DNA of 64,000 bases from Sacculina carcini (taxonomy: Eukaryota; Arthropoda; Thecostraca; Sacculinidae): contig OU696580.1 in NCBI GenBank assembly GCA_916048095.2, positions 310,001 through 374,000 on the forward strand, read 5' to 3'. Position 1 is the first letter of the stretch; each line of letters opens with the position of its first letter. Under the pieces are notes generated by a model. That model was not told where the DNA came from, ran no database searches, and worked only from the letters and a program-made list of their open reading frames with translations. This document shows, one piece after another, positions 1 through 64,000 of the stretch. The translations under genes and the position numbers were made by a program.

Positions 1-2840
1 ACCTAAGTGTGCACTAAGTGTTACCTAAGTGTTACCTAAGTGTGCCCTAAGTGTTACCTAAGTGTGCCCTAAGTGTTACCTAAGTGTGCCCTAAGTGTTA
101 CTTAAGTGTGCCCTAAGTGTTACCTAAGTGTGCCCTAAGTGTTACCTAAGTGTTACCTAAGTGTTACCTAAGTGTGCCCAAAGTGTTACCTAAGTGTGCC
201 CAAAGTGTTACCTAAGTGTGCCCTAAGTGTTACCTAAGTGTGCCCTAAGTGTGCCCTAAGTGTTACCTAAGTGTGCCCTAAGTGTTACCTAAGTGTTACC
301 TAAGTGTGCCCTAAGTGTTACCTAAGTGTGCCCTAAGTGTTACCTAAATGTGACATAAGTGTTACCTAAGTGTGCCCTAAGTGTTACCTAAGTGTGCACT
401 AAGTGTTACCTAAGTGTTACCTAAGTGTGCCCTAAGTGTTACCTAAGTGTGCCCTAAGTGTTACCTAAGTGTGCCCTAAGTGTGCCCTAAGTGTTAACTA
501 AGTGTTACCTAAGTGTGCCCTAAGTGTTACCTAAGTGTGCACTAAGTGTTACCTAAGTGTGCCCTAAGTGTTACCTAAGTGTGCCCTAAGTGTTACCTAA
601 GTGTGCCCTAAGTGTTACCTAAGTGTTACCTAAGTGTTACCTAAGTGTGCCCAAAGTGTTACCTAAGTGTGCCCAAAGTGTTACCTAAGTGTGCCCTAAG
701 TGTTACCTAAGTGTGCCCTAAGTGTTACCTAAGTGTGCCCTAAGTGTGCCCTAAGTGTTACCTAAGTGTTACCTAAGTGTGCCCTAAGTGTTACCTAAGT
801 GTGCCCTAAGTGTTACCTAAGTGTGCCCTAAGTGTTACCTAAGTGTGCACTAAGTGTTACCTAAGTGTTACCTAAGTGTGCCCTAAGTGTTACCTAAGTG
901 TGCCCTAAGTGTTACCTAAGTGTGCCCTAAGTGTTACCTAAGTGTGCCCTAAGTGTTACCTAAGTGTGCCCTAAGTGTGCCCTAAGTGTTACCTAAGTGT
1001 GCACTAAGTGTTACCTAAGTGTGCCCTAAGTGTTACCTAAGTGTGCCCTAAGTGTTACCTAAGTGTGCCCTAAGTGTTACCTAAGTGTGCCCTAAGTGTT
1101 ACCTAAGTGTTACCTAAGTGTTACCTAAGTGTGCCCAAAGTGTTACCTAAGTGTGCCCAAAGTGTTACCTAAGTGTGCCCTAAGTGTTACCTAAGTGTGC
1201 CCTAAGTGTTACCTAAGTGTGCCCTAAGTGTGCCCTAAGTGTTACCTAAATGTGACATAAGTGTTACCTAAGTGTGCCCTAAGTGTTACCTAAGTGTGCC
1301 CAAAGTGTTACCTAAGTGTGCCCTAAGTGTTACCTAAGTGTGCCCTAAGTGTTACCTAAGTGTGCCCTAAGTGTTACCTAAGTGTGCCCTAAGTGTTACC
1401 TAAGTGTGCCCTAAGTGTTACCTAAGTGTTACCTAAGTGTTACCTAAGTGTTACCTAAGTGTTACCTAAGTGTTACCTAAGTGTGCCCTAAGTGTTACCT
1501 AAGTGTTACCCAAGTGTTACCTAAGTGTTACCTAAGTGTTACCTAAGTGTTACCTAAGTGTTACCTAAGTGTTACCTAAGTGTGCCCTAAGTGTTACCTA
1601 AGTGTTACCTAAGTGTTACCCAAGTGTTACCTAAGTGTTACCTAAGTGTTACCTAAGTGTTACCTAAGTGTTACCTAAGTGTGCCCTAAGTGTTACCTAA
1701 GTGTGCCCTAAGTGTTACCTAAGTGTGCACTAAGTGTTACCTAAGTGTTACCTAAGTGTGCCCTAAGTGTTACCTAAGTGTGCCCTAAGTGTTACCTAAG
1801 TGTGCCCTAAGTGTTACTTAAGTGTGCCCTAAGTGTTACCTAAGTGTGCCCTAAGTGTTACCTAAGTGTTACCTAAGTGTTACCTAAGTGTGCCCAAAGT
1901 GTTACCTAAGTGTGCCCAAAGTGTTACCTAAGTGTGCCCTAAGTGTTACCTAAGTGTGCCCTAAGTGTGCCCTAAGTGTTACCTAAGTGTGCCCTAAGTG
2001 TTACCTAAGTGTTACCTAAGTGTGCCCTAAGTGTTACCTAAGTGTGCCCTAAGTGTTACCTAAATGTGACATAAGTGTTACCTAAGTGTGCCCTAAGTGT
2101 TACCTAAGTGTGCACTAAGTGTTACCTAAGTGTTACCTAAGTGTGCCCTAAGTGTTACCTAAGTGTGCCCTAAGTGTTACCTAAGTGTGCCCTAAGTGTG
2201 CCCTAAGTGTTAACTAAGTGTTACCTAAGTGTGCCCTAAGTGTTACCTAAGTGTTACCTAAGTGTTACCTAAGTGTGCCCAAAGTGTTACCTAAGTGTGC
2301 CCAAAGTGTTACCTAAGTGTGCCCTAAGTGTTACCTAAGTGTGCCCTAAGTGTTACCTAAGTGTGCCCTAAGTGTGCCCTAAGTGTTACCTAAGTGTGCA
2401 CTAAGTGTTACCTAAGTGTGCCCTAAGTGTTACCTAAGTGTGCCCTAAGTGTTACCTAAGTGTGCCCTAAGTGTTACCTAAGTGTTACCTAAGTGTTACC
2501 TAAGTGTGCCCAAAGTGTTACCTAAGTGTGCCCAAAGTGTTACCTAAGTGTGCCCTAAGTGTTACCTAAGTGTGCCCTAAGTGTTACCTAAGTGTGCCCT
2601 AAGTGTGCCCTAAGTGTTACCTAAGTGTTACCTAAGTGTGCCCTAAGTGTTACCTAAGTGTGCCCTAAGTGTTACCTAAGTGTGCCCTAAGTGTTACCTA
2701 AGTGTGCACTAAGTGTTACCTAAGTGTTACCTAAGTGTGCCCTAAGTGTTACCTAAGTGTGCCCTAAGTGTTACCTAAGTGTGCCCTAAGTGTTACCTAA
2801 GTGTGCCCTAAGTGTTACCTAAGTGTGCCCTAAGTGTTAC
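1..2840. repeat. Left mosaic domain of short cassettes
   Basis: Mostly GT dimers, punctuated by three recurring cassettes. One is a pair of GCC+CAAAGTGT units 22 bp apart (179/201, 652/674, 1136/1158, 1895/1917, 2280/2302, 2511/2533) preceded by a short T run and followed by a GG doublet. The second is TTAAGTGT (101, 1817) followed 243 bp later by CTAAATGT+GAC+ATAAGTGT (344, 2060). The third is TAA+CTAAGTGT (498 and about 2,212). GCA-prefixed units are frequent. Distances between paired-CAAAG cassettes are 473, 484, 759, 385 and 231 bp, so no single period rules here. From 2060 to 2533 the marker spacing equals that at 12,125-12,600 (CAAAG at +220 and +451 in both). Confidence 0.85.
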
Positions 2841-2962
2841 CTAAGTGTTACCTAAGTGTTACCTAAGTGTTACCTAAGTGTTACCTAAGTGTTACCTAAG
2901 TGTTACCTAAGTGTTACCTAAGTGTGCCCTAAGTGTTACCTAAGTGTTACCTAAGTGTTACC

Positions 2963-5931
2963 CAAGTGTTACCGAAGTGTGCCCTAAGTGTTACCTAAGT
3001 GTTACCTAAGTGTGCCCTAAGTGTTACCTAAGTGTTACCCAAGTGTTACCTAAGTGTTACCTAAGTGTTACCTAAGTGTGCCCTAAGTGTTACCCAAGTT
3101 TTACCTAAGTGTTACCTAAGTGTTACCTAAGTGTTACCTAAGTGTGCCCTAAGTGTTACCTAAGTGTTACCTAAGTGTGCCCAAAGTGTTACCTAAGTGT
3201 GCCCTAAGTGTTACCTAAGTGTGCCCTAAGTGTTACCTAAGTGTGCCCTAAGTGTGCCCTAAGTGTTACCTAAGTGTGCCCTAAGTGTTACCTAAGTGTT
3301 ACCTAAGTGTGCCCTAAGTGTTACCTAAGTGTGCCCTAAGTGTTACCTAAATGTGACCTAAGTGTTACCTAAGTGTGCCCTAAGTGTGCCCTAAGTGTTA
3401 CCTAAGTGTTACCTAAGTGTGCCCTAAGTGTTACCTAAGTGTGCCCTAAGTGTTACCTAAGTGTGCCCTAAGTGTTACCTAAGTGTGCCCTAAGTGTTAC
3501 CTAAGTGTTACCTAAGTGTTACCTAAGTGTTACCTAAGTGTTACCTAAGTGTTACCTAAGTGTGCCCTAAGTGTTACCTAAGTGTTACCTAAGTGTACCC
3601 TAAGTGTTACCTAAGTGTTACCTAAGTGTTACCTAAGTGTGCCCTAAGTGTTACCTAAGTGTTACCTAAGTGTTACCTAAGTGTTACCTAAGTGTTACCT
3701 AAGTGTTACCTAAGTGTTACCTAAGTGTTACCTAAGTGTTACCTAAGTGTTACCTAAGTGTGCCCTAAGTGTTACCTAAGTGTTACCTAAGTGTTACCCA
3801 AGTGTTACCGAAGTGTGCCCTAAGTGTTACCTAAGTGTTACCTAAGTGTTACCTAAGTGTTACCTAAGTGTTACCTAAGTGTTACCTAAGTGTAACCTAA
3901 GTGTGCCCTAAGTGTTACCTAAGTGTTACCCAAGTGTTACCTAAGTGTTACCTAAGTGTTACCTAAGTGTGCCCTAAGTGTTACCCAAGTTTTACCTAAG
4001 TGTTACCTAAGTGTTACCTAAGTGTTACCTAAGTGTGCCCTAAGTGTTACCTAAGTGTTACCTAAGTGTGCCCAAAGTGTTACCTAAGTGTGCCCTAAGT
4101 GTTACCTAAGTGTGCCCTAAGTGTTACCTAAGTGTGCCCTAAGTGTGCCCTAAGTGTTACCTAAGTGTGCCCTAAGTGTTACCTAAGTGTTACCTAAGTG
4201 TGCCCTAAGTGTTACCTAAGTGTGCCCTAAGTGTTACCTAAATGTGACCTAAGTGTTACCTAAGTGTGCCCTAAGTGTGCCCTAAGTGTTACCTAAGTGT
4301 GCCCTAAGTGTTACCTAAGTGTGCCGTAAGTTTTACCTAAGTGTGCCCTAAGTGTTACCTAAGTGTTACCTAAGTGTGCCCAAAGTGTTACCTAAGTGTG
4401 CCCTAAGTGTTACCTAAGTGTGCCCTAAGTGTTACCTAAGTGTGCCCTAAGTGTGCCCTAAGTGTTACCTAAGTGTGCCCTAAGTGTTACCTAAGTGTGC
4501 CCTAAGTGTTACCTAAGTGTACCCTAAGTGTTACCTAAGTGTTACCTAAGTGTTACCTAAGTGTTACCCAAGTGTTACCGAAGTGTGCCCTAAGTGTTAC
4601 CTAAGTGTTACCTAAGTGTTACCTAAGTGTTACCTAAGTGTTACCTAAGTGTTACCTAAGTGTTACCTAAGTGTTACCTAAGTGTGCCCTAAGTGTTACC
4701 TAAGTGTTACCCAAGTGTTACCTAAGTGTTACCTAAGTGTTACCTAAGTGTGCCCTAAGTGTTACCCAAGTTTTACCTAAGTGTTACCTAAGTGTTACCT
4801 AAGTGTTACCTAAGTGTGCCCTAAGTGTTACCTAAGTGTTACCTAAGTGTGCCCAAAGTGTTACCTAAGTGTGCCCTAAGTGTTACCTAAGTGTGCCCTA
4901 AGTGTTACCTAAGTGTGCCCTAAGTGTGCCCCAAGTGTTACCTAAGTGTGCCCTAAGTGTTACCTAAGTGTTACCTAAGTGTGCCCTAAGTGTTACCTAA
5001 GTGTGCCCTAAGTGTTACCTAAATGTGACCTAAGTGTTACCTAAGTGTGCCCTAAGTGTGCCCTAAGTGTTACCTAAGTGTTACCTAAGTGTGCCCTAAG
5101 TGTTACCTAAGTGTGCCCTAAGTGTTACCTAAGTGTGCCCTAAGTGTTACCTAAGTGTGCCCTAAGTGTTACCTAAGTGTTACCTAAGTGTTACCTAAGT
5201 GTTACCTAAGTGTTACCTAAGTGTTACCTAAGTGTGCCCTAAGTGTTACCTAAGTGTTACCTAAGTGTACCCTAAGTGTTACCTAAGTGTTACCTAAGTG
5301 TTACCTAAGTGTGCCCTAAGTGTTACCTAAGTGTTACCTAAGTGTTACCTAAGTGTTACCTAAGTGTTACCTAAGTGTTACCTAAGTGTTACCTAAGTGT
5401 TACCTAAGTGTTACCTAAGTGTTACCTAAGTGTTACCTAAGTGTGCCCTAAGTGTTACCTAAGTGTTACCTAAGTGTTACCCAAGTGTTACCGAAGTGTG
5501 CCCTAAGTGTTACCTAAGTGTTACCTAAGTGTTACCTAAGTGTTACCTAAGTGTTACCTAAGTGTTACCTAAGTGTTACCTAAGTGTTACCTAAGTGTGC
5601 CCTAAGTGTTACCTAAGTGTTACCCAAGTGTTACCTAAGTGTTACCTAAGTGTTACCTAAGTGTGCCCTAAGTGTTACCCAAGTTTTACCTAAGTGTTAC
5701 CTAAGTGTTACCTAAGTGTTACCTAAGTGTGCCCTAAGTGTTACCTAAGTGTTACCTAAGTGTGCCCAAAGTGTTACCTAAGTGTGCCCTAAGTGTTACC
5801 TAAGTGTGCCCTAAGTGTTACCTAAGTGTGCCCTAAGTGTGCCCTAAGTGTTACCTAAGTGTGCCCTAAGTGTTACCTAAGTGTTACCTAAGTGTGCCCT
5901 AAGTGTTACCTAAGTGTGCCCTAAGTGTTAC
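2963..5931. repeat. Higher-order repeat of 0.78-0.91 kb, about four copies
   Basis: Each copy carries, in order, CCAAGTGT then CGAAGTGT, a G unit, a T run, a CCAAG+TTT body, a single CAAAG unit and a CTAAATGT+GAC unit. CCAAG+TTT lies at 3094, 3985, 4766 and 5679; the CTAAATGT slot lies at 3347, 4238, 5019 and 5932. Both series have the same spacings, 891, 781 and 913 bp, which establishes the period. In the last copy the slot at 5932 reads CTAAGTGT before GAC. Length differences come largely from the number of T units after CGAAG: the CGAAG spacings (836, 770, 913) differ from the other markers by whole units. The single AAC-prefixed unit of the window (3894) lies in one of these T runs. Confidence 0.88.
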
Positions 5932-6700
5932 CTAAGTGTGACCTAAGTGTTACCTAAGTGTGCCCTAAGTGTGCCCTAAGTGTTACCTAAGTGTGCCCAA
6001 AGTGTTACCTAAGTGTGCCCAAAGTGTTACCTAAGTGTGCCCTAAGTGTTACCTAAGTGTGCCCTAAGTGTTACCTAAGTGTGCCCTAAGTGTTACCTAA
6101 GTGTGCCCTAAGTGTTACCTAAGTGTTACCTAAGTGTTACCTAAGTGTTACCTAAGTGTTACCTAAGTGTTACCTAAGTGTGCCCTAAGTGTTACCTAAG
6201 TGTTACCTAAGTGTTACCCAAGTGTTACCTAAGTGTTACCTAAGTGTTACCTAAGTGTTACCTAAGTGTTACCTAAGTGTTACCTAAGTGTTACCTAAGT
6301 GTGCCCTAAGTGTGCCCTAAGTGTTAACTAAGTGTTACCTAAGTGTGCCCTAAGTGTTACCTAAGTGTTACCTAAGTGTTACCTAAGTGTGCCCAAAGTG
6401 TTACCTAAGTGTGCCCTAAGTGTTACCTAAGTGTGCCCTAAGTGTTACTTAAGTGTGCCCTAAGTGTTACCTAAGTGTGCCCTAAGTGTTACCTAAGTGT
6501 TACCTAAGTGTTACCTAAGTGTGCCCAAAGTGTTACCTAAGTGTGCCCAAAGTGTTACCTAAGTGTGCCCTAAGTGTTACCTAAGTGTGCCCTAAGTGTG
6601 CCCTAAGTGTTACCTAAGTGTGCCCTAAGTGTTACCTAAGTGTTACCTAAGTGTGCCCTAAGTGTTACCTAAGTGTGCCCTAAGTGTTACCTAAATGTGA
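5932..6700. repeat. GAC / paired-CAAAG / CCAAG module, family member 1
   Basis: GAC follows the body at 5932, paired CAAAG bodies start at 5998 and 6020, and an isolated CCAAG body at 6218. The same offsets (+66, +286) recur from 9111 and from 10,849, so this is one of three related segments. It continues into TTAAGTGT at 6448 and CTAAATGT+GAC+ATAAG at 6691, the 243-bp module also seen at 101, 1817, 11,442, 21,122 and 24,257. Confidence 0.82.
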
Positions 6701-7339
6701 CATAAGTGTTACCTAAGTGTGCCCTAAGTGTTACCTAAGTGTGCACTAAGTGTTACCTAAGTGTTACCTAAGTGTGCCCTAAGTGTTACCTAAGTGTGCC
6801 CTAAGTGTTACCTAAGTGTGCCCTAAGTGTGCCCTAAGTGTTAACTAAGTGTTACCTAAGTGTGCCCTAAGTGTTACCTAAGTGTTACCTAAGTGTTACC
6901 TAAGTGTGCCCAAAGTGTTACCTAAGTGTGCCCAAAGTGTTACCTAAGTGTGCCCTAAGTGTTACCTAAGTGTGCCCTAAGTGTTACCTAAGTGTGCCCT
7001 AAGTGTGCCCTAAGTGTTACCTAAGTGTGCACTAAGTGATACCTAAGTGTGCCCTAAGTGTTACCTAAGTGTGCCCTAAGTGTTACCTAAGTGTGCCCTA
7101 AGTGTTACCTAAGTGTTACCTAAGTGTTACCTAAGTGTGCCCAAAGTGTTACCTAAGTGTGCCCAAAGTGTTACCTAAGTGTGCCCTAAGTGTTACCTAA
7201 GTGTGCCCTAAGTGTTACCTAAGTGTGCCCTAAGTGTGCCCTAAGTGTTACCTAAGTGTTACCTAAGTGTGCCCTAAGTGTTACCTAAGTGTGCCCTAAG
7301 TGTTACCTAAGTGTGCCCTAAGTGTTACCTAAGTGTGCA
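6701..7339. repeat. Mosaic of GT dimers with CAAAG pairs
   Basis: Ordinary satellite units holding a TAA-prefixed unit near 6,845, two CAAAG pairs (near 6,912 and 7,142) and a CTAAGTGA body near 7,032 directly after a GCA unit. The unit order resembles 2,060-2,700. Nothing other than the repeat is present. Confidence 0.8.
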
Positions 7340-8439
7340 CTAAGTGTTACCTAAGTGTTACCTAAGTGTGCCCTAAGTGTTACCTAAGTGTGCCCTAAGT
7401 GTTACCTAAGTGTGCCCTAAGTGTTACCTAAGTGTGCCCTAAGTGTTACCTAAGTGTGCCCTAAGTGTTACCTAAGTGTACCCTAAGTGTTACCTAAGTG
7501 TTACCTAAGTGTTACCTAAGTGTTACCCAAGTGTTACCGAAGTGTGCCCTAAGTGTTACCTAAGTGTTACCTAAGTGTTACCTAAGTGTTACCTAAGTGT
7601 TACCTAAGTGTTACCTAAGTGTTACCTAAGTGTTACCTAAGTGTGCCCTAAGTGTTACCTAAGTGTGCCCTAAGTGTTACCTAAGTGTGCCCTAAGTGTT
7701 ACCTAAGTGTGCACTAAGTGTTACCTAAGTGTTACCTAAGTGTGCCCTAAGTGTTACCTAAGTGTGCCCTAAGTGTTACCTAAGTGTGCCCTAAGTGTTA
7801 CCTAAGTGTGCCCTAAGTGTTACCTAAGTGTGCCCTAAGTGTTACCTAAGTGTACCCTAAGTGTTACCTAAGTGTTACCTAAGTGTTACCTAAGTGTTAC
7901 CCAAGTGTTACCGAAGTGTGCCCTAAGTGTTACCTAAGTGTTACCTAAGTGTTACCTAAGTGTTACCTAAGTGTTACCTAAGTGTTACCTAAGTGTTACC
8001 TAAGTGTTACCTAAGTGTGCCCTAAGTGTTACCTAAGTGTGCCCTAAGTGTTACCTAAGTGTGCCCTAAGTGTTACCTAAGTGTGCACTAAGTGTTACCT
8101 AAGTGTTACCTAAGTGTGCCCTAAGTGTTACCTAAGTGTGCCCTAAGTGTTACCTAAGTGTGCCCTAAGTGTTACCTAAGTGTGCCCTAAGTGTTACCTA
8201 AGTGTGCCCTAAGTGTTACCTAAGTGTACCCTAAGTGTTACCTAAGTGTTACCTAAGTGTTACCTAAGTGTTACCCAAGTGTTACCGAAGTGTGCCCTAA
8301 GTGTTACCTAAGTGTTACCTAAGTGTTACCTAAGTGTTACCTAAGTGTTACCTAAGTGTTACCTAAGTGTGCCCTAAGTGTTACCTAAGTGTGCCCTAAG
8401 TGTTACCTAAGTGTGCCCTAAGTGTTACCTAAGTGTGCA
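7340..8439. repeat. 374-bp (34-unit) higher-order repeat, three tandem copies
   Basis: GCA-prefixed units start their bodies at 7340, 7714, 8088 and 8440; ACC prefixes lie at 7480, 7854 and 8228; CGAAG bodies at 7538, 7912 and 8286. ACC and CGAAG repeat at exactly 374 bp, as does the first pair of GCA intervals. The last GCA interval is 352 bp because its T run is two units shorter. Each copy reads GCA, two T, a GT-alternating stretch, ACC, three T, CCAAG, CGAAG, G, a T run, then GT dimers. The same ACC-to-CGAAG module recurs throughout the window. Confidence 0.92.
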
Positions 8440-9480
8440 CTAAGTGTTACCTAAGTGTTACCTAAGTGTGCCCTAAGTGTTACCTAAGTGTGCCCTAAGT
8501 GTGCCCTAAGTGTTACCTAAGTGTGCACTAAGTGTTACCTAAGTGTGCCCTAAGTGTTACCTAAGTGTGCCCTAAGTGTTACCTAAGTGTGCCCTAAGTG
8601 TTACCTAAGTGTTACCTAAGTGTTACCTAAGTGTGCCCAAAGTGTTACCTAAGTGTGCCCAAAGTGTTACCTAAGTGTGCCCTAAGTGTTACCTAAGTGT
8701 GCCCTAAGTGTTACCTAAGTGTGCCCTAAGTGTGCCCTAAGTGTTACCTAAGTGTTACCTAAGTGTGCCCTAAGTGTTACCTAAGTGTGCCCTAAGTGTT
8801 ACCTAAGTGTGCCCTAAGTGTTACCTAAGTGTGCACTAAGTGTTACCTAAGTGTTACCTAAGTGTGCCCTAAGTGTTACCTAAGTGTGCCCTAAGTGTTA
8901 CCTAAGTGTGCCCTAAGTGTTACCTAAGTGTTACCTAAGTGTGCCCAAAGTGTTACCTAAGTGTGCCCTAAGTGTTACCTAAGTGTGCCCTAAGTGTTAC
9001 CTAAGTGTGCCCTAAGTGTGCCCTAAGTGTTACCTAAGTGTGCCCTAAGTGTTACCTAAGTGTTACCTAAGTGTGCCCTAAGTGTTACCTAAGTGTGCCC
9101 TAAGTGTTACCTAAATGTGACCTAAGTGTTACCTAAGTGTGCCCTAAGTGTGCCCTAAGTGTTACCTAAGTGTGCCCAAAGTGTTACCTAAGTGTGCCCA
9201 AAGTGTTACCTAAGTGTGCCCTAAGTGTTACCTAAGTGTGCCCTAAGTGTTACCTAAGTGTGCCCTAAGTGTTACCTAAGTGTGCCCTAAGTGTTACCTA
9301 AGTGTTACCTAAGTGTTACCTAAGTGTTACCTAAGTGTTACCTAAGTGTTACCTAAGTGTGCCCTAAGTGTTACCTAAGTGTTACCTAAGTGTTACCCAA
9401 GTGTTACCTAAGTGTTACCTAAGTGTTACCTAAGTGTTACCTAAGTGTTACCTAAGTGTTACCTAAGTGTGCCCTAAGTG
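8097..9480. repeat. 1.73-kb duplicated segment, first copy
   Basis: Markers here recur 1,716-1,738 bp to the right: ACC at 8228 with 9944; first of a CAAAG pair at 8638 with 10,376; GCA at 8836 with 10,574; single CAAAG at 8946 with 10,684; GAC slot at 9111 with 10,849; CCAAG at 9397 with 11,135. Offsets change by single units (1716, 1727, 1738), so the copies differ by one-unit insertions in T runs. The slot at 9111 is CTAAATGT, whereas its partner at 10,849 is CTAAGTGT. Confidence 0.85.
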
Positions 9481-9815
9481 TGCCCTAAGTGTTACCTAAG
9501 TGTTACCTAAGTGTGCCCTAAGTGTTACCTAAGTGTGCCCTAAGTGTTACCTAAGTGTGCCCTAAGTGTTACCTAAGTGTGCACTAAGTGTTACCTAAGT
9601 GTTACCTAAGTGTGCCCTAAGTGTTACCTAAGTGTGCCCTAAGTGTTACCTAAGTGTGCCCTAAGTGTTACCTAAGTGTTACCTAAGTGTTACCTAAGTG
9701 TGCCCAAAGTGTTACCTAAGTGTGCCCAAAGTGTTACCTAAGTGTGCCCTAAGTGTTACCTAAGTGTGCCCTAAGTGTTACCTAAGTGTGCCCTAAGTGT
9801 GCCCTAAGTGTTACC
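9481..9815. repeat. Interposed cassette between the 1.73-kb copies
   Basis: About 30 units of GT dimers with one GCA unit near 9,584 and one CAAAG pair near 9,705. It has no counterpart between the second copy and the next block, so the duplication is not simply two adjacent copies. Its unit order resembles the cassettes of the left domain. Confidence 0.7.
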
Positions 9816-11215
9816 TAAGTGTTACCTAAGTGTGCCCTAAGTGTTACCTAAGTGTGCCCTAAGTGTTACCTAAGTGTGCCCTAAGTGTTACCTAAGTGTG
9901 CCCTAAGTGTTACCTAAGTGTGCCCTAAGTGTTACCTAAGTGTACCCTAAGTGTTACCTAAGTGTTACCTAAGTGTTACCTAAGTGTTACCCAAGTGTTA
10001 CCGAAGTGTGCCCTAAGTGTTACCTAAGTGTTACCTAAGTGTTACCTAAGTGTTACCTAAGTGTTACCTAAGTGTTACCTAAGTGTGCCCTAAGTGTTAC
10101 CTAAGTGTGCCCTAAGTGTTACCTAAGTGTGCCCTAAGTGTTACCTAAGTGTGCACTAAGTGTTACCTAAGTGTTACCTAAGTGTGCCCTAAGTGTTACC
10201 TAAGTGTGCCCTAAGTGTGCCCTAAGTGTGCCCTAAGTGTTACCTAAGTGTGCACTAAGTGTTACCTAAGTGTGCCCTAAGTGTTACCTAAGTGTGCCCT
10301 AAGTGTTACCTAAGTGTGCCCTAAGTGTTACCTAAGTGTTACCTAAGTGTTACCTAAGTGTTACCTAAGTGTGCCCAAAGTGTTACCTAAGTGTGCCCAA
10401 AGTGTTACCTAAGTGTGCCCTAAGTGTTACCTAAGTGTGCCCTAAGTGTTACATAAGTGTGCCCTAAGTGTGCCCTAAGTGTTACCTAAGTGTTACCTAA
10501 GTGTGCCCTAAGTGTTACCTAAGTGTGCCCTAAGTGTTACCTAAGTGTGCCCTAAGTGTTACCTAAGTGTGCACTAAGTGTTACCTAAGTGTTACCTAAG
10601 TGTGCCCTAAGTGTTACCTAAGTGTGCCCTAAGTGTTACCTAAGTGTGCCCTAAGTGTTACCTAAGTGTTACCTAAGTGTGCCCAAAGTGTTACCTAAGT
10701 GTGCCCTAAGTGTTACCTAAGTGTGCCCTAAGTGTTACCTAAGTGTGCCCTAAGTGTGCCCTAAGTGTTACCTAAGTGTGCCCTAAGTGTTACCTAAGTG
10801 TTACCTAAGTGTGCCCTAAGTGTTACCTAAGTGTGCCCTAAGTGTTACCTAAGTGTGACCTAAGTGTTACCTAAGTGTGCCCTAAGTGTGCCCTAAGTGT
10901 TACCTAAGTGTGCCCAAAGTGTTACCTAAGTGTGCCCAAAGTGTTACCTAAGTGTGCCCTAAGTGTTACCTAAGTGTGCCCTAAGTGTTACCTAAGTGTG
11001 CCCTAAGTGTTACCTAAGTGTGCCCTAAGTGTTACCTAAGTGTTACCTAAGTGTTACCTAAGTGTTACCTAAGTGTTACCTAAGTGTTACCTAAGTGTGC
11101 CCTAAGTGTTACCTAAGTGTTACCTAAGTGTTACCCAAGTGTTACCTAAGTGTTACCTAAGTGTTACCTAAGTGTTACCTAAGTGTTACCTAAGTGTTAC
11201 CTAAGTGTGCCCTAA
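9816..11215. repeat. 1.73-kb duplicated segment, second copy
   Basis: Counterpart of 8,097-9,480, carrying ACC at 9944, CGAAG at 10,002, a CAAAG pair from 10,376, single CAAAG at 10,684, GAC after 10,849 and CCAAG at 11,135. Private features are a run of three G units from about 10,208, one of only two GGG runs I found, and TAC followed by ATAAGTGT at 10,453. The CCAAG module is then repeated at 11,245, exactly 110 bp on, as also at 1510 and 1620. Confidence 0.83.
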
Positions 11216-11684
11216 GTGTTACCTAAGTGTTACCTAAGTGTTACCCAAGTGTTACCTAAGTGTTACCTAAGTGTTACCTAAGTGTTACCTAAGTGTTACC
11301 TAAGTGTGCCCTAAGTGTTACCTAAGTGTGCCCTAAGTGTTACCTAAGTGTGCACTAAGTGTTACCTAAGTGTTACCTAAGTGTGCCCTAAGTGTTACCT
11401 AAGTGTGCCCTAAGTGTTACCTAAGTGTGCCCTAAGTGTTACTTAAGTGTGCCCTAAGTGTTACCTAAGTGTGCCCTAAGTGTTACCTAAGTGTTACCTA
11501 AGTGTTACCTAAGTGTGCCCAAAGTGTTACCTAAGTGTGCCCAAAGTGTTACCTAAGTGTGCCCTAAGTGTTACCTAAGTGTGCCCTAAGTGTGCCCTAA
11601 GTGTTACCTAAGTGTGCCCTAAGTGTTACCTAAGTGTTACCTAAGTGTGCCCTAAGTGTTACCTAAGTGTGCCCTAAGTGTTAC

Positions 11685-12564
11685 CTAAATGTGACATAAG
11701 TGTTACCTAAGTGTGCCCTAAGTGTTACCTAAGTGTGCACTAAGTGTTACCTAAGTGTTACCTAAGTGTGCCCTAAGTGTTACCTAAGTGTGCCCTAAGT
11801 GTTACCTAAGTGTGCCCTAAGTGTGCCCTAAGTGTTAACTAAGTGTTACCTAAGTGTGCCCTAAGTGTTACCTAAGTGTTACCTAAGTGTTACCTAAGTG
11901 TGCCCAAAGTGTTACCTAAGTGTGCCCAAAGTGTTACCTAAGTGTGCCCTAAGTGTTACCTAAGTGTGCCCTAAGTGTTACCTAAGTGTGCCCTAAGTGT
12001 GCCCTAAGTGTTACCTAAGTGTGCACTAAGTGTTACCTAAGTGTGCCCTAAGTGTTACCTAAGTGTGCCCTAAGTGTTACCTAAGTGTGCCCTAAGTGTT
12101 ACCTAAGTGTGCCCTAAGTGTTACCTAAATGTGACATAAGTGTTACCTAAGTGTGCCCTAAGTGTTACCTAAGTGTGCACTAAGTGTTACCTAAGTGTTA
12201 CCTAAGTGTGCCCTAAGTGTTACCTAAGTGTGCCCTAAGTGTTACCTAAGTGTGCCCTAAGTGTGCCCTAAGTGTTAACTAAGTGTTACCTAAGTGTGCC
12301 CTAAGTGTTACCTAAGTGTTACCTAAGTGTTACCTAAGTGTGCCCAAAGTGTTACCTAAGTGTGCCCAAAGTGTTACCTAAGTGTGCCCTAAGTGTTACC
12401 TAAGTGTGCCCTAAGTGTTACCTAAGTGTGCCCTAAGTGTGCCCTAAGTGTTACCTAAGTGTGCACTAAGTGTTACCTAAGTGTGCCCTAAGTGTTACCT
12501 AAGTGTGCCCTAAGTGTTACCTAAGTGTGCCCTAAGTGTTACCTAAGTGTTACCTAAGTGTTAC
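11685..12564. repeat. 440-bp (40-unit) perfect-looking tandem duplication
   Basis: The bases from 11,685 and from 12,125 read identically wherever compared. Both copies start with CTAAATGT+GAC+ATAAG, then a GCA unit, then TAA+CTAAGTGT (11,839 and 12,279, 440 bp apart), then paired CAAAG. The related segment starting at 21,365 has a single copy: offsets between the two regions are 9,680 bp before this point and 9,240 bp after, a difference of exactly 440. Confidence 0.9.
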
Positions 12565-14505
12565 CTAAGTGTGCCCAAAGTGTTACCTAAGTGTGCCCAA
12601 AGTGTTACCTAAGTGTGCCCTAAGTGTTACCTAAGTGTGCCCTAAGTGTTACCTAAGTGTGCCCTAAGTGTGCCCTAAGTGTTACCTAAGTGTTACCTAA
12701 GTGTGCCCTAAGTGTTACCTAAGTGTGCCCTAAGTGTTACCTAAGTGTGCCCTAAGTGTTACCTAAGTGTGCACTAAGTGTTACCTAAGTGTTACCTAAG
12801 TGTGCCCTAAGTGTTACCTAAGTGTGCCCTAAGTGTTACCTAAGTGTGCCCTAAGTGTTACCTAAGTGTGCCCTAAGTGTTACCTAAGTGTGCCCTAAGT
12901 GTTACCTAAGTGTACCCTAAGTGTTACCTAAGTGTTACCTAAGTGTTACCTAAGTGTTACCCAAGTGTTACCTAAGTGTTACCCAAGTGTTACCGAAGTG
13001 TGCCCTAAGTGTTACCTAAGTGTTACCTAAGTGTTACCTAAGTGTTACCTAAGTGTTACCTAAGTGTTACCTAAGTGTTACCTAAGTGTTACCTAAGTGT
13101 GCCCTAAGTGTTACCTAAGTGTGCCCTAAGTGTTACCTAAGTGTGCCCTAAGTGTTACCTAAGTGTGCACTAAGTGTTACCTAAGTGTTACCTAAGTGTG
13201 CCCTAAGTGTTACCTAAGTGTGCCCTAAGTGTTACCTAAGTGTGCCCTAAGTGTTACCTAAGTGTGCCCTAAGTGTTACCTAAGTGTGCCCTAAGTGTTA
13301 CCTAAGTGTACCCTAAGTGTTACCTAAGTGTTACCTAAGTGTTACCTAAGTGTTACCCAAGTGTTACCGAAGTGTGCCCTAAGTGTTACCTAAGTGTTAC
13401 CTAAGTGTTACCTAAGTGTTACCTAAGTGTTACCTAAGTGTTACCTAAGTGTTACCTAAGTGTGCCCTAAGTGTTACCTAAGTGTGCCCTAAGTGTTACC
13501 TAAGTGTGCCCTAAGTGTTACCTAAGTGTGCACTAAGTGTTACCTAAGTGTTACCTAAGTGTGCCCTAAGTGTTACCTAAGTGTGCCCTAAGTGTGCCCT
13601 AAGTGTTACCTAAGTGTGCACTAAGTGTTACCTAAGTGTGCCCTAAGTGTTACCTAAGTGTGCCCTAAGTGTTACCTAAGTGTGCCCTAAGTGTTACCTA
13701 AGTGTTACCTAAGTGTTACCTAAGTGTGCCCAAAGTGTTACCTAAGTGTGCCCAAAGTGTTACCTAAGTGTGCCCTAAGTGTTACCTAAGTGTGCCCTAA
13801 GTGTTACCTAAGTGTGCCCTAAGTGTGCCCTAAGTGTTACCTAAGTGTTACCTAAGTGTGCCCTAAGTGTTACCTAAGTGTGCCCTAAGTGTTACCTAAG
13901 TGTGCCCTAAGTGTTACCTAAGTGTGCACTAAGTGTTACCTAAGTGTTACCTAAGTGTGCCCTAAGTGTTACCTAAGTGTGCCCTAAGTGTTACCTAAGT
14001 GTGCCCTAAGTGTTACCTAAGTGTGCCCTAAGTGTTACCTAAGTGTGCCCTAAGTGTTACCTAAGTGTACCCTAAGTGTTACCTAAGTGTTACCTAAGTG
14101 TTACCTAAGTGTTACCCAAGTGTTACCGAAGTGTGCCCTAAGTGTTACCTAAGTGTTACCTAAGTGTTACCTAAGTGTTACCTAAGTGTTACCTAAGTGT
14201 TACCTAAGTGTTACCTAAGTGTGCCCTAAGTGTTACCTAAGTGTGCCCTAAGTGTTACCTAAGTGTGCCCTAAGTGTTACCTAAGTGTGCACTAAGTGTT
14301 ACCTAAGTGTTACCTAAGTGTGCCCTAAGTGTTACCTAAGTGTGCCCTAAGTGTTACCTAAGTGTGCCCTAAGTGTTACCTAAGTGTGCCCTAAGTGTTA
14401 CCTAAGTGTGCCCTAAGTGTTACCTAAGTGTACCCTAAGTGTTACCTAAGTGTTACCTAAGTGTTACCTAAGTGTTACCCAAGTGTTACCGAAGTGTGCC
14501 CTAAG
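11750..14505. repeat. 2,761-bp tandem duplication, first copy
   Basis: TAA units at 11,839 and 12,279 recur at 14,600 and 15,040; CTAAATGT at 12,125 recurs at 14,886; CAAAG at 12,576 recurs at 15,337. All are +2,761 bp. CGAAG bodies at 12,994, 13,368, 14,127 and 14,490 recur at +2,739 bp, because this copy alone has an extra 22-bp CCAAG+T insertion near 12,960-12,993: its ACC-to-CGAAG distance is 22 bp longer than everywhere else compared. The junction with the second copy falls inside a shared T T G T G run at about 14,500-14,520. Confidence 0.9.
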
Positions 14506-17244
14506 TGTTACCTAAGTGTTACCTAAGTGTGCCCTAAGTGTTACCTAAGTGTGCCCTAAGTGTTACCTAAGTGTGCCCTAAGTGTGCCCTAAGTGTTAAC
14601 TAAGTGTTACCTAAGTGTGCCCTAAGTGTTACCTAAGTGTTACCTAAGTGTTACCTAAGTGTGCCCAAAGTGTTACCTAAGTGTGCCCAAAGTGTTACCT
14701 AAGTGTGCCCTAAGTGTTACCTAAGTGTGCCCTAAGTGTTACCTAAGTGTGCCCTAAGTGTGCCCTAAGTGTTACCTAAGTGTGCACTAAGTGTTACCTA
14801 AGTGTGCCCTAAGTGTTACCTAAGTGTGCCCTAAGTGTTACCTAAGTGTGCCCTAAGTGTTACCTAAGTGTGCCCTAAGTGTTACCTAAATGTGACATAA
14901 GTGTTACCTAAGTGTGCCCTAAGTGTTACCTAAGTGTGCACTAAGTGTTACCTAAGTGTTACCTAAGTGTGCCCTAAGTGTTACCTAAGTGTGCCCTAAG
15001 TGTTACCTAAGTGTGCCCTAAGTGTGCCCTAAGTGTTAACTAAGTGTTACCTAAGTGTGCCCTAAGTGTTACCTAAGTGTTACCTAAGTGTTACCTAAGT
15101 GTGCCCAAAGTGTTACCTAAGTGTGCCCAAAGTGTTACCTAAGTGTGCCCTAAGTGTTACCTAAGTGTGCCCTAAGTGTTACCTAAGTGTGCCCTAAGTG
15201 TGCCCTAAGTGTTACCTAAGTGTGCACTAAGTGTTACCTAAGTGTGCCCTAAGTGTTACCTAAGTGTGCCCTAAGTGTTACCTAAGTGTGCCCTAAGTGT
15301 TACCTAAGTGTTACCTAAGTGTTACCTAAGTGTGCCCAAAGTGTTACCTAAGTGTGCCCAAAGTGTTACCTAAGTGTGCCCTAAGTGTTACCTAAGTGTG
15401 CCCTAAGTGTTACCTAAGTGTGCCCTAAGTGTGCCCTAAGTGTTACCTAAGTGTTACCTAAGTGTGCCCTAAGTGTTACCTAAGTGTGCCCTAAGTGTTA
15501 CCTAAGTGTGCCCTAAGTGTTACCTAAGTGTGCACTAAGTGTTACCTAAGTGTTACCTAAGTGTGCCCTAAGTGTTACCTAAGTGTGCCCTAAGTGTTAC
15601 CTAAGTGTGCCCTAAGTGTTACCTAAGTGTGCCCTAAGTGTTACCTAAGTGTGCCCTAAGTGTTACCTAAGTGTACCCTAAGTGTTACCTAAGTGTTACC
15701 TAAGTGTTACCTAAGTGTTACCCAAGTGTTACCGAAGTGTGCCCTAAGTGTTACCTAAGTGTTACCTAAGTGTTACCTAAGTGTTACCTAAGTGTTACCT
15801 AAGTGTTACCTAAGTGTTACCTAAGTGTTACCTAAGTGTGCCCTAAGTGTTACCTAAGTGTGCCCTAAGTGTTACCTAAGTGTGCCCTAAGTGTTACCTA
15901 AGTGTGCACTAAGTGTTACCTAAGTGTTACCTAAGTGTGCCCTAAGTGTTACCTAAGTGTGCCCTAAGTGTTACCTAAGTGTGCCCTAAGTGTTACCTAA
16001 GTGTGCCCTAAGTGTTACCTAAGTGTGCCCTAAGTGTTACCTAAGTGTACCCTAAGTGTTACCTAAGTGTTACCTAAGTGTTACCTAAGTGTTACCCAAG
16101 TGTTACCGAAGTGTGCCCTAAGTGTTACCTAAGTGTTACCTAAGTGTTACCTAAGTGTTACCTAAGTGTTACCTAAGTGTTACCTAAGTGTTACCTAAGT
16201 GTGCCCTAAGTGTTACCTAAGTGTGCCCTAAGTGTTACCTAAGTGTGCCCTAAGTGTTACCTAAGTGTGCACTAAGTGTTACCTAAGTGTTACCTAAGTG
16301 TGCCCTAAGTGTTACCTAAGTGTGCCCTAAGTGTGCCCTAAGTGTTACCTAAGTGTGCACTAAGTGTTACCTAAGTGTGCCCTAAGTGTTACCTAAGTGT
16401 GCCCTAAGTGTTACCTAAGTGTGCCCTAAGTGTTACCTAAGTGTTACCTAAGTGTTACCTAAGTGTGCCCAAAGTGTTACCTAAGTGTGCCCAAAGTGTT
16501 ACCTAAGTGTGCCCTAAGTGTTACCTAAGTGTGCCCTAAGTGTTACCTAAGTGTGCCCTAAGTGTGCCCTAAGTGTTACCTAAGTGTTACCTAAGTGTGC
16601 CCTAAGTGTTACCTAAGTGTGCCCTAAGTGTTACCTAAGTGTGCCCTAAGTGTTACCTAAGTGTGCACTAAGTGTTACCTAAGTGTTACCTAAGTGTGCC
16701 CTAAGTGTTACCTAAGTGTGCCCTAAGTGTTACCTAAGTGTGCCCTAAGTGTTACCTAAGTGTGCCCTAAGTGTTACCTAAGTGTGCCCTAAGTGTTACC
16801 TAAGTGTACCCTAAGTGTTACCTAAGTGTTACCTAAGTGTTACCTAAGTGTTACCCAAGTGTTACCGAAGTGTGCCCTAAGTGTTACCTAAGTGTTACCT
16901 AAGTGTTACCTAAGTGTTACCTAAGTGTTACCTAAGTGTTACCTAAGTGTTACCTAAGTGTGCCCTAAGTGTTACCTAAGTGTGCCCTAAGTGTTACCTA
17001 AGTGTGCCCTAAGTGTTACCTAAGTGTGCACTAAGTGTTACCTAAGTGTTACCTAAGTGTGCCCTAAGTGTTACCTAAGTGTGCCCTAAGTGTTACCTAA
17101 GTGTGCCCTAAGTGTTACCTAAGTGTGCCCTAAGTGTTACCTAAGTGTGCCCTAAGTGTTACCTAAGTGTACCCTAAGTGTTACCTAAGTGTTACCTAAG
17201 TGTTACCTAAGTGTTACCCAAGTGTTACCGAAGTGTGCCCTAAG
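14506..17244. repeat. 2,761-bp tandem duplication, second copy
   Basis: Counterpart of 11,750-14,505 lacking the 22-bp insertion, so 2,739 bp long. CGAAG bodies lie at 15,733, 16,107, 16,866 and 17,229, with intervals 374, 759 and 363 bp identical to those of the first copy. It carries the single-copy state of the GCA, TAA and CAAAG markers in the same order. It ends at the G unit after the last CGAAG, where the sequence passes into a T run. Confidence 0.9.
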
Positions 17245-17301
17245 TGTTACCTAAGTGTTACCTAAGTGTTACCTAAGTGTTACCTAAGTGTTACCTAAGT
17301 G

Positions 17302-17324
17302 TTTCCTAAGTGTTTCCTAAGTGT
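17302..17324. repeat. Two adjacent TTC-prefixed units
   Basis: Two consecutive units read TTC+CTAAGTGT, each with A to T at the middle prefix base (17,304 and 17,315). I found TTC in no other unit of the window. Two neighbouring copies of a private substitution are most simply explained by one mutation followed by duplication of a single 11-bp unit inside a T run. Confidence 0.9.
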
Positions 17325-18240
17325 TACCTAAGTGTTACCTAAGTGTGCCCTAAGTGTTACCTAAGTGTTACCTAAGTGTTACCTAAGTGTTACCTAAGTG
17401 TTACCTAAGTGATACCTAAGTGTTACCTAAGTGTTACCTAAGTGTTACCTAAGTGTGCCCTAAGTGTTACCTAAGTGTGCACTAAGTGTTACCTAAGTGT
17501 TACCTAAGTGTGCCCTAAGTGTTACCTAAGTGTGCCCTAAGTGTTACCTAAGTGTGCCCTAAGTGTTACCTAAGTGTGCCCTAAGTGTTACCTAAGTGTG
17601 CCCTAAGTGTTACCTAAGTGTACCCTAAGTGTTACCTAAGTGTTACCTAAGTGTGCCCTAAGTGTTACCTAAGTGTGCCCTAAGTGTTACCTAAGTGTGC
17701 CCTAAGTGTTACCTAAGTGTGCCCTAAGTGTTACCTAAGTGTTACCTAAGTGTTACCTAAGTGTTACCTAAGTGTTACCTAAGTGTTACCTAAGTGTGCC
17801 CTAAGTGTTACCTAAGTGTTACCTAAGTGTACCCTAAGTGTTACCTAAGTGTTACCTAAGTGTTACCTAAGTGTGCCCTAAGTGTTACCTAAGTGTTACC
17901 TAAGTGTTACCTAAGTGTTACCTAAGTGTTACCTAAGTGTTACCTAAGTGTTACCTAAGTGTTACCTAAGTGTTACCTAAGTGTTACCTAAGTGTGCCCT
18001 AAGTGTTACCTAAGTGTTACCTAAGTGTTACCCAAGTGTTACCGAAGTGTGCCCTAAGTGTTACCTAAGTGTTACCTAAGTGTTACCTAAGTGTTACCTA
18101 AGTGTTACCTAAGTGTTACCTAAGTGTTACCTAAGTGTTACCTAAGTGTGCCCTAAGTGTTACCTAAGTGTTACCCAAGTGTTACCTAAGTGTTACCTAA
18201 GTGTTACCTAAGTGTGCCCTAAGTGTTACCCAAGTTTTAC
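17325..18240. repeat. T-rich segment related to 2.96-5.93 kb
   Basis: Long T runs holding a CTAAGTGA body near 17,404, ACC prefixes near 17,620 and at 17,831, CGAAG at 18,043 and CCAAG+TTT at 18,230. The CGAAG to CCAAG+TTT distance of 187 bp equals that at 5492-5679, so this is a copy of the 0.78-0.91-kb family, cut off by the start of the next block. Confidence 0.78.
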
Positions 18241-19282
18241 CTAAGTGTTACCTAAGTGTGCCATAGGTGTTACCTAAGTGTGCCCTAAGTGTTACCTAAG
18301 TGTTACCTAAGTGTGCCCAAAGTGTTACCTAAGTGTGCCCTAAGTGTTACCTAAGTGTGCCCTAAGTGTTACCTAAGTGTGCCCTAAGTGTGCCCTAAGT
18401 GTTACCTAAGTGTGCCCTAAGTGTTACCTAAGTGTTACCTAAGTGTGCCCTAAGTGTTACCTAAGTGTGCCCTAAGTGTTACCTAAATGTGACCTAAGTG
18501 TTACCTAAGTGTGCCCTAAGTGTGCCCTAAGTGTTACCTAAGTGTGCCCTAAGTGTTACCTAAGTGTGCCGTAAGTTTTACCTAAGTGTGCCCTAAGTGT
18601 TACCTAAGTGTTACCTAAGTGTGCCCAAAGTGTTACCTAAGTGTGCCCTAAGTGTTACCTAAGTGTGCCCTAAGTGTTACCTAAGTGTGCCCTAAGTGTG
18701 CCCTAAGTGTTACCTAAGTGTGCCCTAAGTGTTACCTAAGTGTGCCCTAAGTGTTACCTAAGTGTACCCTAAGTGTTACCTAAGTGTTACCTAAGTGTTA
18801 CCTAAGTGTTACCTAAGTGTGCCCTAAGTGTTACCTAAGTGTTACCTAAGTGTGCCCAAAGTGTTACCTAAGTGTGCCCTAAGTGTTACCTAAGTGTGCC
18901 CTAAGTGTTACCTAAGTGTGCCCTAAGTGTGCCCTAAGTGTTACCTAAGTGTGCCCTAAGTGTTACCTAAGTGTTACCTAAGTGTGCCCTAAGTGTTACC
19001 TAAGTGTTCCCTAAGTGTTACCTAAGTGTGACCTAAGTGTTACCTAAGTGTGCCCTAAGTGTGCCCTAAGTGTTACCTAAGTGTTACCTAAGTGTGCCCT
19101 AAGTGTTACCTAAGTGTGCCCTAAGTGTTACCTAAGTGTGCCCTAAGTGTGCCCTAAGTGTTACCTAAGTGTTACCTAAGTGTTACCTAAGTGTTACCTA
19201 AGTGTTACCTAAGTGTTACCTAAGTGTTACCTAAGTGTTACCTAAGTGTTACCTAAGTGTTACCTAAGTGTTACCTAAGTGT

Positions 19283-22200
19283 ACCCTAAGTGTTACCTAA
19301 GTGTTACCTAAGTGTTACCTAAGTGTGCCCTAAGTGTTACCTAAGTGTTACCTAAGTGTTACCTAAGTGTTACCTAAGTGTTACCTAAGTGTTACCTAAG
19401 TGTTACCTAAGTGTTACCTAAGTGTTACCTAAGTGTGCCCTAAGTGTTACCTAAGTGTTACCTAAGTGTTACCCAAGTGTTACCGAAGTGTGCCCTAAGT
19501 GTTACCTAAGTGTTACCTAAGTGTTACCTAAGTGTTACCTAAGTGTTACCTAAGTCTTACCTAAGTGTTACCTAAGTGTTACCTAAGTGTGCCCTAAGTG
19601 TTACCTAAGTGTTACCCAAGTGTTACCTAAGTGTTACCTAAGTGTTACCTAAGTGTGCCCTAAGTGTTACCCAAGTTTTACCTAAGTGTTACCTAAGTGT
19701 TACCTAAGTGTTACCTAAGTGTGCCCTAAGTGTTACCTAAGTGTTACCTAAGTGTGCCCAAAGTGTTACCTAAGTGTGCCCTAAGTGTTACCTAAGTGTG
19801 CCCTAAGTGTTACCTAAGTGTGCCCTAAGTGTGCCCTAAGTGTTACCTAAGTGTGCCCTAAGTGTTACCTAAGTGTTACCTAAGTGTGCCCTAAGTGTTA
19901 CCTAAATGTGACCTAAGTGTTACCTAAGTGTGCCCTAAGTGTGCCCTAAGTGTTACCTAAGTGTTACCTAAGTGTGCCCTAAGTGTTACCTAAGTGTGCC
20001 CTAAGTGTTACCTAAGTGTGCCCTAAGTGTTACCTAAGTGTGCCCTAAGTGTTACCTAAGTGTTACCTAAGTGTTACCTAAGTGATACCTAAGTGTTACC
20101 TAAGTGTTACCTAAGTGTGCCCTAAGTGTTACCTAAGTGTTACCTAAGTGTACCCTAAGTGTTACCTAAGTGTTACCTAAGTGTTACCTAAGTGTGCCCT
20201 AAGTGTTACCTAAGTGTTACCTAAGTGTTACCTAAGTGTTACCTAAGTGTTACCTAAGTGTTACCTAAGTGTTACCTAAGTGTTACCTAAGTGTTACCTA
20301 AGTGTTACCTAAGTGTGCCCTAAGTGTTACCTAAGTGTTACCTAAGTGTTACCTAAGTGTTACCTAAGTGTTACCTAAGTGTGCCCTAAGTGTTACCTAA
20401 GTGTGCCCTAAGTGTTACCTAAGTGTGCCGTAAGTTTTACCTAAGTGTGCCCTAAGTGTTACCTAAGTGTGCCCTAAGTGTTACCTAAGTGTGCCCTAAG
20501 TGTTACCTAAATGTGACCTAAGTGTTACCTAAGTGTGCCCTAAGTGTTACCTAAGTGTGCCCTAAGTGTTACCTAAGTGTGCCCTAAGTGTTACCTAAGT
20601 GTGCCCTAAGTGTTACCTAAGTGTGCCCTAAGTGTTACCTAAGTGTTACCTAAGTGTGCCATAGGTGTTACCTAAGTGTGCCCTAAGTGTTACCTAAGTG
20701 TGCCCTAAGTGTTACCTAAGTGTGCCCTAAGTGTTACCTAAGTGTGCCCTAAGTGTTACCTAAGTGTGCCCTAAGTGTTACCTAAGTGTGCCCTAAGTGT
20801 TACCTAAGTGTGCCCTAAGTGTTACCTAAGTGTTACCTAAGTGTTACCTAAGTGTTACCTAAGTGTTACCTAAGTGTTACCTAAGTGTGCCCTAAGTGTT
20901 ACCTAAGTGTTACCTAAGTGTTACCCAAGTGTTACCTAAGTGTTACCTAAGTGTTACCTAAGTGTTACCTAAGTGTTACCTAAGTGTGCCCTAAGTGTTA
21001 CCTAAGTGTGCCCTAAGTGTTACCTAAGTGTGCACTAAGTGTTACCTAAGTGTTACCTAAGTGTGCCCTAAGTGTTACCTAAGTGTGCCCTAAGTGTTAC
21101 CTAAGTGTGCCCTAAGTGTTACTTAAGTGTGCCCTAAGTGTTACCTAAGTGTGCCCTAAGTGTTACCTAAGTGTTACCTAAGTGTTACCTAAGTGTGCCC
21201 AAAGTGTTACCTAAGTGTGCCCAAAGTGTTACCTAAGTGTGCCCTAAGTGTTACCTAAGTGTGCCCTAAGTGTGCCCTAAGTGTTACCTAAGTGTGCCCT
21301 AAGTGTTACCTAAGTGTTACCTAAGTGTGCCCTAAGTGTTACCTAAGTGTGCCCTAAGTGTTACCTAAATGTGACATAAGTGTTACCTAAGTGTGCCCTA
21401 AGTGTTACCTAAGTGTGCACTAAGTGTTACCTAAGTGTTACCTAAGTGTGCCCTAAGTGTTACCTAAGTGTGCCCTAAGTGTTACCTAAGTGTGCCCTAA
21501 GTGTGCCCTAAGTGTTAACTAAGTGTTACCTAAGTGTGCCCTAAGTGTTACCTAAGTGTTACCTAAGTGTTACCTAAGTGTGCCCAAAGTGTTACCTAAG
21601 TGTGCCCAAAGTGTTACCTAAGTGTGCCCTAAGTGTTACCTAAGTGTGCCCTAAGTGTTACCTAAGTGTGCCCTAAGTGTGCCCTAAGTGTTACCTAAGT
21701 GTGCACTAAGTGTTACCTAAGTGTGCCCTAAGTGTTACCTAAGTGTGCCCTAAGTGTTACCTAAGTGTGCCCTAAGTGTTACCTAAGTGTTACCTAAGTG
21801 TTACCTAAGTGTGCCCAAAGTGTTACCTAAGTGTGCCCAAAGTGTTACCTAAGTGTGCCCTAAGTGTTACCTAAGTGTGCCCTAAGTGTTACCTAAGTGT
21901 GCCCTAAGTGTGCCCTAAGTGTTACCTAAGTGTTACCTAAGTGTGCCCTAAGTGTTACCTAAGTGTGCCCTAAGTGTTACCTAAGTGTGCCCTAAGTGTT
22001 ACCTAAGTGTGCACTAAGTGTTACCTAAGTGTTACCTAAGTGTGCCCTAAGTGTTACCTAAGTGTGCCCTAAGTGTTACCTAAGTGTGCCCTAAGTGTTA
22101 CCTAAGTGTGCCCTAAGTGTTACCTAAGTGTGCCCTAAGTGTTACCTAAGTGTACCCTAAGTGTTACCTAAGTGTTACCTAAGTGTTACCTAAGTGTTAC

Positions 22201-22395
22201 CCAAGTGTTACCGAAGTGTGCCCTAAGTGTTACCTAAGTGTTACCTAAGTGTTACCTAAGTGTTACCTAAGTGTTACCTAAGTGTTACCTAAGTGTTACC
22301 TAAGTGTTACCTAAGTGTTACCTAAGTGTTACCTAAGTGTTACCTAAGTGTTACCTAAGTGTTACCTAAGTGTTACCTAAGTGTTACCTAAGTGT
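19283..22395. repeat. R block copy 1
   Basis: R is a 3.1-kb higher-order repeat starting at an ACC prefix. Ordered markers in this copy: ACC 19,283; CGAAG 19,484; CTAAGTCT (changed base 19,556); CCAAG+TTT 19,671; CTAAATGT+GAC 19,902; CTAAGTGA 20,085; ACC 20,152; GTAAGTTT 20,430; CTAAATGT 20,507; ATAGGTGT 20,661; CCAAG 20,925; TTAAGTGT 21,122; CTAAATGT+GAC+ATAAG 21,365; TAA unit 21,519; ACC 22,154; CGAAG 22,212. It is 3,113 bp, one dimer (22 bp) shorter than the others, the loss lying between 19,671 and 19,902. Its right half (TTAAG onward) repeats the 11,442 region at +9,680. Confidence 0.9.
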
Positions 22396-25300
22396 ACCCT
22401 AAGTGTTACCTAAGTGTTACCTAAGTGTTACCTAAGTGTGCCCTAAGTGTTACCTAAGTGTTACCTAAGTGTTACCTAAGTGTTACCTAAGTGTTACCTA
22501 AGTGTTACCTAAGTGTTACCTAAGTGTTACCTAAGTGTTACCTAAGTGTGCCCTAAGTGTTACCTAAGTGTTACCTAAGTGTTACCCAAGTGTTACCGAA
22601 GTGTGCCCTAAGTGTTACCTAAGTGTTACCTAAGTGTTACCTAAGTGTTACCTAAGTGTTACCTAAGTCTTACCTAAGTGTTACCTAAGTGTTACCTAAG
22701 TGTGCCCTAAGTGTTACCTAAGTGTTACCCAAGTGTTACCTAAGTGTTACCTAAGTGTTACCTAAGTGTGCCCTAAGTGTTACCCAAGTTTTACCTAAGT
22801 GTTACCTAAGTGTTACCTAAGTGTTACCTAAGTGTGCCCTAAGTGTTACCTAAGTGTTACCTAAGTGTGCCCAAAGTGTTACCTAAGTGTGCCCTAAGTG
22901 TTACCTAAGTGTGCCCTAAGTGTTACCTAAGTGTGCCCTAAGTGTGCCCTAAGTGTTACCTAAGTGTGCCCTAAGTGTTACCTAAGTGTTACCTAAGTGT
23001 GCCCTAAGTGTTACCTAAGTGTGCCCTAAGTGTTACCTAAATGTGACCTAAGTGTTACCTAAGTGTGCCCTAAGTGTGCCCTAAGTGTTACCTAAGTGTT
23101 ACCTAAGTGTGCCCTAAGTGTTACCTAAGTGTGCCCTAAGTGTTACCTAAGTGTGCCCTAAGTGTTACCTAAGTGTGCCCTAAGTGTTACCTAAGTGTTA
23201 CCTAAGTGTTACCTAAGTGATACCTAAGTGTTACCTAAGTGTTACCTAAGTGTGCCCTAAGTGTTACCTAAGTGTTACCTAAGTGTACCCTAAGTGTTAC
23301 CTAAGTGTTACCTAAGTGTTACCTAAGTGTGCCCTAAGTGTTACCTAAGTGTTACCTAAGTGTTACCTAAGTGTTACCTAAGTGTTACCTAAGTGTTACC
23401 TAAGTGTTACCTAAGTGTTACCTAAGTGTTACCTAAGTGTTACCTAAGTGTGCCCTAAGTGTTACCTAAGTGTTACCTAAGTGTTACCTAAGTGTTACCT
23501 AAGTGTTACCTAAGTGTGCCCTAAGTGTTACCTAAGTGTGCCCTAAGTGTTACCTAAGTGTGCCGTAAGTTTTACCTAAGTGTGCCCTAAGTGTTACCTA
23601 AGTGTGCCCTAAGTGTTACCTAAGTGTGCCCTAAGTGTTACCTAAATGTGACCTAAGTGTTACCTAAGTGTGCCCTAAGTGTTACCTAAGTGTGCCCTAA
23701 GTGTTACCTAAGTGTGCCCTAAGTGTTACCTAAGTGTGCCCTAAGTGTTACCTAAGTGTGCCCTAAGTGTTACCTAAGTGTTACCTAAGTGTGCCATAGG
23801 TGTTACCTAAGTGTGCCCTAAGTGTTACCTAAGTGTGCCCTAAGTGTTACCTAAGTGTGCCCTAAGTGTTACCTAAGTGTGCCCTAAGTGTTACCTAAGT
23901 GTGCCCTAAGTGTTACCTAAGTGTGCCCTAAGTGTTACCTAAGTGTGCCCTAAGTGTTACCTAAGTGTTACCTAAGTGTTACCTAAGTGTTACCTAAGTG
24001 TTACCTAAGTGTTACCTAAGTGTGCCCTAAGTGTTACCTAAGTGTTACCTAAGTGTTACCCAAGTGTTACCTAAGTGTTACCTAAGTGTTACCTAAGTGT
24101 TACCTAAGTGTTACCTAAGTGTGCCCTAAGTGTTACCTAAGTGTGCCCTAAGTGTTACCTAAGTGTGCACTAAGTGTTACCTAAGTGTTACCTAAGTGTG
24201 CCCTAAGTGTTACCTAAGTGTGCCCTAAGTGTTACCTAAGTGTGCCCTAAGTGTTACTTAAGTGTGCCCTAAGTGTTACCTAAGTGTGCCCTAAGTGTTA
24301 CCTAAGTGTTACCTAAGTGTTACCTAAGTGTGCCCAAAGTGTTACCTAAGTGTGCCCAAAGTGTTACCTAAGTGTGCCCTAAGTGTTACCTAAGTGTGCC
24401 CTAAGTGTGCCCTAAGTGTTACCTAAGTGTGCCCTAAGTGTTACCTAAGTGTTACCTAAGTGTGCCCTAAGTGTTACCTAAGTGTGCCCTAAGTGTTACC
24501 TAAATGTGACATAAGTGTTACCTAAGTGTGCCCTAAGTGTTACCTAAGTGTGCACTAAGTGTTACCTAAGTGTTACCTAAGTGTGCCCTAAGTGTTACCT
24601 AAGTGTGCCCTAAGTGTTACCTAAGTGTGCCCTAAGTGTGCCCTAAGTGTTAACTAAGTGTTACCTAAGTGTGCCCTAAGTGTTACCTAAGTGTTACCTA
24701 AGTGTTACCTAAGTGTGCCCAAAGTGTTACCTAAGTGTGCCCAAAGTGTTACCTAAGTGTGCCCTAAGTGTTACCTAAGTGTGCCCTAAGTGTTACCTAA
24801 GTGTGCCCTAAGTGTGCCCTAAGTGTTACCTAAGTGTGCACTAAGTGTTACCTAAGTGTGCCCTAAGTGTTACCTAAGTGTGCCCTAAGTGTTACCTAAG
24901 TGTGCCCTAAGTGTTACCTAAGTGTTACCTAAGTGTTACCTAAGTGTGCCCAAAGTGTTACCTAAGTGTGCCCAAAGTGTTACCTAAGTGTGCCCTAAGT
25001 GTTACCTAAGTGTGCCCTAAGTGTTACCTAAGTGTGCCCTAAGTGTGCCCTAAGTGTTACCTAAGTGTTACCTAAGTGTGCCCTAAGTGTTACCTAAGTG
25101 TGCCCTAAGTGTTACCTAAGTGTGCCCTAAGTGTTACCTAAGTGTGCACTAAGTGTTACCTAAGTGTTACCTAAGTGTGCCCTAAGTGTTACCTAAGTGT
25201 GCCCTAAGTGTTACCTAAGTGTGCCCTAAGTGTTACCTAAGTGTGCCCTAAGTGTTACCTAAGTGTGCCCTAAGTGTTACCTAAGTGTACCCTAAGTGTT

Positions 25301-25530
25301 ACCTAAGTGTTACCTAAGTGTTACCTAAGTGTTACCCAAGTGTTACCGAAGTGTGCCCTAAGTGTTACCTAAGTGTTACCTAAGTGTTACCTAAGTGTTA
25401 CCTAAGTGTTACCTAAGTGTTACCTAAGTGTTACCTAAGTGTTACCTAAGTGTGCCCTAAGTGTTACCTAAGTGTGCCCTAAGTGTTACCTAAGTGTGCC
25501 CTAAGTGATACCTAAGTGTGCACTAAGTGT
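22396..25530. repeat. R block copy 2
   Basis: Matches R1 marker by marker at +3,113 before and +3,135 bp after the R1 dimer loss: CTAAGTCT 22,669; CCAAG+TTT 22,784; CTAAATGT 23,037; CTAAGTGA 23,220; ACC 23,287; GTAAGTTT 23,565; ATAGG 23,796; CCAAG 24,060; TTAAG 24,257; CTAAATGT+GAC+ATAAG 24,500; TAA unit 24,654; ACC 25,289; CGAAG 25,347. The long T run just upstream (15 T units between 22,223 and 22,399) sits at the R1/R2 joint. Confidence 0.92.
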
Positions 25531-26751
25531 TACCTAAGTGTTACCTAAGTGTGCCCTAAGTGTTACCTAAGTGTGCCCTAAGTGTTACCTAAGTGTTACC
25601 TAAGTGTTACCTAAGTGTTACCTAAGTGTTACCTAAGTGTTACCTAAGTGTGCCCTAAGTGTTACCTAAGTGTGCCCTAAGTGTTACCTAAGTGTGCCCT
25701 AAGTGATACCTAAGTGTGCACTAAGTGTTACCTAAGTGTTACCTAAGTGTGCCCTAAGTGTTACCTAAGTGTGCCCTAAGTGTTACCTAAGTGTGCCCTA
25801 AGTGTTACCTAAGTGTGCCCTAAGTGTTACCTAAGTGTGCCGTAAGTTTTACCTAAGTGTGCCCTAAGTGTTACCTAAGTGTGCCCTAAGTGTTACCTAA
25901 GTGTGCCCTAAGTGTTACCTAAATGTGACCTAAGTGTTACCTAAGTGTGCCCTAAGTGTTACCTAAGTGTGCCCTAAGTGTTACCTAAGTGTGCCCTAAG
26001 TGTTACCTAAGTGTGCCCTAAGTGTTACCTAAGTGTTACCTAAGTGTGCCCTAAGTGTTACCTAAGTGTGCCCTAAGTGTTACCTAAGTGTGCCCTAAGT
26101 GTTACCTAAGTGTACCCTAAGTGTTACCTAAGTGTTACCTAAGTGTTACCTAAGTGTTACCCAAGTGTTACCGAAGTGTGCCCTAAGTGTTACCTAAGTG
26201 TTACCCAAGTGTTACCGAAGTGTGCCCTAAGTGTTACCTAAGTGTTACCTAAGTGTTACCTAAGTGTTACCTAAGTGTTACCTAAGTGTTACCTAAGTGT
26301 TACCTAAGTGTTACCTAAGTGTTACCTAAGTGTGCCCTAAGTGTTACCTAAGTGTGCCCTAAGTGTTACCTAAGTGTGCCCTAAGTGATACCTAAGTGTG
26401 CACTAAGTGTTACCTAAGTGTTACCTAAGTGTGCCCTAAGTGTTACCTAAGTGTGCCCTAAGTGTTACCTAAGTGTGCCCTAAGTGTTACCTAAGTGTGC
26501 CCTAAGTGTTACCTAAGTGTGCCCTAAGTGTTACCTAAGTGTACCCTAAGTGTTACCTAAGTGTTACCTAAGTGTTACCTAAGTGTTACCCAAGTGTTAC
26601 CGAAGTGTGCCCTAAGTGTTACCTAAGTGTTACCTAAGTGTTACCTAAGTGTTACCTAAGTGTTACCTAAGTGTTACCTAAGTGTTACCTAAGTGTTACC
26701 TAAGTGTGCCCTAAGTGTTACCTAAGTGTTACCTAAGTGTTACCTAAGTGT
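25531..26751. repeat. Tail after R2
   Basis: Carries CTAAGTGA bodies (25,508 just before it, one near 25,700, another at 26,388), GTAAGTTT at 25,842, CTAAATGT at 25,919, and a double CCAAG-CGAAG with CGAAG second bases at 26,173 and 26,217, then 26,602. The same markers follow R5 at exactly +13,046 bp (38,888; 38,965; 39,219; 39,263; 39,434; 39,648). After R4 only the first part is present, at +8,514. Confidence 0.86.
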
Positions 26752-27774
26752 GCCATAGGTGTTACCTAAGTGTGCCCTAAGTGTTACCTAAGTGTTACCT
26801 AAGTGTGCCCAAAGTGTTACCTAAGTGTGCCCTAAGTGTTACCTAAGTGTGCCCTAAGTGTTACCTAAGTGTGCCCTAAGTGTGCCCTAAGTGTTACCTA
26901 AGTGTGCCCTAAGTGTTACCTAAGTGTTACCTAAGTGTGCCCTAAGTGTTACCTAAGTGTGCCCTAAGTGTTACCTAAATGTGACCTAAGTGTTACCTAA
27001 GTGTGCCCTAAGTGTGCCCTAAGTGTTACCTAAGTGTGCCCTAAGTGTTACCTAAGTGTGCCGTAAGTTTTACCTAAGTGTGCCCTAAGTGTTACCTAAG
27101 TGTTACCTAAGTGTGCCCAAAGTGTTACCTAAGTGTGCCCTAAGTGTTACCTAAGTGTGCCCTAAGTGTTACCTAAGTGTGCCCTAAGTGTGCCCTAAGT
27201 GTTACCTAAGTGTGCCCTAAGTGTTACCTAAGTGTGCCCTAAGTGTTACCTAAGTGTACCCTAAGTGTTACCTAAGTGTTACCTAAGTGTTACCTAAGTG
27301 TTACCTAAGTGTGCCCTAAGTGTTACCTAAGTGTTACCTAAGTGTGCCCAAAGTGTTACCTAAGTGTGCCCTAAGTGTTACCTAAGTGTGCCCTAAGTGT
27401 TACCTAAGTGTGCCCTAAGTGTGCCCTAAGTGTTACCTAAGTGTGCCCTAAGTGTTACCTAAGTGTTACCTAAGTGTGCCCTAAGTGTTACCTAAGTGTT
27501 CCCTAAGTGTTACCTAAGTGTGACCTAAGTGTTACCTAAGTGTGCCCTAAGTGTGCCCTAAGTGTTACCTAAGTGTTACCTAAGTGTGCCCTAAGTGTTA
27601 CCTAAGTGTGCCCTAAGTGTTACCTAAGTGTGCCCTAAGTGTGCCCTAAGTGTTACCTAAGTGTTACCTAAGTGTTACCTAAGTGTTACCTAAGTGTTAC
27701 CTAAGTGTTACCTAAGTGTTACCTAAGTGTTACCTAAGTGTTACCTAAGTGTTACCTAAGTGTTACCTAAGTGT

Positions 27775-30700
27775 ACCCTAAGTGTTACCTAAGTGTTACC
27801 TAAGTGTTACCTAAGTGTGCCCTAAGTGTTACCTAAGTGTTACCTAAGTGTTACCTAAGTGTTACCTAAGTGTTACCTAAGTGTTACCTAAGTGTTACCT
27901 AAGTGTTACCTAAGTGTTACCTAAGTGTGCCCTAAGTGTTACCTAAGTGTTACCTAAGTGTTACCCAAGTGTTACCGAAGTGTGCCCTAAGTGTTACCTA
28001 AGTGTTACCTAAGTGTTACCTAAGTGTTACCTAAGTGTTACCTAAGTCTTACCTAAGTGTTACCTAAGTGTTACCTAAGTGTGCCCTAAGTGTTACCTAA
28101 GTGTTACCCAAGTGTTACCTAAGTGTTACCTAAGTGTTACCTAAGTGTGCCCTAAGTGTTACCCAAGTTTTACCTAAGTGTTACCTAAGTGTTACCTAAG
28201 TGTTACCTAAGTGTGCCCTAAGTGTTACCTAAGTGTTACCTAAGTGTGCCCAAAGTGTTACCTAAGTGTGCCCTAAGTGTTACCTAAGTGTGCCCTAAGT
28301 GTTACCTAAGTGTGCCCTAAGTGTGCCCTAAGTGTTACCTAAGTGTGCCCTAAGTGTTACCTAAGTGTTACCTAAGTGTGCCCTAAGTGTTACCTAAGTG
28401 TGCCCTAAGTGTTACCTAAATGTGACCTAAGTGTTACCTAAGTGTGCCCTAAGTGTGCCCTAAGTGTTACCTAAGTGTTACCTAAGTGTGCCCTAAGTGT
28501 TACCTAAGTGTGCCCTAAGTGTTACCTAAGTGTGCCCTAAGTGTTACCTAAGTGTGCCCTAAGTGTTACCTAAGTGTTACCTAAGTGTTACCTAAGTGAT
28601 ACCTAAGTGTTACCTAAGTGTTACCTAAGTGTGCCCTAAGTGTTACCTAAGTGTTACCTAAGTGTACCCTAAGTGTTACCTAAGTGTTACCTAAGTGTTA
28701 CCTAAGTGTGCCCTAAGTGTTACCTAAGTGTTACCTAAGTGTTACCTAAGTGTTACCTAAGTGTTACCTAAGTGTTACCTAAGTGTTACCTAAGTGTTAC
28801 CTAAGTGTTACCTAAGTGTTACCTAAGTGTGCCCTAAGTGTTACCTAAGTGTTACCTAAGTGTTACCTAAGTGTTACCTAAGTGTTACCTAAGTGTGCCC
28901 TAAGTGTTACCTAAGTGTGCCCTAAGTGTTACCTAAGTGTGCCGTAAGTTTTACCTAAGTGTGCCCTAAGTGTTACCTAAGTGTGCCCTAAGTGTTACCT
29001 AAGTGTGCCCTAAGTGTTACCTAAATGTGACCTAAGTGTTACCTAAGTGTGCCCTAAGTGTTACCTAAGTGTGCCCTAAGTGTTACCTAAGTGTGCCCTA
29101 AGTGTTACCTAAGTGTGCCCTAAGTGTTACCTAAGTGTGCCCTAAGTGTTACCTAAGTGTTACCTAAGTGTGCCATAGGTGTTACCTAAGTGTGCCCTAA
29201 GTGTTACCTAAGTGTGCCCTAAGTGTTACCTAAGTGTGCCCTAAGTGTTACCTAAGTGTGCCCTAAGTGTTACCTAAGTGTGCCCTAAGTGTTACCTAAG
29301 TGTGCCCTAAGTGTTACCTAAGTGTGCCCTAAGTGTTACCTAAGTGTTACCTAAGTGTTACCTAAGTGTTACCTAAGTGTTACCTAAGTGTTACCTAAGT
29401 GTGCCCTAAGTGTTACCTAAGTGTTACCTAAGTGTTACCCAAGTGTTACCTAAGTGTTACCTAAGTGTTACCTAAGTGTTACCTAAGTGTTACCTAAGTG
29501 TGCCCTAAGTGTTACCTAAGTGTGCCCTAAGTGTTACCTAAGTGTGCACTAAGTGTTACCTAAGTGTTACCTAAGTGTGCCCTAAGTGTTACCTAAGTGT
29601 GCCCTAAGTGTTACCTAAGTGTGCCCTAAGTGTTACTTAAGTGTGCCCTAAGTGTTACCTAAGTGTGCCCTAAGTGTTACCTAAGTGTTACCTAAGTGTT
29701 ACCTAAGTGTGCCCAAAGTGTTACCTAAGTGTGCCCAAAGTGTTACCTAAGTGTGCCCTAAGTGTTACCTAAGTGTGCCCTAAGTGTGCCCTAAGTGTTA
29801 CCTAAGTGTGCCCTAAGTGTTACCTAAGTGTTACCTAAGTGTGCCCTAAGTGTTACCTAAGTGTGCCCTAAGTGTTACCTAAATGTGACATAAGTGTTAC
29901 CTAAGTGTGCCCTAAGTGTTACCTAAGTGTGCACTAAGTGTTACCTAAGTGTTACCTAAGTGTGCCCTAAGTGTTACCTAAGTGTGCCCTAAGTGTTACC
30001 TAAGTGTGCCCTAAGTGTGCCCTAAGTGTTAACTAAGTGTTACCTAAGTGTGCCCTAAGTGTTACCTAAGTGTTACCTAAGTGTTACCTAAGTGTGCCCA
30101 AAGTGTTACCTAAGTGTGCCCAAAGTGTTACCTAAGTGTGCCCTAAGTGTTACCTAAGTGTGCCCTAAGTGTTACCTAAGTGTGCCCTAAGTGTGCCCTA
30201 AGTGTTACCTAAGTGTGCACTAAGTGTTACCTAAGTGTGCCCTAAGTGTTACCTAAGTGTGCCCTAAGTGTTACCTAAGTGTGCCCTAAGTGTTACCTAA
30301 GTGTTACCTAAGTGTTACCTAAGTGTGCCCAAAGTGTTACCTAAGTGTGCCCAAAGTGTTACCTAAGTGTGCCCTAAGTGTTACCTAAGTGTGCCCTAAG
30401 TGTTACCTAAGTGTGCCCTAAGTGTGCCCTAAGTGTTACCTAAGTGTTACCTAAGTGTGCCCTAAGTGTTACCTAAGTGTGCCCTAAGTGTTACCTAAGT
30501 GTGCCCTAAGTGTTACCTAAGTGTGCACTAAGTGTTACCTAAGTGTTACCTAAGTGTGCCCTAAGTGTTACCTAAGTGTGCCCTAAGTGTTACCTAAGTG
30601 TGCCCTAAGTGTTACCTAAGTGTGCCCTAAGTGTTACCTAAGTGTGCCCTAAGTGTTACCTAAGTGTACCCTAAGTGTTACCTAAGTGTTACCTAAGTGT

Positions 30701-30909
30701 TACCTAAGTGTTACCCAAGTGTTACCGAAGTGTGCCCTAAGTGTTACCTAAGTGTTACCTAAGTGTTACCTAAGTGTTACCTAAGTGTTACCTAAGTGTT
30801 ACCTAAGTGTTACCTAAGTGTTACCTAAGTGTTACCTAAGTGTTACCTAAGTGTTACCTAAGTGTTACCTAAGTGTTACCTAAGTGTTACCTAAGTGTTA
30901 CCTAAGTGT
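27775..30909. repeat. R block copy 3
   Basis: Matches R2 at +5,379 bp: ACC 27,775, CGAAG second base 27,977, CTAAGTCT 28,048, ATAGG 29,175, CTAAATGT+GAC+ATAAG 29,879, ACC 30,668, CGAAG second base 30,727. It has the full 3,135-bp length with the dimer that R1 lacks. Confidence 0.91.
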
Positions 30910-33900
30910 ACCCTAAGTGTTACCTAAGTGTTACCTAAGTGTTACCTAAGTGTGCCCTAAGTGTTACCTAAGTGTTACCTAAGTGTTACCTAAGTGTTAC
31001 CTAAGTGTTACCTAAGTGTTACCTAAGTGTTACCTAAGTGTTACCTAAGTGTTACCTAAGTGTGCCCTAAGTGTTACCTAAGTGTTACCTAAGTGTTACC
31101 CAAGTGTTACCGAAGTGTGCCCTAAGTGTTACCTAAGTGTTACCTAAGTGTTACCTAAGTGTTACCTAAGTGTTACCTAAGTCTTACCTAAGTGTTACCT
31201 AAGTGTTACCTAAGTGTGCCCTAAGTGTTACCTAAGTGTTACCCAAGTGTTACCTAAGTGTTACCTAAGTGTTACCTAAGTGTGCCCTAAGTGTTACCCA
31301 AGTTTTACCTAAGTGTTACCTAAGTGTTACCTAAGTGTTACCTAAGTGTGCCCTAAGTGTTACCTAAGTGTTACCTAAGTGTGCCCTAAGTGTTACCTAA
31401 GTGTGCCCTAAGTGTTACCTAAGTGTGCCCTAAGTGTTACCTAAGTGTGCCCTAAGTGTGCCCTAAGTGTTACCTAAGTGTGCCCTAAGTGTTACCTAAG
31501 TGTTACCTAAGTGTGCCCTAAGTGTTACCTAAGTGTGCCCTAAGTGTTACCTAAATGTGACCTAAGTGTTACCTAAGTGTGCCCTAAGTGTGCCCTAAGT
31601 GTTACCTAAGTGTTACCTAAGTGTGCCCTAAGTGTTACCTAAGTGTGCCCTAAGTGTTACCTAAGTGTGCCCTAAGTGTTACCTAAGTGTGCCCTAAGTG
31701 TTACCTAAGTGTTACCTAAGTGTTACCTAAGTGATACCTAAGTGTTACCTAAGTGTTACCTAAGTGTGCCCTAAGTGTTACCTAAGTGTTACCTAAGTGT
31801 ACCCTAAGTGTTACCTAAGTGTTACCTAAGTGTTACCTAAGTGTGCCCTAAGTGTTACCTAAGTGTTACCTAAGTGTTACCTAAGTGTTACCTAAGTGTT
31901 ACCTAAGTGTTACCTAAGTGTTACCTAAGTGTTACCTAAGTGTTACCTAAGTGTTACCTAAGTGTGCCCTAAGTGTTACCTAAGTGTTACCTAAGTGTTA
32001 CCTAAGTGTTACCTAAGTGTTACCTAAGTGTGCCCTAAGTGTTACCTAAGTGTGCCCTAAGTGTTACCTAAGTGTGCCGTAAGTTTTACCTAAGTGTGCC
32101 CTAAGTGTTACCTAAGTGTGCCCTAAGTGTTACCTAAGTGTGCCCTAAGTGTTACCTAAATGTGACCTAAGTGTTACCTAAGTGTGCCCTAAGTGTTACC
32201 AAGGTGTGCCCTAAGTGTTACCTAAGTGTGCCCTAAGTGTTACCTAAGTGTGCCCTAAGTGTTACCTAAGTGTGCCCTAAGTGTTACCTAAGTGTTACCT
32301 AAGTGTGCCATAGGTGTTACCTAAGTGTGCCCTAAGTGTTACCTAAGTGTGCCCTAAGTGTTACCTAAGTGTGCCCTAAGTGTTACCTAAGTGTGCCCTA
32401 AGTGTTACCTAAGTGTGCCCTAAGTGTTACCTAAGTGTGCCCTAAGTGTTACCTAAGTGTGCCCTAAGTGTTACCTAAGTGTTACCTAAGTGTTACCTAA
32501 GTGTTACCTAAGTGTTACCTAAGTGTTACCTAAGTGTGCCCTAAGTGTTACCTAAGTGTTACCTAAGTGTTACCCAAGTGTTACCTAAGTGTTACCTAAG
32601 TGTTACCTAAGTGTTACCTAAGTGTTACCTAAGTGTGCCCTAAGTGTTACCTAAGTGTGCCCTAAGTGTTACCTAAGTGTGCACTAAGTGTTACCTAAGT
32701 GTTACCTAAGTGTGCCCTAAGTGTTACCTAAGTGTGCCCTAAGTGTTACCTAAGTGTGCCCTAAGTGTTACTTAAGTGTGCCCTAAGTGTTACCTAAGTG
32801 TGCCCTAAGTGTTACCTAAGTGTTACCTAAGTGTTACCTAAGTGTGCCCAAAGTGTTACCTAAGTGTGCCCAAAGTGTTACCTAAGTGTGCCCTAAGTGT
32901 TACCTAAGTGTGCCCTAAGTGTGCCCTAAGTGTTACCTAAGTGTGCCCTAAGTGTTACCTAAGTGTTACCTAAGTGTGCCCTAAGTGTTACCTAAGTGTG
33001 CCCTAAGTGTTACCTAAATGTGACATAAGTGTTACCTAAGTGTGCCCTAAGTGTTACCTAAGTGTGCACTAAGTGTTACCTAAGTGTTACCTAAGTGTGC
33101 CCTAAGTGTTACCTAAGTGTGCCCTAAGTGTTACCTAAGTGTGCCCTAAGTGTGCCCTAAGTGTTAACTAAGTGTTACCTAAGTGTGCCCTAAGTGTTAC
33201 CTAAGTGTTACCTAAGTGTTACCTAAGTGTGCCCAAAGTGTTACCTAAGTGTGCCCAAAGTGTTACCTAAGTGTGCCCTAAGTGTTACCTAAGTGTGCCC
33301 TAAGTGTTACCTAAGTGTGCCCTAAGTGTGCCCTAAGTGTTACCTAAGTGTGCACTAAGTGTTACCTAAGTGTGCCCTAAGTGTTACCTAAGTGTGCCCT
33401 AAGTGTTACCTAAGTGTGCCCTAAGTGTTACCTAAGTGTTACCTAAGTGTTACCTAAGTGTGCCCAAAGTGTTACCTAAGTGTGCCCAAAGTGTTACCTA
33501 AGTGTGCCCTAAGTGTTACCTAAGTGTGCCCTAAGTGTTACCTAAGTGTGCCCTAAGTGTGCCCTAAGTGTTACCTAAGTGTTACCTAAGTGTGCCCTAA
33601 GTGTTACCTAAGTGTGCCCTAAGTGTTACCTAAGTGTGCCCTAAGTGTTACCTAAGTGTGCACTAAGTGTTACCTAAGTGTTACCTAAGTGTGCCCTAAG
33701 TGTTACCTAAGTGTGCCCTAAGTGTTACCTAAGTGTGCCCTAAGTGTTACCTAAGTGTGCCCTAAGTGTTACCTAAGTGTGCCCTAAGTGTTACCTAAGT
33801 GTACCCTAAGTGTTACCTAAGTGTTACCTAAGTGTTACCTAAGTGTTACCCAAGTGTTACCGAAGTGTGCCCTAAGTGTTACCTAAGTGTTACCTAAGTG

Positions 33901-34410
33901 TTACCTAAGTGTTACCTAAGTGTTACCTAAGTGTTACCTAAGTGTTACCTAAGTGTTACCTAAGTGTGCCCTAAGTGTTACCTAAGTGTGCCCTAAGTGT
34001 TACCTAAGTGTGCCCTAAGTGATACCTAAGTGTGCACTAAGTGTTACCTAAGTGTTACCTAAGTGTGCCCTAAGTGTTACCTAAGTGTGCCCTAAGTGTT
34101 ACCTAAGTGTTACCTAAGTGTTACCTAAGTGTTACCTAAGTGTTACCTAAGTGTTACCTAAGTGTGCCCTAAGTGTTACCTAAGTGTGCCCTAAGTGTTA
34201 CCTAAGTGTGCCCTAAGTGATACCTAAGTGTGCACTAAGTGTTACCTAAGTGTTACCTAAGTGTGCCCTAAGTGTTACCTAAGTGTGCCCTAAGTGTTAC
34301 CTAAGTGTGCCCTAAGTGTTACCTAAGTGTGCCCTAAGTGTTACCTAAGTGTGCCGTAAGTTTTACCTAAGTGTGCCCTAAGTGTTACCTAAGTGTGCCC
34401 TAAGTGTTAC
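29879..34410. repeat. 4,532-bp (412-unit) tandem duplication, first copy
   Basis: Starts inside R3 at CTAAATGT+GAC+ATAAG and runs through R4 into its tail. Markers recur at exactly +4,532: ACC 30,910 with 35,442; CTAAGTCT 31,183 with 35,715; ATAGG 32,310 with 36,842; CTAAATGT 33,014 with 37,546; CTAAGTGA 34,022 with 38,554; GTAAGTTT 34,356 with 38,888. Differences seen by eye: CTAAG at 31,386 where the partner 35,918 is CAAAG, and CAAGGTGT at 32,200 where the partner is normal. Both changes are private to this copy. Confidence 0.92.
30910..34044. repeat. R block copy 4
   Basis: Matches R3 at +3,135 bp: ACC 30,910, CTAAGTCT 31,183, ATAGG 32,310, ACC 33,803, with the same order between. At 31,386 it has CTAAG where R1, R2, R3 and R5 have CAAAG; reversion to consensus in one copy suggests conversion by a neighbouring unit. 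It also has the only CAAGGTGT body seen (32,200). Confidence 0.9.
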
Positions 34411-37400
34411 CTAAATGTGACATAAGTGTTACCTAAGTGTGCCCTAAGTGTTACCTAAGTGTGCACTAAGTGTTACCTAAGTGTTACCTAAGTGTGCCCT
34501 AAGTGTTACCTAAGTGTGCCCTAAGTGTTACCTAAGTGTGCCCTAAGTGTGCCCTAAGTGTTAACTAAGTGTTACCTAAGTGTGCCCTAAGTGTTACCTA
34601 AGTGTTACCTAAGTGTTACCTAAGTGTGCCCAAAGTGTTACCTAAGTGTGCCCAAAGTGTTACCTAAGTGTGCCCTAAGTGTTACCTAAGTGTGCCCTAA
34701 GTGTTACCTAAGTGTGCCCTAAGTGTGCCCTAAGTGTTACCTAAGTGTGCACTAAGTGTTACCTAAGTGTGCCCTAAGTGTTACCTAAGTGTGCCCTAAG
34801 TGTTACCTAAGTGTGCCCTAAGTGTTACCTAAGTGTTACCTAAGTGTTACCTAAGTGTGCCCAAAGTGTTACCTAAGTGTGCCCAAAGTGTTACCTAAGT
34901 GTGCCCTAAGTGTTACCTAAGTGTGCCCTAAGTGTTACCTAAGTGTGCCCTAAGTGTGCCCTAAGTGTTACCTAAGTGTTACCTAAGTGTGCCCTAAGTG
35001 TTACCTAAGTGTGCCCTAAGTGTTACCTAAGTGTGCCCTAAGTGTTACCTAAGTGTGCACTAAGTGTTACCTAAGTGTTACCTAAGTGTGCCCTAAGTGT
35101 TACCTAAGTGTGCCCTAAGTGTTACCTAAGTGTGCCCTAAGTGTTACCTAAGTGTGCCCTAAGTGTTACCTAAGTGTGCCCTAAGTGTTACCTAAGTGTA
35201 CCCTAAGTGTTACCTAAGTGTTACCTAAGTGTTACCTAAGTGTTACCCAAGTGTTACCGAAGTGTGCCCTAAGTGTTACCTAAGTGTTACCTAAGTGTTA
35301 CCTAAGTGTTACCTAAGTGTTACCTAAGTGTTACCTAAGTGTTACCTAAGTGTTACCTAAGTGTTACCTAAGTGTTACCTAAGTGTTACCTAAGTGTTAC
35401 CTAAGTGTTACCTAAGTGTTACCTAAGTGTTACCTAAGTGTACCCTAAGTGTTACCTAAGTGTTACCTAAGTGTTACCTAAGTGTGCCCTAAGTGTTACC
35501 TAAGTGTTACCTAAGTGTTACCTAAGTGTTACCTAAGTGTTACCTAAGTGTTACCTAAGTGTTACCTAAGTGTTACCTAAGTGTTACCTAAGTGTGCCCT
35601 AAGTGTTACCTAAGTGTTACCTAAGTGTTACCCAAGTGTTACCGAAGTGTGCCCTAAGTGTTACCTAAGTGTTACCTAAGTGTTACCTAAGTGTTACCTA
35701 AGTGTTACCTAAGTCTTACCTAAGTGTTACCTAAGTGTTACCTAAGTGTGCCCTAAGTGTTACCTAAGTGTTACCCAAGTGTTACCTAAGTGTTACCTAA
35801 GTGTTACCTAAGTGTGCCCTAAGTGTTACCCAAGTTTTACCTAAGTGTTACCTAAGTGTTACCTAAGTGTTACCTAAGTGTGCCCTAAGTGTTACCTAAG
35901 TGTTACCTAAGTGTGCCCAAAGTGTTACCTAAGTGTGCCCTAAGTGTTACCTAAGTGTGCCCTAAGTGTTACCTAAGTGTGCCCTAAGTGTGCCCTAAGT
36001 GTTACCTAAGTGTGCCCTAAGTGTTACCTAAGTGTTACCTAAGTGTGCCCTAAGTGTTACCTAAGTGTGCCCTAAGTGTTACCTAAATGTGACCTAAGTG
36101 TTACCTAAGTGTGCCCTAAGTGTGCCCTAAGTGTTACCTAAGTGTTACCTAAGTGTGCCCTAAGTGTTACCTAAGTGTGCCCTAAGTGTTACCTAAGTGT
36201 GCCCTAAGTGTTACCTAAGTGTGCCCTAAGTGTTACCTAAGTGTTACCTAAGTGTTACCTAAGTGATACCTAAGTGTTACCTAAGTGTTACCTAAGTGTG
36301 CCCTAAGTGTTACCTAAGTGTTACCTAAGTGTACCCTAAGTGTTACCTAAGTGTTACCTAAGTGTTACCTAAGTGTGCCCTAAGTGTTACCTAAGTGTTA
36401 CCTAAGTGTTACCTAAGTGTTACCTAAGTGTTACCTAAGTGTTACCTAAGTGTTACCTAAGTGTTACCTAAGTGTTACCTAAGTGTTACCTAAGTGTGCC
36501 CTAAGTGTTACCTAAGTGTTACCTAAGTGTTACCTAAGTGTTACCTAAGTGTTACCTAAGTGTGCCCTAAGTGTTACCTAAGTGTGCCCTAAGTGTTACC
36601 TAAGTGTGCCGTAAGTTTTACCTAAGTGTGCCCTAAGTGTTACCTAAGTGTGCCCTAAGTGTTACCTAAGTGTGCCCTAAGTGTTACCTAAATGTGACCT
36701 AAGTGTTACCTAAGTGTGCCCTAAGTGTTACCTAAGTGTGCCCTAAGTGTTACCTAAGTGTGCCCTAAGTGTTACCTAAGTGTGCCCTAAGTGTTACCTA
36801 AGTGTGCCCTAAGTGTTACCTAAGTGTTACCTAAGTGTGCCATAGGTGTTACCTAAGTGTGCCCTAAGTGTTACCTAAGTGTGCCCTAAGTGTTACCTAA
36901 GTGTGCCCTAAGTGTTACCTAAGTGTGCCCTAAGTGTTACCTAAGTGTGCCCTAAGTGTTACCTAAGTGTGCCCTAAGTGTTACCTAAGTGTGCCCTAAG
37001 TGTTACCTAAGTGTTACCTAAGTGTTACCTAAGTGTTACCTAAGTGTTACCTAAGTGTTACCTAAGTGTGCCCTAAGTGTTACCTAAGTGTTACCTAAGT
37101 GTTACCCAAGTGTTACCTAAGTGTTACCTAAGTGTTACCTAAGTGTTACCTAAGTGTTACCTAAGTGTGCCCTAAGTGTTACCTAAGTGTGCCCTAAGTG
37201 TTACCTAAGTGTGCACTAAGTGTTACCTAAGTGTTACCTAAGTGTGCCCTAAGTGTTACCTAAGTGTGCCCTAAGTGTTACCTAAGTGTGCCCTAAGTGT
37301 TACTTAAGTGTGCCCTAAGTGTTACCTAAGTGTGCCCTAAGTGTTACCTAAGTGTTACCTAAGTGTTACCTAAGTGTGCCCAAAGTGTTACCTAAGTGTG

Positions 37401-38942
37401 CCCAAAGTGTTACCTAAGTGTGCCCTAAGTGTTACCTAAGTGTGCCCTAAGTGTGCCCTAAGTGTTACCTAAGTGTGCCCTAAGTGTTACCTAAGTGTTA
37501 CCTAAGTGTGCCCTAAGTGTTACCTAAGTGTGCCCTAAGTGTTACCTAAATGTGACATAAGTGTTACCTAAGTGTGCCCTAAGTGTTACCTAAGTGTGCA
37601 CTAAGTGTTACCTAAGTGTTACCTAAGTGTGCCCTAAGTGTTACCTAAGTGTGCCCTAAGTGTTACCTAAGTGTGCCCTAAGTGTGCCCTAAGTGTTAAC
37701 TAAGTGTTACCTAAGTGTGCCCTAAGTGTTACCTAAGTGTTACCTAAGTGTTACCTAAGTGTGCCCAAAGTGTTACCTAAGTGTGCCCAAAGTGTTACCT
37801 AAGTGTGCCCTAAGTGTTACCTAAGTGTGCCCTAAGTGTTACCTAAGTGTGCCCTAAGTGTGCCCTAAGTGTTACCTAAGTGTGCACTAAGTGTTACCTA
37901 AGTGTGCCCTAAGTGTTACCTAAGTGTGCCCTAAGTGTTACCTAAGTGTGCCCTAAGTGTTACCTAAGTGTTACCTAAGTGTTACCTAAGTGTGCCCAAA
38001 GTGTTACCTAAGTGTGCCCAAAGTGTTACCTAAGTGTGCCCTAAGTGTTACCTAAGTGTGCCCTAAGTGTTACCTAAGTGTGCCCTAAGTGTGCCCTAAG
38101 TGTTACCTAAGTGTTACCTAAGTGTGCCCTAAGTGTTACCTAAGTGTGCCCTAAGTGTTACCTAAGTGTGCCCTAAGTGTTACCTAAGTGTGCACTAAGT
38201 GTTACCTAAGTGTTACCTAAGTGTGCCCTAAGTGTTACCTAAGTGTGCCCTAAGTGTTACCTAAGTGTGCCCTAAGTGTTACCTAAGTGTGCCCTAAGTG
38301 TTACCTAAGTGTGCCCTAAGTGTTACCTAAGTGTACCCTAAGTGTTACCTAAGTGTTACCTAAGTGTTACCTAAGTGTTACCCAAGTGTTACCGAAGTGT
38401 GCCCTAAGTGTTACCTAAGTGTTACCTAAGTGTTACCTAAGTGTTACCTAAGTGTTACCTAAGTGTTACCTAAGTGTTACCTAAGTGTTACCTAAGTGTG
38501 CCCTAAGTGTTACCTAAGTGTGCCCTAAGTGTTACCTAAGTGTGCCCTAAGTGATACCTAAGTGTGCACTAAGTGTTACCTAAGTGTTACCTAAGTGTGC
38601 CCTAAGTGTTACCTAAGTGTGCCCTAAGTGTTACCTAAGTGTTACCTAAGTGTTACCTAAGTGTTACCTAAGTGTTACCTAAGTGTTACCTAAGTGTGCC
38701 CTAAGTGTTACCTAAGTGTGCCCTAAGTGTTACCTAAGTGTGCCCTAAGTGATACCTAAGTGTGCACTAAGTGTTACCTAAGTGTTACCTAAGTGTGCCC
38801 TAAGTGTTACCTAAGTGTGCCCTAAGTGTTACCTAAGTGTGCCCTAAGTGTTACCTAAGTGTGCCCTAAGTGTTACCTAAGTGTGCCGTAAGTTTTACCT
38901 AAGTGTGCCCTAAGTGTTACCTAAGTGTGCCCTAAGTGTTAC
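34411..38942. repeat. 4,532-bp tandem duplication, second copy
   Basis: Begins at CTAAATGT+GAC+ATAAG (34,411), only 55 bp after GTAAGTTT at 34,356. In the uninterrupted tail (25,842 and 38,888) the next CTAAATGT is 77 bp away and is followed by GAC+CTAAG instead. The switch from GAC+CTAAG to GAC+ATAAG and the loss of two units mark the joint, which lies in a shared T G T G run. The next CGAAG is 848 bp on, as in the first copy. Confidence 0.91.
35442..38576. repeat. R block copy 5
   Basis: Generated by the 4,532-bp duplication: ACC 35,442, CTAAGTCT 35,715, CAAAG 35,918, ATAGG 36,842, CTAAATGT+GAC+ATAAG 37,546, TAA unit near 37,700, CTAAGTGA 38,554. This is the last copy with the GAC+ATAAG and TAA-prefix markers; neither appears further right in the window. 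Confidence 0.9.
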
Positions 38943-39859
38943 CTAAGTGTGCCCTAAGTGTTACCTAAATGTGACCTAAGTGTTACCTAAGTGTGCCCTA
39001 AGTGTTACCTAAGTGTGCCCTAAGTGTTACCTAAGTGTGCCCTAAGTGTTACCTAAGTGTGCCCTAAGTGTTACCTAAGTGTTACCTAAGTGTGCCCTAA
39101 GTGTTACCTAAGTGTGCCCTAAGTGTTACCTAAGTGTGCCCTAAGTGTTACCTAAGTGTACCCTAAGTGTTACCTAAGTGTTACCTAAGTGTTACCTAAG
39201 TGTTACCCAAGTGTTACCGAAGTGTGCCCTAAGTGTTACCTAAGTGTTACCCAAGTGTTACCGAAGTGTGCCCTAAGTGTTACCTAAGTGTTACCTAAGT
39301 GTTACCTAAGTGTTACCTAAGTGTTACCTAAGTGTTACCTAAGTGTTACCTAAGTGTTACCTAAGTGTTACCTAAGTGTGCCCTAAGTGTTACCTAAGTG
39401 TGCCCTAAGTGTTACCTAAGTGTGCCCTAAGTGATACCTAAGTGTGCACTAAGTGTTACCTAAGTGTTACCTAAGTGTGCCCTAAGTGTTACCTAAGTGT
39501 GCCCTAAGTGTTACCTAAGTGTGCCCTAAGTGTTACCTAAGTGTGCCCTAAGTGTTACCTAAGTGTGCCCTAAGTGTTACCTAAGTGTACCCTAAGTGTT
39601 ACCTAAGTGTTACCTAAGTGTTACCTAAGTGTTACCCAAGTGTTACCGAAGTGTGCCCTAAGTGTTACCTAAGTGTTACCTAAGTGTTACCTAAGTGTTA
39701 CCTAAGTGTTACCTAAGTGTTACCTAAGTGTTACCTAAGTGTTACCTAAGTGTGCCCTAAGTGTTACCTAAGTGTTACCTAAGTGTTACCTAAGTGTTAC
39801 CTAAGTGTTACCTAAGTGTTACCTAAGTGTTACCTAAGTGTTACCTAAGTGTTACCTAA

Positions 39860-41369
39860 GTGTGCCCTAAGTGTTACCTAAGTGTTACCTAAGTGTTACC
39901 TAAGTGTTACCTAAGTGTTACCTAAGTGTGCCCTAAGTGTTACCTAAGTGTGCCCTAAGTGTTACCTAAGTGTGCCGTAAGTTTTACCTAAGTGTGCCCT
40001 AAGTGTTACCTAAGTGTGCCCTAAGTGTTACCTAAGTGTGCCCTAAGTGTTACCTAAGTGTTACCTAAGTGTTACCTAAGTGTTACCTAAGTGTTACCTA
40101 AGTGTTACCTAAGTGTTACCTAAGTGTTACCTAAGTGTTACCTAAGTGTTACCTAAGTGTGCCCTAAGTGTTACCTAAGTGTTACCTAAGTGTTACCTAA
40201 GTGTTACCTAAGTGTTACCTAAGTGTGCCCTAAGTGTTACCTAAGTGTGCCCTAAGTGTTACCTAAGTGTGCCGTAAGTTTTACCTAAGTGTGCCCTAAG
40301 TGTTACCTAAGTGTGCCCTAAGTGTTACCTAAGTGTGCCCTAAGTGTTACCTAAATGTGACCTAAGTGTTACCTAAGTGTGCCCTAAGTGTTACCTAAGT
40401 GTGCCCTAAGTGTTACCTAAGTGTGCCCTAAGTGTTACCTAAGTGTGCCCTAAGTGTTACCTAAGTGTTACCTAAGTGTGCCCTAAGTGTTACCTAAGTG
40501 TGCCCTAAGTGTTACCTAAGTGTGCCCTAAGTGTTACCTAAGTGTACCCTAAGTGTTACCTAAGTGTTACCTAAGTGTTACCTAAGTGTTACCCAAGTGT
40601 TACCGAAGTGTGCCCTAAGTGTTACCTAAGTGTTACCTAAGTGTTACCTAAGTGTTACCTAAGTGTTACCTAAGTGTTACCTAAGTGTTACCTAAGTGTT
40701 ACCTAAGTGTGCCCTAAGTGTTACCTAAGTGTGCCCTAAGTGTTACCTAAGTGTGCCCTAAGTGTTACTTAAGTGTGCCCTAAGTGTTACCTAAGTGTGC
40801 CCTAAGTGTTACCTAAGTGTTACCTAAGTGTTACCTAAGTGTGCCCAAAGTGTTACCTAAGTGTGCCCAAAGTGTTACCTAAGTGTGCCCTAAGTGTTAC
40901 CTAAGTGTGCCCTAAGTGTGCCCTAAGTGTTACCTAAGTGTGCCCTAAGTGTTACCTAAGTGTTACCTAAGTGTGCCCTAAGTGTTACCTAAGTGTGCCT
41001 AAGTGTTACCTAAATGTGACCTAAGTGTTACCTAAGTGTGCCCTAAGTGTTACCTAAGTGTTACCTAAGTGTTACCTAAGTGTTACCTAAGTGTGCCCTA
41101 AGTGTTACCTAAGTGTGCCCAAAGTGTGCCCTAAGTGTTACCTAAGTGTTACCTAAGTGTGCCCTAAGTGTTACCTAAGTGTGCCCTAAGTGTTACCTAA
41201 GTGTTACCTAAGTGTGCCCTAAGTGTGCCCTAAGTGTTACCTAAGTGTGCCCTAAGTGTTACCTAAGTGTTACCTAAGTGTTACCTAAGTGTGCCCTAAG
41301 TGTTACCTAAGTGTGCCCTAAGTGTTACCTAAGTGTGCCCTAAGTGTTACCTAAGTGTGCCCTAAGTGT
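39860..41369. repeat. 1,671-bp duplication, first copy
   Basis: GTAAGTTT at 39,977 and 40,274, CTAAATGT at 40,351, CGAAG second base 40,605, TTAAG 40,768, CAAAG 40,846 and 40,868, the 10-bp unit 40,997 and CAAAG-then-G at 41,120. They recur at +1,693 for the first, +1,671 for the middle and +1,649 bp for the last markers. Each step is one 22-bp dimer, and the 10-bp residue modulo 11 comes from the 10-bp unit. Where the partner has a GCA unit near 42,710, this copy has a TAC unit near 41,060. Confidence 0.88.
40997..41006. repeat. 10-bp unit (one C missing), occurrence 1
   Basis: The unit reads GCC+TAAGTGT: one C of the GCCC run is missing. It sits one unit before CTAAATGT+GAC (body at 41,010). 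From here to the right the 11-bp register is shifted by one base. Confidence 0.96.
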
Positions 41370-41556
41370 TACCTAAGTGTTACCTAAGTGTTACCTAAGT
41401 GTTACCTAAGTGTTACCTAAGTGTTACCTAAGTGTTACCTAAGTGTTACCTAAGTGTTACCTAAGTGTTACCTAAGTGTTACCTAAGTGTTACCTAAGTG
41501 TTACCTAAGTGTTACCTAAGTGTTACCTAAGTGTTACCTAAGTGTTACCTAAGTGT
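41370..41556. repeat. Longest T-unit run noticed, 17 units
   Basis: Between G units with bodies at 41,362 and 41,560 lie 17 consecutive TAC+CTAAGTGT units with no variant. It lies between the two copies of the 1,671-bp duplication. Other long runs are 15 units upstream of the ACC at 22,396 (repeated upstream of 30,910) and 14 units at about 48,662-48,815. Confidence 0.9.
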
Positions 41557-43018
41557 GCCCTAAGTGTTACCTAAGTGTTACCTAAGTGTTACCTAAGTGT
41601 TACCTAAGTGTTACCTAAGTGTGCCCTAAGTGTTACCTAAGTGTGCCCTAAGTGTTACCTAAGTGTGCCGTAAGTTTTACCTAAGTGTGCCCTAAGTGTT
41701 ACCTAAGTGTGCCCTAAGTGTTACCTAAGTGTTACCTAAGTGTTACCTAAGTGTTACCTAAGTGTTACCTAAGTGTTACCTAAGTGTTACCTAAGTGTTA
41801 CCTAAGTGTTACCTAAGTGTTACCTAAGTGTGCCCTAAGTGTTACCTAAGTGTTACCTAAGTGTTACCTAAGTGTTACCTAAGTGTTACCTAAGTGTGCC
41901 CTAAGTGTTACCTAAGTGTGCCCTAAGTGTTACCTAAGTGTGCCGTAAGTTTTACCTAAGTGTGCCCTAAGTGTTACCTAAGTGTGCCCTAAGTGTTACC
42001 TAAGTGTGCCCTAAGTGTTACCTAAATGTGACCTAAGTGTTACCTAAGTGTGCCCTAAGTGTTACCTAAGTGTGCCCTAAGTGTTACCTAAGTGTGCCCT
42101 AAGTGTTACCTAAGTGTGCCCTAAGTGTTACCTAAGTGTTACCTAAGTGTGCCCTAAGTGTTACCTAAGTGTGCCCTAAGTGTTACCTAAGTGTGCCCTA
42201 AGTGTTACCTAAGTGTACCCTAAGTGTTACCTAAGTGTTACCTAAGTGTTACCTAAGTGTTACCCAAGTGTTACCGAAGTGTGCCCTAAGTGTTACCTAA
42301 GTGTTACCTAAGTGTTACCTAAGTGTTACCTAAGTGTTACCTAAGTGTTACCTAAGTGTTACCTAAGTGTTACCTAAGTGTGCCCTAAGTGTTACCTAAG
42401 TGTGCCCTAAGTGTTACCTAAGTGTGCCCTAAGTGTTACTTAAGTGTGCCCTAAGTGTTACCTAAGTGTGCCCTAAGTGTTACCTAAGTGTTACCTAAGT
42501 GTTACCTAAGTGTGCCCAAAGTGTTACCTAAGTGTGCCCAAAGTGTTACCTAAGTGTGCCCTAAGTGTGCCCTAAGTGTTACCTAAGTGTGCCCTAAGTG
42601 TTACCTAAGTGTTACCTAAGTGTGCCCTAAGTGTTACCTAAGTGTGCCTAAGTGTTACCTAAATGTGACCTAAGTGTTACCTAAGTGTGCCCTAAGTGTT
42701 ACCTAAGTGTGCACTAAGTGTTACCTAAGTGTTACCTAAGTGTGCCCTAAGTGTTACCTAAGTGTGCCCAAAGTGTGCCCTAAGTGTTACCTAAGTGTTA
42801 CCTAAGTGTGCCCTAAGTGTTACCTAAGTGTGCCCTAAGTGTTACCTAAGTGTTACCTAAGTGTGCCCTAAGTGTGCCCTAAGTGTTACCTAAGTGTGCC
42901 CTAAGTGTTACCTAAGTGTTACCTAAGTGTTACCTAAGTGTGCCCTAAGTGTTACCTAAGTGTGCCCTAAGTGTTACCTAAGTGTGCCCTAAGTGTTACC
43001 TAAGTGTGCCCTAAGTGT
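41557..43018. repeat. 1,671-bp duplication, second copy
   Basis: GTAAGTTT 41,670 and 41,945, CTAAATGT 42,022, CGAAG second base 42,276, TTAAG 42,439, CAAAG 42,517 and 42,539, the 10-bp unit 42,646 and CAAAG-then-G 42,769. It has one GT dimer fewer than the first copy after the CAAAG pair. Correspondence ends at the G unit with body 43,011, after which this copy continues with GT dimers and an ACC module while the first enters the 17-unit T run. Confidence 0.87.
42646..42655. repeat. 10-bp unit, occurrence 2
   Basis: Same missing C as at 40,997 and the same position one unit before CTAAATGT+GAC (body 42,659). The distance from occurrence 1 is 1,649 bp, that is 149 full units plus one 10-bp unit, so it was copied together with its surroundings. 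Confidence 0.96.
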
Positions 43019-43648
43019 TACCTAAGTGTGCCCTAAGTGTTACCTAAGTGTGCCCTAAGTGTTACCTAAGTGTACCCTAAGTGTTACCTAAGTGTTACCT
43101 AAGTGTTACCTAAGTGTTACCCAAGTGTTACCGAAGTGTGCCCTAAGTGTTACCTAAGTGTTACCTAAGTGTTACCTAAGTGTTACCTAAGTGTTACCTA
43201 AGTGTTACCTAAGTGTTACCTAAGTGTTACCTAAGTGTGCCCTAAGTGTTACCTAAGTGTTACCTAAGTGTTACCTAAGTGTTACCTAAGTGTTACCTAA
43301 GTGTTACCTAAGTGTTACCTAAGTGTTACCTAAGTGTTACCTAAGTGTTACCTAAGTGTGCCCTAAGTGTTACCTAAGTGTTACCTAAGTGTGCCCAAAG
43401 TGTTACTTAAGTGTGCCCTAAGTGTTACCTAAGTGTGCCCTAAGTGTTACCTAAGTGTGCCCTAAGTGTTACCTAAGTGTACCCTAAGTGTTACCTAAGT
43501 GTTACCTAAGTGTTACCTAAGTGTTACCTAAGTGTTACCCAAGTGTTACCGAAGTGTGCCCTAAGTGTTACCTAAGTGTGCCCTAAGTGTTACCTAAGTG
43601 TGCCCTAAGTGTTACCTAAGTGTGCCCTAAGTGTTACCTAAGTGTGCC
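43019..43648. repeat. ACC/CGAAG modules and first CAAAG-TTAAG pair
   Basis: Two ACC modules (ACC near 43,074 and 43,480) with their CCAAG-CGAAG pairs, separated by T runs, and near 43,393 a CAAAG unit followed directly by TAC+TTAAG. This is the first time those two variants are adjacent. Left of here TTAAG always follows an ordinary G unit. The combination then recurs at least eleven more times. Confidence 0.82.
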
Positions 43649-44924
43649 GTAAGTTTTACCTAAGTGTGCCCTAAGTGTTACCTAAGTGTGCCCTAAGTGT
43701 TACCTAAGTGTGCCCTAAGTGTTACCTAAATGTGACCTAAGTGTTACCTAAGTGTGCCCTAAGTGTTACCTAAGTGTGCCCTAAGTGTTACCTAAGTGTG
43801 CCCTAAGTGTTACCTAAGTGTGCCCTAAGTGTTACCTAAGTGTGCCCTAAGTGTTACCTAAGTGTTACCTAAGTGTGCCATAGGTGTTACCAAAGTGTGC
43901 CCTAAGTGTTACCGAAGTGTGCCCTAAGTGTTACCTAAGTGTGCCCTAAGTGTTACCTAAGTGTGCCCTAAGTGTTACCTAAGTGTGCCCTAAGTGTTAC
44001 CTAAGTGTGCCGTAAGTTTTACCTAAGTGTGCCCTAAGTGTTACCTAAGTGTGCCCTAAGTGTTACCTAAGTGTGCCCAAAGTGTTACTTAAGTGTGCCC
44101 TAAGTGTTACCTAAGTGTGCCCTAAGTGTTACCTAAGTGTGCCCTAAGTGTTACCTAAGTGTACCCTAAGTGTTACCTAAGTGTTACCTAAGTGTTACCT
44201 AAGTGTTACCCAAGTGTTACCGAAGTGTGCCCTAAGTGTTACCTAAGTGTGCCCTAAGTGTTACCTAAGTGTGCCCTAAGTGTTACCTAAGTGTGCCCTA
44301 AGTGTTACCTAAGTGTGCCGTAAGTTTTACCTAAGTGTGCCCTAAGTGTTACCTAAGTGTTACCTAAGTGTGCCCAAAGTGTTACCTAAGTGTGCCCTAA
44401 GTGTTACCTAAGTGTGCCCTAAGTGTTACCTAAGTGTGCCCTAAGTGTGCCGTAAGTTTTACCTAAGTGTGCCCTAAGTGTTACCTAAGTGTTACCTAAG
44501 TGTGCCCAAAGTGTTACCTAAGTGTGCCCTAAGTGTTACCTAAGTGTGCCCTAAGTGTTACCTAAGTGTGCCCTAAGTGTGCCCTAAGTGTTACCTAAGT
44601 GTGCCCTAAGTGTTACCTAAGTGTGCCCTAAGTGTTACCTAAGTGTACCCTAAGTGTTACCTAAGTGTTACCTAAGTGTTACCTAAGTGTTACCCAAGTG
44701 TTACCGAAGTGTGCCCTAAGTGTTACCTAAGTGTTACCTAAGTGTTACCTAAGTGTTACCTAAGTGTTACCTAAGTGTTACCTAAGTGTTACCTAAGTGT
44801 TACCTAAGTGTGCCCTAAGTGTTACCTAAGTGTTACCCAAGTGTTACCTAAGTGTTACCTAAGTGTTACCTAAGTGTGCCCTAAGTGTTACCCAAGTTTT
44901 ACCTAAGTGTTACCTAAGTGTGCC
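43649..44924. repeat. 1,276-bp (116-unit) tandem duplication, first copy
   Basis: Starts at GTAAGTTT 43,649. Markers: ATAGG 43,880 followed by CAAAG on a TAC unit and CGAAG; GTAAG 44,012; CAAAG-TTAAG 44,078; ACC 44,163; CGAAG second base 44,222; GTAAG 44,320 and 44,452; CGAAG second base 44,706; CCAAG+TTT 44,892. They recur at +1,276 up to 44,222 and +1,430 after, the extra 154 bp being an insertion in the second copy. The joint is at 44,914-44,925, where CCAAG+TTT and two T units run straight into GTAAGTTT instead of the usual longer T run. Confidence 0.91.
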
Positions 44925-46354
44925 GTAAGTTTTACCTAAGTGTGCCCTAAGTGTTACCTAAGTGTGCCCTAAGTGTTACCTAAGTGTGCCCTAAGTGTTA
45001 CCTAAATGTGACCTAAGTGTTACCTAAGTGTGCCCTAAGTGTTACCTAAGTGTGCCCTAAGTGTTACCTAAGTGTGCCCTAAGTGTTACCTAAGTGTGCC
45101 CTAAGTGTTACCTAAGTGTGCCCTAAGTGTTACCTAAGTGTTACCTAAGTGTGCCATAGGTGTTACCAAAGTGTGCCCTAAGTGTTACCGAAGTGTGCCC
45201 TAAGTGTTACCTAAGTGTGCCCTAAGTGTTACCTAAGTGTGCCCTAAGTGTTACCTAAGTGTGCCCTAAGTGTTACCTAAGTGTGCCGTAAGTTTTACCT
45301 AAGTGTGCCCTAAGTGTTACCTAAGTGTGCCCTAAGTGTTACCTAAGTGTGCCCAAAGTGTTACTTAAGTGTGCCCTAAGTGTTACCTAAGTGTGCCCTA
45401 AGTGTTACCTAAGTGTGCCCTAAGTGTTACCTAAGTGTACCCTAAGTGTTACCTAAGTGTTACCTAAGTGTTACCTAAGTGTTACCCAAGTGTTACCGAA
45501 GTGTGCCCTAAGTGTTACCTAAGTGTGCCCTAAGTGTTACCTAAGTGTGCCCTAAGTGTTACCTAAGTGTGCCCTAAGTGTTACCTAAGTGTACCCTAAG
45601 TGTTACCTAAGTGTTACCTAAGTGTTACCTAAGTGTTACCCAAGTGTTACCGAAGTGTGCCCTAAGTGTTACCTAAGTGTGCCCTAAGTGTTACCTAAGT
45701 GTGCCCTAAGTGTTACCTAAGTGTGCCCTAAGTGTTACCTAAGTGTGCCGTAAGTTTTACCTAAGTGTGCCCTAAGTGTTACCTAAGTGTTACCTAAGTG
45801 TGCCCAAAGTGTTACCTAAGTGTGCCCTAAGTGTTACCTAAGTGTGCCCTAAGTGTTACCTAAGTGTGCCCTAAGTGTGCCGTAAGTTTTACCTAAGTGT
45901 GCCCTAAGTGTTACCTAAGTGTTACCTAAGTGTGCCCAAAGTGTTACCTAAGTGTGCCCTAAGTGTTACCTAAGTGTGCCCTAAGTGTTACCTAAGTGTG
46001 CCCTAAGTGTGCCCTAAGTGTTACCTAAGTGTGCCCTAAGTGTTACCTAAGTGTGCCCTAAGTGTTACCTAAGTGTACCCTAAGTGTTACCTAAGTGTTA
46101 CCTAAGTGTTACCTAAGTGTTACCCAAGTGTTACCGAAGTGTGCCCTAAGTGTTACCTAAGTGTTACCTAAGTGTTACCTAAGTGTTACCTAAGTGTTAC
46201 CTAAGTGTTACCTAAGTGTTACCTAAGTGTTACCTAAGTGTGCCCTAAGTGTTACCTAAGTGTTACCCAAGTGTTACCTAAGTGTTACCTAAGTGTTACC
46301 TAAGTGTGCCCTAAGTGTTACCCAAGTTTTACCTAAGTGTTACCTAAGTGTTAC
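44925..46354. repeat. 1,276-bp duplication, second copy (1,430 bp)
   Basis: Counterpart markers: GTAAG 44,925, ATAGG 45,156, GTAAG 45,288, CAAAG-TTAAG 45,354, ACC 45,439, CGAAG second base 45,498 and extra 45,652, GTAAG 45,750 and 45,882, CGAAG second base 46,136, CCAAG+TTT 46,322. After that it continues into T T T T G, the normal context, so the first copy carries the new joint. Confidence 0.91.
45499..45652. repeat. 154-bp (14-unit) secondary tandem duplication
   Basis: The module G, GT dimers, ACC, three T, CCAAG, CGAAG occurs twice in a row, with CGAAG second bases at 45,498 and 45,652. The first copy of the 1,276-bp block has it once. This 14-unit gain arose after, or during, the larger duplication. 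Confidence 0.9.
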
Positions 46355-47800
46355 CTAAGTGTTACCTAAGTGTGCCCTAAGTGTTACCTAAGTGTTACCT
46401 AAGTGTGCCCAAAGTGTTACCTAAGTGTGCCCTAAGTGTTACCTAAGTGTGCCCTAAGTGTTACCTAAGTGTTACCTAAGTGTTACCTAAGTGTTACCTA
46501 AGTGTTACCTAAGTGTTACCTAAGTGTTACCTAAGTGTGCCCTAAGTGTTACCTAAGTGTTACCCAAGTGATACCTAAGTGTTACCTAAGTGTTACCTAA
46601 GTGTGCCCTAAGTGTTACCCAAGTTTTACCTAAGTGTTACCTAAGTGTTACCTAAGTGTTACCTAAGTGTGCCCTAAGTGTTACCTAAGTGTTACCTAAG
46701 TGTGCCCAAAGTGTTACCTAAGTGTGCCCTAAGTGTTACCTAAGTGTGCCCTAAGTGTTACCTAAGTGTGCCCTAAGTGTGCCCTAAGTGTTACCTAAGT
46801 GTGCCCTAAGTGTTACCTAAGTGTTACCTAAGTGTGCCCTAAGTGTTACCTAAGTGTGCCCTAAGTGTTACCTAAATGTGACCTAAGTGTTACCTAAGTG
46901 TGCCCTAAGTGTGCCCTAAGTGTTACCTAAGTGTTACCTAAGTGTGCCCTAAGTGTTACCTAAGTGTGCCCTAAGTGTTACCTAAGTGTGCCCTAAGTGT
47001 TACCTAAGTGTGCCCTAAGTGTTACCTAAGTGTTACCTAAGTGTTACCTAAGTGTTACCTAAGTGTTACCTAAGTGTTACCTAAGTGTGCCCTAAGTGTT
47101 ACCTAAGTGTTACCTAAGTGTACCCTAAGTGTTACCTAAGTGTTACCTAAGTGTTACCTAAGTGTGCCCTAAGTGTTACCTAAGTGTTACCTAAGTGTTA
47201 CCTAAGTGTTACCTAAGTGTTACCTAAGTGTTACCTAAGTGTTACCTAAGTGTTACCTAAGTGTTACCTAAGTGTTACCTAAGTGTGCCCTAAGTGTTAC
47301 CTAAGTGTTACCTAAGTGTTACCTAAGTGTTACCTAAGTGTTACCTAAGTGTGCCCTAAGTGTTACCTAAGTGTGCCCTAAGTGTTACCTAAGTGTGCCG
47401 TAAGTTTTACCTAAGTGTGCCCTAAGTGTTACCTAAGTGTGCCCTAAGTGTTACCTAAGTGTGCCCTAAGTGTTACCTAAATGTGACCTAAGTGTTACCT
47501 AAGTGTGCCCTAAGTGTTACCTAAGTGTGCCCTAAGTGTTACCTAAGTGTGCCCTAAGTGTTACCTAAGTGTGCCCTAAGTGTTACCTAAGTGTGCCCTA
47601 AGTGTTACCTAAGTGTTACCTAAGTGTGCCATAGGTGTTACCTAAGTGTGCCCTAAGTGTTACCTAAGTGTGCCCTAAGTGTTACCTAAGTGTGCCCTAA
47701 GTGTTACCTAAGTGTGCCCTAAGTGTTACCTAAGTGTGCCCTAAGTGTTACCTAAGTGTGCCCTAAGTGTTACCTAAGTGTGCCCTAAGTGTTACCTAAG
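46355..47800. repeat. Partial sixth R copy inside the right domain
   Basis: CCAAG+TTT 46,619, CTAAATGT 46,872, ACC 47,122, GTAAG 47,400, CTAAATGT 47,477 and ATAGG 47,631 have spacings 253, 250, 278, 77 and 154 bp, identical to R2-R5. The ATAGG unit is followed by an ordinary T unit, as in the left domain, not by CAAAG/CGAAG as in its right-domain neighbours. It lacks the CTAAGTGA variant at its R position (47,055) but has one near 46,563. The right half of R (TTAAG, GAC+ATAAG, TAA) is absent. Confidence 0.88.
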
Positions 47801-49563
47801 TGTGCCCTAAGTGTTACCTAAGTGTGCCCTAAGTGTTACCTAAGTGTACCCTAAGTGTTACCTAAGTGTTACCTAAGTGTTACCTAAGTGTTACCCAAGT
47901 GTTACCGAAGTGTGCCCTAAGTGTTACCTAAGTGTTACCTAAGTGTTACCTAAGTGTTACCTAAGTGTTACCTAAGTGTTACCTAAGTGTTACCTAAGTG
48001 TTACCTAAGTGTGCCCTAAGTGTTACCTAAGTGTTACCTAAGTGTTACCTAAGTGTTACCTAAGTGTTACCTAAGTGTTACCTAAGTGTTACCTAAGTGT
48101 TACCTAAGTGTTACCTAAGTGTTACCTAAGTGTGCCCTAAGTGTTACCTAAGTGTTACCTAAGTGTGCCCTAAGTGTTACCTAAGTGTGCCCTAAGTGTT
48201 ACCTAAGTGTGCCCTAAGTGTTACCTAAGTGTGCCCTAAGTGTTACCTAAGTGTTACCTAAGTGTTACCTAAGTGTTACCCAAGTGTTACCGAAGTGTGC
48301 CCTAAGTGTTACCTAAGTGTTACCTAAGTGTTACCTAAGTGTTACCTAAGTGTTACCTAAGTGTTACCTAAGTGTTACCTAAGTGTTACCTAAGTGTGCC
48401 CTAAGTGTTACCTAAGTGTGCCCTAAGTGTTACCTAAGTGTGCCCTAAGTGTTACCTAAGTGTGCCCTAAGTGTTACCTAAGTGTACCCTAAGTGTTACC
48501 TAAGTGTTACCTAAGTGTTACCTAAGTGTTACCCAAGTGTTACCGAAGTGTGCCCTAAGTGTTACCTAAGTGTTACCTAAGTGTTACCTAAGTGTTACCT
48601 AAGTGTTACCTAAGTGTTACCTAAGTGTTACCTAAGTGTTACCTAAGTGTGCCCTAAGTGTTACCTAAGTGTTACCTAAGTGTTACCTAAGTGTTACCTA
48701 AGTGTTACCTAAGTGTTACCTAAGTGTTACCTAAGTGTTACCTAAGTGTTACCTAAGTGTTACCTAAGTGTTACCTAAGTGTTACCTAAGTGTTACCTAA
48801 GTGTTACCTAAGTGTGCCCTAAGTGTTACCTAAGTGTTACCTAAGTGTTACCTAAGTGTTACCTAAGTGTTACCTAAGTGTGCCCTAAGTGTTACCTAAG
48901 TGTGCCCTAAGTGTTACCTAAGTGTGCCGTAAGTTTTACCTAAGTGTGCCCTAAGTGTTACCTAAGTGTGCCCTAAGTGTTACCTAAGTGTTACCTAAGT
49001 GTTACCTAAGTGTTACCTAAGTGTTACCTAAGTGTTACCTAAGTGTTACCTAAGTGTTACCTAAGTGTTACCTAAGTGTTACCTAAGTGTGCCCTAAGTG
49101 TTACCTAAGTGTTACCTAAGTGTTACCTAAGTGTGCCCTAAGTGTTACCTAAATGTGACCTAAGTGTTACCTAAGTGTGCCCTAAGTGTTACCTAAGTGT
49201 GCCCTAAGTGTTACCTAAGTGTGCCCTAAGTGTTACCTAAGTGTGCCCTAAGTGTTACCTAAGTGTTACCTAAGTGTGCCCTAAGTGTTACCTAAGTGTG
49301 CCCTAAGTGTTACCTAAGTGTGCCCTAAGTGTTACCTAAGTGTACCCTAAGTGTTACCTAAGTGTGCCCTAAGTGTTACCTAAGTGTTACCTAAGTGTTA
49401 CCTAAGTGTGCCCAAAGTGTTACCTAAGTGTGCCCAAAGTGTTACCTAAGTGTGCCCTAAGTGTTACCTAAGTGTGCCCTAAGTGTGCCCTAAGTGTTAC
49501 CTAAGTGTGCCCTAAGTGTTACCTAAGTGTTACCTAAGTGTGCCCTAAGTGTTACCTAAGTGT
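47801..49563. repeat. T-rich segment with ACC modules
   Basis: CCAAG-CGAAG pairs near 47,895, 48,284 and 48,531 alternate with T runs, including 14 units at about 48,662-48,815. GTAAGTTT lies near 48,930 and CTAAATGT near 49,150. The middle pair (near 48,284) has no ACC unit upstream, so module ends are exchanged between copies. Repeat units only. Confidence 0.8.
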
Positions 49564-49573
49564 GCCTAAGTGT
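49564..49573. repeat. 10-bp unit, occurrence 3
   Basis: GCC+TAAGTGT with the same missing C, again one unit before CTAAATGT+GAC. It is 6,918 bp from occurrence 2 (628 full units plus one 10-bp unit). Confidence 0.96.
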
Positions 49574-52500
49574 TACCTAAATGTGACCTAAGTGTTACCT
49601 AAGTGTGCCCTAAGTGTTACCTAAGTGTGCACTAAGTGTTACCTAAGTGTTACCTAAGTGTGCCCTAAGTGTTACCTAAGTGTTACCTAAGTGTTACCTA
49701 AGTGTGCCATAGGTGTTACCAAAGTGTGCCCTAAGTGTTACCGAAGTGTGCCCTAAGTGTTACCTAAGTGTGCCCTAAGTGTTACCTAAGTGTGCCCTAA
49801 GTGTTACCTAAGTGTGCCCTAAGTGTTACCTAAGTGTGCCGTAAGTTTTACCTAAGTGTGCCCTAAGTGTGCCCTAAGTGTTACCTAAGTGTGCCCTAAG
49901 TGTTACCTAAGTGTTACCTAAGTGTGCCCTAAGTGTTACCTAAGTGTGCCCTAAGTGTTACCTAAGTGTGCCCTAAGTGTTACCTAAGTGTACCCTAAGT
50001 GTTACCTAAGTGTTACCTAAGTGTTACCTAAGTGTTACCCAAGTGTTACCGAAGTGTGCCCTAAGTGTTACCTAAGTGTTACCTAAGTGTTACCTAAGTG
50101 TTACCTAAGTGTTACCTAAGTGTTACCTAAGTGTTACCTAAGTGTTACCTAAGTGTGCCCTAAGTGTTACCTAAGTGTGCCCTAAGTGTTACCTAAGTGT
50201 GCCCTAAGTGTTACTTAAGTGTGCCCTAAGTGTTACCTAAGTGTGCCCTAAGTGTTACCTAAGTGTTACCTAAGTGTTACCTAAGTGTGCCCAAAGTGTT
50301 ACCTAAGTGTGCCCAAAGTGTTACCTAAGTGTGCCCTAAGTGTTACCTAAGTGTGCCCTAAGTGTGCCCTAAGTGTTACCTAAGTGTGCCCTAAGTGTTA
50401 CCTAAGTGTTACCTAAGTGTGCCCTAAGTGTTACCTAAGTGTGCCTAAGTGTTACCTAAATGTGACCTAAGTGTTACCTAAGTGTGCCCTAAGTGTTACC
50501 TAAGTGTGCACTAAGTGTTACCTAAGTGTTACCTAAGTGTGCCCTAAGTGTTACCTAAGTGTGCCCAAAGTGTGCCCTAAGTGTTACCTAAGTGTTACCT
50601 AAGTGTGCCCTAAGTGTTACCTAAGTGTGCCCTAAGTGTTACCTAAGTGTTACCTAAGTGTGCCCTAAGTGTGCCCTAAGTGTTACCTAAGTGTGCCCTA
50701 AGTGTTACCTAAGTGTTACCTAAGTGTTACCTAAGTGTGCCCTAAGTGTTACCTAAGTGTGCCCTAAGTGTTACCTAAGTGTGCCCTAAGTGTTACCTAA
50801 GTGTGCCCTAAGTGTTACCTAAGTGTGCCCTAAGTGTTACCTAAGTGTGCCCTAAGTGTTACCTAAGTGTACCCTAAGTGTTACCTAAGTGTTACCTAAG
50901 TGTTACCTAAGTGTTACCCAAGTGTTACCGAAGTGTGCCCTAAGTGTTACCTAAGTGTTACCTAAGTGTTACCTAAGTGTTACCTAAGTGTTACCTAAGT
51001 GTTACCTAAGTGTTACCTAAGTGTGCCCTAAGTGTTACCTAAGTGTTACCTAAGTGTTACCTAAGTGTTACCTAAGTGTTACCTAAGTGTTACCTAAGTG
51101 TTACCTAAGTGTTACCTAAGTGTTACCTAAGTGTTACCTAAGTGTTACCTAAGTGTGCCCTAAGTGTTACCTAAGTGTTACCTAAGTGTGCCCAAAGTGT
51201 TACTTAAGTGTGCCCTAAGTGTTACCTAAGTGTGCCCTAAGTGTTACCTAAGTGTGCCCTAAGTGTTACCTAAGTGTACCCTAAGTGTTACCTAAGTGTT
51301 ACCTAAGTGTTACCTAAGTGTTACCTAAGTGTTACCTAAGTGTTACCCAAGTGTTACCGAAGTGTGCCCTAAGTGTTACCTAAGTGTGCCCTAAGTGTTA
51401 CCTAAGTGTGCCCTAAGTGTTACCTAAGTGTGCCCTAAGTGTTACCTAAGTGTGCCGTAAGTTTTACCTAAGTGTGCCCTAAGTGTTACCTAAGTGTGCC
51501 CTAAGTGTTACCTAAGTGTGCCCTAAGTGTTACCTAAATGTGACCTAAGTGTTACCTAAGTGTGCCCTAAGTGTTACCTAAGTGTGCCCTAAGTGTTACC
51601 TAAGTGTGCCCTAAGTGTTACCTAAGTGTGCCCTAAGTGTTACCTAAGTGTGCCCTAAGTGTTACCTAAGTGTTACCTAAGTGTGCCATAGGTGTTACCA
51701 AAGTGTGCCCTAAGTGTTACCGAAGTGTGCCCTAAGTGTTACCTAAGTGTGCCCTAAGTGTTACCTAAGTGTGCCCTAAGTGTTACCTAAGTGTGCCCTA
51801 AGTGTTACCTAAGTGTGCCGTAAGTTTTACCTAAGTGTGCCCTAAGTGTTACCTAAGTGTGCCCTAAGTGTTACCTAAGTGTGCCCAAAGTGTTACTTAA
51901 GTGTGCCCTAAGTGTTACCTAAGTGTGCCCTAAGTGTTACCTAAGTGTGCCCTAAGTGTTACCTAAGTGTACCCTAAGTGTTACCTAAGTGTGCCCTAAG
52001 TGTTACCTAAGTGTGCCCTAAGTGTTACCTAAGTGTGCCCTAAGTGTTACCTAAGTGTGCCCTAAGTGTTACCTAAGTGTGCCGTAAGTTTTACCTAAGT
52101 GTGCCCTAAGTGTTACCTAAGTGTTACCTAAGTGTGCCCAAAGTGTTACCTAAGTGTGCCCTAAGTGTTACCTAAGTGTGCCCTAAGTGTTACCTAAGTG
52201 TGCCCTAAGTGTGCCGTAAGTTTTACCTAAGTGTGCCCTAAGTGTTACCTAAGTGTTACCTAAGTGTGCCCAAAGTGTTACCTAAGTGTGCCCTAAGTGT
52301 TACCTAAGTGTTACCTAAGTGTGCCCAAAGTGTTACCTAAGTGTGCCCTAAGTGTTACCTAAGTGTGCCCTAAGTGTTACCTAAGTGTGCCCTAAGTGTT
52401 ACCTAAATGTGACCTAAGTGTTACCTAAGTGTGCCCTAAGTGTTACCTAAGTGTGCACTAAGTGTTACCTAAGTGTTACCTAAGTGTGCCCTAAGTGTTA

Positions 52501-54360
52501 CCTAAGTGTGCCCAAAGTGTGCCCTAAGTGTTACCTAAGTGTTACCTAAGTGTGCCCTAAGTGTTACCTAAGTGTGCCCTAAGTGTTACCTAAGTGTTAC
52601 CTAAGTGTGCCCTAAGTGTGCCCTAAGTGTTACCTAAGTGTGCCCTAAGTGTTACCTAAGTGTTACCTAAGTGTTACCTAAGTGTGCCCTAAGTGTTACC
52701 TAAGTGTGCCCTAAGTGTTACCTAAGTGTGCCCTAAGTGTTACCTAAGTGTGCCCTAAGTGTTACCTAAGTGTGCCCTAAGTGTTACCTAAGTGTGCCCT
52801 AAGTGTTACCTAAGTGTACCCTAAGTGTTACCTAAGTGTTACCTAAGTGTTACCTAAGTGTTACCCAAGTGTTACCTAAGTGTGCCCTAAGTGTTACCTA
52901 AGTGTTACCTAAGTGTTACCTAAGTGTTACCTAAGTGTTACCTAAGTGTTACCTAAGTGTTACCTAAGTGTTACCTAAGTGTGCCCTAAGTGTTACCTAA
53001 GTGTTACCTAAGTGTTACCTAAGTGTTACCTAAGTGTTACCTAAGTGTTACCTAAGTGTTACCTAAGTGTTACCTAAGTGTTACCTAAGTGTGCCCTAAG
53101 TGTTACCTAAGTGTTACCTAAGTGTGCCCAAAGTGTTACTTAAGTGTGCCCTAAGTGTTACCTAAGTGTGCCCTAAGTGTTACCTAAGTGTGCCCTAAGT
53201 GTTACCTAAGTGTACCCTAAGTGTTACCTAAGTGTTACCTAAGTGTTACCTAAGTGTTACCTAAGTGTTACCCAAGTGTTACCGAAGTGTGCCCTAAGTG
53301 TTACCTAAGTGTGCCCTAAGTGTTACCTAAGTGTGCCCTAAGTGTTACCTAAGTGTGCCCTAAGTGTTACCTAAGTGTGCCGTAAGTTTTACCTAAGTGT
53401 GCCCTAAGTGTTACCTAAGTGTGCCCTAAGTGTTACCTAAGTGTGCCCTAAGTGTTACCTAAATGTGACCTAAGTGTTACCTAAGTGTGCCCTAAGTGTT
53501 ACCTAAGTGTGCCCTAAGTGTTACCTAAGTGTGCCCTAAGTGTTACCTAAGTGTGCCCTAAGTGTGCCCTAAGTGTGCCGTAAGTTTTACCTAAGTGTGC
53601 CCTAAGTGTTACCTAAGTGTTACCTAAGTGTGCCCAAAGTGTTACCTAAGTGTGCCCTAAGTGTTACCTAAGTGTTACCTAAGTGTGCCCAAAGTGTTAC
53701 CTAAGTGTGCCCTAAGTGTTACCTAAGTGTGCCCTAAGTGTTACCTAAGTGTGCCCTAAGTGTTACCTAAATGTGACCTAAGTGTTACCTAAGTGTGCCC
53801 TAAGTGTTACCTAAGTGTGCACTAAGTGTTACCTAAGTGTTACCTAAGTGTGCCCTAAGTGTTACCTAAGTGTGCCCAAAGTGTGCCCTAAGTGTTACCT
53901 AAGTGTTACCTAAGTGTGCCCTAAGTGTTACCTAAGTGTGCCCTAAGTGTTACCTAAGTGTTACCTAAGTGTGCCCTAAGTGTGCCCTAAGTGTTACCTA
54001 AGTGTGCCCTAAGTGTTACCTAAGTGTTACCTAAGTGTTACCTAAGTGTGCCCTAAGTGTTACCTAAGTGTGCCCTAAGTGTTACCTAAGTGTGCCCTAA
54101 GTGTTACCTAAGTGTGCCCTAAGTGTTACCTAAGTGTGCCCTAAGTGTTACCTAAGTGTGCCCTAAGTGTTACCTAAGTGTACCCTAAGTGTTACCTAAG
54201 TGTTACCTAAGTGTTACCTAAGTGTTACCCAAGTGTTACCGAAGTGTGCCCTAAGTGTTACCTAAGTGTTACCTAAGTGTTACCTAAGTGTTACCTAAGT
54301 GTTACCTAAGTGTTACCTAAGTGTTACCTAAGTGTTACCTAAGTGTGCCCTAAGTGTTAC
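49574..54360. repeat. Right-domain mosaic
   Basis: ATAGG-CAAAG-CGAAG triplets at 49,709 and 51,688; CAAAG-TTAAG near 51,187, 51,890 and 53,130; GTAAGTTT pairs such as 52,084/52,216 (132 bp); CTAAATGT+GAC+CTAAG with the downstream GCA and CAAAG-then-G set near 50,455, 52,406 and 53,770; ACC modules near 49,992, 50,870, 51,280, 52,816, 53,213 and 54,181. The module near 52,865 has CCAAG but a normal unit where CGAAG is expected. A GGG run ending in GTAAGTTT lies near 53,550-53,585. No unique DNA. Confidence 0.82.
50443..50452. repeat. 10-bp unit, occurrence 4
   Basis: GCC+TAAGTGT, one unit before CTAAATGT+GAC, 879 bp after occurrence 3 (79 full units plus one 10-bp unit). The related segments near 52,406 and 53,770 have the full 11-bp unit at this place, so the deletion is carried by only some members of the family. 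Confidence 0.96.
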
Positions 54361-55372
54361 CTAAGTGTTACCTAAGTGTTACCTAAGTGTTACCTAAGTG
54401 TTACCTAAGTGTTACCTAAGTGTTACCTAAGTGTTACCTAAGTGTTACCTAAGTGTGCCCTAAGTGTTACCTAAGTGTTACCTAAGTGTGCCCAAAGTGT
54501 TACTTAAGTGTGCCCTAAGTGTTACCTAAGTGTGCCCTAAGTGTTACCTAAGTGTGCCCTAAGTGTTACCTAAGTGTACCCTAAGTGTTACCTAAGTGTT
54601 ACCTAAGTGTTACCTAAGTGTTACCTAAGTGTTACCCAAGTGTTACCGAAGTGTGCCCTAAGTGTTACCTAAGTGTGCCCTAAGTGTTACCTAAGTGTGC
54701 CCTAAGTGTTACCTAAGTGTGCCCTAAGTGTTACCTAAGTGTGCCGTAAGTTTTACCTAAGTGTGCCCTAAGTGTTACCTAAGTGTGCCCTAAGTGTTAC
54801 CTAAGTGTGCCCTAAGTGTTACCTAAATGTGACCTAAGTGTTACCTAAGTGTGCCCTAAGTGTTACCTAAGTGTGCCCTAAGTGTTACCTAAGTGTGCCC
54901 TAAGTGTTACCTAAGTGTGCCCTAAGTGTTACCTAAGTGTGCCCTAAGTGTTACCTAAGTGTTACCTAAGTGTGCCATAGGTGTTACCAAAGTGTGCCCT
55001 AAGTGTTACCGAAGTGTGCCCTAAGTGTTACCTAAGTGTGCCCTAAGTGTTACCTAAGTGTGCCCTAAGTGTTACCTAAGTGTGCCCTAAGTGTTACCTA
55101 AGTGTGCCGTAAGTTTTACCTAAGTGTGCCCTAAGTGTTACCTAAGTGTGCCCTAAGTGTTACCTAAGTGTGCCCTAAGTGTTACCTAAGTGTTACCTAA
55201 GTGTTACCTAAGTGTGCCCTAAGTGTTACCTAAGTGTTACCTAAGTGTGCCCAAAGTGTTACCTAAGTGTGCCCTAAGTGTTACCTAAGTGTGCCCTAAG
55301 TGTTACCTAAGTGTGCCCAAAGTGTTACTTAAGTGTGCCCTAAGTGTTACCTAAGTGTGCCCTAAGTGTTAC
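54361..55372. repeat. 1,012-bp (92-unit) tandem duplication, first copy
   Basis: CAAAG-TTAAG 54,493, CGAAG second base 54,648, GTAAG 54,746, ATAGG-CAAAG-CGAAG 54,977, GTAAG 55,109, CAAAG 55,252, CAAAG-TTAAG 55,318. All recur at exactly +1,012 bp. The start is set within the T run upstream of 54,493, which also recurs. Confidence 0.9.
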
Positions 55373-56340
55373 CTAAGTGTTACCTAAGTGTTACCTAAGT
55401 GTTACCTAAGTGTTACCTAAGTGTTACCTAAGTGTTACCTAAGTGTTACCTAAGTGTTACCTAAGTGTGCCCTAAGTGTTACCTAAGTGTTACCTAAGTG
55501 TGCCCAAAGTGTTACTTAAGTGTGCCCTAAGTGTTACCTAAGTGTGCCCTAAGTGTTACCTAAGTGTGCCCTAAGTGTTACCTAAGTGTACCCTAAGTGT
55601 TACCTAAGTGTTACCTAAGTGTTACCTAAGTGTTACCTAAGTGTTACCCAAGTGTTACCGAAGTGTGCCCTAAGTGTTACCTAAGTGTGCCCTAAGTGTT
55701 ACCTAAGTGTGCCCTAAGTGTTACCTAAGTGTGCCCTAAGTGTTACCTAAGTGTGCCGTAAGTTTTACCTAAGTGTGCCCTAAGTGTTACCTAAGTGTGC
55801 CCTAAGTGTTACCTAAGTGTGCCCTAAGTGTTACCTAAATGTGACCTAAGTGTTACCTAAGTGTGCCCTAAGTGTTACCTAAGTGTGCCCTAAGTGTTAC
55901 CTAAGTGTGCCCTAAGTGTTACCTAAGTGTGCCCTAAGTGTTACCTAAGTGTGCCCTAAGTGTTACCTAAGTGTTACCTAAGTGTGCCATAGGTGTTACC
56001 AAAGTGTGCCCTAAGTGTTACCGAAGTGTGCCCTAAGTGTTACCTAAGTGTGCCCTAAGTGTTACCTAAGTGTGCCCTAAGTGTTACCTAAGTGTGCCCT
56101 AAGTGTTACCTAAGTGTGCCGTAAGTTTTACCTAAGTGTGCCCTAAGTGTTACCTAAGTGTGCCCTAAGTGTTACCTAAGTGTGCCCTAAGTGTTACCTA
56201 AGTGTTACCTAAGTGTTACCTAAGTGTGCCCTAAGTGTTACCTAAGTGTTACCTAAGTGTGCCCAAAGTGTTACCTAAGTGTGCCCTAAGTGTTACCTAA
56301 GTGTGCCCTAAGTGTTACCTAAGTGTGCCCAAAGTGTTAC
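55373..56340. repeat. 1,012-bp tandem duplication, second copy
   Basis: CAAAG-TTAAG 55,505, CGAAG second base 55,660, GTAAG 55,758, ATAGG 55,989, GTAAG 56,121, CAAAG 56,264, CAAAG-TTAAG 56,330. After the last marker it goes on to GT dimers and ACC, whereas the first copy at that point enters the T run that starts the second copy. Confidence 0.9.
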
Positions 56341-57360
56341 TTAAGTGTGCCCTAAGTGTTACCTAAGTGTGCCCTAAGTGTTACCTAAGTGTGCCCTAAG
56401 TGTTACCTAAGTGTACCCTAAGTGTTACCTAAGTGTTACCTAAGTGTTACCTAAGTGTTACCCAAGTGTTACCGAAGTGTGCCCTAAGTGTTACCTAAGT
56501 GTGCCCTAAGTGTTACCTAAGTGTGCCCTAAGTGTTACCTAAGTGTGCCCTAAGTGTTACCTAAGTGTGCCGTAAGTTTTACCTAAGTGTGCCCTAAGTG
56601 TTACCTAAGTGTTACCTAAGTGTGCCCAAAGTGTTACCTAAGTGTGCCCTAAGTGTTACCTAAGTGTGCCCTAAGTGTTACCTAAGTGTGCCCTAAGTGT
56701 GCCGTAAGTTTTACCTAAGTGTGCCCTAAGTGTTACCTAAGTGTTACCTAAGTGTGCCCAAAGTGTTACCTAAGTGTGCCCTAAGTGTTACCTAAGTGTT
56801 ACCTAAGTGTTACCTAAGTGTTACCTAAGTGTTACCTAAGTGTTACCTAAGTGTTACCTAAGTGTTACCTAAGTGTTACCTAAGTGTGCCCTAAGTGTTA
56901 CCTAAGTGTGCCCTAAGTGTTACCTAAGTGTGCCCTAAGTGTGCCGTAAGTTTTACCTAAGTGTGCCCTAAGTGTTACCTAAGTGTTACCTAAGTGTGCC
57001 CAAAGTGTTACCTAAGTGTGCCCAAAGTGTTACCTAAGTGTGCCCTAAGTGTTACCTAAGTGTGCCCTAAGTGTTACCTAAGTGTGCCCTAAGTGTGCCG
57101 TAAGTTTTACCTAAGTGTGCCCTAAGTGTTACCTAAGTGTTACCTAAGTGTGCCCAAAGTGTTACCTAAGTGTGCCCTAAGTGTTACCTAAGTGTGCCCT
57201 AAGTGTTACCTAAGTGTGCCCTAAGTGTGCCCTAAGTGTTACCTAAGTGTGCCCTAAGTGTGCCCTAAGTGTTACCTAAGTGTTACCTAAGTGTGCCCTA
57301 AGTGTTACCTAAGTGTGCCCTAAGTGTTACCTAAGTGTGCCCTAAGTGTTACCTAAGTGT
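56341..57360. repeat. GTAAGTTT-rich segment with 132-bp spacing
   Basis: GTAAGTTT bodies at 56,572, 56,704, 56,946 and 57,100 (intervals 132, 242, 154). The 132-bp unit is GTAAGTTT, T, G, T, T, CAAAG and GT dimers ending in GG. The 242-bp interval contains a T-run expansion; the 154-bp interval has a second CAAAG dimer. Confidence 0.85.
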
Positions 57361-59835
57361 ACCCTAAGTGTTACCTAAGTGTTACCTAAGTGTTACCTAA
57401 GTGTTACCCAAGTGTTACCGAAGTGTGCCCTAAGTGTTACCTAAGTGTTACCTAAGTGTTACCTAAGTGTTACCTAAGTGTTACCTAAGTGTTACCTAAG
57501 TGTTACCTAAGTGTTACCTAAGTGTTACCTAAGTGTGCCCTAAGTGTTACCTAAGTGTTACCTAAGTGTTACCTAAGTGTTACCTAAGTGTGCCCTAAGT
57601 GTTACCTAAGTGTTACCTAAGTGTGCCCAAAGTGTTACCTAAGTGTGCCCTAAGTGTTACCTAAGTGTGACCTAAGTGTTACCTAAGTGTGCCCTAAGTG
57701 TGCCCTAAGTGTTACCTAAGTGTGCCCTAAGTGTTACCTAAGTGTTACCTAAGTGTGCCCTAAGTGTTACCTAAGTGTGCCCTAAGTGTTACCTAAATGT
57801 GACCTAAGTGTTACCTAAGTGTGCCCTAAGTGTTACCTAAGTGTGCCCTAAGTGTTACCTAAGTGTGCCGTAAGTTTTACCTAAGTGTGCCCTAAGTGTT
57901 ACCTAAGTGTGCCCTAAGTGTTACCTAAGTGTGCCCTAAGTGTTACCTAAGTGTGCACTAAGTGTTACCTAAGTGTTACCTAAGTGTGCCCTAAGTGTTA
58001 CCTAAGTGTGCCCTAAGTGTTACCTAAGTGTGCCCTAAGTGTTACCTAAGTGTTACCCAAGTGTTACCGAAGTGTGCCCTAAGTGTTACCTAAGTGTGCC
58101 ATAAGTGTTACCTAAGTGTGCCCTAAGTGTTACCTAAGTGTGCCCTAAGTGTTACCTAAGTTTTACCTAAGTGTTACCTAAGTGTTACCTAAGTGTTACC
58201 TAAGTGTGCCCTAAGTGTTACCTAAGTGTGCCCTAAGTGTTACCTAAATGTGACCTAAGTGTTACCTAAGTGTGCCCTAAGTGTTACCTAAGTGTGCCCT
58301 AAGTGTTACCTAAGTGTGCCCTAAGTGTTACCTAAGTGTGCCCTAAGTGTTACCTAAGTGTGCCCTAAGTGTTACCTAAGTGTTACCTAAGTGTGCCATA
58401 GGTGTTACCAAAGTGTGCCCTAAGTGTTACCGAAGTGTGCCCTAAGTGTTACCTAAGTGTGCCCTAAGTGTTACCTAAGTGTGCCCTAAGTGTTACCTAA
58501 GTGTGCCCTAAGTGTTACCTAAGTGTGCCGTAAGTTTTACCTAAGTGTGCCCTAAGTGTTACCTAAGTGTGCCCTAAGTGTTACCTAAGTGTGCCCTAAG
58601 TGTTACCTAAGTGTTACCTAAGTGTGCCCTAAGTGTTACCTAAGTGTGCCCTAAGTGTTACCTAAGTGTTACCTAAGTGTTACCTAAGTGTGCCCTAAGT
58701 GTTACCTAAGTGTGCCCTAAGTGTTACCTAAGTGTGCCCTAAGTGTGCCCTAAGTGTTACCTAAGTGTGCCGTAAGTTTTACCTAAGTGTGCCCTAAGTG
58801 TTACCTAAGTGTTACCTAAGTGTGCCCAAAGTGTTACCTAAGTGTGCCCTAAGTGTTACCTAAGTGTGCCCTAAGTGTTACCTAAGTGTTACCTAAGTGT
58901 TACCTAAGTGTGCCCTAAGTGTTACCTAAGTGTTACCTAAGTGTGCCCAAAGTGTTACCTAAGTGTGCCCTAAGTGTTACCTAAGTGTGCCCTAAGTGTT
59001 ACCTAAGTGTGCCCAAAGTGTTACTTAAGTGTGCCCTAAGTGTTACCTAAGTGTGCCCTAAGTGTTACCTAAGTGTGCCCTAAGTGTTACCTAAGTGTAC
59101 CCTAAGTGTTACCTAAGTGTTACCTAAGTGTTACCTAAGTGTTACCCAAGTGTTACCGAAGTGTGCCCTAAGTGTTACCTAAGTGTGCCCTAAGTGTTAC
59201 CTAAGTGTGCCCTAAGTGTTACCTAAGTGTGCCCTAAGTGTTACCTAAGTGTGCCGTAAGTTTTACCTAAGTGTGCCCTAAGTGTTACCTAAGTGTTACC
59301 TAAGTGTGCCCAAAGTGTTACCTAAGTGTGCCCTAAGTGTTACCTAAGTGTGCCCTAAGTGTTACCTAAGTGTGCCCTAAGTGTGCCGTAAGTTTTACCT
59401 AAGTGTGCCCTAAGTGTTACCTAAGTGTTACCTAAGTGTGCCCAAAGTGTTACCTAAGTGTGCCCTAAGTGTTACCTAAGTGTTACCTAAGTGTGCCCAA
59501 AGTGTTACCTAAGTGTGCCCTAAGTGTTACCTAAGTGTGCCCTAAGTGTTACCTAAGTGTGCCCTAAGTGTGCCGTAAGTGTTACCTAAGTGTGCCCTAA
59601 GTGTTACCTAAGTGTTACCTAAGTGTGCCCAAAGTGTTACCTAAGTGTGCCCTAAGTGTTACCTAAGTGTGCCCTAAGTGTTACCTAAGTGTGCCCTAAG
59701 TGTGCCCTAAGTGTTACCTAAGTGTGCCCTAAGTGTGCCCTAAGTGTTACCTAAGTGTTACCTAAGTGTGCCCTAAGTGTTACCTAAGTGTGCCCTAAGT
59801 GTTACCTAAGTGTGCCCTAAGTGTTACCTAAGTGT
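57361..59835. repeat. 2,475-bp (225-unit) duplication, first copy
   Basis: ACC 57,361, CGAAG second base 57,420, GAC 57,670, CTAAATGT 57,793, GTAAG 57,870 and GCC+ATAAGTGT 58,101 recur at +2,475 (59,836; 59,895; 60,145; 60,268; 60,345; 60,576). ATAAG after GCC is otherwise absent, which ties the copies together. The rest of this copy has an ATAGG-CAAAG-CGAAG triplet at 58,398, CAAAG-TTAAG near 59,019 and a 132-bp GTAAG pair at 59,256/59,388. Confidence 0.87.
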
Positions 59836-61060
59836 ACCCTAAGTGTTACCTAAGTGTTACCTAAGTGTTACCTAAGTGTTACCCAAGTGTTACCGAAGTG
59901 TGCCCTAAGTGTTACCTAAGTGTTACCTAAGTGTTACCTAAGTGTTACCTAAGTGTTACCTAAGTGTTACCTAAGTGTTACCTAAGTGTTACCTAAGTGT
60001 TACCTAAGTGTGCCCTAAGTGTTACCTAAGTGTTACCTAAGTGTTACCTAAGTGTTACCTAAGTGTGCCCTAAGTGTTACCTAAGTGTTACCTAAGTGTG
60101 CCCAAAGTGTTACCTAAGTGTGCCCTAAGTGTTACCTAAGTGTGACCTAAGTGTTACCTAAGTGTGCCCTAAGTGTGCCCTAAGTGTTACCTAAGTGTGC
60201 CCTAAGTGTTACCTAAGTGTTACCTAAGTGTGCCCTAAGTGTTACCTAAGTGTGCCCTAAGTGTTACCTAAATGTGACCTAAGTGTTACCTAAGTGTGCC
60301 CTAAGTGTTACCTAAGTGTGCCCTAAGTGTTACCTAAGTGTGCCGTAAGTTTTACCTAAGTGTGCCCTAAGTGTTACCTAAGTGTGCCCTAAGTGTTACC
60401 TAAGTGTGCCCTAAGTGTTACCTAAGTGTGCACTAAGTGTTACCTAAGTGTTACCTAAGTGTGCCCTAAGTGTTACCTAAGTGTGCCCTAAGTGTTACCT
60501 AAGTGTGCCCTAAGTGTTACCTAAGTGTTACCCAAGTGTTACCGAAGTGTGCCCTAAGTGTTACCTAAGTGTGCCATAAGTGTTACCTAAGTGTGCCCTA
60601 AGTGTTACCTAAGTGTGCCCTAAGTGTTACCTAAGTTTTACCTAAGTGTTACCTAAGTGTTACCTAAGTGTTACCTAAGTGTGCCCTAAGTGTTACCTAA
60701 GTGTGCCCTAAGTGTTACCTAAATGTGACCTAAGTGTTACCTAAGTGTGCCCTAAGTGTTACCTAAGTGTGCCCTAAGTGTTACCTAAGTGTGCCCTAAG
60801 TGTTACCTAAGTGTGCCGTAAGTTTTACCTAAGTGTGCCCTAAGTGTTACCTAAGTGTGCCCTAAGTGTTACCTAAGTGTGCCCTAAGTGTTACCTAAGT
60901 GTTACCTAAGTGTGCCCTAAGTGTTACCTAAGTGTGCCCTAAGTGTTACCTAAGTGTTACCTAAGTGTTACCTAAGTGTGCCCTAAGTGTTACCTAAGTG
61001 TGCCCTAAGTGTTACCTAAGTGTGCCCTAAGTGTGCCCTAAGTGTTACCTAAGTGTGCCG
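59836..61060. repeat. 2,475-bp duplication, second copy (left part)
   Basis: Follows the first copy marker by marker through the CTAAGTTT body near 60,631 and a CTAAATGT near 60,717, then diverges: no ATAGG triplet follows. GTAAGTTT at 60,345, about 60,830 and 61,060 leads into the next repeat. A third partial relative lies at 62,380-62,720 (CTAAATGT, GCA, CCAAG-CGAAG, CTAAG+TTT). Confidence 0.82.
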
Positions 61061-61158
61061 TAAGTTTTACCTAAGTGTGCCCTAAGTGTTACCTAAGTGT
61101 TACCTAAGTGTGCCCAAAGTGTTACCTAAGTGTGCCCTAAGTGTTACCTAAGTGTGCC

Positions 61159-61774
61159 GTAAGTTTTACCTAAGTGTGCCCTAAGTTTTACCTAAGTGTT
61201 ACCTAAGTGTTACCTAAGTGTTACCCAAGTGTTACCGAAGTGTGCCCTAAGTGTTACCTAAGTGTGCCCTAAGTGTTACCTAAGTGTGCCCTAAGTGTTA
61301 CCTAAGTGTTCCCTAAGTGTGCCCTAAGTGTTACCTAAGTGTGCCGTAAGTTTTACCTAAGTGTGCCCTAAGTGTTACCTAAGTGTTACCTAAGTGTGCC
61401 CAAAGTGTTACCTAAGTGTGCCCTAAGTGTTACCTAAGTGTGCCCTAAGTGTTACCTAAGTGTGCCGTAAGTTTTACCTAAGTGTGCCCTAAGTTTTACC
61501 TAAGTGTTACCTAAGTGTTACCTAAGTGTTACCCAAGTGTTACCGAAGTGTGCCCTAAGTGTTACCTAAGTGTGCCCTAAGTGTTACCTAAGTGTGCCCT
61601 AAGTGTTACCTAAGTGTGCCCTAAGTGTGCCCTAAGTGTTACCTAAGTGTGCCGTAAGTTTTACCTAAGTGTGCCCTAAGTGTTACCTAAGTGTTACCTA
61701 AGTGTGCCCAAAGTGTTACCTAAGTGTGCCCTAAGTGTTACCTAAGTGTGCCCTAAGTGTTACCTAAGTGTGCC
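61159..61774. repeat. 308-bp (28-unit) higher-order repeat, two copies
   Basis: GTAAGTTT at 61,159, 61,346, 61,467, 61,654 and 61,775 alternates 187 and 121 bp, giving a 308-bp period. CTAAG+TTT at 61,181 with 61,489 and CGAAG second base at 61,237 with 61,545 confirm it. The first copy has a TCC prefix at about 61,310 where the second has GCC. Confidence 0.9.
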
Positions 61775-64000
61775 GTAAGTTTTACCTAAGTGTGCCCTAA
61801 GTGTTACCTAAGTGTTACCTAAGTGTGCCCAAAGTGTTACCTAAGTGTGCCCTAAGTGTTACCTAAGTGTGACCTAAGTGTTACCTAAGTGTGCCCTAAG
61901 TGTGCCCTAAGTGTTACCTAAGTGTGCCCTAAGTGTTACCTAAGTGTTAAATAAGTGTGCCCTAAGTGTTACCTAAGTGTGCCCTAAGTGTTACCTAAGT
62001 GTGCCCTAAGTGTTACCTAAGTGTACCCTAAGTGTTACCTAAGTGTTACCTAAGTGTTACCTAAGTGTTACCCAAGTGTTACCGAAGTGTGCCCTAAGTG
62101 TTACCTAAGTGTTACCTAAGTGTTACCTAAGTGTTACCTAAGTGTTACCTAAGTGTTACATAAGTGTTACCTAAGTGTGCCCTAAGTGTTACCTAAGTGT
62201 TACCCAAGTGTGCCCAAAGTGTTACCTAAGTGTGCCCTAAGTGTTACCTAAGTGTGCCCTAAGTGTTACCTAAGTGTGCCCTAAGTGTGCCCTAAGTGTT
62301 ACCTAAGTGTGCCCTAAGTGTTACCTAAGTGTTACCTAAGTGTGCCCTAAGTGTTACCTAAGTGTGCCCTAAGTGTTACCTAAATGTGACCTAAGTGTTA
62401 CCTAAGTGTGCCCTAAGTGTGCCCTAAGTGTTACCTAAGTGTTACCTAAGTGTGCCCTAAGTGTTACCTAAGTGTGCCCTAAGTGTTACCTAAGTGTGCC
62501 CTAAGTGTTACCTAAGTGTGCACTAAGTGTTACCTAAGTGTTACCTAAGTGTGCCCTAAGTGTTACCTAAGTGTGCCCTAAGTGTTACCTAAGTGTGCCC
62601 TAAGTGTTACCTAAGTGTTACCCAAGTGTTACCGAAGTGTGCCCTAAGTGTTACCTGAGTGTGCCCTAAGTGTTACCTAAGTGTGCCCTAAGTGTTACCT
62701 AAGTGTGCCCTAAGTGTTACCTAAGTTTTACCTAAGTGTTACCTAAGTGTTACCTAAGTGTGCCCTAAGTGTTACCTAAGTGTTACCTAAGTGTTACCTA
62801 AGTGTTACCCAAGTGTTACCGAAGTGTGCCCTAAGTGTTACCTAAGTGTGCCCTAAGTGTTACCTAAGTGTGCCCTAAGTGTTACCTAAGTGTGCCCTAA
62901 GTGTTACCTAAGTGTGCCCAAAGTGTTACTTAAGTGTGCCCTAAGTGTTACCTAAGTGTGCCCTAAGTGTTACCTAAGTGTGCCCTAAGTGTTACCTAAG
63001 TGTTACCTAAGTGTTACCTAAGTGTTACCCAAGTGTTACCGAAGTGTGCCCTAAGTGTTACCTAAGTGTGCCCTAAGTGTTACCTAAGTGTGCCCTAAGT
63101 GTTACCTAAGTGTGCCCTAAGTGTTACCTAAGTGTGCCGTAAGTTTTACCTAAGTGTGCCCTAAGTGTTACCTAAGTGTGCCCTAAGTGTTACCTAAGTG
63201 TACCCTAAGTGTTACCTAAGTGTTACCTAAGTGTTACCTAAGTGTTACCCAAGTGTTACCGAAGTGTGCCCTAAGTGTTACCTAAGTGTTACCTAAGTGT
63301 TACCTAAGTGTGCCCTAAGTGTGCCCTAAGTGTTACCCAAGTGTGCCCTAAGTGTTACCTAAGTGTTACCTAAGTGTGCCCTAAGTGTTACCTAAGTGTG
63401 CCCTAAGTGTTACCTAAGTGTTACCTAAGTGTGCCCTAAGTGTTACCTAAGTGTTACCTAAGTGTTACCTAAGTGTGCACTAAGTGTTACCTAAGTGTTA
63501 CCTAAGTGTGCCCTAAGTGTTACCTAAGTGTGCCCTAAGTGTTACCTAAGTGTGCCCTAAGTGTTACCTAAGTGTGCCCTAAGTGTTACCTAAGTGTGCC
63601 CTAAGTGTTACCTAAGTGTACCCTAAGTGTTACCTAAGTGTTACCTAAGTGTTACCTAAGTGTTACCCAAGTGTTACCGAAGTGTGCCCTAAGTGTTACC
63701 TAAGTGTTACCTAAGTGTTACCTAAGTGTTACCTAAGTGTTACCTAAGTGTTACCTAAGTGTTACCTAAGTGTTACCTAAATGTGACCTAAGTGTTACCT
63801 AAGTGTGCCCTAAGTGTTACCTAAATGTGACCTAAGTGTTACCTAATTGTGCCCTAAGTGTTACCTAAGTGTGCCCTAAGTGTTACCTAAGTTTGCCCTA
63901 AGTGTTACCTAAGTGTTACCTAAGTGTGCCCAAAGTGTTACCTAAGTGTGCCCTAAGTGTTACCTAAGTGTGCCCTAAGTGTTACCTAAGTGTGCCCTAA
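61775..64000. repeat. Right end segment enriched in private mutations
   Basis: Repeat units in which several one-off changes occur: TAA+ATAAGTGT (61,951), TAC+ATAAGTGT (62,160), CTGAGTGT (62,655), CTAATTGT (63,843) and CTAAGTTT before GCC (63,887). CCAAG is followed by a GCC unit instead of CGAAG near 62,208 and 63,338. Two CTAAATGT+GAC units lie only 44 bp apart (63,777 and 63,821), seen nowhere else. The rate of one-off changes is visibly higher than in the preceding 60 kb. The array still runs off the end of the window in register. Confidence 0.85.

Follow-up and report, generated by a model that had tools for sequence, protein, structure and literature searches.

Several described systems bear on the tandem array analysed here. 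The unequal crossover model of Smith (1976), in the form in which passages of two later papers present it (PMC8997354, PMC4022460), deals with tandem units that undergo in-register duplications, so that variants come to lie in ever larger blocks. Human Satellites 2 and 3 are built from a short simple unit whose variants are gathered into larger repeat blocks, as outlined in a part of PMC4022460, and the higher-order repeats of alpha-satellite are described in sections of PMC8997354 as nested block duplications of near-identical sequence. Whether satellite arrays grow by unequal exchange or by break-induced replication is debated in those same sections (PMC8997354). In arrays that are old or uniform, single duplication events are difficult to make out. 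The locus described here shares the listed features of all three systems, the nested and near-identical blocks being recognized from sequence alone, and it differs from each of them: its unit of 11 bp is unlike the CATTC of Human Satellites 2 and 3 and is far shorter than the alpha-satellite monomer of about 171 bp, and, as compared to the Smith model, its nest sits in an array that has no fixed higher-order period and whose duplicated blocks range from 28 to 774 units. The process is thus of a known kind and is unusually legible, in an 11-bp satellite for which no report emerged, judged by titles and abstract openings among the openly licensed papers listed, either from letter searches (for the T unit in 14, and for the G unit in 2, of the 22 forms that strand and rotation allow) or from a phrase search for 11-bp satellites, repeats and monomers. 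Rare unit variants serve here as tags, so that the letters themselves disclose three events together with their junctions and likely order.

The window (the whole stretch of DNA analysed, 64,000 nt in length) is returned by TRF as one row with 93% matches and 0% indels, i.e. as one short unit repeated head to tail over a long array, with no foreign sequence within it:

1-64,000, unstranded: host array, an uninterrupted 11-bp satellite (single TRF row; 5,817 units of 33 types)

Units were delimited by cutting at the TAAGTG anchor, and the two commonest, TAAGTGTTACC (n = 3,267) and TAAGTGTGCCC (n = 1,781), make up 5,048 of the 5,817. Neither TTAGG nor ACACTTAG, which would mark inverted units, occurs on the plus strand of the window. 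The array is non-coding: a search of six frames with ATG, GTG and TTG starts (table 11) yields only three open reading frames of at least 30 aa, each of 32 aa, a length that rules out a coding function, and no Rfam family is matched at gathering scores in 18,001-40,000, so that an RNA family is ruled out for that interval. A phage, viral or prokaryotic origin was likewise discarded, exact 22-base matches being absent from viral contigs and from prokaryote genome contigs of at least 3,000 bases; a phage search was negative too, though it has no weight in this since simple repeats are filtered out of it. From these results and the kind of array, the source is probably eukaryotic.

Between 18 and 40 kb the array carries a nest of tandem duplications. 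An observation of such a nest in a preliminary description is confirmed by marker spacings, unit-by-unit comparison and a rebuild of the sequence; the nest is real, and small errors in coordinates required correction. The marker CTAAGTCT occurs five times on the plus strand of the window, at 19,550, 22,663, 28,042, 31,177 and 35,709; the four intervals given previously (3,113, 5,379, 3,135 and 4,532 bp, all multiples of 11) are exact, and the positions given with them were 6 bp too high. ATAGG, of which there are 15 on the plus strand of the window, had been placed 1,105 bp after the first marker and 1,127 bp after each of the others; the measured distances are 1,111 bp once and 1,133 bp four times, so that the 22-bp difference between them stands. 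Of the six repeats named previously, R1-R6, five are present as full copies; a full R6 is absent, and the nest holds in addition a 90-unit R-end fragment. The parts of the nest are:

18,242-26,744, unstranded: block A (lead-in, R1, R2 and tail), the earlier-placed of the two copies in the 8.5-kb duplication, from unit-by-unit comparison
26,734-34,411, unstranded: block B (lead-in, R3, R4 and the beginning of the tail), the second of these copies, which C interrupts, from unit-by-unit comparison and the rebuild
34,368-39,790, unstranded: block C, a 412-unit copy of B 29,836-34,367 together with the displaced original end of B, from its lags to A and B
19,155-22,311, unstranded: R1, 287 units, with a 22-bp deletion near 19,859-19,870, from base-level and unit comparison
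22,268-25,446, unstranded: R2, 289 units, with no differences to R3 and R5 over 3,179 bp
27,647-30,825, unstranded: R3, 289 units, from base-level comparison
30,782-33,960, unstranded: R4, 289 units, with two changed units, from base-level and unit comparison
35,314-38,492, unstranded: R5, 289 units, from base-level comparison
34,368-35,357, unstranded: R-end fragment, 90 units, left by the 412-unit duplication that starts inside R3, from exact matches elsewhere

The only difference of R1 from the identical R2, R3 and R5 is its 22 missing bp. R4 differs from the same three by 3 bases; its two changed units, which are private to it, lie at 31,387 (AAAGTGTTACC to TAAGTGTTACC) and at 32,201 (TAAGTGTGCCC to AAGGTGTGCCC, i.e. 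TAAG to AAGG). The R-end fragment is identical to 24,457-25,446, 32,971-33,960 and 37,503-38,492. A stretch of 120 units at 1,522-2,841 (1,320 bp) recurs exactly within each of the five R copies, at a distance of 19-35 kb, and this exact match breaks off at both ends.

At the level of blocks, A matches B at a lag of 772 units over 151 exact units and, past the R1 deletion, at a lag of 774 units with 2 changed units; B matches C at a lag of 412 units over 416 units with 2 mismatches; and A matches C at a lag of 1,186 units over 493 units with none. The last of these is the longest exact repeated run in the window (5,423 bp) and is far beyond chance, since no repeated run was longer than 63 units in 10 order-8 Markov simulations, and none exceeded 52 units in 50 simulations of orders 0, 1, 2, 4 and 6. 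These controls are conservative because, being trained on the array itself, they retain part of its repeats. The idea that one duplication of 1,186 units had produced the A/C match was rejected, given that exact identity spans only those 493 units. Every lag in the nest is an integral multiple of the 11-bp unit (285, 774 and 412 units for the duplicated blocks) and the exact runs end sharply. As defined by the ends of these runs, the junctions are overlaps of four exact units between R1 and R2 (22,268-22,311), of one unit between A and B (26,734-26,744) and of four units, or 44 bp, between B and C (34,368-34,411).

A short series of events suffices to rebuild this structure. Starting from a collapsed block of 490 units (83 + 289 + 118), in-register tandem duplications of 285, 774 and then 412 units yield 1,961 units as against the 1,959 observed (18,242-39,790), at an edit distance of 4 units that consists of the two-unit deletion in R1 and the two changed units in R4. 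Blocks, near-identity, junctions and the three-event rebuild are all shown, and together with the flanks the rebuild supports the history proposed previously, namely a doubling of R, then of the A block, then of 4,532 bp within B. The R copies were compared by a distance table and by their flanks instead of by a tree: because R2, R3 and R5 have the same sequence, no site in the R copies is informative, so that neither the tree that had been predicted nor the one that would have contradicted it can appear, and flanks and position decide the pairing. In the flanks beyond the maximal R repeat, 83 units upstream and 51 downstream are common to R1 and R3, and 218 upstream and 41 downstream to R2 and R4. 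R5 shares 86 upstream units with both R2 and R4 and, downstream, 118 units with R2 and 41 with R4, and the other six pairs, R1/R2 and R3/R4 among them, have no flanking units in common. The pairing of R1 with R3 and of R2 with R4 is thereby borne out by flanks and junctions. If only tandem duplications are allowed, we infer that the order R, 774-unit block, 412 units is forced, since the R pair, joined in the same way, is present in A as well as in B, and C interrupts B and not A. To call this history unambiguous, as had been done, is nevertheless too strong, because an exchange between homologues reverses the last two steps with the same number of events. In that version one homologue would have acquired the 412-unit duplication at the outset, and A would have been brought beside the longer form by exchange with a homologue that lacked the duplication. 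The perfect A/C identity, set beside the two unit differences between B and C, might seem to speak for it; those differences are private to R4 and so have no bearing on order. Such a history needs two distinct alleles, which the tandem-only order does not, and we consider it improbable. It is a variant of the history only, compatible with either of the mechanisms considered below.

The proposed mechanism is that the non-coding 11-bp array turns over through in-register copying and deletion of whole blocks of units, such that R (285 units) would have been doubled, then a 774-unit block with the R pair, and lastly a stretch of 412 units that starts within R3 and runs beyond R4. We hold with moderate confidence that the nest arose by unequal exchange in the sense of Smith's unequal crossover, i.e. 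homology-driven exchange between sister chromatids or homologues that would have paired out of register. Homology-guided copying predicts lags of whole units, and those of the nest fit it. That confidence goes no higher because of doubts raised in portions of a review (PMC8997354), where long-read structures are said to have cast doubt on the unequal exchange model, complex higher-order repeats to be harder to account for by it, and microhomology-mediated end joining to have been argued instead for maize centromeres. Break-induced replication, in which a broken fork re-invades an out-of-register sister unit and recopies a block, would generate nested duplications without reciprocal deletions, and it is a candidate to be taken seriously, if one that we would not expect to prevail. 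In-register junctions and nested blocks agree with it; Rice, as reported in the pertinent part of the same review (PMC8997354), concluded that it could create complex nested higher-order repeats; and recent events cluster mildly beyond the range of the simulations, which a local hotspot of broken forks would fit. However, inverted units (TTAGG, ACACTTAG) and foreign sequence are absent, and no feature of one sequence tells it from unequal exchange: junctions lying in identities of four, one and four units fit both equally well. The block history is independent of the choice. If reads confirm the copies and more individuals of the species are sequenced, a tally of gains and of reciprocal losses would tell the two models apart. 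The copies, we infer, are present in the living chromosome. An assembler might instead have repeated near-identical array segments, through a graph loop or by placing two haplotypes in tandem, and identities as long as those of R2, R3 and R5 (3,179 bp) and of A and C (5,423 bp) are what such an error could leave. The TAAG to AAGG change in R4 resembles the paired loss and gain of a base that a consensus error may give, and could be one. Yet the copies differ, by the 22-bp deletion in R1 and the two changed units in R4, and smaller, older duplications of like style are found in the rest of the window, so that an artefact of assembly is an unlikely source of the nest.

Most of the array was built by block copying, and the nest is its youngest layer. 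Exact repeats of at least 50 units take in 79% of the units, and the string of units breaks into 271 phrases as compared to 487-493 for three order-6 Markov strings. A scan of lags from 8 to 1,599 units called 10 gapless tandem duplications in the window, of 28-412 units, the list being confined to duplications unbroken by indels and so passing over A/B; eight of the 10 lie outside the nest (28-124 units). A fixed higher-order repeat, in which one multi-unit period recurs many times, was rejected as a description of the array, as the periods vary from 28 to 412 units and a single one, of 34 units, reaches three copies. A broken tandem duplication of 249-251 units relates 11,741-14,523 to 14,502-17,262, and both of its copies hold a 33-unit duplication (at 13,831 and 16,570), which makes this a second small nest. 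Unit type i is followed by type h in 98% of its 55 occurrences, and the 19 rare unit types with at least five copies are found in 1-12 distinct contexts, taken as three units on either side. The confinement of most rare types to few contexts suggests for each of them a single origin, or a few, followed by copying.

How strong a nest ordinary block copying would leave was gauged with a model of tandem duplications log-uniform in size (1-800 units, a range chosen and not fitted), and matched deletions, in which new variants appear at a preset per-event rate. Among 20 runs of a first set (four rates at the 800-unit limit and two at 300) no single rate fits all of the observed statistics, and the closest are 0.03-0.1 new variants per event at the 800-unit limit. 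A rate of 0.03 gives 8-15 unit types and a rate of 0.1 gives 16-35, against the 33 observed; the latter rate also gives a homozygosity of 0.19-0.43, mostly too low against the observed 0.41, and 291-443 phrases against 271. In a second set of 60 runs at rates of 0.03, 0.06 and 0.1, 24 resemble the window in homozygosity and number of phrases, and these have 6-28 unit types versus 33. Lags with exact runs of at least 200 units number seven in the window, a figure attained in none of the 24 resembling runs (three had six) and exceeded in six of the 60, all at a rate of 0.03, at which six runs gave nearly uniform arrays (homozygosity 0.94-1.00). This duplication and deletion model comes near the observed statistics, though the nest is a little stronger than its simulated range, and the mild excess is weak evidence for a clustering of recent events, because the nest was picked for looking striking. 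It is close to the expected trace of ordinary block copying in satellite arrays. On the same modelling one may tentatively propose, as a rather doubtful reading, that turnover is almost purely by block copying, with about one new variant per 10-30 duplications (a model-dependent figure), and that the latest events are clustered at one spot beyond what uniform exchange would give. If that were true, the locus would be a natural record in which satellite duplications could be read singly, put in order and counted, and it would allow a local hotspot, whether of exchange or of fork breakage, to be located.

Other features of the array stand apart from the nest. The exact 50-unit repeat cover is 0.49 in the last 8 kb as compared to 0.61-1.00 in the seven other bins, and the last part of the window, 60,000-64,000, holds 8 of the 16 units of types seen at most three times; the array may here be nearing its edge, or may pass into a domain that is older and less homogenised. 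On the minus strand the unit contains TTAGG, and the G type contains TTAGGG, which are the letters of the arthropod and vertebrate telomere repeats, respectively, a resemblance that may be due to chance. The only 10-bp units in the window, four in number (40,990; 42,639; 49,557; 50,436), all show the same one-base loss (TAAGTGTGCC) within one shared 33-base context, and are probably a single deletion copied to four places.
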